A stretch of 64,000 nt of DNA, taken from positions 1,116,001 to 1,180,000 of the forward strand of contig NC_088790.1 in the NCBI RefSeq assembly GCF_949628265.1, given 5' to 3'. This document shows positions 1-64,000 of this stretch, piece after piece. A program made the position numbers and the translations under genes. Source of the DNA: Cloeon dipterum (lineage: Eukaryota; Arthropoda; Insecta; Ephemeroptera; Baetidae). How positions within the stretch are numbered: the first letter of the stretch is position 1; every line of letters starts with the position of its first letter. The notes below the pieces were generated by a model. That model made no database searches, was not told the DNA's origin, and worked only from the letters and a program-made list of their open reading frames with translations.

Positions 1-1508
1 GCCAGGCTCGCCGTCGATCTCGTCGTCAGCCTCGTCGTCGGCCTCATCATCGCTCCCACCATCGTCATCACTGCTGGCGCTGCTGTCAGCACTGGCATCG
101 GTTGCACTACCATCGTTAGCATCACCGTCAGCTCCGCTACCATCGCGATCTACATCCTAAAAATATACAAAAAAAAAAATCCATTTAAAAATTACGGAAT
201 CAAAAAAAAAATAAATACCTCATCATCGTCTGCAATTTCCCCCTCCTCGAGACCGTCGGAATCGTCTAGATTCACCGGTCGAGCTTTCGTGTCCACAAAG
301 CGAAAGTAATTTCGAAAAACCTGCTCAGCGCGCTTTTCTAACTCGAATCTTTCAAAAGGATTCAACAAGTTTGCCAAGAAAACGTTGACTATACGATCTT
401 CGTAAAGCGTGCGTTCAAAGCATGGTTTCATGGTCAGTTCTGTGTATGCTTCCACTCCATTGTTGAATGCATTAGTTCCGATCATGTAACGAAGAGACGC
501 TTTGATACTCGGATAATCCTTGCTCATGGTGAGCGGAGTGTACATGGCAATGTTCAAAAAACCAAAGTGGGGGTGCTCTTGCGCGTTGGGACATGGGTTC
601 CTGTGGAAGATTTTCCTCAGCTCTACAAAAGATTTTTATTAGTTTCTTTTAATACACGTGTGTGGAATAATTAGTACCTTCCTCCACCAGTTCGTATTGG
701 TTTTCCCCTCCTCCGTGAATTTGACGAAGGTGGTTTCTGAGAACATTTTCCACACCAGCTCGATCGCGACGAAAGCCTCTAACGCCCCCTAGCGATTCGG
801 TAGGTAACGGATACCTTTTCACGTCGATCCTCTCTTCCGCAGGCTCGGGTACTGTCAAAATTGATATATTACGCTTCGATGAAAATATTTTTTTTAAAAA
901 AAATTACTGGTCGCTAAGGAAACGGGTAGAAGAAAGATCGCTTTCCTGCTGCACGTGCATCTGCAGTACATGCATTTTCCTTTGAATCCGCTTAGGATAC
1001 AATTGACGCAGGTGGCGTGTCCGCATTCGCTGACGGCGTCGGGTGTTCGTCCTATGCACACTAGACATGCGGAAGGAAAGTCCATGTCCCTCCGCAGCAC
1101 GGCGATCTGCCAGTCCGGCAAGTCATCGTACATCATGCTGCTCATGGTCACACGTTCGCGAAAGTGAAAGAACATGTTCATGAAAGGACAGTGCGGGGCG
1201 ACGGCGCGATGAATCTGTGCGACTCTCTCTGGATCTAGAGCGTAATTAGAAGAGATTCACAAAAAAAAAAAATTAATACTCGTACCGATAGTCGAGAGGA
1301 AGATTTTACAGCAGGGGAAAAAAACCCCCGGCGTACCGCACAAGGTAACATACGGATATCCGCCGGCTTTGTAAATCGCCTTGGCGGCGCTTTCGCTGAC
1401 GCCGAGTGCGTGGAAACCCTCTTTCACCAGGTCGAACACACCGGGACGTGTTCGCGCCTCGTAGCTGAGCTCGGGATCTAGGTGCACGACATCTGCGGGG
1501 ATATTTAT
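1..1508 (-). CDS. Spliced RING-finger protein gene, partial, with acidic C-terminal region
   Basis: I read five exons on the minus strand: 1508-1286, 1234-908, 851-678, 622-219 and 156 to the left edge. Introns are 51, 56, 55 and 62 bases, T-rich, with GT-AG ends. Phases join as 1, 1, 1 and 0 without an internal stop, which is strong evidence that the splicing is real. Exon 2 encodes a RING-HC pattern (CLVC, then CGHATCVNC, then CMYC), typical of E3 ubiquitin ligases. Just upstream, Cys and His residues spanning the first junction could be a degenerate BIR-like zinc site, which would suggest an inhibitor-of-apoptosis relative; this is only inference. Exon 5 is Asp/Ser/Ala-rich low complexity and still open at the edge. 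The 5' end is unsettled: the frame stays open to 1631, but an acceptor at 1509 suggests an upstream exon. The antisense 5' region overlaps the ATPase promoter. Confidence 0.7.
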
Positions 1509-1543
1509 CTGCAAAAGATTGTAAAAGAGATGAGACGAGAAGG

Positions 1544-1551
1544 TATAAAAG
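1544..1551 (+). promoter_or_regulatory. TATA box for packaging ATPase
   Basis: TATAAAAG lies 50 bases upstream of the ATPase start codon at 1601. This leaves room for initiation about 25-30 bases downstream and a short leader. The same spacing recurs before the major capsid gene. Confidence 0.55.
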
Positions 1552-1600
1552 GGAGTGATCTGACGATGATGCACAAACGCGAATCGTACATCCGTACAAA

Positions 1601-2242
1601 ATGTTTTTAAAATATAGCCACCCGACGACAATGCTCATCAACGGAAATTCCGGTTGCGGAAAAACCTTTCTAACTCTAAAACTCCTTTCGAACACTGAAA
1701 AATATTTTGACAAGGAAATTCACGAAATTATCTACTACTACCACATCTGGAACCCGTGCTTCGCAGATTTTCCGCACATAAAATTCGTACAAGGGTTACC
1801 GGAAACGCTACCGGACGATAATCTGAATCGCATTATGGTTTTGGACGACTCGCATGACGAAGCTTTAGCACTTGCGGCTAGTTTATTCGTTCGCGACAGC
1901 CACCACCGCTCGATCACTTGCATATTCCTTTTACAATATTTATTCCTGAATTCCCGCCTCAGGATTATTTCCTTAAATTCGAAGAACATAATATCGTTCG
2001 TCAATTACAGGGATGGGTTAAGCTTCAATTCCCTCGCACGCCAGCTTCCGTTTCCGACAAAGTTTGTCCAAGGTATATATAGAGACTGCTCGCGAGCGAG
2101 ATTCGGTTACTTGGCCATAAACCTCTCCAACGATTGTCCGCAGCAGTTACGCTTCAGCACGAACATAACGTCTGAATATCCCACTTATTTCGTCCCGTCG
2201 GAGCAGTACCATGGATCGCCGATCGAAATCGATCTTGAATAG
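1601..2242 (+). CDS. FtsK/HerA-type DNA packaging ATPase
   Basis: A protein of 213 aa. Walker A is GNSGCGKT at residues 15-22, close to the N-terminus, and Walker B is IMVLDD at about 78-83, followed by SHDE. This spacing and the small size fit the A32-like/HerA packaging ATPases of Polintons and adintoviruses, which drive genome entry into the capsid. The ATG at 1601 follows a TATA box and the P-loop needs this short N-terminus. The 3' end overlaps the next ORF by 32 bases in another frame. No substitution in the nucleotide-binding motifs is visible. Confidence 0.85.
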   Translation: MFLKYSHPTTMLINGNSGCGKTFLTLKLLSNTEKYFDKEIHEIIYYYHIWNPCFADFPHIKFVQGLPETLPDDNLNRIMVLDDSHDEALALAASLFVRDSHHRSITCIFLLQYLFLNSRLRIISLNSKNIISFVNYRDGLSFNSLARQLPFPTKFVQGIYRDCSRARFGYLAINLSNDCPQQLRFSTNITSEYPTYFVPSEQYHGSPIEIDLE

Positions 2243-2510
2243 AATCTTGAACATGCCGTCGGAGGAGAGACGAGAGTTGATATCGCACCTCGATAAAAAA
2301 TTGATCAGAGCTCTTCTCGAAATTTTACATAATATCAGACTGAAGAACATAGAATTGAGTCAGTCCGAATCCGGCTTGATAAGGGAAAACACCGCAATTT
2401 GCAGGTGCTTGCTTCGAAAAGGCGTTTCGTGTTCGAAGAGAAAGGAGTTGATACTGAAATTGAACGATAAAGTTTTGAATCTCTTGAAGAAAAAATTGAA
2501 AAATGTTTAA
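2211..2510 (+). CDS. Small conserved Polinton-type protein
   Basis: A basic, helix-rich protein of 99 aa with no membrane segment or metal site. A short leucine-rich stretch (RALLEILHNI), followed by a spacer and a Lys/Arg tail, resembles the small protein commonly encoded next to the structural genes of animal Polintons, where a 'LxxALxEIxxNxL' pattern recurs. Its function in those elements is unknown. It starts inside the ATPase gene and its stop overlaps the next start (ATG at 2503), so it sits in a continuous chain of overlapping genes. The family link is from pattern memory, not a search. Confidence 0.6.
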   Translation: MDRRSKSILNRILNMPSEERRELISHLDKKLIRALLEILHNIRLKNIELSQSESGLIRENTAICRCLLRKGVSCSKRKELILKLNDKVLNLLKKKLKNV

Positions 2511-3189
2511 AAAGCTATTTCTCGTCGACGAGACAAGTCTCGAATTGATCAAGCGACGCAAAGAACCGAAATTGATTGATTACGAAACGTTGTACGACGC
2601 GTTGATGACCGAGGAGCCCCAACCGTCGCCGCCGCCGCCGCCGCCGCCGCCGTCCGTGGGACCGGAAACGTTACCGCCACACCCACCAGAGCCGCGAGCG
2701 AAAACGCTGGAGTTGATATCGAAGCCACACCCACCGGAGCCGCGGGTGAAAACGTCGGAGTTGATATCGAAGCCACACCCACCGGAGCCGCGGGTGAAAA
2801 CGCCGGAGTTGATATCGAAGCCGTCGCCGGAGAGCACGCGCACGGAGCCACGCTGGAAGCCACGCCCACAGCCACAGCGCTCGGAGAGACCTGTGACTCG
2901 CCGCCAGACGCAACAAAAAATCAAATCGGATATTATCAAAAAGATCGACAAGCTACCGATTGGGTTGAGAGATCGTGCCAAAAAGCTTTTCAAAACGATT
3001 CAAAATTCTGGCAAAATCGATATGAAGGATTCGGGCGTGTTTTTCAATAAAAAACGAATCGGTGACGATCTGTTCTCTCTGATCTTAAACTATATAAACC
3101 CCGAGGATTCGCTGCAGATCGACGATAAGCCGTTCAAATCGGCTCTACGCGACATCAGCTCGAAAAAGTGGAATAAACTCGACTTTTGA
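2503..3189 (+). CDS. Polinton-type structural/accessory protein with proline-rich repeats
   Basis: A protein of 228 aa. The N-terminus (MFKKLFLVDE) is followed by a polyproline tract at about residues 42-52. After that come three tandem repeats of about 19 aa with the core PHPPEPR, then a basic linker and a folded C-terminal region at about 145-228. The C-terminal region resembles the ending of a conserved Polinton protein of unknown role. The repeats are near-identical at DNA level from about 2680 to 2820, so they expanded recently. The gene overlaps the preceding ORF by 8 bases and ends 2 bases before the integrase ATG. It could be a minor virion or scaffold-like component; I do not claim a function. 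Confidence 0.6.
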   Translation: MFKKLFLVDETSLELIKRRKEPKLIDYETLYDALMTEEPQPSPPPPPPPPSVGPETLPPHPPEPRAKTLELISKPHPPEPRVKTSELISKPHPPEPRVKTPELISKPSPESTRTEPRWKPRPQPQRSERPVTRRQTQQKIKSDIIKKIDKLPIGLRDRAKKLFKTIQNSGKIDMKDSGVFFNKKRIGDDLFSLILNYINPEDSLQIDDKPFKSALRDISSKKWNKLDF

Positions 3190-3191
3190 TC

Positions 3192-4124
3192 ATGGAGAGA
3201 GCGTTGAAGAAAAGTTATTACGATCTAAATTCGTCGTCCGCCTACACCAGCAAATCTAGATTGATCGAACAACATAAAAACAAATACGAAAAATCGTCGA
3301 TTTTAGATTGGGCGAAAGGTCAAGATAACATCACCAAGTTCGCGCCGAGAGTCGTCAGATTTAAAGGGAACCCGACCTATGCGTGGGTGTTGGACGGGGT
3401 CTGGCACTTGGACCTGATGGAAATGCAGAAATTACACAAAGAAAACAAGGGTTATAGATATTTATGCGTGTGCGTAGACGTTTTGAGCCGATATTCTTAC
3501 GTGTTCCCGTTGAAATCAAAATCCGCCGATGACGTTTTTGAAGGATTGAAAAATCTGTTTAAAATCGCAAAACCGTCATTCGGTATTTACGTCGACGCCG
3601 GGACGGAATACAACAATAAAAAGGTTAAGGATCTCTTGAAATCGTTAAACATTGAGCTCATGATCGCACGCAACGAGGAGCGGAAGGCTAGTCTTTCCGA
3701 AGCAAGGATCAAGCTGATTAAAAGCAGATTGTATAAATACATGGCTCACAAGAAAACAAAAATTTGGTATGACGTTATTCAAAAAGTAAACGATGCTGTC
3801 AACGCATCATACAATAGAAACATTAAAATGACTCCGTTGCAAGTGCGTCGATCAAAGGAAATGCAAAAACGTGCGTTTCTTAATCTCTATTCGTCATATT
3901 TAACGAAAACGCCGGAAAAACCAGTTCACGACGTCGGTGAAAAAGTGAGGCTGCCTTATTATAAGAAAGTCTTTCAAAAGAAATATCTCCAAGGATGGAC
4001 CACGGAGTCCTTCATGGTATATAAGCTCCTCCCCAAAAAATATCCCTTGTACAAAGTGCAAGACGCCGAAGGCGAACAGATTCTCGGCTCATTTTCGAAA
4101 CAGGAACTCGAGCCCGTAAAATGA
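3192..4124 (+). CDS. Retroviral-type (rve) DDE integrase
   Basis: A protein of 310 aa from the ATG at 3192; the two codons before it (TTG ATC) lie in the same open frame but are not a start. The catalytic triad is visible: Asp in WHLDLMEM (about residue 74), Asp in YVDAGTEY (about 135) and Glu in SLSEARIK (about 170). The second acid and the Glu are about 35 residues apart, as in D,D(35)E integrases. A C-terminal SH3-like segment (GWTTESFMVYK ... LYKVQD ... GSFSKQELEPV) matches the usual Polinton integrase tail. The role is insertion of the element into host DNA. Its stop overlaps the next start as ATGA. All key residues are present. Confidence 0.9.
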   Translation: MERALKKSYYDLNSSSAYTSKSRLIEQHKNKYEKSSILDWAKGQDNITKFAPRVVRFKGNPTYAWVLDGVWHLDLMEMQKLHKENKGYRYLCVCVDVLSRYSYVFPLKSKSADDVFEGLKNLFKIAKPSFGIYVDAGTEYNNKKVKDLLKSLNIELMIARNEERKASLSEARIKLIKSRLYKYMAHKKTKIWYDVIQKVNDAVNASYNRNIKMTPLQVRRSKEMQKRAFLNLYSSYLTKTPEKPVHDVGEKVRLPYYKKVFQKKYLQGWTTESFMVYKLLPKKYPLYKVQDAEGEQILGSFSKQELEPVK

Positions 4125-4495
4125 TTCTCTTCGCCAAGTCCGACTCTTTCAAAAACTTGTATCCGAACAGCCACGAGAAATTTACCCTACTCCTCCCAAG
4201 CGAAATTGGTGTAAACAAAATCGCGCTTTTGGACGCGGTCATACCCACGCTGAAACCTCTCACTTTTCTATATATAGAGGTGAGCGGATTGAAGAGCTCA
4301 TTCCTATTCGAGCAATATAGACCGATTGTCTACGCAGGTTTCGCAGGTATCGACGGATTGATCAAAATAAAAAACCCACAATTTGTAGAGTTTGAAGTTG
4401 CTTCCGTTCAAGAAATCACGATCACTATTCACGCAACTTTCCTCAAACAAGAAAAAAAGGAATTACATTCTCATCTCTGTTTTAAATTGAAATGA
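4121..4495 (+). CDS. Minor capsid (penton-like) protein candidate
   Basis: A 124 aa protein rich in beta-strand-like segments. The N-terminus (SFKNLYPNSHEKFTLLLP) follows the pattern 'xYPxNxxxxFxxxLP' typical of the single-jelly-roll minor capsid proteins of Polintons. It is shorter than usual for the family, where such proteins are often more than 150 aa, so it may be reduced or a relative only. Position between integrase and major capsid gene supports the structural assignment. It shares ATGA overlaps with both neighbours (4121-4124 and 4492-4495), which suggests translational coupling or reinitiation. Confidence 0.55.
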   Translation: MILFAKSDSFKNLYPNSHEKFTLLLPSEIGVNKIALLDAVIPTLKPLTFLYIEVSGLKSSFLFEQYRPIVYAGFAGIDGLIKIKNPQFVEFEVASVQEITITIHATFLKQEKKELHSHLCFKLK

Positions 4496-4755
4496 TACCC
4501 GGCGGCGATAAATGCTTCCCCCTCACCGCGACGCTCGTCGAACCGACGGTAAAAATTATCAAAACGATCGGTAATGCGTTGAAGAAGAAGAAGAAGAAGA
4601 AGAAGAAGAAGAATGCGGTCGTGCGAGGCGCGGGTATTAAAAAAAGAAAGACGAAGAAGAAGCACGTGATCGGTGCGGGGTTGAAGAAGAATAAACGTGG
4701 GTCCAAGCACCTATATATAAGACGTGTCAAAACGAAAAAAGATCAGTTGTTTTAA
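4492..4755 (+). CDS. Lysine-rich basic protein, probable DNA-condensing core protein
   Basis: An 87 aa protein, very rich in Lys and Arg, with ten consecutive lysines encoded by a nearly pure AAG run (about 4579-4615) and a second KKRKTKKK cluster. The composition and the place just before the major capsid gene resemble the small basic core proteins of adenovirus-like and Polinton genomes (protein VII or pX type), which bind packaged DNA. No sequence motif proves this. The AAG run is a microsatellite and probably length-variable. The TATA box of the next gene lies inside the 3' part of this ORF. Confidence 0.5.
   Translation: MIPGGDKCFPLTATLVEPTVKIIKTIGNALKKKKKKKKKKNAVVRGAGIKKRKTKKKHVIGAGLKKNKRGSKHLYIRRVKTKKDQLF
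4712..4721 (+). promoter_or_regulatory. TATA box for major capsid gene
   Basis: TATATATAAG lies 43 bases before the first in-frame base of the capsid ATG at 4764, inside the preceding ORF. Similar TATATA or TATAAA strings occur inside upstream genes at about 2073, 3090 and 4268, which could serve internal promoters, although those are less well spaced. Confidence 0.5.
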
Positions 4756-4763
4756 TACGCAAC

Positions 4764-5984
4764 ATGGAGCAACAATCAATCATGCAAAAATATCGTCCGC
4801 TTAACCCAATCACGAGAGGGGGGAAAATTATTTTTAGCATTCCCAAGCAGGAAGATTATTCGCTGGACTTATCTTCAATCAAACTTTTGGTAAAATTCAA
4901 GATTCTTGATTCCGATGGTGAAAAGATCAAGCTCGAAGCTGGAGAATATTTGTCTATTGAAAATTTGCCGCTGCACAGTCTCTTCTCCCGCCTGGATTTG
5001 TACTTGAACGGGACTTTGGTCTCTAATTCAAACTTGTCTCATTACATTTCGTACTTTTCGAATGCTCTATCGAACGATTTAAGTTTTAAAAGATCGATTT
5101 TGAGCAGTGGATACTCTCACGAGCGAGCTGGTAAAAGGGGGGATAGTTCAGATCAGGGCGTCAAAAATAGAGCGAACGACGTGGCTAATGGAAAAGAAGT
5201 TTGCTATATCGGTCAATTGCAAAATTCGATTTTGAAGCAGGGTAAGGTGCTTCCGCCGAATGTGGAGCTCAACATCGTTCTTGAGTCGAATCCCGATAAG
5301 CTTTTTATTCTAACGAATAAAGACAAAGCCGACGGTCCGCATCCACAAGTTCATATCACCGCTTGCGAGATATTAGCGAGACACATTAAACTCGAGCAGT
5401 CGGTAAAGAATAAAATGAATGATATTTTAAACACGTCTTTCTACGACATCGATTACGATAGAGTGGTTGCGAAGACAATAAACATACCGAAAGAAACGAC
5501 AACGTACAGCAATCCGAACTTTATTCTCGGTCCGCCTCCTCAAAAGGTTTTGATGTTTTTTGTGGAAACGGCGGCTTTCCTCGGAGAATACACTAGCTCC
5601 TGCTATTCTTTCAAGCACCACGGTCTCAACAATTTCAAATTTACATATAATAATTTACATATTCCTAATTACACGTTACCATTCGATTTTGTTTCCGGTG
5701 ACGTGACCGAGCTGTACGACTATACAATTTCGCAGCTCGGATTAGACAGGAGTGGGGTGAACGTTGGACTGGGGCTGGACGAGTATAAAGTAGACGCGTT
5801 CTTTATAGCCCAGAACCTGGTTAAGGACGTGTCGACGAATCAGTTTAACAATTCACTCAGTCCTGCAATAATCGGTTTGGATTTGCAATTTGCGACGCCG
5901 ACGACAAAATTGATAACTCTTGTCGTGCTCGCACAGTACGATAATAGCAAAATTCAAATAAGTAACAAAGAGATTAGGGTGTAA
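4764..5984 (+). CDS. Major capsid protein, double jelly-roll type
   Basis: A 406 aa protein that should build hexon-like capsomers of an icosahedral shell. The N-terminal region (YRPLNPI, FSIPKQEDY) followed by PLHSLFSRLDLYLNG and a tyrosine-rich 'YISYFSNALS' segment matches the hallmark start of arthropod and nematode Polinton capsid proteins, often annotated in host genomes as F54H12.2-like. The C-terminal half has the expected beta-rich pattern. Length is near the family's lower range. The ATG has a TATA box at proper distance and the stop codon overlaps the protease start (TAATG). The frame is intact. Confidence 0.82.
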   Translation: MEQQSIMQKYRPLNPITRGGKIIFSIPKQEDYSLDLSSIKLLVKFKILDSDGEKIKLEAGEYLSIENLPLHSLFSRLDLYLNGTLVSNSNLSHYISYFSNALSNDLSFKRSILSSGYSHERAGKRGDSSDQGVKNRANDVANGKEVCYIGQLQNSILKQGKVLPPNVELNIVLESNPDKLFILTNKDKADGPHPQVHITACEILARHIKLEQSVKNKMNDILNTSFYDIDYDRVVAKTINIPKETTTYSNPNFILGPPPQKVLMFFVETAAFLGEYTSSCYSFKHHGLNNFKFTYNNLHIPNYTLPFDFVSGDVTELYDYTISQLGLDRSGVNVGLGLDEYKVDAFFIAQNLVKDVSTNQFNNSLSPAIIGLDLQFATPTTKLITLVVLAQYDNSKIQISNKEIRV

Positions 5985-6412
5985 TGAACAGCGCGGAGGT
6001 TCAAAAATTGATTCCGTTTGGAAAATTTTTGTCGCTCGACGAACTGGTGCACGAGGAACCGTCATTTCCGGCGTACTACGTAATCAACTTGTCGAAACGG
6101 AAAATCGGACATTTTGTAGGTTTGGCGTTTGTAAAAAAACGCGGAATGATCACGGCTTTTTATAATGATAGTATGGGGATGATGCCGTTCGTCAAACAAC
6201 TAGCAGATTTTATCAACAAATACGCTCAAAAAATTATTTGCAACAAATTCCCTCAGCAAAGCGAAGAGAGTGAAATTTGTGGACCGATATCGGTGCTTTT
6301 CTTACATCACATTAGACGAGGTAAAGACGTGATCTTGTTCTACGAATCATTATTAAATGAGCACGCTGTGAATGATGCGATCGTAAAGAGAGAGATGGGG
6401 GAAATCGGATAA
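5984..6412 (+). CDS. Adenain-like cysteine protease
   Basis: A 142 aa protein. The pattern is that of adenovirus-type maturation proteases: His43 in IGHFVGLAF, an acidic or amide residue (Asn61/Asp62) in FYNDS, a Gln (91/92) in FPQQSEES and the nucleophile Cys99 in EICGPIS. The segment YYVINL before the His is also typical. In related viruses the enzyme cleaves capsid and core precursors during virion maturation. The start overlaps the capsid stop by one base. It is somewhat shorter than adenovirus protease (about 200 aa) but has all catalytic positions. Confidence 0.85.
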   Translation: MNSAEVQKLIPFGKFLSLDELVHEEPSFPAYYVINLSKRKIGHFVGLAFVKKRGMITAFYNDSMGMMPFVKQLADFINKYAQKIICNKFPQQSEESEICGPISVLFLHHIRRGKDVILFYESLLNEHAVNDAIVKREMGEIG

Positions 6413-6415
6413 AAG
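6408..6415 (+). promoter_or_regulatory. TATA-like element before the 193 aa gene
   Basis: GATAAAAG overlaps the protease stop codon and lies 46 bases upstream of the ATG at 6454. Context and spacing resemble the TATA boxes at 1544 and 4712. Confidence 0.4.
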
Positions 6416-6453
6416 CCGAGTCGTCACGAACGTAGCATTCACAAGCGAGCAAC

Positions 6454-7035
6454 ATGTTCGAGCAGAAGGTTATCAATTTGAACGCGTCGTGCACGAAGCG
6501 GATCGCAGTCGGCTTTCACAAGAACGACAAGCTGAGCCCGGTGATCCTCCTCAAGGACGGCCAATGTAAAGTAATTATCACACCAGCTACTTGGAGAGGT
6601 CTAGCGATCAGACGCGAGCGGATTTTAAAATGCATGAACGAAAATATCGCCTTCACTTTCAAATTTCAAGATGAGGGTTTGTACACACAGCTCTCATCTT
6701 CCATGATGGAAAAAAAACCGCTTTTGTACATTAAGCAGCGCCCGAAATTTGAATCTAGCGGTGCGTATATCTACATGGCTCTAACATCGGTTCAAACTCT
6801 ATTCGCCATGTACGATTTGATCGATTCTCACTTGACTTATTTGATTTCGATCGAAGACGAAAACAACAAACTGTACGGTATTTTCGTAAACTTGAATTGC
6901 AAGCGCGATATAATCGACACCGTGGACGATGTGGGGGGAAAGCTCAGAGCTCACGAAATGCTCCTTCATTCGTTGATCGAGGCGAGAGTGGAGGAAATGA
7001 ATAAAAGCAGACTCACGGCTGAAAATCGAGCATAG
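6454..7035 (+). CDS. Hypothetical Polinton protein, 193 aa
   Basis: I do not recognise this protein. It begins MFEQKVINLNASC and reads as a mixed alpha/beta soluble protein without signal peptide, membrane segment or zinc-binding pattern. The last third is helical and charged. It is separated from the protease by 41 bases that hold a TATA-like element, unlike the overlapping genes upstream, so it may start a new transcription unit with the following 113 aa gene. An uninterrupted frame in a block where all neighbours are intact argues it is real. Lineage-specific virion or host-interaction genes are usual at this position. Confidence 0.55.
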   Translation: MFEQKVINLNASCTKRIAVGFHKNDKLSPVILLKDGQCKVIITPATWRGLAIRRERILKCMNENIAFTFKFQDEGLYTQLSSSMMEKKPLLYIKQRPKFESSGAYIYMALTSVQTLFAMYDLIDSHLTYLISIEDENNKLYGIFVNLNCKRDIIDTVDDVGGKLRAHEMLLHSLIEARVEEMNKSRLTAENRA

Positions 7036-7053
7036 ATCATCACACACTCCGAG

Positions 7054-7395
7054 ATGACTTTTCCCATGCGCTCACCGAGAACCTTCCAAATAACTAAGAA
7101 TAGAGACGTTACCGTCTTTTTGGATCCTGAAACCAAAATTCCCTGTGTGCTCTTGTACGGCTATTCCGACTTTCATCAAAGGGTTAAGCTACCCTATCTC
7201 GAACTGCGTAATTGGATCGAAAAAAACGGATTTCACACCGTCTACGACGAAACTTTTCTGAATCACAGACCGAACATTGTTAAAATCAAAAATAATACTG
7301 GCGTGTTTTATCTGAGTGTTCACATCTTCGAATTTCTCGAGATGATGTTACCCCTGCTCGATCAATATGTATCGAGCATTACCGAAACCGAATGA
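7054..7395 (+). CDS. Hypothetical Polinton protein, 113 aa
   Basis: A small protein of unknown function, following the 193 aa gene after 18 bases. It starts MTFPMRSPRTF and contains aromatic-rich strands (VFLDPETKIPCVLLYGYSDF) and a C-terminal helix. No known motif. It is the last plus-strand ORF of the block; a polyadenylation signal AATAAA at about 7574 could end the transcript. Its codon use looks like that of the neighbouring capsid genes, which supports membership of the element. Confidence 0.5.
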   Translation: MTFPMRSPRTFQITKNRDVTVFLDPETKIPCVLLYGYSDFHQRVKLPYLELRNWIEKNGFHTVYDETFLNHRPNIVKIKNNTGVFYLSVHIFEFLEMMLPLLDQYVSSITETE

Positions 7396-8100
7396 TTTAT
7401 TTTATGTTGGTGACCAACGGTGTCGGGATTTGAATTGTATTGTTTTTTTTTTTTTTAAAAATATTGATATACTTCATGGATTTGTATTGGTTTTTTAAAA
7501 AATATGTATTGGATTTGTGTTGCTTTGAAAAAATAAAAAAAATAAAAAAAAATAACCAAAAAATATGATTTTCAATAAAGCAAATTTCCTTTCATCGAAA
7601 AAGTAGTATGAAGAACGTAAATAAAAAAATCATTGAAAAATAATAAATTAGTATACAAGAACGCAAATAAAAAAATAGGATAAAAGAATAGTAATAAAAA
7701 AACGATATGTGGCCGGCGTCGCTTCTCTCTCACCATACGTGTGAGCAAAACACATCGTGCGCGTCGCACCTCGCTCCCGAGCTGAGTGTACGCAGCCTGC
7801 TTTACCTGCTGACGACGGTACGATAGCTCGCGCTCACCGTAGCAACCACCTGTTGCCACCTGCATTAAATGCGGAACGCTTGTCTCGGAAAGACGTGGTG
7901 AATTAATGCGTGAACCGACTAACAAACCGAATTCGTCAGATTCGATCAATTTTCATTCGTTAGCTAGTCTTTTGAATTTAGCGGAATTCAGATTTATTTC
8001 CTAATTGAGAGATATGACTGGTAGCAGTAGACGGTACAACCACCTGACAAATCAATTTTTTTGATAAAACTCACACAAATCGTCTAGAATTGATGATTAC

Positions 8101-8240
8101 ATGTTTATTTCCGATATAAAGGAAAAGAAAAATATGCTATATATTTACTAGTTATTGAAATAATGAATACACAACGATGATTTATGCTACTAATTTTTAA
8201 ATATTCATCTTTTCCGGTTTTTAAAGCACACATTAAATTA
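8101..8240 (+). repeat. Diverged direct duplication, copy 1
   Basis: About 140 bases starting ATGTTTATTTCCGATATAAA and ending CATTAAATTA match 8489-8646 at most positions. The second copy has an insertion of roughly 15 bases in the middle. Function unknown. Confidence 0.75.
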
Positions 8241-8488
8241 AAAAAATGTAAAGGAAAAAAATACACTTGATCATACTAGGACCGTGCACAAAGCTGTTTT
8301 TATAAAATACCAGCCTGTTGCTATGTCGACAGATGAAGATCGAGCGAGACGCGTGATGAAATTGAGAAAATGGGTGCGCGGCCATTTTTTTTTTAAAAAA
8401 TCGTAAGTGTCTTCCCACAACTTGTTGCTATGCTAGATGTCGGCATCAATCGAGACGCGAGAGGAAATTCATGAGATACAATCAAATC

Positions 8489-8646
8489 ATGTTTATTTTC
8501 GATATAAAGGAAAAGAAAAAATATGATATATATTTAAAAAAACATTTGATTTACTAGTTATTGAATTAATGAATGCTCAACTGTGATTTATGCTACTGAT
8601 TTTTAAATATTCATCTTTTCCGGTTTTTAAAGTACCCATTAAATTA
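8489..8646 (+). repeat. Diverged direct duplication, copy 2
   Basis: Partner of 8101-8240, with the same order of short blocks (GATATAAAGGAAAAGAAAAA, TTTACTAGTTATTGAA, ATTCATCTTTTCCGGTTTTT). Confidence 0.75.
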
Positions 8647-9295
8647 CATATCAAACATGCGAACGATAAAATTAATTAAAAGATTTTTGAAAAATTTCTA
8701 TAGGAAAAACTGATCGCGTGATTTCTGTCAGAGGAAAAAATATTAAAAGAGCTAATCCGAAACGCCGTTAAAAAACCTAAGCATTTTTTCATCGCATTAC
8801 ATTCACGCATTAATTGGATGAAAAACAAACCAGTTGAAAATAGATGACTTACCGAAAAAACGCTGACGGACTAACACGCTCATTCTAATATGCTGACGAT
8901 AAGAGAAGTTAAAAACAAAGCGCTTAATAAAATTAAATATGAGACGGCGTGATCGTGGTACGACGCTACGAAGCACAAGCGACGCTTTGCGCTTTGGCGA
9001 TTGAGAGTGCTTATCGATACTTATAGTATCGACAATTATCAACTTTTCTGATTTTTCTATTATTTCAGATCGAACACTGTCGAATTAAATTAAATAACGC
9101 TTGAATTTAATTAAATAACGCTTCAATTAAAATTATTTCGTAATTTACTTGATTTTATTAATTTGATATATCGATATTCGATACATTGATAAATATCGAT
9201 ACTTTTGTGTTGTTTATGCAGCACCGCCTCCCAGATAATATGCGGTTTGTTTACAATTCTTTACTGAGCGCGTGAGACGAAAAAATTGAGTTAAA

Positions 9296-12038
9296 ATGAA
9301 GCAAATTGTACTCTTCCTGCTGGTGATCGGTTACGTAAGGTGTTTAGAGTTCACCAGGAGATATGATGGAAGTAAGTGTACGGATGGAGGTGACGGCAAA
9401 TTGAGGTTCTGGCCGCGGACTCCACCAATTCCAAATTCTGACAAGGTAAAGCTCCCAATTTTTTAATGATATTATCATAATTTATTTTATTTCTAGATTA
9501 CGATCATTGGTTGGGATAAGAGTAGCGTTATTCGGAGTGATATCAACGTGAAGGCTTTCAGCAGTTCGCGATTGGCAAATGGTATGATTGATGTTGATGA
9601 GTTTTTTCATATTTATTAATTCGAGAGTATTACTTTATTAGCTCTGACTCACTACACAGACGGCAAAATTGACTGGAAATCAAATGCCCTAGTCATGGAA
9701 AGTGGAAATGAGAGTGGAGGTCAGTTCTCATTTGGTGCAAACAAGGTCGAATTAGCTCCAAACGTGAGTTGAAATTTTTTTATTTGATTTTTCGATGGTG
9801 CTAACATTTATTTATGTTTATAGGAAGCTTTGATCCTCACCAGAGATGGGGGATATGTGAGAGTGGTCAGATCTGACGGTCGGGTGCTGACATTCTTAGA
9901 TGAAGGAGAGGAATTGTTTGTGAAAGATCTGTTCGTCTCAGTCGGTAAGTATTCCCATCGTTATAAATATTGTTATTAACTCATTCTGAATAGGTGAAAA
10001 TTGAAAATGAGTGGGAAAATTATTAATTGATGCTATATATATTCAAAGAAAATTATTTTTTAATTTTTACAATTTTTTTTAAAGCATTTATTAATTTATG
10101 TGATATTCATCTCTCTGTCGTGATGCTATAAATATTCAAAGAAAATTATTTTTAATTTTTACAATTTTTTAAAGCATTTATTAATTTATGTGTCACTCAT
10201 CTCTCTGTCGTGATGCTATAAATATTCAAAAGAAAATTATTTTTTAATTTTTACAATTTTTTTAAAGCATTAATTAATTTATGTGTCATTCATCTCTCTT
10301 TCGGAAACTAATTTCGACAGTGTAAATTTTGATATTGTCACTTTCTAAAATTTTTATGTGTCATTCATCTCTCTGTCGTGATGCTATAAATATTCAAAGA
10401 AAATTATTTTTAATTTTTACAATTTTTTAAAAGCATTTATTAATTTATGTAACATTCATCTCTCTTTCGGAAACTAATTTCGACTGTGTAAATTTTGATA
10501 TTGTCACTTTCTAAATTTTTTACAATTTTTTAATTATTTTTGTAGACGACGTCTTTGAATGGACACCGGAATATGACGATGTGGTGTATCTGAGGGTTGA
10601 CAACGCGGGTTGTGTGTTCTTTGAGGCTTCAAATGGCATCGACTCGCTCGAGCTACGTTCAGACGAAGGGGTTTTCATCCACACTGTGAGAGTAAAAGTT
10701 TGACAAGTGTTTTTGAATTATTTATTCTTTGATTTAGAACGACGCCGCCATCAACAAAATGTCAGTTTCGTCTGGGAATTCGACCTTGACTGTTGTTGTG
10801 GGAGAGGAAAGTGAGGAAAATCATCTCATCGTCTATGGCAGCGTTTACGACTGTGTCAATAGTAAGTTTTTTTTAAAAAAACTGATATGTACATACATGT
10901 TAATTTCTTTTTTTATTTTTAGCCATCAGCACTCAATCACTCTCCCCATCAGCCTGTGTCAACGCTAGCTACTCGACCGCTGAAATGTCATCTGGTAATT
11001 TATTCGATTAAATTTAACTGTGATTTTACTTTAATAATTTTTGATATAGATTGTGAATGCTACACTTGCAGCACTGAATCCTGTCGGTGTGAAAAGTGCG
11101 AATCTAAGGGTAAATTATTTAAAAAGTGTGGTAATTTAATTCTAATTTACATTTTTTTTTTCAGGTTCGAGCCGCACACCGAGGCGTGAGAGTATGAGTA
11201 CTGACAGGACCTCCAGTGAGAATACGACACCAACCACTGCGATGACCACGACTTCACCATCATCATCGAGCTCGGATCAGCAGATCCCCTTCAAAAGTGG
11301 TAGGTTATTTGTGTTTTGTGTTTTAAAAATTTAATATTAATTTATTTTTCTCTCTTTTAAGGAATTTTCGCACTGACTACAATTTCTATCATCATCCTGC
11401 TCGCGTTTGTGACTGTGTTGGAGATGCTTCGTCGGCGACGAGCAAACGCAATGAGTGTGGTGGAGGATGTTGAGATGCAGCAGGTTCCCACTACACAAGA
11501 GCATGACGCGCTAGACGAGCAAGCTCCAGCTGACCTACCCCCATCAATCCAGGACCCGCCGGCCAGCGAACCAATTCGAGTGGATTGTGTGACGGAAACT
11601 CAGCTAAGCGAGGAGGATGATGATGATGGTGAGCGAGCAAATGTTTTTTTTTAATGGGAAAAGGTGATTGGTGCCTGGTATATTAACTTTTAATTGATTA
11701 TTTTTAGGGTTTTTTATGTGGTGTTGGCGGATTAGGTAATAAATATTAATTGAATGTAGATTAGATAGATGTATTTAAAAAAATGAAGTGACGCATGATA
11801 TTTTATTTTAATTAGTTGCTTTTGTAATGGAAAATAAGTGGCGTTGGTGGATTAGGTAATAAATATTAATTGATTGTCGATTAGATAGATGTATTTTTTT
11901 TAAAAAAATGAACTGATGCGTGATATTTTATTTTAATTAGTTGCTTTTTGTAATGGAAAATAATTTTATTTAAATAAATTAATCCTAGATGATGTCTACA
12001 TTGTGCCTCGGGGACGTGCACGATTGATCGAGCGTTAG
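9296..12038 (+). CDS. Type I single-pass membrane protein, 11 exons, 441 aa
   Basis: Exons: 9296-9445, 9497-9581, 9642-9763, 9824-9944, 10546-10685, 10738-10861, 10923-10994, 11050-11109, 11165-11299, 11362-11628 and 11989-12038. All junctions are GT-AG and every phase agrees, giving 1,326 coding bases with no stop before TAG at 12036. A signal peptide (MKQIVLFLLVIGYVRC) is followed by a beta-rich ectodomain of about 240 aa and then a short Cys-rich exon (six Cys in about 20 residues, exon 8). A Ser/Thr-rich stalk, a hydrophobic helix (FALTTISIIILLAFVTVL, exon 10) and an acidic cytoplasmic tail complete it. NxS/T sites occur in the ectodomain. I do not recognise the family; the architecture of stalk plus TM suggests a cell-surface receptor or adhesion protein. 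It is the best candidate for a resident host gene, though its place beside the Polinton leaves capture possible. Confidence 0.75.
10029..10540 (+). repeat. Intronic tandem repeats of about 90 bases
   Basis: Intron 4 of the membrane protein gene contains four copies of a unit beginning GATGCTATAAATATTCAAAG and ending near CATCTCTCTGTCGT. Two copies of a second unit (TTTCGGAAACTAATTTCGAC onwards) are interspersed. The intron is 600 bases whereas its neighbours are 50-60, so repeat expansion explains its size. Confidence 0.75.
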
Positions 12039-12240
12039 TTAAAATTAGCAGCACTTACCTCCACATGTTCCTTAAGTTTGTTATCAGCCGCATGGAGATT
12101 TCTCACTGTGAAACTCATCTCACTCAACACTGGTGATGAACTGATGTTAGTCTAGTATATTTTTATTTTAAAGGATAAGGAGGGGAAGATGGGAAGGGTT
12201 GTTTTCATCTCCAATATTTGATAAAAGGGTGGGTTTTTTT

Positions 12241-12418
12241 ATATATGGATGAAGATGTAAGCTGCAACGGTAGCTTTTTTTCTTTTGCTGTTCCTGGATT
12301 TGTGGCGATCATATCTCCATAAAATAGATTTTTTGATATGGATAAAGATGTAAGCAGCAACGGTAGCTTTTTTTCTTTTGCTGTCCCTGGATTTGTGGCG
12401 GTCATATCTCTATAAAAT
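12241..12418 (+). repeat. Tandem duplication, period about 92
   Basis: Two adjacent copies of a segment running from GATGTAAGC(T/A)GCAACGGTAGC to CATATCTC(C/T)ATAAAAT. The second copy leads directly into the larger 242 base duplication. Confidence 0.65.
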
Positions 12419-12855
12419 GGAAACGCTTAAAGCCACCTTATAAAATAGCTACCTGAAATTACCCTTCAAAGGGATGATATGTATGTTAAATTGATAGATA
12501 TTTGATACTGATAAGCTTAAACCATTAGAGACGGTCTGACAATTTATGCCGCAACGTATTCCTATCACATTAGATGATTAATTTGTGAAATAAAGCACTT
12601 TATATTAACTCATTTTCTTTTGCTGTTCCTGGATTTGTGGCGATCATATCTCTATAAAATAGAAACGCTTAAAGCCACCTTATAAAATAGCTACCTGAAA
12701 TTACCCTTCAAAGGGATGATATGTATGTTAAATTGATAGACATTTGATACTGATAAGCTTAAACCATTAGAGACGGTCTGACAATTTATGTTGTAATGTA
12801 TTCCTATCACATTTGATGATTAATTTGTGAAATAAAGCACTTTATATTAACTCAA
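12371..12855 (+). repeat. Direct tandem duplication, period about 242
   Basis: Units 12371-12612 and 12613-12855 are nearly identical, differing at a few positions. Each ends in a polyadenylation-like GAAATAAAGCAC, so it looks like a duplicated transcript 3' end. A poly-C tract follows at about 12957. Confidence 0.8.
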
Positions 12856-13019
12856 ATTGTTTTTATTTCATCACTTTACATTTATAGATTTTTTTTTATT
12901 TGAATGACATTGAGAATATATAACAGTAATCTCAAGGTTAGTTATTACATTATTTCCCCCCCCCCCAACTTTCATGAATAAATAGGATTGAGTTTAGACA
13001 GGAGCGATCATTAGCTTCG

Positions 13020-13502
13020 GTGGAGTGCACAAGTATGCTTCTGACGCGTACGTTCGGAAAAGTTAAGGTCGGAATTGGCATTGTTGAAGTCGACGACGGT
13101 CGAAAACAAATTGTTAGGATCTATCCGTGTTGCGTTATTGAACAAGATCCTTATGATGAATGCGTTGATTTTATATATATTGAGGAGTATGTTCAAAATT
13201 CAGAGATGATGATAGATTGTATGAGTGAAAAAAAGAGTTATAGAATAGGGAATTTTATAAATCTTCTTTATAGCGAAAATCATGGATGTTATTTCATCGA
13301 AAGAATTGAAAGGAAATTACCACATCCTTTCCTACTCAAGATCGCAATGAATGAATTTAAGACAATAATAGAAAATTATGAAAACATTGCTGAATATTAC
13401 AATTTTTTGAGTGATAATATTTGGAAACTAAAAGATTGCTGTTATAGACATTATGGGAGCGATAAGTCGTTAGAGAAAAAATGTTTGGATCTTCTTCAAT
13501 AA
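13020..13502 (+). CDS. Hypothetical protein, 160 aa, orphan single-exon ORF
   Basis: The frame starts MECTSMLLTRTFGKVKVG and encodes a soluble protein rich in Tyr, Ile, Asn and Glu, with a Cys-Cys pair near residue 148. No signal peptide, membrane segment or recognised motif. An alternative start Met is at 13035. AATAAA at about 13551 would serve as polyadenylation signal. Length and lack of introns in an AT-rich context make a chance ORF unlikely, but nothing identifies it. It could be a displaced element gene or a fast-evolving host gene. Confidence 0.4.
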   Translation: MECTSMLLTRTFGKVKVGIGIVEVDDGRKQIVRIYPCCVIEQDPYDECVDFIYIEEYVQNSEMMIDCMSEKKSYRIGNFINLLYSENHGCYFIERIERKLPHPFLLKIAMNEFKTIIENYENIAEYYNFLSDNIWKLKDCCYRHYGSDKSLEKKCLDLLQ

Positions 13503-14060
13503 GCTATCATCAGAATTACTTGAATTGTATAATTTATTTTTGGTTTGCGAAATAAAAGGTAATCAATTTTATTTGTGATTGTTTCATTTTATTCATTTTT
13601 ATACCTGACTTCAGAAATTATTAAATGCTGATTCATTTTATTCATTTTTTTTATCCAACATAATTATCAAGTGAGGTGGGAGATAACAGAATCGTCGAGT
13701 GAAGCGGGAGAAACCAAGTGGGAGAGTGGGGAACGTTCGACTAGTGGTGGCCAGAATCGGTATAAATCCTCTACTCACGCCTCACTCAATCCCGACAGAG
13801 CGAATAGTACCGACAAAAACCAGAATTGAAAACAGTGTGCATTGTCTGTCATGCTCGAGCAAATTGTCTACGGTGATGGACCAGTCTATGGAAATGGACC
13901 ATGAATACTTGAAAGTAGATACTACCCTACATGCTTATCATGCCCCTCACACCCTTCCTACCGAACCACAGCTTTCAGCCGGTGTGGCTATTTCATGGCT
14001 TAGACATTATTTGCTCGATCATCCAGAGGATGCAAATTCTGATCCAACTGATTTAACCGG

Positions 14061-14222
14061 TATAGGAGCCTTACTCCTATTGTGCTCGAATGATTTAAGA
14101 TGAAGAGGGATTGATGTTGGGAAGAAAAACACGGCGTGTCTGAAGTACTCGTATATTCACGTTTGGTGCACATACAGGACTGGAAATTAATATACAATAA
14201 ATTACAAAAATGAAGTTATGTA
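14061..14222 (-). repeat. LTR-like fragment, related to 33144-33304
   Basis: About 160 bases align with the segment upstream of the gypsy-type gag fragment at 33 kb. Shared blocks are TATAGGAGCC, AACACGGCGTGT, TTCACGTTTGG and AATAAATTACAAAA. Because the gag copy reads leftwards, this is read as a minus-strand solo or truncated LTR. It overlaps an unsupported plus-strand ORF (13699-14103) that I do not call. Confidence 0.6.
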
Positions 14223-14587
14223 TTGCCTCGCGGTTATGTGTCAAGTATCTATTTAGACGAGCAGAATTTTATTTTACATGGGAATTAACTTAAACATAAG
14301 AAAAGAGCTCGGCTCTTGCGATGAAAAAGAAAAAGGAGAGACCACGAGAATTTAGTCGGGAGTTTAAACTGCAATCATCAAGTTAATAATACATGGGTTC
14401 AAACACATTTAACGCAGCAAAGAAAATTGTTCCAAGGTAAAAGTTTTTGATTGGTTTGAAAGCGTTTTGTGACTTGATTAAAATTTTCTATTCATTAGCG
14501 GGGTGCACAAAACCAGTATTGGTGGCTGGCTTGCCTGTGTCTCTCAGTCCTTTCAAGCAACGGAAGTCACCACTCAAGCTGCTACCT

Positions 14588-16681
14588 ATGGGTCCAAAGA
14601 AAAGCCTCCATTATTGCCTCTACTGCCCTAAATGGTCCCATGGAAACATGCAGAGGCACATCAGACTTGTACACAGTGGTGAACAGCTTGTAATGGAAGC
14701 GCTGGCCCTTCAAGACAAGGGAGCCCAAAACAAAGCCATCTACAAGATTGTTAAAGCTGGTGATAAGAAACACAATGAGCAAGCTGAGAAGGAAAAGAAA
14801 GGCTTCATCATCCCTTTCAGGAGAGGAACAGACAGCTCCGGTGGGATCAGATATGAGTGCATGTTGTGCCACTCAATTCTTACAAAGAAGGGCTTCAAAT
14901 ACAGCCATGCAAAGCACTGCAAGCCCAACAAAGAACAGGTTGCCACTGAAGAAGTGCTTGAGTCTGCAGAGAATTTTGCGGTGGTCAATCTCACAACAAT
15001 GAACCACATGGCCATGTCCAAATCTGGTCAAATGGATTCCTACTATGCTGACTATGTCGGTAAGCTCTTGCACGGGATGCACGCCAAGAATAGAGAGAGC
15101 CTTGCAGAATTTCTGTGCTCTGGGGACCCGCTGGTTGAGGCCGTCATCAGGACCATTGTAGTCAAGCGTGAGCAAGGCAATAATGCCATCTTGCTGGGCC
15201 GACGCCTAGCAAAACTTTTGCAGCAGCTATATCACGGTTTCAGGGATCACCTCGACATCAAGGACTTGGGACCAGTGAAAGAGCTGCGTGACCTTACCAG
15301 ACGGTCAGTGTGGAAGGGCACCACTGTAAATGCGAGCATCCATGCAGAGGATCGTCTAATTTCTGTGTTACACAAGATTGCCGGGGGCAGTGTTGCTTCC
15401 ACCATGTTCAAGCGGCCGAATGATGTCATGGCCCGTACATCACTTTTCATGCAGATCGCGCTTGCACGAACCACACAGCGTGTAGGCGAAACCCCAGAAG
15501 AGCAGGCCAAGATTAAAGAAGCAATCGAGGAGTTGACAGAAATCCATGCTTACTTGGAATCAGCACACTACACATCCTACACAACTACTCGGGCTGCCAT
15601 TCAGAAGAAGAAAAATGAGAAGTTGCACAAGCCACGAGTGAATCCTGACGACCTCAAGTTGTACAAAGACTAATTGAGCAATGGTTGCCAGATACATGCA
15701 GCACTACTGCGCACTGCTGTATAAGAAAAGGATAGAAATAAGGCAGCCAATCAATACCGGCTGCTAGAAGAAAACCTAAACTTGCTCTTTACCACCTTCA
15801 ATGGCCGGAGGACAAACGAGGCTGCTGCCATCACGGTTGATGAGTACAATGGGAGGAACAATTTTGCCAACACCCACAATGAAATTCTCTCCGAGGTGCA
15901 GCAGGGAATGGCCAAGAATTATGACATTATTGGCTCTGTTGGCAAGGGGGGCAAAAAGGCATGTATCGTAGAACGAAGACAAGTTTATTTTCAAAGCAGG
16001 CAATACTGATAAAAATAAAGCGAGTGGATTGATAGAGGAAAATTAATAAAATATATATTAAAGTACATGGAATAAATTGGTCTGTTAAGGGCTAAATTAC
16101 CATGAATTTTTTAAATTTTTAAAATAACAAATACAGTATTATATACCGCTTTAAAGACCCAAAATTAATAATTTCTGTCCATGTTATTCCTTCTTTTCCA
16201 GGTACTGTCGCTGATTAAGTCTGAGTGGCGCGAGTATTTCCAATTCTGCGCGGACAGTGATGTTCGGAGACTGGCTGGAGTGCATCAATGCAACTTCCTC
16301 TTTGGCACACAGCATGGCAATCGCATGAACACTTCAAACAGGCATAATGGGGTTCTGAAGGATCTCCATGGTGCCCTTCATGATGCTTCCACGCTGAGAC
16401 CCCGATATTTGAGAACAACCCTGGGAACCAATTTGGGGACATTAAATCTCTCGCATGCAGCAAAGAAAATGCTCTGTCTCTTGATGGGCCACGAAATGAG
16501 CGTGCATGATAGATACTACGAGCTTCCCACAGGTCTAGGATTCGGGCTGATGATGGGGCGCGCCCTAGAACTCTTTGAGGGTGGCATTGAAAACCTCAGG
16601 AAGCACAAAGGGAAGACATTGGAAGAGGCTGTTGCAATGGAAGCGCCTCTCTTTGAGAAGGAGCCAGAGGAGCCTGAGTGA
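14588..16681 (+). pseudogene. Tyrosine recombinase (Crypton-like) gene, broken
   Basis: The first part (14588-15670) has C2H2-like zinc motifs (CLYCPKWSHGNMQRHIRLVH; CMLCHSILTKKGFKYSHAKHC) and a long helical region. Two TAA codons at 15671 and 15722 interrupt the same frame, which then continues into FNGRRTNEAAAI at about 15805-15840, matching the first catalytic Arg region of tyrosine recombinases. After an intron ending CAG at about 16201 comes the second half: an LR box (RYLRTTLGT), then LMGHEMSVHDRYYELP, which supplies the His and the candidate Tyr nucleophile. Order and motifs match Crypton-type and related zinc-finger/recombinase proteins of animals. In-frame stops and an unclear donor near 15962 indicate pseudogenisation. 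The enzyme would have cut and rejoined DNA through a 3' phosphotyrosine link. Confidence 0.65.
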
Positions 16682-16739
16682 GTTTTACCTGAAAATGTAT
16701 TTTTTATATTATGAGAAACACCCCATTCCAAAGAATCGA

Positions 16740-17757
16740 CCTTGAAGTCTTGATGGAGATGGAGAGGCCGAAGCGGTCAGCCCGGAGAGGAGATGCACCT
16801 GTGCGAGGAAGACAGATGCAAAAAGTCGCTGACAGTGGACCTCAGGAAGCTGTCCAGGGCGTTGGTGAAGGAATTCATGGAAAAAAGAATTCCCAGAGGA
16901 AGCGTGACTCATCAAGCTCCTCATGCTCCTCCACTGGTAGCAAGAATTCCGGGTTGAGTGCCCTCCTGAGTGACCTTGATGACATGCAGCCACACAATAC
17001 TACCAGGACTAAGAGTAGCAGGGCTACTCCATCGACATCCAAGGCTCTGAGCGGGTGAGATGAATGAGCGATTTTATAATTTTGCAAGCTTAATTCAACA
17101 TTTTGAAAACCATTAGTGCATCCAAGAAAAAGCTGGTCTCTGGAAGAGCACCTCCCAGCACGTCAGGGGGCCTGAGCAAGCAGGCAAATAGAAAGCAAGG
17201 GAAACAGGCAGCCAAGAGGTGAGCATATATTGCGGTTTGTTAATATTTAAAAACCCTCTTCCCTAGATGTCCTAAGAAGAGAGGTGCTGCCCCCAAAAAA
17301 GCGAGAAAGAGTAGCTCGAGTACTAGCAGCAGCAGCAACAGCAGCAGCGACTCTGAGACAAGCGAGCTCCAGAGTGGACCTGATGTAATGAGTTCTGAGT
17401 TGACCATTTTCATAACCCTAGACCAGCTACTTCTGCATCCCTGAAAAAGCAGGTCTCTGGAGGTGCACCTCCAGAAACATCAGGGAAGGTCAGCAAGCAG
17501 GCCAATAACAACCAAGGAGGGAAGGCAGGCAAGATGTGAGAATGTTATATCGAAGTTTTAATTTTTTAATATTTAATAACCTTCTTCTCTAGAGCTCCCA
17601 GAGTGGAAAATGACAATGCTCAAGAGCCACCCGTAAAAAGGAAGAGGGGCAGACCACCCAAGACAAATGTGAGGTGGGTACCGCCACATTTATATGATCA
17701 ATTCCACCCACACTACTCTATAATGTTTATTCTTTCCAGCAACCCAGGAAAAGTTTG
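16740..17757 (+). other. Ser/Lys-rich exons with AT-hook after recombinase
   Basis: Several short open blocks separated by apparent GT-AG introns (junctions about 17056/17116, 17219/17267, 17400/17422, 17535/17593, 17672/17740). They encode polyserine, Lys-rich segments with two similar repeats (KLVSGRAPPSTSGG and KQVSGGAPPETSGK) and an AT-hook (KRKRGRPPK). They probably form the disordered DNA-binding tail of the recombinase or a downstream gene. The frame at the start (about 16740-16900) is ambiguous; two frames look plausible, so a frameshift is likely. Confidence 0.45.
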
Positions 17758-18036
17758 AGCAAAGCGTGTGCCTGCAGTAAAGGATTACACGTGACAGAGT
17801 CATTTCAAACATATCAACCATTTGATTGGCCGTTTTCTTTTTTGGTTTTTCTTTTTTCTTTAAAAATCTTCGCTAAGATGCTGCGCAATTGTGGGGTTTC
17901 GTAAATTAAATGCAAAAAAGTTAAAAAGCTAAAAAATTTATTTCAAGATTTTATTTGAGTAACAACTACCCGTGCAGAAATTTATTGGCAAAACATATTC
18001 CAGGAATAATCCAACTTTGTCAAAGAATATTCCGCG

Positions 18037-18274
18037 AGAATATAATTCGATTAAGAAATGTTTACGCTTTATTTAATCCAGGATTAATCCAGAGAATATT
18101 CCAAAAAAGATATTCCAGGAATGTTCCTGGATTAATCCAAAAGAAGAACTTTCGAAATATAAAATTTCTCCTTTGGTTTAATCTAGGAACAATCCTGGAA
18201 TATCTTTTAGGAATATTCTTTGGATTAATCCTGGATTAAATAAAGCGTAAACATTTCTTAATCGAATTATATTC
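18037..18274. repeat. Long imperfect hairpin (arms about 105 bases)
   Basis: Arm 18037-18143 is complementary to 18170-18274 with a loop of about 26 bases. Both contain the block AAGAAATGTTTACGCTTTAT or its complement followed by GGATTAATCC and GATATTCCAGGA words. Confidence 0.85.
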
Positions 18275-20045
18275 TTCTTATGTAGCTTATAATATTCCTA
18301 GAATAGTCTTTTTTCCCCTTTTAGATAATCTTAATTCCCAGAACATTTCCTAAGGGTGAATTGGGTTTTATTAGGTAATTATTTAAATAATCAACAACAT
18401 ATTTTTTAAATTAAAAATTTGCAAAATTTATTGATTTATTGACGCATTTCACATTTTATCAATTCATTACATTTACATTTTTTGGTGTATCTTTTAAAAA
18501 TCTGATGACAACGAAGGGTTTTCGCGACCGCCATGTGATTTTTTTCTGCAAGAAATGATAACACACAACGGGGTTAAACACAAAACAAAAATATTTTGCT
18601 CACCAAGCGTTTTACCGTGCACAAAACCATAAATAATTGAACGAAATGATTTCGTTTAAAATATAAGATTGTAGGAAATACACAAACTTAACATTAGAAT
18701 ATGACACTGTTCGCTGCTTAAATTTAAATTTATTTAAAACCATTTAAAATTTCAGAAAAATATTTTCAAACAAAAAGTCGAATTCAACAATACTGCAAGA
18801 TCTATGATGTAAATAAATGTTAAGTTCAAAGGTACAAAAGCATACATGTTACATACATTTATTATGCCAGCCCAATCTTAAGTTTAATTTAATGATGTTA
18901 ACAATATTTGTTTTATGTATCTAAACGCCTTTTTTGTTACTGAACTTTCTTGCATCATAAGCATAGTATTAGAAGACTCTGTACATGATATTAGAAGTGA
19001 TAAAAATTACATACAATACATGGCCGGAATAAAAAACTAATATGCTTACATTTATTTCAAAGGCAAAATCGAGTAAGTACATACTGCTGTTACGAACGAT
19101 GCTTGGACACATTAAATAACATTGTTCAAATGTAAATTAATTAAGTTACAGTAGTTAATATATAAATATTATCCAAGGCAACTACACAATTATGTATACA
19201 AATAATATACATACATACATATTACTGAATAGCATTAATTTTACATAACATGAACTATGCATTATAATTGCGCAGGTTCATTCAAGCATTCGCGATAGTG
19301 TTTCCGAACACACATAAATGATAATATTCTAAAATACATAAGTTAACCACGTATACATACCTTTTACTGCTCATGATGAGGTGACACTGATTGTGAGTGA
19401 TTGATTTTGCGAGTACTTATTCAACTGAGACGGGATTGCAAATGCAAAAACATACGCTGGATGCGACTACCATGCGCGCGTCAGAGCGTCTTGAGGTCTT
19501 CAGTCTTGATGAGGATTGGTATGCGGCGCTTGGGCGCTCGTGGTTCAAGGACAGTGCGCATTGAGGAAATGGAAGGAATCGACTGTAATTCTGACATTCC
19601 ATCAACGGCAGAAGCGAGTCCTTGCAAGTTTGGGCGACGGCAGAAACCCAAGCAGCCAACCGCCTGCTGCCGTAATCCCCTCCTACGCTGGACGATTGAG
19701 CGAGAGTAGTGTAGCAATGCTGCAGCTCTAACGTGCGCGCTCCTTTCTTTCCCGCCAAATATATTTCTCTCTTTATCTCAACAAAATAAAGAAAACTTGG
19801 AAACTTATAAAAACCTCGATCTCTACGCGTTCTCTGAATCTTCTACCTCAACACCATAAATTGTATAAAATAGTGCGCCCTCTCTATGCCTTTCGCCACC
19901 CATTATATGTAGGAGCGTACATGCTTGTGCAGTCGCCGCAAACGCGAGCAGACTATAAAAGCCCTAAAATCCTCTTTTTAACCCTTTTTGTCTTTCGTGA
20001 CCAGACTTGTTACAAATTTGAGTTTATTGGTTATTAAATACAAAA

Positions 20046-20231
20046 GAATATTCCTGGAATATTCCTTGAAATAATTTTTTGGATTGTTCCTAAACTGATC
20101 CAAAGAATATTCCTAGAATAATCACGAATGCAAATTAATTTTTACACCATCAGGATTAATCTAGGAATATTCTTTGGATCAGTTTAAGAATAATCCAAAA
20201 ATTTATTCTAAGGAATATTCAAGGAATATTC
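20046..20231. repeat. Second hairpin (arms about 78 bases)
   Basis: Arm 20046-20123 pairs with 20154-20231 across a loop of about 30 bases. Shared words are GATCCAAAGAATATTCCTAG and its complement. Composition is the same as the hairpin at 18.0 kb, so the two belong to the same element. Confidence 0.8.
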
Positions 20232-20670
20232 TAAAAATATTCTTAATGATTAATCTTCAGATTGATCTCCAACCATTCTCTGACTTAACCAAAGATTAAT
20301 TTTGGAATAATAAAAAGATATTTCTGGATTAATCCAAAGAATAATCCTTTGGATTATTCCAGGATCATTCCAAGATCATCTCGAAGACTATTTTTTCAGG
20401 ATCATCTTAGAATGTCCTTAGAATAGTCAAAGATTAATCTAAGATTGTGTTTTTGGGAATATTCTGTTCTGCCATCCTCAGAATATTCCGGAATATTCCG
20501 GAATAATTTTTGCCAAAAAATTTCTGTGCGGGTAGTATCAAATAAAATGGGACTTTGGAGTGGGAATTTGTTGTAATACAAATATACTTGTGCTGGATGA
20601 GCCAGTGAAGTACCTAAATTCAAAATCAGATTCCAATCCAAAATTTATTCATAACATATTACAACTCTTA

Positions 20671-22438
20671 AGTCGGGCTGCCAAGCTGGAGAAACTTGTT
20701 CCTAGCTTGCGTAAGGAAAGGCCTCAGATAATCACGTGTTAATCTTTCTCCTCCAAACTGTAAAACCCTCAAAGCATTGGCAGGTCCGCAATTACCCTTT
20801 GCAAGCCTTTCTCCATATTTGTTGAGCTGATCTAAAAGTAAAAGGCAGTTGAGTGACCGTGGGAACATTTTTTTGTTAAAAAAAGATATATATTTAAATA
20901 TTTCAATATTTGAAATATTTAAAAACATACGGTGCAGAGCGAGTAACAGCGGCTCTGAAAACGCGTGAAGATCCGAGTTCTGTTTTCTGCCTTCTCTGTC
21001 TGTGTTACAAGCAAGGAGAGCTGCTGGGCGGCAGTGTGCCAAAATCAAGTTAAGGAAAGCATTTTGCGGATTACTTCCTTTGTTAAGCGCATCCTCAACA
21101 GCAGCCCGGCTCAAGTAAAACGTGCCTTCCGGAAAGATGTATGTGATGCGCTTGAAAAGTGGCATGAATTCATGGTCATTAATATTTTATACAGCGAGAA
21201 CAACACATCTTCTTCACTTAACTGACTCTCTTCAGTGTACAGAATCTGTTGGTGCTCTGTGAGGCAACTTCCGAGGTCCCCTGTTGGGATTCAATTAAAA
21301 AATATTTAATTTAGCATGATATGACGAAAAGCATCATACAAAGGCTGTTGACAATTTCCACCTCTTTGCCCTCAATCTGATATAGCTCGAGTTGAGCTAT
21401 GCCAATTGCTTGATTGACTGCAATGCACCGCTTTTTCCAGGTGGCTGCTGCAGTCATTGCCGTACAAGTGCCATCCCAAAAGTGCGCAGCAGCCATAACG
21501 CCTCCTTCCTTGAATGATTCATTGTCCTTGAATGAATAATTGGAAGGCTCATTGTTGTCAACGGACCCCATTGATAGGCGGCCTCTCTCTTGCTCAGTCA
21601 AAAGCTGTACGCCATCAAGCCATTGATTTACCATGGAGTTCTTATCCTGGTGTTCTTGGACAGTGTCTTCTTCAATAATGTAAAGGCGCGACCAGCTCTG
21701 TTCAAGAGCCTTCTGCAGCCCGTCTGGAATATTCCTTGGAATAAAATGCTATGAAATAATGTTTGTAGTGAAGCTTATTAAAAGACAAATTAGTTAAGCA
21801 AACTTACTAGCCCGGGGTGCAGATTTTGCTTAGGCCACTTGACATTCTCTTCAGCTCGCATCTTCAGTTGCTCAAGGCCGTTCCTAGTTCTTGCAGCACC
21901 AAATTGCTGCAGGAGTTTCAAATGCGATTCTAGAAAAGACGATAAGATTGTTTCAGTTTTCAGACAATTTTTCTTTATTCCTTCAAAACCTACCTGCACA
22001 TGCAACTAGGAAAACCTCAAGCTGAACACCAGCAACAGTTGCCTGGCCATGATACTCAAAGTCGCCTGCGCTTATCCTCAAGTCCATGAGGACACCCTTG
22101 GACAGGCCAGGATCAGGATGGCCCATGAAAAGCAACCTGGCCCAGCAGTGGTGCTTAAGTCATGCCGGTTTCTCGTGACTTTCACCTAAAATGCGTCATG
22201 CACAGGGTTAATGTTCAAAATTGTTCCTGAAAGTGCTAAAGGCTTCAATTTAATATGTATATGTTTATTAACCTCCGTCAGCGCTAATCACCACACCAGG
22301 GACAAAGCGGCCCTCGTCAAAAGCTATAATAACTTGGCCAATTGAACAGACTGCACTGGACGCTGGGAACCACTGCAGACTCTGGCTCTCCACTTCCAAC
22401 TCAACTCCAGTGATCACATTTTCCAGTAGAAGCTTCAT
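20671..22438 (-). CDS. Unrecognised multi-exon gene
   Basis: Coding-like minus-strand blocks occur at 22438-22273 (start MKLLLENVITGVELEVESQ), about 22140-22020, about 21980-21800, 21720-21320, 21165-20950 and 20835-20671, the last ending in TAG. Most are flanked by plausible splice sites, but I could not join the first two blocks without a stop, so either an exon is missed or the gene is damaged. There is no recognised domain. One block holds an acidic, Asn-rich sequence followed by a helical stretch (TAMTAAATWKKRCIAVNQA). It is divergently arranged with the BEN-like gene, whose start is 243 bases away, and shares the neighbourhood of the methyltransferase and helicase. No function is proposed. 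Confidence 0.45.
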
Positions 22439-22680
22439 ACTGCGACGATTGTAATGTTCAAATCGAAACAAACTGTACTAACTGAAGGCAACAGTCGCCT
22501 TGAAGTAAATGTGGCGGCAAAATCTGAAACGAGCGGTGGCAACAAAGAATTTTAATCTTTAAGTGCGCGTGCAGCGCCCCAAAATTAAAAAAAAAAACAG
22601 AACGACGCCAAAAAGGTTGTAAGTAAACAACAATGAATGCATATACTTAATTTAATAATAGAAAAACAGGAAATTTCGGG

Positions 22681-23582
22681 ATGTCAACCTCACAAAAATA
22701 CTTTAGTGTGTACATCCCAGGTAGCGCAGATTTGTCCCCAGGTGGCTATTCCCGGAATGATAAATTGTAATTTCTTTGCAAATGAATTAATTTCATTCTA
22801 AGAAACTTTGGAAGAATTCGTGCTCCACAATGAATCCAAATATGCTGAGGCCTGCCAAGATGAAATATCAGCCCGCAGCAAACTAATTTGCGATGTTGAA
22901 AAATTGGAAAAATTGAACAATAGAATTGAATGGGTCAGGTTAAAGGTTAAAAATTTGACAGCAGAGAAGGGTAAGGAAGAATATACTATACAGTCGCATG
23001 CAGGTATAAAAATGTATTATTAATTTATTTCAGACAGCCTGTTGGATTCAGCACGGAAGGCACAGCTTGTCCACCATTCAGAGGATTCAATTGCAAGCGG
23101 GGTGAGTGGAAATGGCACTGTTAAAGAATTGCAAATATTATCAAAATGAATTGTTCCTGCGTGTCAGTTGGTGGACAGCTTCCATGCTGACAACATGCTA
23201 GTTTTCATTGACATGGGCCTCGTTGTGCAAGCTGCCGAAACTTCACAGACCCCATCCCAGGCTATTAAAAAGATCATACTTGGCCACTTCACAGAAGATG
23301 CTATCATGAACACCACAGTTGTTGGCTGCGATGGATTGATGTCACTCTTCCCCGCGCTGGTGCAAACTTTAATAAGTTGTTTATTTTTTAACACAGTTTC
23401 CGCAGCAGTGCATACTATTATCCCTTTAATTTTCAGGTACTCTGCAGCAAGAAGACCTTTGCATGAGATTTGGTCCGGAAAAATGCAGCAGACATACAAT
23501 GATAACTGCCATCAGATCATTGAAGAGCAATCTCCGCTGCAAACTGATAGGCAGATCAGGAAAAAACAAACACAGGAAGTAA
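22681..23582 (+). CDS. Coiled-coil, BEN-domain-like protein, 200 aa
   Basis: Five exons: 22681-22720, 22803-22970, 23034-23101, 23168-23359 and 23448-23582. Phases agree at each junction and the sum is 603 coding bases ending in TAA. Residues about 14-70 form a charged coiled coil (EKLEKLNNRIEWVRLKVKNL). The second half (SQAIKKIILGHFTEDAIMNTTVVG, continuing through exon 5) follows the BEN pattern of a helix, the 'LFxxxxLxxxSxxG' box and terminal basic helices. BEN domains bind DNA or mediate chromatin contacts and occur in transposon-encoded proteins. The last acceptor was chosen at 23447 because the earlier AG gives a quick stop. The BEN assignment is by eye and moderate. Confidence 0.5.
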
Positions 23583-23791
23583 ACAGCTCTGATATGAATG
23601 GCACTGGTCACATATTTTATTTAATATTTCCAAACTGGGGTTTGACTTTCTAAAAATTATTAAAAAGGGGAACTTTTGACAATTGTTGATTTCACAAACT
23701 CTTTCAAAACACCCCGGGTTGAACTCTACTGCGAAGAAGGGTAGCCATTAGTGCTTGTTGAGGATCCCTGACTTTGCCATCCTGCAGTAAT

Positions 23792-26700
23792 TCATTGCTG
23801 AAACGAGAAACCAATGCACTCTGCCAGAAGGGGTGGCACAGCATTTCCAATCTGAACAAAATAGATTAGATCTTTAAATACACAGTGGATAAATGCACTT
23901 GCCAGCCTCTGAATTGCCCTTGGGGTGCCTCTGAAGACAAAGTTGTCTGGAAATGACTGGGCGCGAGCGATTTCCCTCAGCGTAATGGTCCGGTCAACTT
24001 GTGGGTGAATTAGGGTTCCACTCTTTGATGCCAAATTTTGCGAGGCAATTATAGTTTTAAACTTCTTGTTCCACTCGAGCCGTCCATAGGCGCCCTTCCA
24101 CCAGCCATTGCGTGGCCCTGTTCTGGAAAGCATGTTTGGAGCCAGATTTGTCCGTTGCAGCCCGCTTAAAAGCAATACAATAATGTTAAATTCCTGTTGG
24201 GAGAGCAGTAAACCACATTTCCTACCATTGATCTGCAGGCTCAGTCAGCAAAACAGACCAGTCCTCTCCAGGCTTGATCTTGCTTATTCTGACCTGGTCT
24301 ACTCGAGATAGTGGTTTTACCATCCTATGAAGTTTAACTCTATCACTGCCTCGGCGCATCTGCAAAACACATTGCTGCTCAAAGTACAATGAACACTTTT
24401 ATTTCATTAATTTTGCAAGCGCGGAGGGAATTTGTACATGATCTCAGTAGGGCACATTTCTATGGTGCTCCAGACGCATATTGTTTCTCCCGCAGGGTTA
24501 AAATTACAAAAATTGAAAAAGCAACACACATGGTCCCCCCCCTGGAGACGGAGTTGAGATCTTTGAACAGATTTAGAAGTTACTTTGAGCCAATAATTTG
24601 CAACTGCTGTTGTATAGGAGGGACTATAAGTTGTTGCAGAGCGAATAAATGATATTGAATGACACGGCAGTCGCTAAAAAATATAGCAACTCCGGTAGCA
24701 GGGGGGGACCAAAAGTGGTTCACATCATAATTTGATATTCTTGTTACCTTTGCCTGATAGGCAGACTGCACAGGCGGGTATGGTTTCGCCCCGAGTGTGG
24801 TCTCCAAGTCCTTCAGGTCACTAATTGCATCCCGGACAGTAACAGGTCCAAAAATTGCAGGCTCTTCATTACAGAAATCCTGCAAGAATCATGCCATTAG
24901 AATAGTTAGAATATTTCACAAGTGAAAATCGAGAAACCAATGGGCAACTGCCGCACTGCAGTTTTTGGCACTTCCTTCCAGACAGGTGTGTTCTCCGCGG
25001 GATGTCAGGGAGTTCTTCATTGCCAAGAGCCCCAACAAGGAAATTCAGGAAAATAAATAATCGCCTGATTTGTGCAAATAATTATTTCATCTTCACATAT
25101 ACCTCTGCCTAAGTTGAGGTACTCCAAAATCATCGGCTAGAAGCACCATCATCCTCGCCTGGTAACCGTGGTCCAGAGCGGTTTTTAGAGATTCCCTGAG
25201 ATGCTTCCCCTTGTCATGTGTAACAATTTCCTTCACATTTTCCATGATGAAGAAACGGGGCATGAGAAATTTCACTACATCCATGAATATTCCGGTCCGG
25301 CTGATCTAGAGAAATGCACATTTCTTAATAATCTATCTGTCATAACTCATTCTTTTATTTCTTTTGCAACATGGTAACCAGGTGGATCTATTTGTTACAT
25401 CTTAGAGAATTAAAATAAATCTAATTATTCTGATCACATGCGTTATTATTGTAATAAAAATAGTGATTCAAGAATTAAAAAAAAAATCGTTTAAATATTT
25501 CTCATCCCGTAATTTAAAAAAATACAAACATTAATTGATGCTCTCTTGCTTTTCTTCTGCCCGTTGCACTGAGAAAATCCTTGACATGGAGGACCGCCGA
25601 TAATGACCTCCACCTCACCCTGCTGTTGTAGACCTTGTCCCAACTGGCAAAACAAGAGAATTTCTAATGAGAAAAATGGCATATGATGATATGAAAGCTC
25701 TATACTCTTTACACTTGCTGCAGCCAATGCTCGACATAATCGCAATATACGCTAGCCTGGGGAAAATTTCGCTTGAATGTGCTGCAGGCTATTTGATTTG
25801 AATCCACTGCCCACAAGGTTCTGGTCAGCGAACTCATTTCAAGCCCGACACTCATTCCTCCGCAGCCAGCGAACAGATCAAGGCAGCGCAGAGGTCTGCG
25901 AGGGACAGTTGAAATAGCAGCCATGATTTGATATTTTGCAGGGTGAGCAATTTCTTGCACGCGACCAGATTCAGCTTCTTTCACCGCACAACACGAGAAG
26001 GATGGAACGCCTGTAAAGCTCGTTGTTGGAGTAACCAACATTTCCTTCCTGCTTGCAGCAAAGAAGACCTGCACAACGCGCTGAACACGACTCAGTGGAA
26101 CGATGCGGGCTGCAGAAGGAATTATAATACATATTAATTCATTTAATATATATCTTCTCAATGCAACATACAACAATTTGTGAGAATTTGCATATTTTCA
26201 GCCTTGCCATTTCCATCCCTTTCAAATGCTGCAGCCCTCAGCCTGATTTTACAAGCAGATCTTGAACTACCTGCCTTCACACCCTCTGGTAGAATGATGC
26301 CTTCAACCCTCACAATAGAAAGCAGCTCTTGTTTTTCACATTCAACGGCAACACAAGTGTGTCTTGAGATAAACATGCCTAAATACTCCACAGTGGGTTG
26401 ACCATTAATTCCGCTAGCCACAATTTTTGCATTGCCAATTTTCCACCACGCCCTTCCACCCGAGCATTTCAGCCCGGACACAAATTCGACTGGCAGCTTG
26501 AATGCGTTATTCATTTCCAACCTTTAAAATATATTTATTAATAAATTTATAGAACGTAAAGGTGAGGGTTGCATTACTTTTATTGTACATATTTTAACTT
26601 AATCTCACTTTACCTGTATCTACAGAAGAACATGTCTTCCCCTTCAGCTTGTGTGGCACCAACACTTACACAGCACCTCAGATCCTTTTCCACTACCTCG

Positions 26701-26943
26701 CAGCATCTGTCAGTTTGGAACAGTTCCCTTCCATCCGCTTTTTCTCCAAGTAAAGAGAACGCAGCCCGCCTAAAATATAATTTTTAACAGCATCCTCATC
26801 ATGCACCATAAACTGCTAAAAACTTACCGATATATGCATCCATGGTATCTATTACCATCTCTGAATTCTTCTTCAACCTTAAAAGACACAATCCTGATAA
26901 CTTCACCTGCACCATACTTCCAGAATGTGCCAAGAGGCTTCAT
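23792..26943 (-). CDS. DNMT1-type DNA (cytosine-5) methyltransferase, copy 1, intact frame
   Basis: Eleven exons: 26943-26828, 26769-26614, 26521-26172, 26109-25715, 25643-25530, 25305-25103, 25064-24938, 24879-24748, 24359-24226, 24164-23903 and 23851-23792. They total 2,049 bases (682 aa); all phases agree. Catalytic motifs in order: I (LDLFAGCGG, plus coordinates about 25858-25889), IV with the catalytic Cys (GGPPCQGFS, about 25570-25598), VI (MENV, about 25235), VIII (LRQRR across the exon 6/7 junction) and X (GNAVPP, about 23831-23848). WWKGAYGRLEW and ITLREIARAQSFPD match the DNMT1 target-recognition region. The N-terminal 210 residues are not a clear BAH or CXXC domain but are shared with copy 2. 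The last intron appears to use a GC donor. The enzyme should methylate cytosine in DNA using S-adenosylmethionine. It lies 1 kb from, and divergent to, the SF1 helicase. Confidence 0.85.
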
Positions 26944-27967
26944 TTTCTTCGGGCTGCAGCATCAACAATAAACAATAAAAACAAAACACTTGAACACATC
27001 CGGTACGCGCCATAACAAATCAATCAAAAATTGGCGCGCTTTTAACAGATGCAAAAATTTGATTTTTGATTAAATACTAAAATTTCACCCGACATATTTA
27101 AAATTTTTACTACAAAGTATCCTACAGGCTGCTAGCGATTTATCAGATTTTTTTAGCCATCTTGAACCGCAAACAATTGTTGAAAAATGTGGATCTATCG
27201 AATTATGGGTTCTTACATTGACTCGATCACACGCTATTCGCTCCCAAATTTGGTTTTGGAATTTTTTAATCACACATACAGCCCGTCCACTTGTTTTGCA
27301 CGGTTCATCAGAGCAAAAAGCAGCTTATTTCTGAAAATTGCAATATTTTGCTCGTGCTGCCGCGCAAGCTGCATGAGAGGCATAGGGTGTGAAGGCGCCT
27401 CTGTCCGAACAATTTGCAAATTGCCGTTATTAATTGTTATACCACTGCAGATGGGTTCAAAGGTGATCAGTTGTCTTGCGGGATGCTCTTTTAATATTTT
27501 CCACGCTAGCAATAATTTTTAAATCGCCAATTTTGAGAAATACGCATGGATCTATGGTGAAAAATTGACAAAAAGATGATAGATCCCGGCCCAAAAATTC
27601 CAAAAACTGTCAAAACATGCTTTTCCCGATTTATCAGATTTTTCTGGCAATCTGGAACCGCAAACAATTGTTGGAAAAAAGTGATCTATCGCTGCACAAA
27701 CGTTTTTCATTTAGATCTGTTTATTCCATTTTTCTTTCCCGCCCCTGCACATTTCGCACCAATTTTCAAATCCTATTTCCTACCGCGCCGCTCTTTAGCC
27801 AATAACATCACACTTTCGATTTCAAAGCATCACACTTTCAATTTCAATGCACCACAAGCGACACCACCTCCTTGCTCACTCTCACTTTCATCAGCTGATT
27901 GTTATTGTGCATCGTGCTTCACACATTGAACGTAATTTCCCTCAAGCCTACAGGACACACACACAAA
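26944..27967. promoter_or_regulatory. Shared spacer between divergent methyltransferase and helicase genes
   Basis: About 1 kb without a gene I can support. It must hold both promoters. It contains a direct repeat (about 27128-27205 and 27620-27698) sharing CGATTTATCAGATTTTT and AACCGCAAACAATTGTTG, a candidate regulatory or replication feature. Small ORFs here have no motif. Confidence 0.4.
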
Positions 27968-30900
27968 ATGGAAAGGCATTGGGAAAGGGCAAAAGACTTC
28001 CCCAATTCACGCGCGTTCAACTGGTCAGATTGCCTCGGTTTTGCTGGAAATGACCTGGAGGAACGTAACAAGATTACAGACGCAGGCAAGCGATCGAGCG
28101 CCTACCTGGTTTCGACAGGGTAAGACACACAACAAACATAATAAATTAATTCCTTGCATTAATTGTATCTTTATCCTTTACACAGACAAGAGTCGGCAGC
28201 TTGAACACGGTTTGGAAGGGCACGTACAATGGCTTCATGCTTGGCCAGTAAGTACCATAATTTTATACTATGTACCGTTCTATTTGAAATGCTAGAATAA
28301 TTTTAATACACGGGATGTGACAAATTGATAGCACTCATAATCAATTCCTCACCAATTCCTTCCTAAAATGTCTGATTTTTATTTTATCATGAACATCCCG
28401 CAATTATTAAAAATGCTAGCATAATTTTAATCCACGGGATGTGACAGTTTTCCTTCATAAAATGTCAGATATTTATTTTATCATTAACATCCCCTTCCTT
28501 ACATCTGTGTTCAACATCTACTTAATATTCCAGACCTATGCCGGACTATCAGGAGTCGTACCCGACCGTCAAAGAGAGGATGCGCGAAAGGCAGCAACAG
28601 TATATTGACTGGAAACGTGCTCGACTCAACCCAAATGTAGACGTGCCATTATTGAAGATGCAAAGGCGAAGTCCTGAGTTGCCGAAGCTGGAATTCCATC
28701 ATCAGGCATGGCTTGAGCTGTCCGCAAAATCGGTGGCAAAAAAAGACCAGTAAGTCAACACGTAACCTCCTTATTTTTTCCTTTTTATTAATTAATGCTT
28801 CTGCTTTTCCCCTAGACTTGCTGCACTGGACTATCTCAGGTCCTCGCATCCCCAGGTCAATAGAGAGCTTGACGAGCACAACGCTCTACAGAGGTAAGAA
28901 TCAATGAAGTTTACATATTAAGCAATTCACTAAACAAATAATTATTTCCCTCTAGAGATGCCTTGCAGTGCCGCTCTTGGAGTATAAGTGGCTACAGACC
29001 GCACTCGACGCAGTGTCAGGCGAATGCACTCTTTTACGGGATGACGAAGACCTTTGGATTGCTCACCTCAACATCGACTTGGATGCAGCCGTCTACCAAT
29101 GCCTGCAGGAGGCAGTGGGAGTCTGGGCACACTTCACTTTGCCAGGACGTGGCAAAAATTCAGACAAATGTAGCAATTATTTCCATACCTCTACCATGAT
29201 ATTAATTCTTTTATTCCACACAGACAAACTGCTCGTCAAGGCCCTAAGCAGCACTAGTCCATCTTTGCAGGTGAAGATTGGCTTCAACAACGCCACCATT
29301 GACCAGTCGTGGCTCATCCGTATGACCCGGGGTGTCGAGCTGAAGTGCCTGATTCACCATCGCAACTATCGTCTACCAGATCCCTTATGCAGCCACATTA
29401 GACGCACTGACAGCCTTGCGTCACCTGTTCTTTCCAGGAAGGGGTCCACCAGAAGCACAACTGGGATCGCCGCTGGTAAATTTTTTACAATTTTTCTTGT
29501 ACCTAATTTGTTACTTAATTTCAAATTCCTAAATTCAGGTACCGCAAGAGGTTATTGACGGGTTGCGCAACGGACATAAACAGCTGATAGGAGGCCCACT
29601 CAATGATGAGCAGCTGGACGCCGTCTGCAACATCCTGACCCACAGCCGCCTGCACCACGTTTAAATTTGGTGGGACCGCCCGGAAAAGGGAAGACGAGGG
29701 TTCTCGACGAGTTGCTGCTCCAAATTTACAAACACCACATGGAGGACAACCCGGCAGATGCCCTGTAAGTATAGCACTCAATTAAACCAATTAATATTTA
29801 CTCATTCTTTAATGTTTGCAGCGTCCACCTGGTAGTAAATAGCAACAAGGGTATTGGCGCGACAGTCAGGAGACTCCTGCATAGAGACGTCGACCGGGCC
29901 GCCATCGTGAGACTGACTTCTGAGAGGGAACTGGCAAACTGCCCAGAAGAGACCACGGACCTGACCCTGCGAGCATCAAAGGTTCAGTACAAGAGGGAAC
30001 ACCAGATCATAATTGGCACACCAATCTCTATTGCGCGGATCAGCTTATCAGAAGGTGCCAACAACCGCCCGCCACTCATCACATTGATAAGTTATATTTA
30101 AAAATATTTAATTATAATTGAAAATCTTTCAATCTTTCACGGGATGTTACCACTGCTAATATATATCTGATAAAACTTGATTTACGATTTCCAAGCCAAC
30201 CAACTGTCACTCATCCACCCCGAATATTTCATATTGACAATTTAATAAAGCAGCTCTATTCTCCACAGCTCGACGAGGCAGGTTCCTTTTCCTTCCCTGA
30301 CATCGCAGGAGCCCTTACGATGAACGGCCAGGCAGTCGCAACAGTCGCAGCAGGAGATCCACTTCAACTCACCCCCAGAAGCATGAGTCCCGTCAACGCA
30401 GCCCTGGATGGTGGGAAAACCATCTCCCACCTGCTTCCCCATACTGGAGATTGGATTGGACCAAAGTAAGTGTTTAATAGTGGCATTCAAGTTCAACACT
30501 AATTTAATTTCTTTTTTCCAGCTACATCCCCCACCCAGGCTGCGGCACGTACCTGACGAGGAATTACCGTTCCCACTACAAGATCGTGGAAGCAATCTCC
30601 TCTATTTTCTACAATGGCAAAATGGTAAGTTTAATTAATTTATGATATTTTAATTTCCATCAATTAATTATTTCCAATTATTTTCAGACGGCAGCCCAGC
30701 CCACAACACCAAGTGACGATCGCTGCAAACTGCGCGAAGCATTACAGCCGTTCGGCCTGGGGGACACGGCCGAGGCCTTGTACTGGCTGGACTTCCACAG
30801 TCAAGCTGAGAGGGGTCTATATGACCCCTCTCTCAACAACCCTGGCGAAGCTCGTCTTGTTGCCAGCATTGCTTCGCAGGTCTCTTCACGGGTTGGTGCC

Positions 30901-31370
30901 AACAGAGTGTGCGTCTTGACACCATACAGACGTCAGGTAATTTATTAGAGCAATTAATGGTAATTTAACAGTCGAATTTAACACTTTCTATATGATTTCA
31001 GATAGAGGATATTGCCAAACTGGTGCCTCAAAAGATCCCCGTCCAGACAATTGACGACATCCTCGGACTAGACAGGGACATTGTTGTGATCTCCCTTGTG
31101 CGGGCTGAGAAAGGAGGGGTCTGCTCAAGGAAAGCTGAAGCTGTGGTGATCAAGAGGGAGTTGGCGCACGACGAGCATTTGCAGCCGGAAGCCCCATCCT
31201 TCCTCGGCTTTATGTCTCACCCCAACCGTGCCAATGTGATGCTAAGCCGAGGTAAAGAGGTTGTCCTGATTGTTGGTTCCAAGGAGCTCTACCTTCGATC
31301 GAACGCAGCCCACTGGCGCCAAATTGCGGACAGATGTGTGAGCCTGCAAGTGGCAAACTTTGAGTGTTGA
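27968..31370 (+). pseudogene. UPF1/MOV10-type SF1 helicase, copy 1, one frameshift
   Basis: About eleven exons. The start MERHWERAKDF lies 20 residues before an FNW motif that copies 2 and 3 also have. Helicase motifs: Walker A GPPGKGKT (29673-29696), II LDEAG (30269), III GDPLQLTP (about 30354), IV TRNYRSH (about 30553), V DDILGLDRDIVVISLVR (about 31050) and VI NRANVMLSRGKEVVLIVGS (about 31222). This order is that of SF1B Upf1-like RNA/DNA helicases. Just before Walker A the frame breaks: NDEQLDAVCNILTHSR runs into TAA at 29662 while the P-loop is in another frame, so an indel of one base (or two) occurred near 29645-29660. It may be a mutation or an assembly error. The Lys replacing the usual Thr in the P-loop is unusual. 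The last codon before the stop is Cys. Confidence 0.7.
28291..28493 (+). repeat. Tandem duplication inside helicase intron
   Basis: Two copies, period about 122, share TGCTAGAATAATTTTAAT or TGCTAGCATAATTTTAAT followed by CACGGGATGTGACA and ending ATTTTATCAT(G/T)AACATCCC. Each copy is bounded by GGGATGT and its complement, so each could form a stem. A related ACGGGATG word recurs at about 30138 and 31533. Confidence 0.6.
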
Positions 31371-32635
31371 TTGTGCTTTTTGTGATTAATTGTGTGCCAG
31401 CTTGCGAGTGCCACGTATTAGTAATATTTATATTCTTAACTGTGCCTCATTTACCATCTCAATTTTGGATCCGTTGTTACATGCTTAGCTTTATAATTAT
31501 ATTTTAATATTGTGACTTCTTGTGAAATTATACGGGATGACAGAAACATAAATCAATATAATAAATACACTGTTTCTTAAATGACTTCAATACATCAATA
31601 AATATGTGTTACATCTCAAATTATAACAATAATTTATGACTGAAATTTGTCTCTTTTACGGGTTGAATAAATTATTTTACATGTAAAAAAGAATTTGTTT
31701 CATCAAAGTATCCATATTCTAACCATTCCATAATTTGTTGGTTGTTTGTCAATAAAGATGATAATAATTATAATATAAAAGCAACACTTTATTGTAAACT
31801 ATTGCTAGCAACCCGCACAAAACATCGGTTACACGCTACAACACTAGGAGGCAATATAAAATTGGATCAAGGCGAATATTTAGGTGAAAATTAGGATTAA
31901 TCACGTACAATATGGCTTTGTGATTACAAAAAGTATAAATATTTATCAATTGCACGCTCACAACAGCCTAAACAACAGACTAACGCTATGATCCATATCA
32001 TTTTTTTGGAAAAAAATGCTGTTGATAACATCAAAATCTGCATGAGAGTTGCTCTAAGATCAAAATATATGACACTACACAAATCAATTGGGCAATAATG
32101 ACAAGGAAATTAAGTGATCGATGCCATTTGCCAATGTAACAATTGCATTCGATCAACACTTACATCAGCAGACAACTCTTATGTATTAATAAAAAAATTT
32201 ATTGCTGTACTTTTCCAATTACAAATCTCGCCTACCATTGCCATAACTGTTAATAGGACAGAGCACCTTATAAAAGAACAGATTTTCCCCCGCGCGCCAA
32301 AAACTTTTCAATTCACTAACCACACACCAGATGGCAGCACTATTCAGTCTAGAGCATTTTAATCTCGGTATGATACAACCTATCAACCACTATATTAACC
32401 GGTTTTTACCAGTAAAACTGGCTAAATATACCGGTAAAAACCGATACATTTGACCGGTTTTACCGGTTGTTATAGCCGGTTATACCGGTTATTTTGACCA
32501 GTTAATATCGGTTGCATGCATTAGGTCACGTGGTACCTCAATACTGCCAACTCAAAGTGCTGTTTTGAAACAATTTTTTTGGAACCCAAAAAGGGTCCCA
32601 TGGGGCCCCCTACTATTTTTAATGGGTTCCCCAAC
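31371..32635. other. AT-rich non-coding stretch
   Basis: No gene supported. It follows the helicase stop and holds several AATAAA-like signals. At 32397-32510 a cluster of CCGGTT/AACCGG words (TACCGGTTATACCGGTTATT type) forms a local palindromic array. Confidence 0.55.
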
Positions 32636-33043
32636 CTAAAATGTACCCCCACACCAAATTTGAACAATATTGGTTTTAAGTGCTTCGTGAGTCTCTTCGT
32701 GACTGTTTTTGAATCTATGAGGTTTCATGGTGTCAATTGGCACTGCCTTCATCTTATCACGAAGGGCAGCGTAGGTAGCTGGTCGCAGGTTGTCAAGGAG
32801 GGCCTGCTTAAGTTTCGTGTATGGAAGGGCAGCGGGAGAGTCAGCGAAATGCTGCGCAGCCAGTTCAGGAAGATCATCATGGATGAGAGCTGAGGAGAGG
32901 TGAAGGTAGCGTTCCTTCTCGTCAGAGATCTTGAACTGGTCAAACCTTCCCTCCAAAATGTTAAAAAAATTATCAGCATGGGCACTGGCGTAGATGGGTG
33001 CCTTGAAGGTTTGCTTCTCCTTCTTGTCGTCAGGGAGAATCAA
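32636..33043 (-). pseudogene. Gypsy-type gag fragment
   Basis: A 135-codon frame encoding a capsid-like gag segment. The core ADNFFNILEGRFDQFKISDEKERY, then LPELAAQHFADSP and YTKLKQALLDNL, is the typical gypsy retrotransposon gag pattern (a tryptophan-free variant of 'FWxxxVEAQFxxxxIxxDxxKxxxxxxxL'). It ends soon after the capsid-like part; no protease, RT or integrase follows leftward, so the element is 5'-end only. The LTR-like segment lies just upstream on the same strand. Confidence 0.7.
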
Positions 33044-33143
33044 AATGGCGGAGTGACGCTTTGGTCCCTTGAGGAAATGTAGGAATTTCGAGCTTGGAAG
33101 TCGTCACCTGTTGAGGCGGCGTGAAATCGTCGGGGTCACCATT

Positions 33144-33304
33144 TATAGGAGCCTAACTCCCATGATGCTCGAGTAATTTTGGTTGCGGAGGTATTGATGT
33201 TAGAGAAGAATAACACGGCGTGTTTGTACAACTCGTATGTTCACGTTTGGCGAGTACATACAGAACTGGAAATAAAATATAACAATAAATTACAAAAGTG
33301 AATT
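33144..33304 (-). repeat. LTR-like segment upstream of gag
   Basis: Shares about 160 bases with 14061-14222. Its position 100 bases before the gag start on the minus strand fits a 5' LTR and leader. Confidence 0.6.
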
Positions 33305-33379
33305 GAAGAATTGTATGGCGGTTATGAGGGTTATAATTGGGCATTGGTTTTCATTAAACAAAATTCCTAAGTAGAATTA

Positions 33380-34330
33380 CCATGTACCTTCTTTGGGCGT
33401 CCTCGCCGTCCTCTATTCTTCATGTTAGGCAAATGTGCAACACTGGAACAACATTGATTTAACTTAATTTGTTTTAATATTCTGAAAAGAAATACCTGCT
33501 CATTTTGGTTTTTACGCGCTTCTTGGGCAACTGTTTGTCCTGGATTAAGACCTGAGCCGCAGCAACACTTTCTGGCATCACAGGGGCAGATACTTCCTTT
33601 CCTATACAAACATTTTTGTTCTTGGAGCCACGTCGTCAGCCTGGGCGTCATTTCTGTGGTTGTGTCAGCGTGGAAAGCTCTACCTGTGCTTGCGCATTGT
33701 TTGTTTCATGCACGGATCTTTAAGGTGGTATTAGCTTTGCGAATCTAGTCGGTTATAATAAATTACCCTGAACCAACAGAGATGTTGCTCTCTGCGGCGG
33801 ACTCGTCGCTGCTAATTTCAGTTTCTTCTTCCTCACTGTCGGACTGCGATTCCCTGTTAAAATTTTAATTTTACTTATTCATCCTACCATCAAGATCCCT
33901 CGTTTTACTTTTTCTTTTCCTTGCGCAGCGTCGGTTTATTCAGTCCTTTGACCTTGTTCTTGCTGCCAGGTTTGCGTCCCCGCCGGGGTTTATTTGGTTG
34001 TGTTTCCGCAGCAAGCTCGGCCTCTGCTGCTTCCTCATCCACGTCCTCCAAGAGAATGGCATCTTAGAGGTCCTCAATGCTGAAGCTGATGGAAAAAGGT
34101 GGAAGCTACTATTAATACGTTGAATTGGAAAAAAAACATGGAAGCTTATTTTTCACCGGTACATTGTAGGCGGCCGTATAATTTTTGTTAAGGGGATATA
34201 TACAAACTCATCTTCCGGGTCAGCATTGTCCGGGTGGGCAGTGGTTGTCCTGATCTCTGCTGCCTGTTCCAAGGTGGTGCTAGTCGCCTTGTGGCTTTCG
34301 CGCCGACCGCCGGAAGATAGGCGTGGAGGC
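33380..34330 (-). other. Exon fragments encoding AT-hooks and a Cys-rich motif
   Basis: Minus-strand open blocks separated by likely introns: about 34255-34200, 34085-33905 (with RRGRKPGSKNK), 33855-33785 (acidic, SDSEEEETEISSDES), 33650-33500 (CLYRKGSICPCDARKCCCG) and 33440-33385 (RGRRGRPKK). The mixture of AT-hooks, acidic patch and clustered Cys resembles the tail of a chromatin-associated or transposon protein. A TAG occurs inside the second block (about 34064), so it is probably decayed. It may be the tail of a second recombinase-type gene, since the 17 kb tail also ends in an AT-hook. Confidence 0.4.
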
Positions 34331-34339
34331 GAGCAATTA

Positions 34340-35729
34340 AATATCAGCCAATCGCAGAGCTGGGCCGCCCGGCGGTGAAAAGTGCAAGGAGCGTAGAGAA
34401 GCGAGCTGGGTTGCTGCTAAGGGGAGTACTTATTCCACCAATAGCAGGATGAAGTTCTTAGCTCCTTTGTGCACACTACTCTCGCCGGAGTGTTCAACTC
34501 TGATCAGCTGCAGCGATGACAACAAGCTTCCGCTGCGAATTATTCTCAGTGTAGGGCCCTTTTTGGGCCGGGTTTTCTCTCAGAAAAGGGTCTCGGCAAA
34601 AGTTAAGACATATGAAAACGCACTGTTTCGCTAATAAGCCGTCTGGCAAATTTATTTATCTCCGTCTGACAAGTGTAGAAATTGTGTTGATTCAGATTGT
34701 ATTTTTTGTTGATTATGTTCTGCAGCGTGTTGTGTGTATCGACGCCGCTGCCATATGATGCTTGCGGATCAGGGGCTTCTGGACGGCAGGTCTCCAACTC
34801 TAATGCTGGTTTCCTCTGGTCTTCTTAGGGCGTAGGCTGCGCCGTTTCCGGTCTACCCGAGCGCCTCAGGTAAGACTTGGCACAGTAGTTGTCCCTCCTC
34901 GACTGAAGTTGCGAATCCTCTCCCACAGCCGCGAGCTCCTGGTAGGCGCCTGCTGGCCTCCTGACCAAGATGGCCTGCTGCGAGGGGTTCGTAGTCTCCA
35001 GAGTTTCCTGGTCTGGACTTGGAGACAGCTTGGCCTGGCGATCAGGAAGTGTCCTATGCCAAGTCAAGGATTAGGTGAGTGTCCTCTTCCTTGGGGCAAG
35101 GTAGCTCTGAGGTTTATGATAGACAGCTCGCTTTCTGCCCCGAGTCGTGCGCTGCCTGCGCTTATATTAGGCTGCCCCTCCTTCGGTCGCTGCTGGGAGA
35201 ATGGAGGGTGGGTTCTCCCTCAGTGGCGGCCCTCCCCTACTCAGGGAAAGCCCTGAGTGAGGTGAGGGTGAGTGGGAGGGGGCGTGGTAAGCCAGGCCCC
35301 CTCCTTTTTCCTTTTTCCTTTTCCCATCCAGTCAGGAATGTTCTGACTAAATTTTAATTTGTGTTTTGAAGGTCTGAAGTTCTCTGCTGCTCCTGTCCTG
35401 CTCTCCGGTGACCACCGACGGCTGGTTCATGGATGACGTTTTTCTGGGCCGGAATTGTGACCTGCTGGTACCACCATCAGTGGTTACCTTGTACGAATAT
35501 TACCATCCTGGAATTTTTTATAGTGCTCTCCTGACCATCAGATTGAACCCAAGGCCCGTCGGAAGATCGTAGTAGTGGTCATGGACCGTGATGGAGTGGC
35601 CCATTAAAAGTCACAGGAGCTTCTTCGCAGGTCCACTAAGCTCCATCTTCTACTACCCCAATTCCCGGAGTGACTTCACCCTAAATATTTTTAGGCTCAA
35701 GTTGAACCTTTTTTGGTGCTCATGTAGAA
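34340..35729. other. Spacer, higher GC, no supported gene
   Basis: Several overlapping small ORFs (60-115 codons) in both strands without motifs or coding-like agreement. I see no repeat of note until the palindrome at 35730. Confidence 0.5.
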
Positions 35730-36083
35730 GATGCTATAAGTGACAGTCACTTACGGCATCACGCGAAAATACATAAACAAACGATTTCTAAAGTTGGCAG
35801 CACTTAGGCGTCGCCTGTTTTGGGGCGGTACTGGGCGGGGCTACTGTTTCGGTTCGCGACGCGTTCACCGGCTGGAACAACCGTTGCGCAATAATCGTAA
35901 CCGGTATTTTAAACGGAATCACAGAGTTGAAGGTGTGTGCTGCATCGCTGAAACAATTGAGCATCGGCATCCGCATCGGCATTTTATGCTTCTTCAACCA
36001 CGTGTTGTCAGCGTGTTTGCATCGCGAGCGGCTGTAGTTTTTTGTTATTTCGTGCGTTTTGAGTGCTCTTTGGTGTAATTGGT
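35730..36083 (+). repeat. 5' terminal segment of helicase/DNMT element family (copy 4)
   Basis: About 354 bases are an inverted copy of 48643-48300. It begins with an imperfect palindrome: GATGCTATAAGTGAC, one A, then GTCACTTACGGCATC. The first 31 bases are identical to the complement of 48613-48643. After about 36083 similarity ends, so only the promoter-side terminus survives, followed by unrelated sequence to the P element. Confidence 0.75.
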
Positions 36084-36359
36084 GTAATTAAAAGCATCGC
36101 ACATGTGGTGAAGGGTTTTAAGGTACTAAATTAATGTTATTGATTAACGTAAGTCTCCTTTTCAATTTCGTCTTCTTCAGTTGGTAGGAGTTGCCCCCAA
36201 GACGGAGTCAAAATCATGAACTTCATCAAGATGGGTGGTGTTTATGACTGATGTCAGAGGCCTGCAGCACAGAACCGAAATGCCTAATAAAATAATAATT
36301 TGGCTAAAATGAAGGAAAGTGGTATCAATTATAGACTGGTATGTGATCAACAAAAAAGG

Positions 36360-36367
36360 GATTATAC
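36360..36367. other. Target-site duplication, left
   Basis: GATTATAC, repeated exactly at 46365-46372. Eight bases is the P-element duplication length. Confidence 0.9.
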
Positions 36368-38364
36368 CACGCGTATGAACACTAGTAGGTGTATCCAGCG
36401 ATACAGCTGCTGCCGCTGCGCCCTCTGGCGAGCGTAGCAGCTGTTAGTTTGTATGGCTACAAGTAACACGGAGAAGGATAGGACGAGTGCCCATTTCATG
36501 ATGATCACATGGTCTGAGAAAAAAAGTGAGATTGCCCATTAAATCAAAAAGTCTTTATTTGGCGCCTGAAAAAATCGCATCCTCAAAATATTAAGCCGTC
36601 TCTTAGAAACAAGCGAACAAAGATCACCTGGCAGTCGAGTTGAGGCCGCCAGGCTCATATAAACGCATTAAATACCCTTAAAATTATTTACATAACTTTT
36701 TTCGACAATTGGAACAAATTTACACCGGCTAGCGAAAGGTTTCACTGTTTTTTTATGACTGTCAAGACTGTGACAAAGCGTCGTGGGAGCGGAAAAATGC
36801 GCATGTAGCTCAACAATCAAACGCGAATTTTTATTGCAAGAAAAGGGACACAATATCGATTTAAATTACAAATTTCGTGTTTGTAGAGCGCTGAGCAATT
36901 TTTCCGCTTCCATGACGTGAGTATGTAATTCGAAAACCGTACAAATTAAACCAATGTTTCGTATTTTTCTTTCCAAAACAGGCGGATGAGTAATCATAGT
37001 TCTTGGAGCTGAACCTTCACCGCGGCGATGGCCTTTATTATGTGGAATCCGTGGAATCCAACCTCAAAACGCCTAAAACTATTTGTGTCATCAATGTGTT
37101 AGTTTCGCCAGCCTCGCCGCCAGCCTAGCCGCCAGCCTGGCCGCCAGTCTCGGAGCCTGGCCGTCAGTTTCGGAGCCTCGCCGCCAGTATAGCCGCCAGC
37201 CTAGCCGCACGCCTAGCCGCCAGCCTAGCCGCCAGCCTGGCCGCCAGTCTCGGAGCCCCACCACCAGTCTAGCCGCCAGCCTGGCCGCCAGTCTAGCCGC
37301 CAGCCTGGCCGCCAGTCTCGGAGCCTGGCCGTCAGTTTCGGAGCCAGGCCGCCAGTCTCGGAGCCTGGCCGACAGTTTCGGAGCCTCGCCACCAGGCAAG
37401 CCGCCAGCCTGGCCGCACGCCTAGCTGCCAGCCTAGCCGCCAGCCTGGCCGCCAGTCTCGGAGCCTGGGCGCCAGTCTCGGAGCCTGGCCGTCAGTTTTG
37501 GAGCCTCGCCGCCAGTCTCGGAGCCTGGCCGTCAGTTTCGGAGCCTGGCCGTCAGTTTCGGAGCCTGGCCGTCAGTTTCGGAGCCTCGCCGTCAGTTTCG
37601 GAGCCTCGCCGCCAGTCTCGGAGCCTGGCCGTCAGTTTCGGAGCCTCGCCGCCAGGCAAGCCGCCAGCCTGGCCGCACGCCTAGCCGCCAGCCTGGCCAC
37701 CAGTCTTGGAGCCCCGCCACGAGTCTAGCCGCCAGCCTGTCCGCCAGTCTAGCCGCCAGCCTGGCCGCCAGTCTCGGAGCCTGGCCGTCAGTTTCGGAGC
37801 CTGGCCGTCAGTTTCGGAGCCTGGCCGTCAGTATAGCCGCCAGCCTGGCCGCCAGCCTAGCCGCCAGCCTAGCCGCCAGCCTGGCCGCCAGTCTCGGAGC
37901 CCCGCCACCAGTCTAGCCGCCAGCCTGGCCGCCAGTCTCGGAGCCTGGCCGCCAGTCTCGGAGCCTGGCCGTCAGTTTCGGAGCCTGGCCGTCAGTTTCG
38001 GAGCCTGGCCGTCAGTATAGCCGCCAGCCTGGCCACCAGCCTAGCCGCCAGCCTAGCCGCCAGCCTGGCCGCCATGCAGGACAGCGGTGCCGCCGGTGAA
38101 TGAGGCGCTACTTCCGGCGAGACTCAACGCCGCTGCCGGCGAGAAAGAAACTCCGGCTCTGTTAAAGTAATTAGCACTTTGCTTCTCTATCTTATTTTAT
38201 TTTAATTGATCTTAAGGTTTTTAATTTAATGAATTTTATTCTGTAGATAGTGATATATGTATGAAGGTAATTATTGTAATTAAGGGAAAATATACCATAA
38301 AATTAATTAAAATTCATATTAATAAGAATAACGTTTCAATCTTTATTGGAGGCGAATTCTGTGT
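36368..38364 (+). repeat. Left long terminal inverted repeat of P-type element
   Basis: Matches the complement of 43960-46364: 36368-37095 pairs with 46364-45630, the minisatellites correspond, and 38080-38364 pairs with about 44375-43960. The inner boundary is near GAGGCGAATTCTG. Confidence 0.85.
37097..38078 (+). repeat. GC-rich minisatellite in left inverted repeat
   Basis: Built of two interleaved units, GCCGCCAGCCTG/A (12 bases) and GCCGTCAGTTTCGGAGCCTG (20 bases), in irregular order. It stays open in several frames on both strands, so the Arg/Ala/Gln-rich ORFs here are artefacts. Confidence 0.9.
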
Positions 38365-38583
38365 CGAATTGCAATTCTGTCGTGTACCAGTTGTTCTATT
38401 TTATATTTCCTTTGTAGTCCAAGGAAGGCATAGAAGTTTCTGAGTCTCAAATAGTGCCTGTTGATGGCAAACTTGCGAGAAACCTTCTTTGGAATATGTG
38501 GACATTTTCTTTCTGCCTTCTCGATGAATCTATACGAGGGAATTTTATCAACATCGGGAATTTTTTAAACTTATCATCACTTA

Positions 38584-41500
38584 TCACCTTTGAATCACTC
38601 CTGGCCCAAGGTCCAGCTGCTGTTGGTGTTGTCTCAAAAATATTTTATCAAGCTCTTTCACATGCAATGAAAATTGGCATGAAGCCTTGTAACTTGATTT
38701 CAGGTGAATGCACCAGTCTGGGCATTCTTTTTCAGCGTTTTCAGTTCGAGTTGATGTTGCTGTATTTATTGAATCATCAGTTGTAACGTAATGTGGAAAT
38801 TCTTTGTAAAGTTTTTCGGCAAGCCTGTTTGCCAGCTTCTCCAGTCCTTCTTCATAGAATGCAGAATCTTGTGCATCTGCTGCTTGCCAGCCATAGAATA
38901 GGTCCTTCTTTGATGTCTGTTGATCCTTTTCAGCTTCAACATCTCCTCCCTTTGTTTGCTCGGCTTCCTCGTGTTCTTCATTAGCATCCACCTCGCCATC
39001 ATCTCCTTCCTCGCCATCACCGTCGTCCGCGCCGTCATCTATATCATCGTCGCTCACAGTATCACCAACAACGACATCCTCACCATCGTCTTCCTTTGCG
39101 CCTGAGCTTGTCAGTGTCATCACTTTGGCAGTGACCTGTAAATTATTATCAATATTATTTAAAGCAATTAGAGCTAAGACTAAGTGGTGTTTCGTTCCAG
39201 CCAATCACAATGAAAAATAATTCTATATTTTTAGTTTTTACGGTTTTACCTTAGACGACAGAAGCTGGCAATCTTCCTGACCTTCCTGATCTCCATCAAG
39301 GGCAGCAATATTGGAATGCTTCCCAACAATTGCTTCAGATTTGTCCGCTAGGACCATCTTCTTCATTCTGTGAGTTGCCTCAACACGATCAGGATTTGAG
39401 TTTGTCCGATTCCATGATCGAAAAAGTCCGGAGAACCTCTCTAAAGGATCTTGGTTTGTGTTGTAGGTAATTAAGCTATTGTTTTCGCCAGGAAACTTTT
39501 CGTCTAAAAATTCAAGTAGCTGGGGCAATGCTTTGCACGTCAGGAGAATAGCCTTTTGGAACCCCATTGCATTTTTCTTTACTTTGCCATTCTTTTCGCA
39601 GACACGCATATTCATTGCTAGAGAAGCCATACTATTTAAAATTGCGTCCTGTTCTTCCTTGGCCTCTCCGTAACGGGCAGTCTGAGGGCGTTGCTGTGGA
39701 TCTTGGCAGGATTGCTTCATGGTGACGTTTAAAAGTTTGAACCAGTTCCCAACAGTCTTAGCGAAAAAAGCGACCTCCTGTTAAATACATAGCATTATCG
39801 CATGAAGCTTAGCATATTTTTATGGACTTGATTGCAACAATTAACAGCAAACATAATATAAAAACCAGGTTTAGCACACTTAAATTGTTTAGGATGTCTA
39901 AAAATTTTTAATGATCTAATTCGAGCTTGTTTGTAGAGCAATTTTTCAACTTTGCTCAATATAATTTTAATTTATGTCTCAAATGGCCCAAATATTGGAT
40001 GTTCACTGCAGTTAACAGTTAGATGAGTAAAATCTACTACAACTTAAAAAGCACTTGAAGGAAAAAATGATATGAATTAGATTAGCAAAATTTATTAAAA
40101 TATTACCAGCGCTCCTTTCTCAGAAATGTGACCATCCTTGACCGCCATCTCAAGTGCCTCCGCTGTTTTCAATGAGAGAAGCTGTGCAGCTGGTTTCACT
40201 CTCTGTCTATCGGGGCCTTGAAGGAGAAGATGTTCTAGGGTAACATCATGAGGCAGAACATCTCCTCTTGCAACTTCCACCAGGTTATGGAGTGCATCCT
40301 TTTTCATGTACACCTTTTTGCCGTCCAAACTTGCTTCGTAACCGTTATTCAAGAGGTGGTTCCGGCACAGTTTCAGTAAGTGAGGCGTGTCAAAGAAGCA
40401 AAAGATTTTCCAATCAGGTTTAGCCGGGTTTTGGAACCATGGATATTCTGGGGTGATATTCAGGGTTTTAAACACTAAGTGCTCATTTTGCTTGCCCATG
40501 TCGCAGGACATTCCCACGACGGTGAACCCTCCATGGTCCAGTTTGGTGATGATCTCCTCCAAAATTGCTTTTGTTACCGGCACGTCGAAATCGAAAAAAA
40601 TTGGGTTCTTCCAATTGGAAAAGAGCCCTCGAGCAAGGATGACTTGCATCTGCCGATTTGGGGTGAAAACTCTATCTTCCCTCATGGAAAATGCAGCCTT
40701 TCTCCTGATCATTACTTCATCGAACGAGAGCCACACCAATTTATCCTTGCATGATAATTCATTGGCAGACATCAAGTTGATGACAATGTCCATTACTCCC
40801 GTCGAAATTTCGTACTGCGCAACAAATTTTTGCACAGCACGTACACAGGGGAATGGAATTTTACTTTGAATCAAATTATACGACTTGTGGCTCAAAGCTA
40901 GAAGGACAATCGCAAGCTTGTAGTCCTCTTTTGACCACAATGTTTTGGTGTTGGCAATCATTCTGTTGACTTGAGCTTCCGACAAATGACGAAGAACGGA
41001 GTCGATGATGGTTTTAGCATGCTCTTTTGAAGTTTGCAGCTCTTCTTTCAACTCTTCATTTTTTTTCTTGTTCCCCTAGCTTGTTCTCAAGCTCCAGGCA
41101 TTTCTTCATTAGCTTGTTGTTTTTTTCCTCCAGAGATTTCATTTTGGAGTGCACGTCCTTCAGCAATGAGCTAATTTATATCTTTCATTTAGCAATTAAA
41201 TTAGATGAAGTATTTAAAAATTATACCTCGGAACATAGTATCCAGGGAATGCGCAACGAATGTCGAAATCTAATCTTCCATATACCGGAACATTGCTTCT
41301 ATCACCATCACTACCATATAGGTCTGCTGATACCCTGGAAATTTTTTAATTTAATCAATTTAAGTTTAATCCGTACGTATATATAATTATTTCCAATTTA
41401 CCACTTAAGGGGCTCCGAGTAAGGGAGTTTCAAATGCTGGAAACCTCTTATGGCGTAATCCCCAATGGGAATAATTCCCAAGGCGCCGCCAGCAGCCGTT

Positions 41501-42188
41501 GATATCACGTCGCTACACTCTTCCTTTTCTTGTTCATCGTCTTCGGGTCCATCGCCGACTTGCTGCTCGGCTTCATTCTCATATTCTCTGGCATCTTCTG
41601 CCTTTTCTGTTTTTTTTTCTTTCATCAAAATTGGAAAAATTGTTTGATTCTGCCAGAACAATCAAGAAAATGTACGTACAATTTATTTTCATGGTTTTCA
41701 TTTTGAGCTGATGTGGCTGGGGATCTGGACCTTTTCACTGCTCGGACATCTCTCTGGGCTTGCGCAGTGGAATATTTTTTATGAGGAAGGTAGAACTCAG
41801 GGCACGCTGCCGCAACCAGAGGCCTTTTATTTTTGGGGACTTTTTCATACCGCTCCACAATTTTTAAGTCGTAACTTGATAAAGCAAAGTGTTTGCTGCA
41901 ATAACGGAGATTCGATTTTTGTTGAAAACTCATGTTATCAACGTCTGTTCTGCCGCATTTGCTTGCCCAATTTTCCACTAATTCTGCTGGAGGGGTAAAG
42001 AGTCGAAGCCCTACCGATCTCGGAACCTAAAAATTTTAAAGGACGCGAAAGACATTACTATTGATGAGAACATCTATAACATTATTTTTGTTTCTTAATA
42101 ATTAAACAGATTTAACCTCTTCAAAACCTTCGCATGGCAATTTTGTCTTGGTTGATACGAGACAACCCCCAATTGCGCAACTTGGCAT
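38584..42188 (-). CDS. P-element transposase with N-terminal THAP domain (multi-exon, perhaps damaged)
   Basis: Blocks: 42188-42117 and 42026-41680 (THAP zinc finger: MPSCAIGGC, then CSKHF and CPEFYLP), 41660-41402 (acidic linker), about 41060-40107 (catalytic), 39777-39250 and 39135-38584. The catalytic part has LSFDEV and SCDMGKQN, matching the first two acidic residues of the RNase H-like P transposase, and FFDTPHLLKLCRNHLL, typical of the GTP-binding insertion. TNQDPLERFSGLFRSW is the conserved C-terminal signature. The last block is Asp/Glu-rich. The protein would bind the element ends through THAP and catalyse cut-and-paste. Joining exon 2 to the acidic block requires a frame change I could not explain by a normal intron, so one lesion is possible. 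Confidence 0.8.
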
Positions 42189-42417
42189 TATCGCTTATTC
42201 TAAAGGCTCCAAACGTATTTATGGGTGTTTTATTGTTTTGGGGTTAAATTGTATTTGCAGCTGACTGAGTTTAATTGTTTACGTCATTACATTTCAAATC
42301 CTGACATGTTTCAGATTTGCTCAAAAGAGTGGGGGGAGTGGGGGAGAGGTTGAAGCAGCGAATCCATAGATGACATTCATTTAGATATGAATTACGCTTT
42401 ATGCATTTAAAATTTCC

Positions 42418-43680
42418 CAGATTCAGATTCAGATTCAGATAGTTTTTTATTTTGTTTAAGTCAATATTTACATTGGTGACTTATTAAAATACGTCAAACT
42501 AAACCTAATTACAGCTAATAGTTATAATTATATTAGATATCATTATCCTAAAGCAAAATCACAGGTATAATAATCGGCAAGGTCGTAAAATTGGTATTGC
42601 ATCACTACTCTCTTTATAGTATTTATAAATAATTGGTCATCCTGTATACATTTAATTTCAGTCGGCAGGGTGTTGAATAGTCTAGGAATCATGACTGTTG
42701 GGCTTTGGGTCGACATGTGTAAAGAACACGGCGCAACATAGAGATCATAAGGGCTAATGTGTTTGACTGCGTTACGTGTAGCGGGGCCGACATTTGGCTT
42801 TTCCCGCGCATACCTGAATTTCGATCTATTTTTAACTAGATATTTCATACATTCCAGGATGTACAATGAATAGACAGTCATGATTTCAAATTTTTGGAAC
42901 AATGGGCGGCATGAGTCGAGGGCACAATTTTTCCTCCAATACCTAACACCGGCCATTGCTCATACAACTCTTTTTTGCGCAGTAAAAACTTGTTTCAAAT
43001 GGGGCGATCCTCCCCATATAATTATTGAATACATGATGTGGCTCTGAACATAAGCGAAATACACCTGTCTTAGCACACTTAAGGTTACTTTATCTCGGAG
43101 GATAGTAAACATATAAGTCACGCTTCTTAGTTTGTTAATGACTGATTCACACTGTTCGCTCCAACTTAAAGTGTCGGAGATCATGACACCTAAAAGTTTG
43201 CCTTTTTTAACTACATCGATAGTCAGGTCATCTATTTGGATTTCAGGGTACACAAGATTTTTCGCTTGGGGAACATGCATTTTTAAAACTTTGGTTTTGC
43301 TCGCATTTAGGCTTAGATAATTGCGATGCGTATATTCAATAATCTGGTTATTAACAATGATAGCGTTAGAGTTTGCCGATTCATTATCAGTGCCTTTGAC
43401 AATAACGCTCGTGTCATCAGCAAATAAACATAGCGTTGCAATAATAATTTGAAGGTCAATGTCGTTAGTATAAAGGTTGAAAACAGTGGGGCCAAGTGTA
43501 GTGCCTTGTGGAATCCCCATATAAGAGGTTTCAGTTGGGGAGTTAATATCGACATATGTTTTATTTTTGATATTGAGATCTGTTAGATGTACAAATTGCT
43601 TTCTGTCCAAGAGAAAACTTTCTAGCCAGTTGAGGGATTTGTCATTTAGACCATAGATTTTTAGTTTGTGTAACAATAGT
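42418..43680 (-). mobile_element. 5'-truncated non-LTR retrotransposon (LINE) inserted in P-type element
   Basis: Reads leftward. The reverse transcriptase palm region shows MGIPQGTTLGPTVFNLYTNDI and LCLFADDTSV, followed by a Jockey/CR1-type thumb and connection region and a C-terminal segment ending at 42543. A TGA at 42960-42962 interrupts the frame between QKRVV and AMAGVRYW; the reading frame is otherwise continuous. The 3' end carries about three GAATCT repeats (42418-42440), the short tandem tail typical of some LINE clades, instead of poly(A). The 5' half of the element is missing. Confidence 0.85.
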
Positions 43681-43959
43681 TGTGGGTATAAATTAATTTA
43701 ACGTATAATATGCTCAATTTCTACAATTATATCAAATAAAAGGCCATGATTTTTTGTTTAAATAGGTTTGCTTTATTCCAATCAAATGGATATGTCATAA
43801 TTAAATCCAACCACGTGAATCTAAAATATAGAATTCAAATTAAAGAAGACAAACCGCTAGTAATTTTATTTTATTTTTAAAATATGTCTAACTAATATAT
43901 ACAATGAGCAAGAAAATGTACTTAATTAATTTGAAATATTGAACCATGACGATCATACA

Positions 43960-46364
43960 TCAGAATTCACCTCCAATAAATATTGAAACGCTATTCATAT
44001 TAAAATGAATTTTATTTAATTTTATAGTATAATTTTCCCTTGATTACAATAATTAACTTCATATACATACATATATCACTATCTACTGTATTAAATTCAA
44101 TTTATTAAAAACCTTAAGATCAATAATAACAAAATGAGATAAAATCAATTTTAAAAAAATTACTTGCAGAGCCAGGTATTCTCTCTAGCCGTTAGCGAGG
44201 CAGGTTCATGCTGGCGGCAGAGCGATGCTTAATCAGGCCAGCGGCGAGGCCGGCAGTGGCGCAGACACTGGCGACTCAGTTGTCACTGTATGAGTCTCGC
44301 CGGCAGCGGCGTTGAGTCTCGCCGGAAGTAGCGCCTCATTCACCGGCGGCACCGCTGTCCTGCATGGCGCCCAGGCTGGCGGCGAGGCTGGCGGCAAGGC
44401 TGGCGGCTAGGCTGGCGGCCAGGCTGGCGGCTATACTGGCGGCCAGGCTCCGAAACTGACGGCCAGGCTCCGAGACTGGCGGCCAGGCTGGCGGCTAGAC
44501 TGGTGGCGGGGCTCCGAGACTGGCGGCCAGGCTGGCGGCTAGACTGGTGGCGGGGCTCCGAGACTGGCGGCCAGGCTGGCGGCTTGGCGTGCGGCCAGGC
44601 TGGCGGCTTGCCTGGCGGCGAGGCTCCAAAACTGACGGCCAGGCTCCGAGACTGGCGCCCAGGCTCCGAGACTGGCGGCCAGGCTGGCGGCCAGGCTGGC
44701 GCCCAGGCTGGCGGCTATGCTGGCGCCCAGGCTCCGAGGCTGGCGGCTAGACTGGTGGCGGGGCTCCGAGACTGGCGGCCAGGCTGGCGGCTAGGCTGGC
44801 GGCTAGGCGTGCGGCCAGGCTGGCGGCTTGCCTGGCGGCGAGGCTCCGAAACTGACGGCCAGGCTCCGAGACTGGCGGCCAGGCTCCGAAACTGACGGCC
44901 AGGCTCCGAGACTGGCGGCCAGGCTCCGAAACTGACGGCCAGGCTCCGAGACTGGCGGCCAGGCTGGCGGCTAGACTGGCGGCCAGGCTGGCGGCTGGAC
45001 TGGTGGTGGGGCTCCGAGACTGGCGGCCAGGCTGGCGGCTAGGCTGGCGGCTAGGCGTGCGGCCAGGCTGCCGGCTTGCCTGGCGGCGAGGCTCCGAAAC
45101 TGACGGCCAGGCTCCGAGACTGGCGGCCAGGCTGGCGGCTAGGCTGGCGGCTAGGCGTGCGGCCAGGCTGGCGGCTTGCCTGGCGGCGAAGCTCCGAAAC
45201 TGACGGCCAGGCTCCGAGACTGGCGGCCAGGCTGGCGGCTAGACTGGCGGCCAGGCTGGCGGCTAGACTGGTGGTGGGGCTCCGAGACTGGCGGCCAGGC
45301 TGGCGGCTAGGGTGGCGGCTAGGCGTGCGGCCAGGCTGGCGGCTATCGGCTATACTGGCGGCGAGGCTCCGAAACTGACGGCCAGGCTCCGAGACTGGCG
45401 CCCAGGCTCCGAGACTGGCGGCCAGGCTGGCGGCTAGACTGGCGGCCAGGCTGGCGGCTAGACTGGTGGCGGGGCCCCGAGACTGGCGGCCAGGCTGGCG
45501 GCTAGGCTGGCGGCTAGGCGTGCGGCCAGGCTGGCGGCTTGCCTGGCGGCGAGGCTCCGAAACTGACGGCCAGGCTCCGAGACTGGCGGCCAGGCTGGCG
45601 GCTAGGCTGGCGGCGAGGCTGGCGAAAGTAACACATTGATGACACAAATAGTTTTAGGCGTTTTGAGGTTGGATTCCACGGATTCCACATAATAAAGGCC
45701 ATCGCCGCGGTGAAGGGTCAGCTCCAAGAACTAAGATTACTCATCCGCCTGTTTTGGAAAGAAAAATACGAAACATTGGTTTAATTTGTACGGTTTTCGA
45801 ATTACATACTCACGTCATGGAAGCGGAAAAATTGCTCATCGCTCTACAAACACGAAATTTGTAATTTAAATCGATATTGTGTCCCTTTTCTTGCAATAAA
45901 AAAATTCGCGTTTGATTGTTGAGCTACATGCGCATTTTTCCGCTCCCACGACGCTTTGTCACAGTCTTGACAGTCATAAAAAAACAGTGAAACCTTTCGC
46001 TAGCCGGTGTAAATTTGTTCCAATTGTCGAAAAAAGTTATGTAAATAATTTTAAGGGTATTTAATGCGTTTATATGAGCCTGGCGGCCTCAACTCGACTG
46101 CCAGGTGATCTTTGTTCGCTTGTTTCTAAGAGACGGCTTAATATTTTGAGGATGCGATTTTTTCAGGCGCCAAACAAAGACTTTTTGATTTAATGGGCAA
46201 TCTCACTTTTTTTCTCAGACCATGTGATCATCATGTAATGGGCACTCGTCCTATCCTTCTCCGTGTTACTTGTAGCCATACAAACTAACAGCTGCTACGC
46301 TCGCCAGAGGGCGCAGCGGCAGCAGCTGTATCGCTGGTTACACCTACTAGTGTTCATACGCGTG
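43960..46364 (-). repeat. Right long terminal inverted repeat of P-type element
   Basis: Inverted partner of 36368-38364. It is about 400 bases longer, mainly because its minisatellite has more units and because of extra sequence at about 44170-44280. Confidence 0.85.
44370..45625 (-). repeat. GC-rich minisatellite in right inverted repeat
   Basis: Same units as 37097-38078 in the opposite orientation (CAGGCTCCGAGACTGGCGGC, CAGGCTGGCGGCTAGACTGG), about 1.25 kb against 0.98 kb. Higher-order blocks of about 180 bases containing GGCGTGCGGCCAGGCTG recur at least five times. Confidence 0.9.
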
Positions 46365-46372
46365 GATTATAC
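46365..46372. other. Target-site duplication, right
   Basis: GATTATAC, identical to 36360-36367. Confidence 0.9.
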
Positions 46373-46978
46373 ATATAACTATATATAATGTTATTCTGCC
46401 ACAGCATCTAGTGGGGCAAGGAGATACCCTACTCATAGGGCATGCTGAATTCCATTGGGGCTTCAATTTACAACCTACACTCAGCATCAGTCGGTACATG
46501 GGTTCCACAACGTGGTAAGAGCACGTGGAATCCATGCAGAAATACAAACCTAAGAAGAGGGGCTGACCTAATTTCATGGAAAAACCACAAGATGCAATTC
46601 TTTGCAAGCCATGCAAAAGCTCATTCGAAGCATTTGTCACAGCTATTGGACAGATGGTTAAGGTAAACTCAATATAGAATAAATTTTAATCAAAATTGAC
46701 AAATTGATATTATGCAGCGAGGTATGACACAATGACGACGAATAATTGCCATGCTAACCAAGGAGTGGATCCTGCATAATATGAATGATCTCAATGGAAA
46801 GTTCCTAGATGAATAACTATGTTCCTATTTTATTTCGTTTGAATATTGTTTTTGCTATTGATACAACTAATGCACGGCTTTTGCACGAATTGATGCAACT
46901 AATCAATAAACAGGTGATTATACTTGCTGAATTTTTCTCTTTTCAAAGTTATCAAATCACCTCTGCCATGGAAATGAT

Positions 46979-47510
46979 GTGACAGTTTTCGTGGCCCAGA
47001 AGCGGCTGATTCGTGCCCTGGCGGGCGAGAGGTACTGGAAGGGGTTGACGCCGCTGTGTTCTGCGAGACCACTTTTTGAGCGGTACAACCTGCTTCCAGT
47101 GTTTTCAATTTATTTGTTCGAGGCATGTAAATTTGTTAAAAAGACCCCGCCTACTTTAAAAAGACCAGGTGAGTGCACGGGCATGGAACGCGCCGCGCGC
47201 CTGAATTGTATATTGCTCCTCAGAAATTGATGATTTCGCAGAAAAATCCATTTTCAAGTGCTGCAATTGTGTACAATGCTTTGCCGGTTTCGCTACGGCA
47301 TGAGCCGCGATACGATAAGTTTGTCATTGCTTTGAATGAATTTCTTCACTTGAAGAAATTTTACGATTCTGTTGAATTCTTGGAATTTGTTTAAAATTTA
47401 TGATTCTTGTGTGTAATTTGTGTGTGCATTGCAATTTGGGGGGCCTATATTTAGAATTGTAACAAAATCTGATGTATGACCTTGCCAAAAGACAATAAAG
47501 AATATAAAAA
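46979..47510 (+). pseudogene. LINE reverse transcriptase C-terminal fragment
   Basis: QKRLIRALAGERYWKG ... CRPLF-like 'SARPLFERYNLLPVFSIYLFEACKFV' corresponds to the same C-terminal region as the LINE at 42.5-43.0 kb. It then shifts frame to KNPFSSAAIVYNALPVSLR ... FLEFV ending at 47394, so at least one frameshift is present. AATAAAGAATATAAAAATAATAATT at about 47495 is the 3' tail. Only the last roughly 530 bases of the element remain. Confidence 0.75.
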
Positions 47511-47706
47511 TAATAATTAACCAAATTATGCTGCATGCCTCCAGACATCCTTCAATCAGCTACCAGGTCACGAAACTGAAAAGTACGACCCTTCGTCTAC
47601 GATCCTAAATTGGCAACAGCATAGATCGATCACCCCGGAAAACCCAATTTGCAATTCCTAGAAGATTCAGGTGGTCATCATACCTACATAACAACATACA
47701 TAGCTT

Positions 47707-48291
47707 TTAGAATCGAAATACGTTTCCTATGACCACTTTCGAGTAATACACTTGAGATTCGGCATCCTGAATGTGCGCCGGGATCGTGGTCAGGTCATGC
47801 ATCCTTACACTGCGGCTAGATACAAACAGATGCCTGCCCTCGTGGGTTGTCCGGACCCTGGTATCTAGCTCATGGTACTCATTCTGCCTCTCTCTGCACC
47901 TCCGGTTAAAATCTTGGTATCCGCGTTGGCTTTCCGGGAGCCACCTGAAACGATTTAGCATGCAAAATAGCCCACCAATCCACAAATACATTCGATCACC
48001 TTACATTCTCAAACCGGACCCCTCAACATCCCGATCTGCACAGCAGAAAAACACCCAGGGAGCACCTGCAAAAATTACAAAACCTATGTCACCCTTAAAT
48101 TACTAACATCCGGCAGCTAATACTATACTAACAGCATGCGAATATTCATGGACAAAACTTACCGGAGTGAAACCAGGCAGCCGCTCGTTCATGCATCGCC
48201 TCTTGTTCAACTCATTCCTCTCTCTCACGCCCGACACACGACCAAGGTCAAACCTCCAGTCAAGGGAACACCCTTCACGTCCGTTCTGCAT
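47707..48291 (-). pseudogene. Helicase N-terminal fragment, copy 3
   Basis: Three blocks match the first exons of the copy 2 helicase. 48291-48163 has SLDWRFDLGRVSG and NKRRCMNERLPGF, compared with FNWDLVVGGLPPG and NRRRCANEHLEGF in copy 2. About 48060-48005 has GCFSA. 47946-47770 has RERQNEYHELDTRVRTTHEG and LFVSSRSVRMHDL, compared with RERQWQYHILDRTERTTHEG and LFVSRRSVALYDV. A stop follows the middle block. Nothing of the helicase core follows leftward. The promoter-side terminus 48300-48643 is attached, so this is a 5' remnant oriented opposite to copy 2. Confidence 0.75.
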
Positions 48292-48299
48292 TCCGAATT

Positions 48300-48643
48300 A
48301 CACCAAAGATCACTCAAAACGCACGAAATAACAAAAAACTAAAGCCGCTCGCAATGCAAACACGCTGACAACACGTGGTTGAAGAAGCATAAAATGCCGA
48401 TGCGGATGCCGATGCTCAATTGTTTCAGTGATGCAGCACACACCTTCAACTCTGTGATTCCGTTTAAAATACCGGTTACGATTATTGCGCAACGGTTCCG
48501 GCCGGTGAACGCGTCGCGAACCGAAACAGTAGCCCCGCCCAGTACCGCCCAAAACAGGCGACGCCTAAGTGCTGCCAACTTAAGAAATCGTTTGTTTATG
48601 TATTTTTCGCGTGATGCCGTAAGTGACTGTCACTTATAGCATC
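48300..48643 (-). repeat. 5' terminal segment of copy 3 (inverted to 35730-36083)
   Basis: Ends at the imperfect palindrome shared with 35730-35760. It includes the GC-rich block with GGGCGGTACTGGGCGGGGC or its complement and lies immediately upstream of the copy 3 helicase start, so it probably holds the promoter. Confidence 0.75.
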
Positions 48644-48957
48644 TTTTCCGTCAGTTATGGCATCTTTGTTGGGATGCTATAAGTGACAAAATTTTAACAA
48701 CAGATGCCATAAGTGACAGAAATGATGCCATAAGTGACATTACTCAAATACTCTTAATATTTTGGTCAAGCATTAGTTCAAAATTTTATGAGTATTTCGC
48801 TAATCTCACTTATAGCCTCTTTTCCGTCACTTATAGCATCTGTTTACATATTTTTGTCACTTATAGCATCGTTTGTTTAGATGCTACAAGAAGCACAACA
48901 GATGCTACAAGTGACGAAAAAGATGCTACAAGTGACGAAAAAGATGCTATAAGTGAC
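48613..48957. repeat. Array of a 15-bp motif, GATGCTATAAGTGAC, both orientations
   Basis: Copies or one- to three-base variants at 48613, 48629(-), 48650(-), 48673, 48703, 48724, about 48806(-), 48826(-), 48856(-), about 48880, 48901, 48922 and 48943. Single copies mark other family termini at 35730, 35746(-), 58792 and 62491. Clustered subterminal motifs of this kind usually bind the element's own recombinase or a regulator. Spacing is irregular and the motif is too short and inverted too often for CRISPR. Confidence 0.85.
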
Positions 48958-50239
48958 ATACTCTTGTAGCATCGGTCAAAATATAAACACGAGTCGTGTT
49001 TAGCGCGCAATTTCGAACTTTGTTAGGTTGGCACGTCAGCGACGAGGGCGGAGCCAGTGTTTGGATACGCCGACCGTTCACCGGCCGCCAAAACCGGTAA
49101 AATCGTGATTTTCAGTCCGCTTTGTGAAGTGAGCAGCGGCCATATTGGATTTGTCGCATGTGCTCTCCGCGTGGCTTGTTAGCACAGACAGCATTTTTCG
49201 CATTTCAAACGAAAATTCCGAGAAAAGGTGCCATAATCGAGGACGAAATGGTTGAAATTCCTCCCACGTTCAACTGGGACCTTGTGGTGGGTGGACTCCC
49301 TCCAGGTCTAGAGAAAAGTGTGCGCAACCGGAGGAGGTGCGCCAATGAGCATCTTGAGGGCTTTGATAAGGTAAGTGTGCTTATATCAGTGCTAGTGTGT
49401 GTCAGCAGGTTAGGTTAATTATTTTTTTTAATTTAAGGATCAAAAAGGTTGCTTCTCAGCCAGGCATGTTGGTGTTATTCCGGTGACTTCCTTCAAATTG
49501 TAAGTTTATGGATGATGCAATCGCATGTATGGGGGACTCACACTTTCCGCTCACTCACACTTCTCGTTTTTTGATTGGAAGAATCAATGTAATGCCCTAT
49601 CCTAGCGAGAAGTGTGAGTGTTGGGCGAAAAGGGTGAGTCCCCCATATTATTATGTTCAGATCGGAGTTTTTGTTTATTCATAAGGGATTGTTACTAATT
49701 TGCGATTCTTTCAGTCCATTGTCTGAGCATCAAGAAGGCCATCTTGAGACAAACAGCCGCTTCCGAGAAAGGCAGTGGCAATACCACATTCTTGACCGGA
49801 CTGAGAGAACAACACATGAAGGGCGGCTCTTGTTCGTGAGTCGCCGAAGTGTGGCCTTGTATGATGTTCCGCCCATCCCCGATAGCTTCATGCAAGCGGA
49901 ATCTGACATCAGCACCACTTACGAGTAAGTATTTTAAAATATAATAAGTGTATGTAGCTCATAACATTGTCCCACAGCATGGAACGCCACATGACCCTGC
50001 TTGGCATGGAAAACTGGCTGCTGGACATGGACCGTAAGATGACAATGCCAAGGTGAGTAAAAACGATGTTGGTTTCTTAGCTCGGAATGTATGTATGTCT
50101 GTGTTTACCCTGGCCCTGCTAACACAAAGCTGTGTCTGAATTGAAGCGCCAAATTTTGCCCCAATTAATTCTTTTAAATTGACTCTTGCAGTTCACGAAC
50201 GGAAGTGAGGCGAGAATGGTTAGCTTCAAATCAACTTCT

Positions 50240-50575
50240 ATTGCTCATTGTGAGCCCCCTGTTGCCCCCAAATATTTTTAATCATTTGTTTTCCATGCTA
50301 ATAGTGCTATTTTATTGATCATTTGTGCACACTTTTAAATCTATTTATTTTTTCAAGGCGTTGCAAGCTTTTTAGCCGCCGACCGTGCCCTGTCATGCGA
50401 GCCGCCTGTGCTGAGGTACTTTGGCCGGAGTTTGGACGCTGCCTGTCCGGAGGTGGTGCCTTTGCAGTGTTGATGCAGTGCGCGCAGCAAGCGCGCACTC
50501 TGCTGTGTGTGCTGGAGCGCACCAGTACACTCAAATAGTGTGTGGCGCAGCACAGGCACAGCGCTGGCACTCATT
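50240..50575 (+). repeat. 300-base dispersed repeat, copy a
   Basis: From about CCCCCTGTTGCCCC to CAGCACAGGCACAGC. It is nearly identical to 50665-50990 and matches the complement of 57690-57950 and 57965-58255. Core words: CATGACAGGGCACGGTCGGC (complement here) and AAATAGTGCTATTTTATTGATCA-like. It lies in a helicase intron. Confidence 0.75.
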
Positions 50576-50664
50576 GGCACCCTCCGGCTGGCTGCCCCTG
50601 CTCCCGGACCTTGGCACAGAGGCGAGGCATCAATTTTCAGGTTCCAATTACCCTTCTAATCCGG

Positions 50665-50990
50665 ATTGTTGGCCCCCAGTTGCCCCAAAATAATTTTAAT
50701 CATTATTTTCCCAGCTAATAGTGCTATTTTATTGATCATTTGTGCACACTTTTAAATCTATTTATTTTTTCAAGGCGTTGTAAGCCATTTTGCCGCCGAC
50801 CGTGCCCTGTCATGCGAGCCGCCTGTGCTGAGGTACTTTGGCCGGAGTTTGGACGCAGTCTGTCCGGTGGTGGTGCCTTTGCAGTGTTGATGCAGTGCGC
50901 GCAGCAAGCGCGCACTCTGTCGTGTGTGCTGGAGCGCACCAGTACACTCAACTAGTGTGTGGCGCAGCACAGGCACAGCACAAGCACTCA
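50665..50990 (+). repeat. 300-base dispersed repeat, copy b
   Basis: Direct tandem partner of copy a, with the same GCGCAGCAAGCGCGCACTCTG block and short ORFs that are by-products of the repeat. Confidence 0.75.
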
Positions 50991-53737
50991 TTGGCACCTC
51001 AAATGACCATTCATTTCGGATTGATGACCCCCATTTGCCCCCAAATATTTTTTCCCATTTGTTTTCCCTGCCAAAAATGCTATTATATTGTTCACTTTTT
51101 CACATTGCTTATGCTTGTACTGTTTTATTCTGTGGTTTTGAATTAACTGTTCAATTAATTTGATGATTGCTTTTTAGAATTCTTGCCTGCATATACCTGG
51201 ACTTGGCAAAGAAAGTGACACTCCTGGAAGGTGCGTCTGGGACGGCCCTGATGTCCTGTACGAACCCTGGACATGGCGCGGACAGAGTCACGTGGACGGC
51301 TAGCCTGGACTACCCGCTCTCGCCAGAACGCAACTTGTGCTTAGAGTCGACCGTTCGGGAGTGGTGCATGGTCCGCCTGGTTAAAGGTCGTCGGAAATTA
51401 GGTAGTATAAGAGATAAGTTACTCCTTGACCTTTCTATTTTCTAATGTATTTCTTTTATCTGTACAGGCAAGCTTCTCGTCTCACGTCACGACAGTGGAA
51501 CAGTGACGCTCATGGAGGGAGACGGGTGCGAGCTGAAGCACCGAGAAATGCTGCTGGCAATGCGAGGGCAACCGGTAGAGCTGGAATTCCAAGCGACGTT
51601 GGTGGCTTTCAAGCTTCAAGCTGAAGGTTACCGGTACCATTGATGCCCTATCAGCTCTCAAGGACTATTTCATCGGCGGTGGCCTTCAAACTGCAGCACG
51701 TGGACTACCTCTTGTGAGTGGATACCAAAATTATTTTTAATTAATTTGAATTAATTCAAGGTTTCAGACGACCACCTCGAGAGGCTTGCCAAAGGGGAAG
51801 GTTATTACAACGGAATGCTGAATTATGACCAGAGAAGGATCGTCTACGAAATCCTCGAGCATGGCCGGCCACACACCATTTACTTGTTGGTGGGACCTCC
51901 TGGTACAGGAAAAACGGCCACCCTGGATGAGGTTGTGGTCCAGGTTGCCAGGCATCACCAAGAAGCGGACTCGATGCATTGTAGGTTGTAGGTTATACTG
52001 ACGGCTGAATAATCATTTATGCTTTCCAGGATCTTTTTTGTGGTATCCACAAACGTGGCAGTCCGATCAACAACTGAGAGGCTGGTGCGTGCTGGGCTGG
52101 ACGAGGACATGATCGTGCGTCTGCTCTCCGAGCAAGACTACTTAAGGAGAAATGATGCCCTAAACGGAATGTCCCAGCGTGCCACGAGGATGGTTTATCA
52201 CAGCACAACCAGTGTAGTTTTCGGCACACCAATCTCAGTGGCCAGGATTTCCATGTCGCTCGGGGAGAGGAATCGTCCGCCGCTCATGCTGCTGGTAAGG
52301 AAGAGTCACTTCTCAATCAGATTGTTTTTTAATTATATTTTTGACAGCTGGACGAAGCAGGATATATGCCGGCTAGTGACGCGTTCGCAGCCATGACCTG
52401 TAACGGTGAGGCTGTGCAGACTGTAGCAGCAGGAGACCGCTTGCAGCTCAGACCCCGGTCATCCAGCAAAATCGCTGAGCTGCTTGATGGTCAATATAGT
52501 TTCTTCGACATGCTGGCGGATAGTGACTACTTCCAGGATGACGGGTGAATTGCAATGCGAAAATTAATTACGTTAAATTATTGATTATTTTGTTTCAGTC
52601 TCGTGCCGAAGGTGGGATTGGGTGTTTCGCTGACCGTGAACTATCGGGCGCACCCAAGGTTGGTCAGAGGAGTGTCTGCACTTTTTTATCACGGATTGAT
52701 GGTAAGCATGGTTCAACGAAGATGTTTGGTTGCAATTACATTATTTTGTTTTCAGACTCCTGCTCGGGACTTGATCGTTGGAGACGAGACATTGCGTCTG
52801 CGGCACGAACTGAGAGAAGTAGGACTGGACGTTGATGCCAACCCTCTCTACTGGGTGGACCATACCAGCCGGATGGAGCGCGACTTCCTGACGTCGTCGC
52901 TGTACAATGTTGGAGAAGCTGAAGTGGTTGTCCGACTCTTCAAGTTCCTCACCTCAGTCATCCCGCACAGACTCATCACGGTCATATCACCGTACAGGAA
53001 GCAGGTATTTTGTGCAATAGACTTGCAAAAGGTAGGGTCTCTAAAAAACTGTTGTATTGTTCCAGGTGCTGCTGCTCAAGGAGATGCTGCCTCCCACCGT
53101 CCCTACGTACACAGTGGACGAGATTATCGGACAAGAACGTCCGGTAGTCATCGTCTCACTGGTATGTAGCGACCTAAGTGATTCCGGAGTGCAGTCACAC
53201 GGCCTTGGATTCTTGAGGGAGCCGAACCGTGTGAATGTGATGGTGTCTAGGGCGAAGGAGCTGGCCATTCTCGTTGGATCAAGAGCCCATTTCGCCAAGA
53301 GCAGAGTCGGCTTTTGGGAGACTTTGACGACCAGGGCAACTGGAATCCAACCTGATTTTTGAATTCGCGTTTGGACAGTCCATTCCGTGTTTGTTGTGAT
53401 TTTTTAATGTCGTTTTCACCTCTGACCATTTGATTTAATTTTTAATAAATTCACGATTTGTACTAGATTAAAACACGTGAAATATTTTTATTTGCTCTTG
53501 CTGTCTACCATTCAATTTTAGATCGGACGGGTTTGAACAACTAATTTTTATGCATATTTCATCAGAATTTTGAGTGAAGCAGGCATATGCAATTGACATT
53601 TCCCTCTAGATTGGCCAAATTGCTAAGAAAACTTGGACTATGTAAAGGAAACATGATCTTCTTGAATGTCATCCAGCTAATTCATTAATCAATTTTTTAA
53701 ACAAATTCAATCAATCGCCTTTTTGATACGTCCTCTT

Positions 53738-54890
53738 GTCACCTTTGGCTGCAAGTGCAAAATCTCGTGCGGGTTCTGTGCAGTACCTTACCAATCCGAT
53801 GCCAAACATGTGCAGATCTAGTGCCATTTGACTGCCAGATTTCACTGCGGGTCTTGTGCGGACGCGATAAAAATCGAGATTGGTGCGAGTAAAGTGCAAA
53901 TGCGATACAGAACAAGTGCAGAAACAATGCCAATGCAGTGCAAGAATCTGACAACGAGACCAGAATCAGGCAACCAGTAAGCATATGGAAAGACACTCGA
54001 TTTATTTTCTCCGGAGTGATAGCCTTGCACCGCATAAGCATTGATTCTGGCACTCAAATGGCACATGATCTGCACACGTTTGGCATCGAAATGGCACCAG
54101 TTCTGCACAGAACCATTGCAAAGTCATGTTCCTGCACTGCATAAGCCGTGATTCTGGCACTCATATGGCACAGCATGTGCACCCGTTTTGCATTGCACTG
54201 GCACCTGTTCTGCACAAAACATGCACAATGGCCATGGTGCCATGTTGCGGAAAATTGTCCATCGGCCACTTTTGCTTCGGGGGGTTTAGCCACGCTGCTT
54301 CTCACAGGGAAGCAGCGTTTTCACTCGGATCACGTGACTGAAGAGGCCCATGGACAGGGCGATTTTGAAGTGTAGACCACCAGAAAAATTTTCCACGGCA
54401 CGCGGCAATTTCCCTTGTGCAGGAATTGTGCAATACTGGTACCAATCCGATGCCAAACATGTGCAGATCAAGTGCCATTTGACTGCCAGATTTTTTTGCA
54501 GGTGATGTGCGGACGCGATTAAAATCGAGATTGATGCGAGTAAAGTGCAAATGCGATACAGAACAAGTGCAGAAACAATGCCAATGCAGTGCAAGAATCT
54601 GACAACGAGACCAGAATCAGGCAACCAGTAAGCATATGGAAAGACACTCGATTTATTTTCTCCGGAGTGACAGCCTTGCACCGCATAAGCATTGATTCTG
54701 GCACTCAAATGGCACATGATCTGCACACGTTTGGCATCGAAATGGCACCAGTTCTGCACAGAACCATTGCAAAGTCATGTTCCTGCACTGCATAAGCCGT
54801 GATTCTGGCACTCAAATGGCACAGCATGTGCACCAGTTTTGCATTGCACTGGCACCTGTTCTGCACAAATTACGCACAAAAACAATCATT
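53738..54890 (+). repeat. Direct duplication, period about 651
   Basis: Segments 53765-54232 and 54416-54883 are about 95% alike by eye, both containing CCAATCCGATGCCAAACATG and GCACCAGTTCTGCACAGAAC. Within each, TGCACA/TGGCAC/TGCAGT words recur every 15-25 bases. It separates helicase and methyltransferase genes of copy 2. Confidence 0.8.
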
Positions 54891-54923
54891 CGCGGTGCTC
54901 TGTTGATCGCTTTTATTTCTACC

Positions 54924-57444
54924 ATGAGGCCGATCGGTTCTTTTGCCCGATTTGGGAAAAAAATTCTGTAAGATAGTGAGCGCAGAAGAAGACCTGGCAT
55001 TCAAATGTCCAGATATATACCACGTCACTGTGCTGGAGTTAGTATTTTTTCATTAATCATTCCGATATATAAAACAGTGTGTCTCCTCACAGACGCATAC
55101 AAGAGACGCTAATCCAAAGCGGAGCGAGAAATGAGTTGGTGCAACTCAAAGGTTGCAACTACGTCCAAGGTACAGCACTCGGTGATTCAATTAATGTTTT
55201 TCCATCCGCGGAAGAGGCTTCTGAAGGTGACTCATTCTTCTGCAGACTCTTGTAAGTTTATTTCACTTCGAGATAGTTCCAGCTCATTCAAAGTAACATA
55301 CACTCTCATTCAGTTTTGATGGCTCCTCTTACACACCAACGATGGTATTCAACGAAGAGAAGAACTGGTGCCATTTCAAAATAACATCTAACAAACGAAG
55401 GCAGCTAGCACGCACAATAACTGATGCATTGAATGGCACCACTACTGTAAGATACATTTTTCTTTTCTTTTCGCGGCAACAATTTTCACGATCGTATATA
55501 TTGTCCTAGGTCCGGATTGGCTCGTCCGTAGTGATTGAGAAAGATACATGCTTGGCCACGACATTCAAATCGGAGCGTTTGCCCCATGTGCCAGGGCAAA
55601 AATAGCTCCGCATTGTCCGCGTCGACAAAATCAGTGTCCCCAAAGGCTCTAAATCAGAAACAGAAAAAGTGCTCGCTGCGTCAAAGATTCGATTTGCAGT
55701 CACCTGTTTCGTCAGAGCTGCTGAGACAAACAGTTGTTCAATGGAAACACCTACAAATCTGCTGCACTTGTCTTCTTACCGTGATATATCATTTACCAAA
55801 CCTTCCGCTTTTTAAAAAACATTTCATTTACAGAAACCGAGATTTCTGGTGCACTCTTTGTCTCAGTGGTAAACGTGTTATTTCTTCCTAACCTAGAAGT
55901 TAAGTACATTGATGACGTTGACCAATACGGAATGGCGACATACGTCTGCAATGGAATGCTCGACTTGCAAAACCAAAAAGTTGTAGGAGCTGAGAAGTGT
56001 AAGTCTTTTTTTGGTTCCTAGCAAGAACAATTTCAAATTTCTATATCCTATTAAGGGCCAACTGCTATCAAAGAAGGGTCAAAGACTGCCACAACGCGGC
56101 GATGTAGAAATGATCGTAGGTGGCCCTCCGTGTCAGGGATTTTCACACCTAAATCGATTCAAGACAAGCAGCAAAGCTGTGAAGAACGTAGTTACTTTAA
56201 TTGCTTTCAGATCGTGTTCTATTTTGAGTTTCGTGTTTTTTCAGAAATCCCAGGTTCCAGCATTTCTAGACATCGTTGCTTTCTACAAACCAGAATGCTT
56301 TTTAATGGAAAACGTCAAGTCATTCATTACGGAGGAAGGTGTAAAGCACTTCTTTGGGGCGCTGCAGACAACAAAAGAAATGGGGTACTATTTCCGATTC
56401 ATGGTCTTGCAGGCTGCCGATTTTGGCGCACCACAACAGCGGCCAAGGTTGTTATACACTCATTCCGTCTTACGCCCTCTAACAAAAGTGCTCTTCTACT
56501 AGGTTTTTCCTATTTGGCACGCTAGACATCGGACGGTTGGCTGGTAAACCCATTGCCACCCATTTCTCTGGGCTCACGATGACTAGTGTCAAAGCTGGCA
56601 ATCATACTCTGGTTGGGAGCTATACGACTCATGCTCCCCACCATAACCGAAAATAACACTTAATTCCTTTTTCAGTCATTCGAGGACAAACAGGAGGCGT
56701 ATTTTCAGAAGGTTTCTGTGTTCCACGCCATCGGGGATTTGCCAGATGTTGAGACACTTGAAAGCAGCAACAAGAGCTGCTACAATGCAATCACCTCTAC
56801 TTTCCAATCGAAGGTGATGAAACAAATTAACATTTTTCGTTCCGCATTGATTTCTTTGTTATCAGATGAGAGTCGGCAGTGAAAAATTGCGTATGCATAA
56901 ACTGCCCACGTCCATCAGTCCAGAGGACAAGAAGAGGATGACGATGATTCCCCAGGGTTCAGATTGGCGATGCCTACCTCGGTACGAGGATGAAGAGCGC
57001 TTCAAAGCGTGAGTGTTACCTTTTCCTAATCACTCTTTAAAATGTATATTATTCTACCTTTCCCCCCTTTCATTAGCGGAATGCCACTCGCTCCAAAGTC
57101 ATTGGTAAAATCAGCACACTCAAATGGTGATTGGCGCGGAGCATACGGAAGGCTGCAGTGGTCGGATCTATTCATGACAGTTTTAACAAGGCCATGCATT
57201 GCTTCTAAGACTGGAAAAATCATTCATCCTGTGTACCATCGAACGCTGAGCCTCCGAGAGTATGCCAGAGCCCAGACCTTTCCAGACAGATTTAAATTTA
57301 AAGGGACATTGACTCAAGTACAGAAGCAGGTTGGCTACCATCAAAATTACATTCCGTTAATCTTTACCAATGGTGTTCTTGCAGATTGGAAACGCAGTAC
57401 CTCCCCTGCTTGCAGAAGTAATCGGACGGTCACTCTTAATCTAA
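54924..57444 (+). pseudogene. DNMT1-type cytosine methyltransferase, copy 2, decayed
   Basis: The start MRPIGSFARFG matches the start of copy 1 (MKPLGTFWKYG). Blocks: 54924-55040, 55093-55252, 55315-55450, 55511-55700, about 56035-56190 (GQRLPQRGDVEMIVGGPPCQGFS, motif IV), 56245-56445 (MENV; APQQRPR), about 56500-56620, 56678-56816, 56866-57009, 57077-57328 (DWRGAYGRLQW; LREYARAQTFPD) and 57385-57444 (GNAVPPLLAE, motif X). Three defects: a run of seven A at 54957-54963 puts the first exon out of frame relative to copy 1; TAG at 55603 interrupts the shared N-terminal domain; and I find no motif I (DLFxGxGG) between 55600 and 56100. A DNMT without motif I could not bind AdoMet normally. The text around motif IV is closer to vertebrate-like DNMT1 than copy 1 is. 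Confidence 0.75.
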
Positions 57445-57689
57445 ATAAACTTGTGCTCCCTCAATTCAGATCAAAATGTAATATAGACAAAATTAATTCA
57501 ACTTCTCATAATTAGGTCTTTAGTTGTAACTATTAACACGTGTTCCATTCCGGTTTGATTAATAAAACAATTACCGTCAAATAAAGTGTGTTTATTCCTT
57601 GTCTATCACTCTATACATGAAAATAATGAAAGCAGTGCTCCCAGGCAGTCAGACACGCCTGCCAGCTGTTGCCTCCACTGTGGGCCCCA

Positions 57690-58255
57690 CGTTCGCCAGG
57701 TTCCCACACTGCAGAATGCACCACCTCCGGACAGACAGCGTCCAAATTCCGGCCAAAGATGCTCAGGACAGGCGGCTCGCATGACAGGGCACGGTCGGCG
57801 GCAAAATAGCTTGCTACGCCTTGAAAAAATTATGAGATTTAAAAGTGTGGACAAGTGATCAATAAAATAGCACAATTGGCGGGGAAAATAATGATTAAAA
57901 ATATTTTGGGGCAACTGGGGGCTCACAATCCGGAATGAATGGTCATTTGAGGCCGACAATTATTGCCTCGCCTCCGTGCCAAGGTCCGGGCTTCAGCAAA
58001 CACAGCAGAGTGCGCGCTTGCTGCGCGCACTGCTTCAACACTGCACAAGCACCACCTCCGGACAGACAGCGTCCAAACTCCGGACACAGCTGCTCAGCAC
58101 AGGCGGCTCGCATGACAGGGCACGGTCGGCGGCAAAATAGCTTGCAACGCCTTGAAAAGAATATGAGATTTACAAGTGTGCACAAGTGAACAATAAAATA
58201 CCACTTTTGGCGGGGTAAAATTGCGAATAAATAATTGTGGCACAATTAGCCGAGA
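57690..58255 (-). repeat. 300-base dispersed repeat, copies c and d (inverted)
   Basis: Two tandem copies, about 57690-57950 and 57965-58255, in the opposite orientation to copies a and b. Both include CACCTCCGGACAGACAGCGT and GGCTCGCATGACAGGGCACG. They follow the methyltransferase 3' end (AATAAA at about 57564). Confidence 0.75.
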
Positions 58256-58440
58256 CACTCCGGAGTGGAAGAGTGATTTTCACCTGACTATGCTCGCCTC
58301 ATCTCCGTGTCCGACAGGAAGGCGGATCTGCCAGCCGGGGGTGCTTATTATTGCTGCCACGCGTGGCTGCGTCCACTGTGGGCCATTGAGAGTTGCATGA
58401 CGTCCAGGTCGAAACATTAACTCCCGCAGACACATAAACA

Positions 58441-58806
58441 AACAATGGCGGCCGCGAGGCGAAAACTTAGCACAATGATGTTATTAGAGCGCATGCGCCC
58501 ATCCTTCTTATTTTTCTACTGCGCTGCACTAACTATAACACTGGTGCTGCCACTTACTACAAACTAACACCAAAAAACTGGTTCTTTTTTGCCAATTACA
58601 ACCCATCGGCAGTGAAATCACCCATCACCTTCGTGGTACCAACCTCTAAATTTGACCAACTTCGACCCTTAATTTCACCCCCCTTCAACCCCCGCATAAA
58701 ATTCCTAACTATTTTTATACGCACCACTCACCCCGGAATGGCCCCACACGAAGTTTGAAGCGAATTGGTCGAGGTGAAAAATAATCAAAACGATGCTATA
58801 AGTGAC
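58441..58806 (+). repeat. 3' terminal segment of helicase/DNMT element, copy 2
   Basis: Similar to 62108-62505: ACAATGGCGGC, GGCGCATGCGCCC-type block, CCCATCACCTT, GTACCAACCTCT/GTGCCAACCTCT, C-rich run, GAAGCGA, and terminal GATGC(T/C)ATAAGTGAC. Confidence 0.75.
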
Positions 58807-59139
58807 GCTGGCGGATTCATACAGTAATTTTATTTTATAATAACACAATACTATGTAACAACCATCCTAATTGGCGCGCCTCGAAGTCAAAACGCGAGTC
58901 TCGAGACTCAAACGCACGCCTCGAGGTTTGAAAGTGCGTGAGCGCCGCATCGTTGCTGAACCACTTTTTGTTTTGTAACACCGCACATTGAGTCCTTTAA
59001 CTAGTCAAGGAAATATTTAATGATTGTAGCAAAAATGTTTCTTGCTAAGCTGTTACATCTACAAGGTTATAAAATCTTTAAATTAGGCTACTGTATCGCC
59101 GAAAAACAGCTTTAAATAATCAGATACATTTTTTCATGT

Positions 59140-59710
59140 TCGCATCTGCAGGAGGAACATAGTGCCCAAATTGGAGAAACTTCTTGTACAAACCAGCAAG
59201 AAGAGGGAGAACAGACGATAGAGAACAATAATGACAGCATGGAAGTTGTTTCCGACCACGATGTATAAACAATCCATTTTCCGATCTCTATGACGATCCG
59301 ACTCAAAAACAATTTGAAAAATTACAGTCAGTTCGAGATAGCTCAAGCTCGGATATTGAGTTCATCGCCTGCTCCAACCTCATCAGTAGTGATGAAGAAG
59401 AAGATGCGGATGCAAGCATGGTAATTAGTTTAATTTGGTTTTTTTAAAGGGGAAAGGCGATATTTTTTTCTTTAAAAAATCCATGTAGTGGGCCCTTTAA
59501 TCAATTATACACTCTGCTTTTAATTGTTTGTAACGCACAAAATTTTAATTAAGATTTATGAATTTAAATTAAATTAAAATTACTGAAACAACTCAAAACA
59601 TGGCCCCCCCTTTTAGATCAGTTCATCAGATTCTGACGAAGACGAAGAATCCAATAGTGAAGAAGAACATGATATGAAGCATCAGAATTCAAAAATTTGG
59701 CCCAATTGTA
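59140..59710 (+). other. Acidic exon-like open blocks
   Basis: Three plus-strand blocks encode Glu/Ser-rich sequence: about 59150-59268 (EEGEQTIENNNDSMEVVSDHD, then TAA), about 59289-59420 (SSSSDIEFIACSNLISSDEEED, ending at a GTAATT donor) and 59617-59716 after TTTTAG (SSSDSDEDEESNSEEEHD). The last two can be spliced in frame. It may be the remains of a DNA-binding or chromatin protein; no domain is visible. Low confidence. Confidence 0.3.
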
Positions 59711-59719
59711 GCTGAAATA

Positions 59720-61130
59720 ACCCTTGTTGTGCTGAGTGTATTGACTAAGCACGGCTCGTTGCTAATTTTCGTTTTTTGGGCGAAATTTCCACATCAAATT
59801 GCTTCTCGAGTGATTCCTCAACTAACTTTACCAAAATTTTTAATAAAACAGTGAAATTTAAATATTTTAAGCGACATTAGAAATTATACCATGCAACGCG
59901 ACTAGGATCGCACTCAGCTTTATTTGGTGATCCAAGTGCTAAACTGGCAGCGAATCTGCATTGCCCTGGCAGCGTATCTGCCATGGCCGACACAGTAATT
60001 TTCGTTTTTTGGCTGACAATTTCGATAAAAATTGCTTCGCGAATTATTCCGCGAATAATTACACAAAAATTAAGTGCATGTAGTGCGGAATTAAATTTTT
60101 TTTGCCGACAGTGAAATTGAACTGGATCTGCATTGCCGTGGCAGCGTAACTGCCATGGCCGAAACAGTAATTTTCGTTTTTTGGGCGAAATTTCCACATC
60201 AAATTGCTTCCCGAGTGATTCCCCAACTAACTTTACCAAAATTTTTAATAAAACAGTGGAATTGATAATTTTTAAGCGACATTAGAAATTATACCATGCA
60301 ACGCGACTAGGATCGCACTCAGCTTTATTTGGTGATCCAAGTGCTACACTGGCAGCGAATCTGCATTGCCGTGGCAGCGTATCTGCCATGGCCGAAACAG
60401 TAATTTTCGTTTTTTGGCCGACAATTTTGATAAAAATTGCTTCGCAAATTATTCCGCGAATAATTACACAAAAGTTAAATGCATGTAGTGCGGAATTAAA
60501 TTTTTTTTCCGACAGTGAAATTGAACTGGATTTGCATTGCCGTGGCAGCGTAACTGCCATGGCCGAAACAATAAATTGCGTTTTTTTAGCGAAACTTTCA
60601 CTTCCCTCTGCTTCGCGAAACAGTCCGCGATGAATTGAACCAAAAAATATAACAATACGGTGCAATAAATAATTTCAAGCGTAATTCGGAATTATCCAAT
60701 GCACCACCTCTACAATCACACTCTGCTTTTTTGGTGCTCCAAGTGCAAATTCGGAAGTGAATCTGCAGTGCCCTGGCAGTGGATCTGCCATGGCCAAAAT
60801 AATAATTTTCGTTTTTTGGCGAAACTTTCCCTACCCTCTGCTACGCGAATGATTCCGCGATTAATTACATCAAAATTAAGTGAAAATACGGTTAAATTCC
60901 AAAATTTTGAGCTGGCAGTGGAATTGAACTGGATCTGCAGTGCCATGGCAGTAGATTTGCAATGGCCGAAACCTTAAATTGCATTTTTTTTTGCGAAACT
61001 TTCACTTCCCTCTGCTTTGCCAATTAGTCCGCGATTAATTCATTCAAATTAAATTAAATCATGATTCAAGTTTCTAATTTGGAGTTGAATTTGAAATTAT
61101 CTAGTGCATCGCCACTAGAATTACATTCGG
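59720..61130 (+). repeat. Satellite, period about 404, about 3.5 copies
   Basis: Repeat starts at about 59878, 60282, 60687 and 61090 (AAATTATACCATGCAACGCG and variants). Each unit is made of two related half-units of about 200 bases with GGCAGCGTATCTGCCATGGC, a near-palindrome. Copies 1 and 2 are most alike; 3 and 4 are diverged. The ORFs read through here are repeat artefacts. Confidence 0.85.
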
Positions 61131-61154
61131 CTTTATTGTTGCTTTAAGTGCAAA

Positions 61155-61365
61155 ACCTGCAGTGGATCAGCAGTGGACCTGCAGTGAATCTGCAGGGAAT
61201 CTGCAGTGAATCAGCAGTGAGTCTGCAGTGATTCTGCAGTGAATCTGCAGTGATTCTGCAGTGAATCTGCAGTAAATCTGCAGTGATTCTGCAGTGAATC
61301 AGCAGTGAATCTGCAGAGAATCTGCAGAGAATCTGCAGGGGATCTGCAGTGGATCTGCAGTGTCT
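61155..61365 (+). repeat. CTGCAGTGAAT microsatellite-like array
   Basis: About 18 units of 10-12 bases (CTGCAGTGAATC, CTGCAGTGATTC, CAGCAGTGAATC) giving repeated PstI-type hexamers. It directly follows the satellite, whose half-units contain similar words, so it may have arisen from it. Confidence 0.85.
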
Positions 61366-62107
61366 GCATCAATAAATTGCGAAATTATGGCTTACCAAGC
61401 ATGGATAATCTTGAAATGAAAGAGTGATGCATATATGTGAGAACAAAAATATATTTTTTTCTGTACAAAAATGGATACGCTCGCACTCCGATTTTAATTT
61501 TTTCCACTCTAATTGTTTGGATCGGTATCTTCTTTGGAGTTTCTAGAGCTCATAGCAGCATTCTCTCGCATTAATCGAACAATCGGACAGCAGGCAAGAG
61601 GTTCGTGTTGATATGCATTCACAGCCAGCTGTTGTCAGCTACTTGGTGATGGTAAAAACATACTGAGATACGCCAGGCTGAGGCTTGAGCTGGCTGCTCG
61701 TCGGCCCCTTCAGACTGCCTGCTGTACATTACGTTCCACACTGACGCTTCTCACATGACTGAAAACAAAATAAATGAGTCCCTGGACGCTAAATTAAAAT
61801 TGTTGCGCAATCAGGTGCTGTGGCAGGACCGCCTGGTGCTGCCCAGAATGCACAAATTCATTGCCAAGCCCTGCTCTGGTGTGAAAAACGCTTCGTACTC
61901 ACCCTCGCTTCTGCCACACTGCGTACGCGCCCACCTCGGTCGCATCCTACGCTCAAAGTGCCAAGTGCGCGGTGATGGGCGGCGAGCTGGGCGCCCAGGG
62001 CAACCCTTAGGCCTTGCTGCAGGCCCCTACAGGCAACGCTGGGCGCCCACGGGGACTTAATACTAAGCCCGCGACATTTTTAATACAATTCAGAGCATAC
62101 ACTCAAA
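61366..62107. other. Spacer with no supported gene
   Basis: A 101-codon frame at 61755-62060 has no motif and ends in GC-rich sequence. It may be the internal part of the element whose 3' end is at 62505. Confidence 0.4.
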
Positions 62108-62505
62108 CAACAATGGCGGCGACTTTTAGAAATAAAAGCACTCACAGCACAATCCCAAATGATGTCAAGGCGCATGCGCCCGATGGTCTATATCCACTAC
62201 CGCGCTGCGCTCACAACACCACCTTCCTGTAACACACGCCAAAAACCGGATTTTTTAGCAGCATCCCCACCCATTTACAACCGTCCAGCTTGGATGACGC
62301 CCATCACCTTGATAGTGCCAACCTCTGAAATACGTCAACTTTGACCATTTTTTTCACCCCCTACCCCAACCCCAAAAAATCCAAAAAAAAAATTTTCAAC
62401 ACCCCCCCAACTGCATTGACGCCTACAGCAAGTATGAAGCGATTTCATTACTATCATTTTTGTAAACAATGCAATAAAAATATTCAGAAGGATGCCATAA
62501 GTGAC
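62108..62505 (+). repeat. 3' terminal segment of a further family member (copy 5)
   Basis: Homologous to 58441-58806 and ends with GATGCCATAAGTGAC at 62491-62505. The matching 5' end is not in the expected place, so it is probably a truncated or solo terminus. Confidence 0.7.
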
Positions 62506-62699
62506 GCTATTCTGTTTATAAAGTAATGTTTGGAAAAATTTAGACAGCAAAAATAATAACATTACATAAAACTATGTATTTCATGTATGTAGACAACGTT
62601 CATTTGTACTAAATTGAAGTAAACACAATGAACTAATGCTAAAAAATATCAAAAATCTTTTATAGATACATACCAGGAATTTCTAGGGGTCACAAGCCC

Positions 62700-63200
62700 A
62701 CCGAGAAAAAAGTCAACCAAAAGGTGCCCATTGGGTGCCCGCGTTCGGTCAGCCGGCTACCCACCGTGGGCACCCAGATGGGCACCCATTGGTTATACCG
62801 CATGTCCAACCCTTCGGGCACCCGCGAGTGGTCATGCCCAGAATTCGGTCACCAAATGGGCACCCATTAAATGACTTTTCATAGAATTACCTTTTATGTA
62901 CGTTAAAAGTATACCTTACTTCAGGGAGCGTAATAAATAAGAGGCCGATAATATTCGTTGACCAAAAGCTAACCATCGGGTGCCCGGCTGAAGTTACCCC
63001 CAGTGGGCAGCCAATGGCTATCTTTTGGCTACCTTTTATCTAAGGCTGTCAGGTGGCAGGTCGATTGACTCTGTTCATTAAAAAAGTGAAATTTTTAGCG
63101 CAAAATGACAGCCCTAGGTATAAGAGGTAGCCAAAAGGTAGCCATTGGGTGCCCGCCTGCGGTTACCTTCAGTGGGCAGCTAGATGGGCAGCACTTTTAT
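62700..63200 (+). repeat. GGGTGCCC-rich repeats
   Basis: Three blocks (about 62700-62875, 62965-63045 and 63125-63195) share AAAAGGT(G/A)(C/G)CCATTGGGTGCCCG followed by a (T)ACC...GTGGGCA(G/C)CC segment. They have internal complementarity (GGGCACCCA/TGGGTGCCC). No coding capacity. Confidence 0.65.
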
Positions 63201-63683
63201 TGGATGTCATTAATACAACAATTAAAGTACAATTAAATAATACATTTTATACATCAAATTTGAAGATCCCTTTTTTTTAAAAATCCCCGAAAATCAAATT
63301 ATGTGAATGAAGGGGGGACTGTAACTCATTACTGGGTTAAGTTATCACCATGAACTTATCAACCTACAAAAAATTCGCAGGGCAAAGGTCAAGGTCACCT
63401 TTTGCAACCTTTACTCAAAAATTCAAAATCAAGGGATGATACAACCCTTAGATCTTTTTGGGGTTCAGGGCTGAAATGTAGCCCTTGAAATTCTACACAA
63501 GCTCACCAAGTTTCAAAGGTGCAACAGTAGTTTTGCTGTAATTTGAAAATTAAAATCCGGCTCGATGCCGCTCGATCGAGCACGGCCTTTAGTCGGCGAG
63601 TTCGCCCATCATTCGTTGATAATATTTTTACCCATTCCATTTGATTAGACACAACAAGAGGGTTTCAGGGTCTGACAACATTC

Positions 63684-64000
63684 AGGGTCTGTACCTGACG
63701 AGACCCTGAGATAAAAATTTAAAAAAATCAATTTCATCGAACTTTAGTGTATTTCCATAGGCTATCATCGCTGTGCAGCTCTAATATAAAGTCAAAACTG
63801 CCGATTTTGAATTTTATCAACATTTAACATCACGTCAGGATTAATGGCTTCCACAGTTATTTGAAGAACCGGTTTCAGGAATGTCATTCGGTAGTTTTGG
63901 CTATATATTTGAGCTGTAAAGCGGCGAAAACCTACGAAAAGATTCCAAGTTCGATGAAATTTGAAATTTTAATCTCAGGGTCTCGTTAGGTACAGACCCT
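63684..64000. mobile_element. MITE with 55 bp inverted repeats, at window edge
   Basis: AGGGTCTGTACCTGACGAGA at 63684 is mirrored by TCTCGTTAGGTACAGACCCT at the last bases. Similarity continues inward for about 55 bases to GAACTT/AAGTTC. Length is at least 317 bases. The right boundary coincides with the window end, so flanking duplication cannot be checked. Confidence 0.75.

Follow-up and report, generated by a model that had tools for sequence, protein, structure and literature searches.

A deleted copy of a giant mayfly DNA element with a candidate tyrosine recombinase, a DNMT1-type methyltransferase and a UPF1-like helicase

In a 64,000-nucleotide stretch of the mayfly Cloeon dipterum genome (C5:1116001-1180000, here called the window; the genome is 190 Mb in ten contigs), a helicase gene and a DNA methyltransferase gene lie between copies of a 15-base sequence. 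This raises the questions of whether the two genes belong to a mobile unit, where such a unit ends and what enzyme would move it. A preliminary description saw here the second copy of a 10.2 kb unit (48629..58806) with 15 bp inverted termini.

Boundaries of the window unit and its neighbors

The 15-mer GTCACTTATAGCATC is present at 48629-48643 (+) and 58792-58806 (-), as described, and lies far above chance: matches with up to three mismatches number 19 in the window (1.47 expected), and exact matches in the genome number 48 (0 for the reversed control). Pfam domains of both the helicase and the C5-methyltransferase are on the plus strand between these 15-mers, in agreement with the rightward orientation given to both genes. 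Alignment of terminal copies, which had been suggested as a check, yielded the true ends, full-length elements and two empty sites. In the four family B copies aligned at both ends, similarity begins 14 bp outside the left 15-mer array (AGTATTTG...) and ends 18 bp beyond the right 15-mer (...TATAGAG). Family A ends alike (AGTATTTCGC... on the left and ...CATACAG on the right), with window edges at 48791 and 58824. This alignment rules out the 15-mer as an element terminus and places it subterminally, in several copies at the left end and a single copy at the right. The proposed bounds consequently shift to 48791-58824, and the array at 48629-48738 belongs to a neighboring B-like end. The window unit contains the following features.

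48791..58824, + strand: family A element, internally deleted copy, about 10.0 kb, AG at each edge (comparison with the full copy at C2:35676659-35703051 and an unoccupied paralogous site)
48805..48957: left subterminal 15-mer array, both orientations
51467..53359, + strand: UPF1-like SF1 helicase core (Pfam AAA_11/AAA_12; tblastn with the family B helicase)
53754..53758: junction of an internal deletion that removed about 11.9 kb, including the recombinase and further genes; 3-bp microhomology TGC
54924..57441, + strand: DNMT1-type C5 methyltransferase gene, motif I exon missing at 55985
58792..58806, - strand: the one subterminal 15-mer at the right, 18 bp in from that edge

The N-terminal exons of the window helicase start at about 49.2 kb, as judged by eye; because the genes bear introns, their open reading frames look fragmented. 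The full family A relative of this unit is 26.4 kb long. Relative to this full copy, two stretches are missing from the window unit, 11.9 kb at 53756 and 0.29 kb at 55985; the other ~4 kb of length difference is in tandem-repeat stretches. The smaller loss takes out the methyltransferase motif I exon (query residues 277-358), and thus the window methyltransferase is probably inactive. As the recombinase gene is deleted, the window copy would be movable at best in trans. The earlier supposition of an unrecognised enzyme or mobilisation in trans fits this copy, whose intact relatives encode a recombinase. On this comparison, the window unit derives from a 26.4 kb element by internal deletion and is non-autonomous.

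Termini had also been assigned at 35.7, 48.3-48.6 and 62.5 kb. Their relationship to the family holds, but they are a B-like left-end fragment, a B-like left end and a B-like right end, respectively. The B-like relics in the window are as follows.

33333..35648, - strand: B-like fragments that hold the C-terminal end of the recombinase gene, with an interruption at 34278-35480 (81-85% DNA identity to family B; tblastn)
35728..36080, + strand: internal piece of a B-like left end; 97% identity to 48296-48645 in inverted orientation
47510..48753, - strand: B-like left end in leftward orientation, carrying a 15-mer array of its own (48629-48738); 84% identical to B left ends
61913..62523, + strand: right end of a B-like element, 84% identical to B right ends; 15-mer variant at 62491-62505

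The B-like left end stops at 48753, 38 bp from the family A unit, and the B-like right-end pattern of the window is at C5:1178499-1178523. Allowing at most one mismatch, the B right-edge pattern occurs seven times in the genome, in five family B copies, the window relic at 62.5 kb and C2:36.40 Mb. A likely Polinton/Maverick relic is also seen in the window. Rfam gave zero matches within the window.

The two modules in the window had been regarded as copies of one 10.2 kb unit. This does not hold for the upstream module, which sequence comparison assigns to a truncated member of a separate third family (family C) of at least 25 kb.

14416..32722, - strand: family C element, the so-called first copy, truncated at 14416; left end 32722
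14474..16678, + strand: family C recombinase relative, two in-frame TAA codons
23798..26077, - strand: family C methyltransferase
29643..31346, + strand: family C helicase

The left edge at 32722 is common to seven copies at nearly the same base. Three copies continue beyond the point where the window copy stops, and that on C4 is at least 25.4 kb. Identity of family C is about 30-60% per matched protein segment. The gene order is helicase, methyltransferase, recombinase in family C, and helicase, recombinase, methyltransferase in families A and B. Family C recombinase matches are without stops in two copies, with one stop in a third and with two in-frame stops in the window copy. In the C4 stretches read, the 15-mer (up to three mismatches) was absent except for one match with two mismatches.

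Copies, target sites and gene content

Family B comprises five copies, 24.7-28.4 kb long and spread over four chromosomes, that have unrelated flanks and the same end bases.

C1:5707847-5735407
C1:37774348-37802702 (both end stretches read as DNA; interior from protein matches)
C2:34345695-34372880
C5:31809788-31836191
C3:6661534-6686226

The length variation is at least partly in inverted arrays of a ~337-bp tandem repeat. An intact 641-aa recombinase frame is present at 100% identity in all five copies, suggesting that family B moved recently. Among the matches listed for the four copies compared as DNA, the C5 and C3 copies share two core blocks, 3139 and 1976 bases long, without a difference.

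Two unoccupied sites bear on the mode of insertion. At C2:36681401-36681900, the left and right flanks of the window unit are present and the insert is absent, constituting an unoccupied paralogous site. The C5 copy of family B is inserted in an 81-bp satellite; when its two flanks are joined, the resulting 242 bp match unoccupied monomers on either side at 94-100%. The two sites show insertion without loss. The other five joined flanks had zero matches across the full join in a small database of flanks that left out C1b's own; the C1a joined flanks had only a 69% AT-rich match across the join, and the right flank of the full family A copy recurs alone at 91.5%. AG is the only sequence common to both edges of all seven insertions and both empty sites, and single sites share more with the element ends (ATAGAG for the C5 copy and AGTATTT for C1b). 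Recombination at a short stretch common to element and target would account for the shared AG; so would a 2-bp duplication of a fixed target, the two being indistinguishable from sequence. The junction of an integrated circle had 0 matches in the genome.

The genome contains at least 46 recombinase matches, grouped into 25 loci. At eleven of these the match spans 469 residues or more: five of family B, one of family A, four of family C and a B-like locus at C2:37.10 Mb with one stop and an interrupted frame. At 10 of the 11 loci the recombinase is accompanied by both genes, the methyltransferase no more than 10.0 kb and the helicase no more than 13.4 kb away; at C2:37.10 Mb a helicase is found at 9.6 kb, but a methyltransferase is absent within 190 kb. 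Both genes are within 16 kb at four of the 14 loci with shorter fragments, and the probability that a random place has both within 20 kb is 0.0025. These results support the inclusion of the helicase and methyltransferase in the mobile unit. The earlier argument against a chance neighborhood is thereby strengthened, given both genes within 14 kb at 10 of the 11 long-recombinase loci and five family B copies in unrelated flanks. Termini elsewhere do flank these genes, in all five family B copies and the full-length family A copy.

Full-length A and B elements carry the candidate tyrosine recombinase (YR), the helicase, the methyltransferase and at least one further conserved gene. The spliced B methyltransferase gene encodes 703 aa in 13 exons with GT-AG introns; it matches Pfam DNA_methylase at 5.6e-58, and its best PDB match is DNMT1 at 1.9e-69. 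The B helicase core (524 aa) matches SMUBP-2 and UPF1, and the acceptor given for one intron (L006:1844-1901) is non-AG. Between A and B, dN and dS are 0.183 and 1.13 for the methyltransferase (698 codons, 13/13 exons), 0.183 and 2.03 for the YR (546 codons) and 0.344 and 2.33 for the helicase (481 codons in untrimmed frames that may include intron pieces). With dN/dS of about 0.1-0.2 over the three genes, all look to be under purifying selection. In trees (115/116 sequences kept; those plus two loci), the element methyltransferase falls within the DNMT1 clade; there, a sister relationship to two further DNMT1-like loci of the mayfly reaches a support of only 0.67, and capture from the host is unproven. 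In the Cloeon annotation, one of the element proteins is called an ordinary DNA methyltransferase, and the others are labelled uncharacterized.

A predicted tyrosine recombinase as candidate mover

The region lost from the window copy includes a frame conserved between A and B at ~75% identity, which is the longest conserved A-B alignment and has a dN/dS of ~0.09. In family B it is a 641-aa ORF with two zinc-finger-like motifs (seen by eye) ahead of the YR domain, and in the Cloeon annotation the frame is part of an uncharacterized protein of 1359 aa, joined to exons that encode the N-terminus. Neither Pfam and PHROG profiles nor a search of PDB by sequence calls this protein (P0001) a recombinase. 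Outside Cloeon, its matches in two protein searches (~8000 candidates scored in each) are a 41% identical metagenome protein and a 23% identical protein.

P0001, P0003 and P0004 agree in all of the candidate catalytic residues R433/R434, K479, R553, H579 and Y588. The HxxR histidine is replaced, the motif being RxxR in A, B, C and P0003 and TxxR in P0004. H579 and Y588 are spaced by 9 residues, which we take to be the same spacing as in Cre, XerD and lambda Int.

The AlphaFold model from six sequences (model 1) has a mean pLDDT of 57, with residues 381-450 and 491-550 at 74-93, residues 451-490 at 46-65 and residues 551-600, which hold R553, H579 and Y588, at ~30-50. That of the domain alone (model 2) has a mean pLDDT of 73.9, with the blocks containing K479, H579 and Y588 at 45-54. 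In Foldseek, model 1 ranks XerH first (probability 1.00, E 1.8e-3, none being below 1e-3), and the matches below are mostly unrelated, lambda Int and an integron integrase being among them. In VIA, 48 of the 50 best rows for model 1 are titled recombinase, integrase or topoisomerase, and the other two are the phage repressors SroF and YopR, which are presumably recombinase-like. For model 2, VIA rows 1-17 are XerH, XerA, phage integrases, Cre, XerD, topoisomerases and MrpR (row 15), the last also counted by us as recombinase-like. In Foldseek, the best 50 listed for model 2 include no recombinase, and are unrelated helical proteins at E above 0.6. Overall, the conserved protein is a candidate mover with a predicted tyrosine recombinase fold, and would catalyze recombination including cleavage by the tyrosine.

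Competing explanations and relation to known elements

Taking the observed boundaries, copies, two empty sites, gene content and constraint together, we consider it probable that the window unit belongs, as a non-autonomous deletion derivative, to a superfamily of giant DNA transposons of animals (~25-28 kb) moving by a YR. The YR would join both ends and excise the element as a circle, which would recombine with a target at a short shared sequence always including AG, so that insertion would neither duplicate nor remove any further sequence. A likely binding site for the recombinase or an accessory factor is the subterminal 15-mer array, and the zinc-finger or YR part may bind the 15-mers. 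The methyltransferase and helicase, kept by selection, probably have the DNA or RNA of the element itself as substrate; their possible roles are self-marking, or evading or tuning host silencing.

Several results count against the YR reading: silence of the profiles, replacement of the HxxR histidine, low pLDDT at the catalytic residues, the Foldseek result for model 2, the C2:37.10 Mb locus without a methyltransferase and the missing circle junction. Also, AG may be a 2-bp duplication made by another enzyme. An unrecognised DDE-type transposase from another conserved element gene might move the element, with AG as a 2-bp target duplication and the YR-like protein as an accessory, which we regard as unlikely. 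In its short inverted repeats and its subterminal repeats of either orientation, the element in our view resembles CACTA-type elements. Conserved segments L006:8000-9300 and L007:1-2100 are without a Pfam match, and L003:1-4459 of the full family A copy and one plus-strand frame of L007 were outside the Pfam scan, leaving space for such an enzyme. However, no transposase domain was found in the six-frame Pfam scan of L002:2500-10000 or in the scanned L006/L007 frames, and the YR frame stands out in A-B conservation and constraint. In the main reading, it is the YR protein that would move these ends.

Far less probable still is that the repeats are immobile segmental duplications of a host cluster of helicase, methyltransferase and zinc-finger protein genes. 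Further DNMT1-like genes in the genome and the concentration of many relics in two dense regions of C2 and C5 would fit duplication; identical end bases in unrelated flanks on four chromosomes count against it, and the two unoccupied sites contradict it. A similarly slight probability is given to endogenous genomes of large DNA viruses with a recombinase-type integrase. Endogenous nimaviruses of crustaceans are linked with integrases in passages of PMC10871703, where the usage of the term suggests that these may be YRs. The element genes, however, carry introns, no capsid, polymerase or packaging domain was found in the frames scanned, and none of 31 pattern matches in viral contigs is related to the recombinase.

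Regarding known systems, the best reading of the giant mayfly transposon is that it is Crypton/Starship-like in mechanism, yet fits neither family. As with Cryptons (CryptonA/CryptonI), it is a DNA transposon with a YR as candidate mover, a proposed circle and non-autonomous deletion derivatives (passages of PMC3212892). In the same passages, animal Cryptons are transposons encoding a YR alone, in which terminal repeats were not found (PMC3212892); the mayfly element, in contrast, is ~25-28 kb with introns and several conserved genes (helicase, methyltransferase and at least one more), and A and B have inverted 15-mers near both ends. P0001, compared with Cryptons by domain profile and description, has no Pfam match at E<=1 to the Crypton-derived domain or DUF3504. 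On the R-H-R-Y tetrad of Crypton YRs the evidence is mixed, as the fold match and the invariant R, K, R, H579 and Y588 speak for it, but the H of HxxR is R or T.

Starships are likewise large elements with a candidate YR mover, further genes and decayed relics (passages of PMC11623301). Size and cargo agree at the small end, 24.7-28.4 kb with methyltransferase and helicase versus typically ~100 kb. The other three of four Starship features are lacking: P0001 has no Pfam match at E<=1 to the captain domain DUF3435, the YR sits 9-11 kb inside and is not the first gene (C1:5717111-5719033; element start 5707847), and the host is an insect, not a fungus of the Pezizomycotina.

A C5 methyltransferase in a mobile element is shared with elements of dinoflagellates and charophytes (passages of PMC5890265), but those are retrotransposons, whereas the mayfly element is an animal DNA element with a DNMT1-type enzyme and a UPF1-like helicase. 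In the frames scanned (part of those of the full copy), no reverse transcriptase beside the YR, as in DIRS/YR retrotransposons, was found. Polintons/Mavericks are also large DNA elements, with virus-type genes and an integrase of the rve type; in the same frames, no rve integrase, protein-primed DNA polymerase or capsid gene was found. In the excerpted text of a review of giant transposons, both passages on tyrosine recombinases are in the section on bacteria, and the word Crypton is absent (PMC6431247). Searches of the open-access literature, preprints excluded, found no animal element combining YR, methyltransferase and helicase, and no paper on mayflies and tyrosine recombinase.

Giant elements that move gene sets by a recombinase are known from fungi, and a recently active animal family would show the same tens-of-kilobases movement in insects. 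The balance tips slightly toward a broader reading, that mayflies hold an unrecognised superfamily of giant YR transposons, an animal counterpart to Starships, which uses its own DNMT1-type methyltransferase and UPF1-like helicase, both under purifying selection, to write or escape epigenetic silencing of the element. A transposon keeping these two enzymes under selection would be a testable case of a parasite equipped with parts of the silencing machinery, and the five near-identical family B copies make its transposition open to direct test.

Repeats and conserved segments of the giant elements

In family B, a tandem repeat of ~337 bp lies in inverted arrays on either side of the gene core, and these arrays vary from one copy to another (fetched stretches L005, L007 and L008). 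The insertion site of the C5 copy is an 81-bp satellite array (L013, L016). Two coding segments located between the recombinase and methyltransferase genes are conserved between families A and B:

L006:8000-9300, conserved coding segment
L007:1-2100, conserved coding segment

A Pfam scan of these segments (the latter in two of three frames) gave no match.

Other DNMT1-like loci

Two more DNMT1-like loci are each other's nearest relatives (tree support 0.999) and are possibly the host's own:

C1:5541501-5547000, DNMT1-like locus
C2:6902501-6907000, DNMT1-like locus

Other mobile elements in the window

1601-7395, + strand, dense intron-less genes
36367-46365, nested element with inverted arms
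42960-43676, - strand, reverse transcriptase fragment (RVT_1, 2.8e-11)

The first stretch, with an rve integrase match (1e-10) and weak AAA (0.0046) and CE-protease-like (0.0039) matches, looks like a Polinton/Maverick relic. The nested element is a P-element-like transposon: its near-identical arms (97-99%) contain short tandem repeats, and its ORFs encode TNP-like RNase H and GTP-binding insertion domains and a weak THAP domain. The RVT_1 fragment sits within this insertion.

Clustering of recombinase matches

Most recombinase matches in the genome (36 of 46, the total being a lower bound) fall in C2:36.17-37.10 Mb and C5:1.05-1.15 Mb, and those are mostly fragments. The C5 cluster takes in the window. 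Both regions may be heterochromatin or piRNA source loci.
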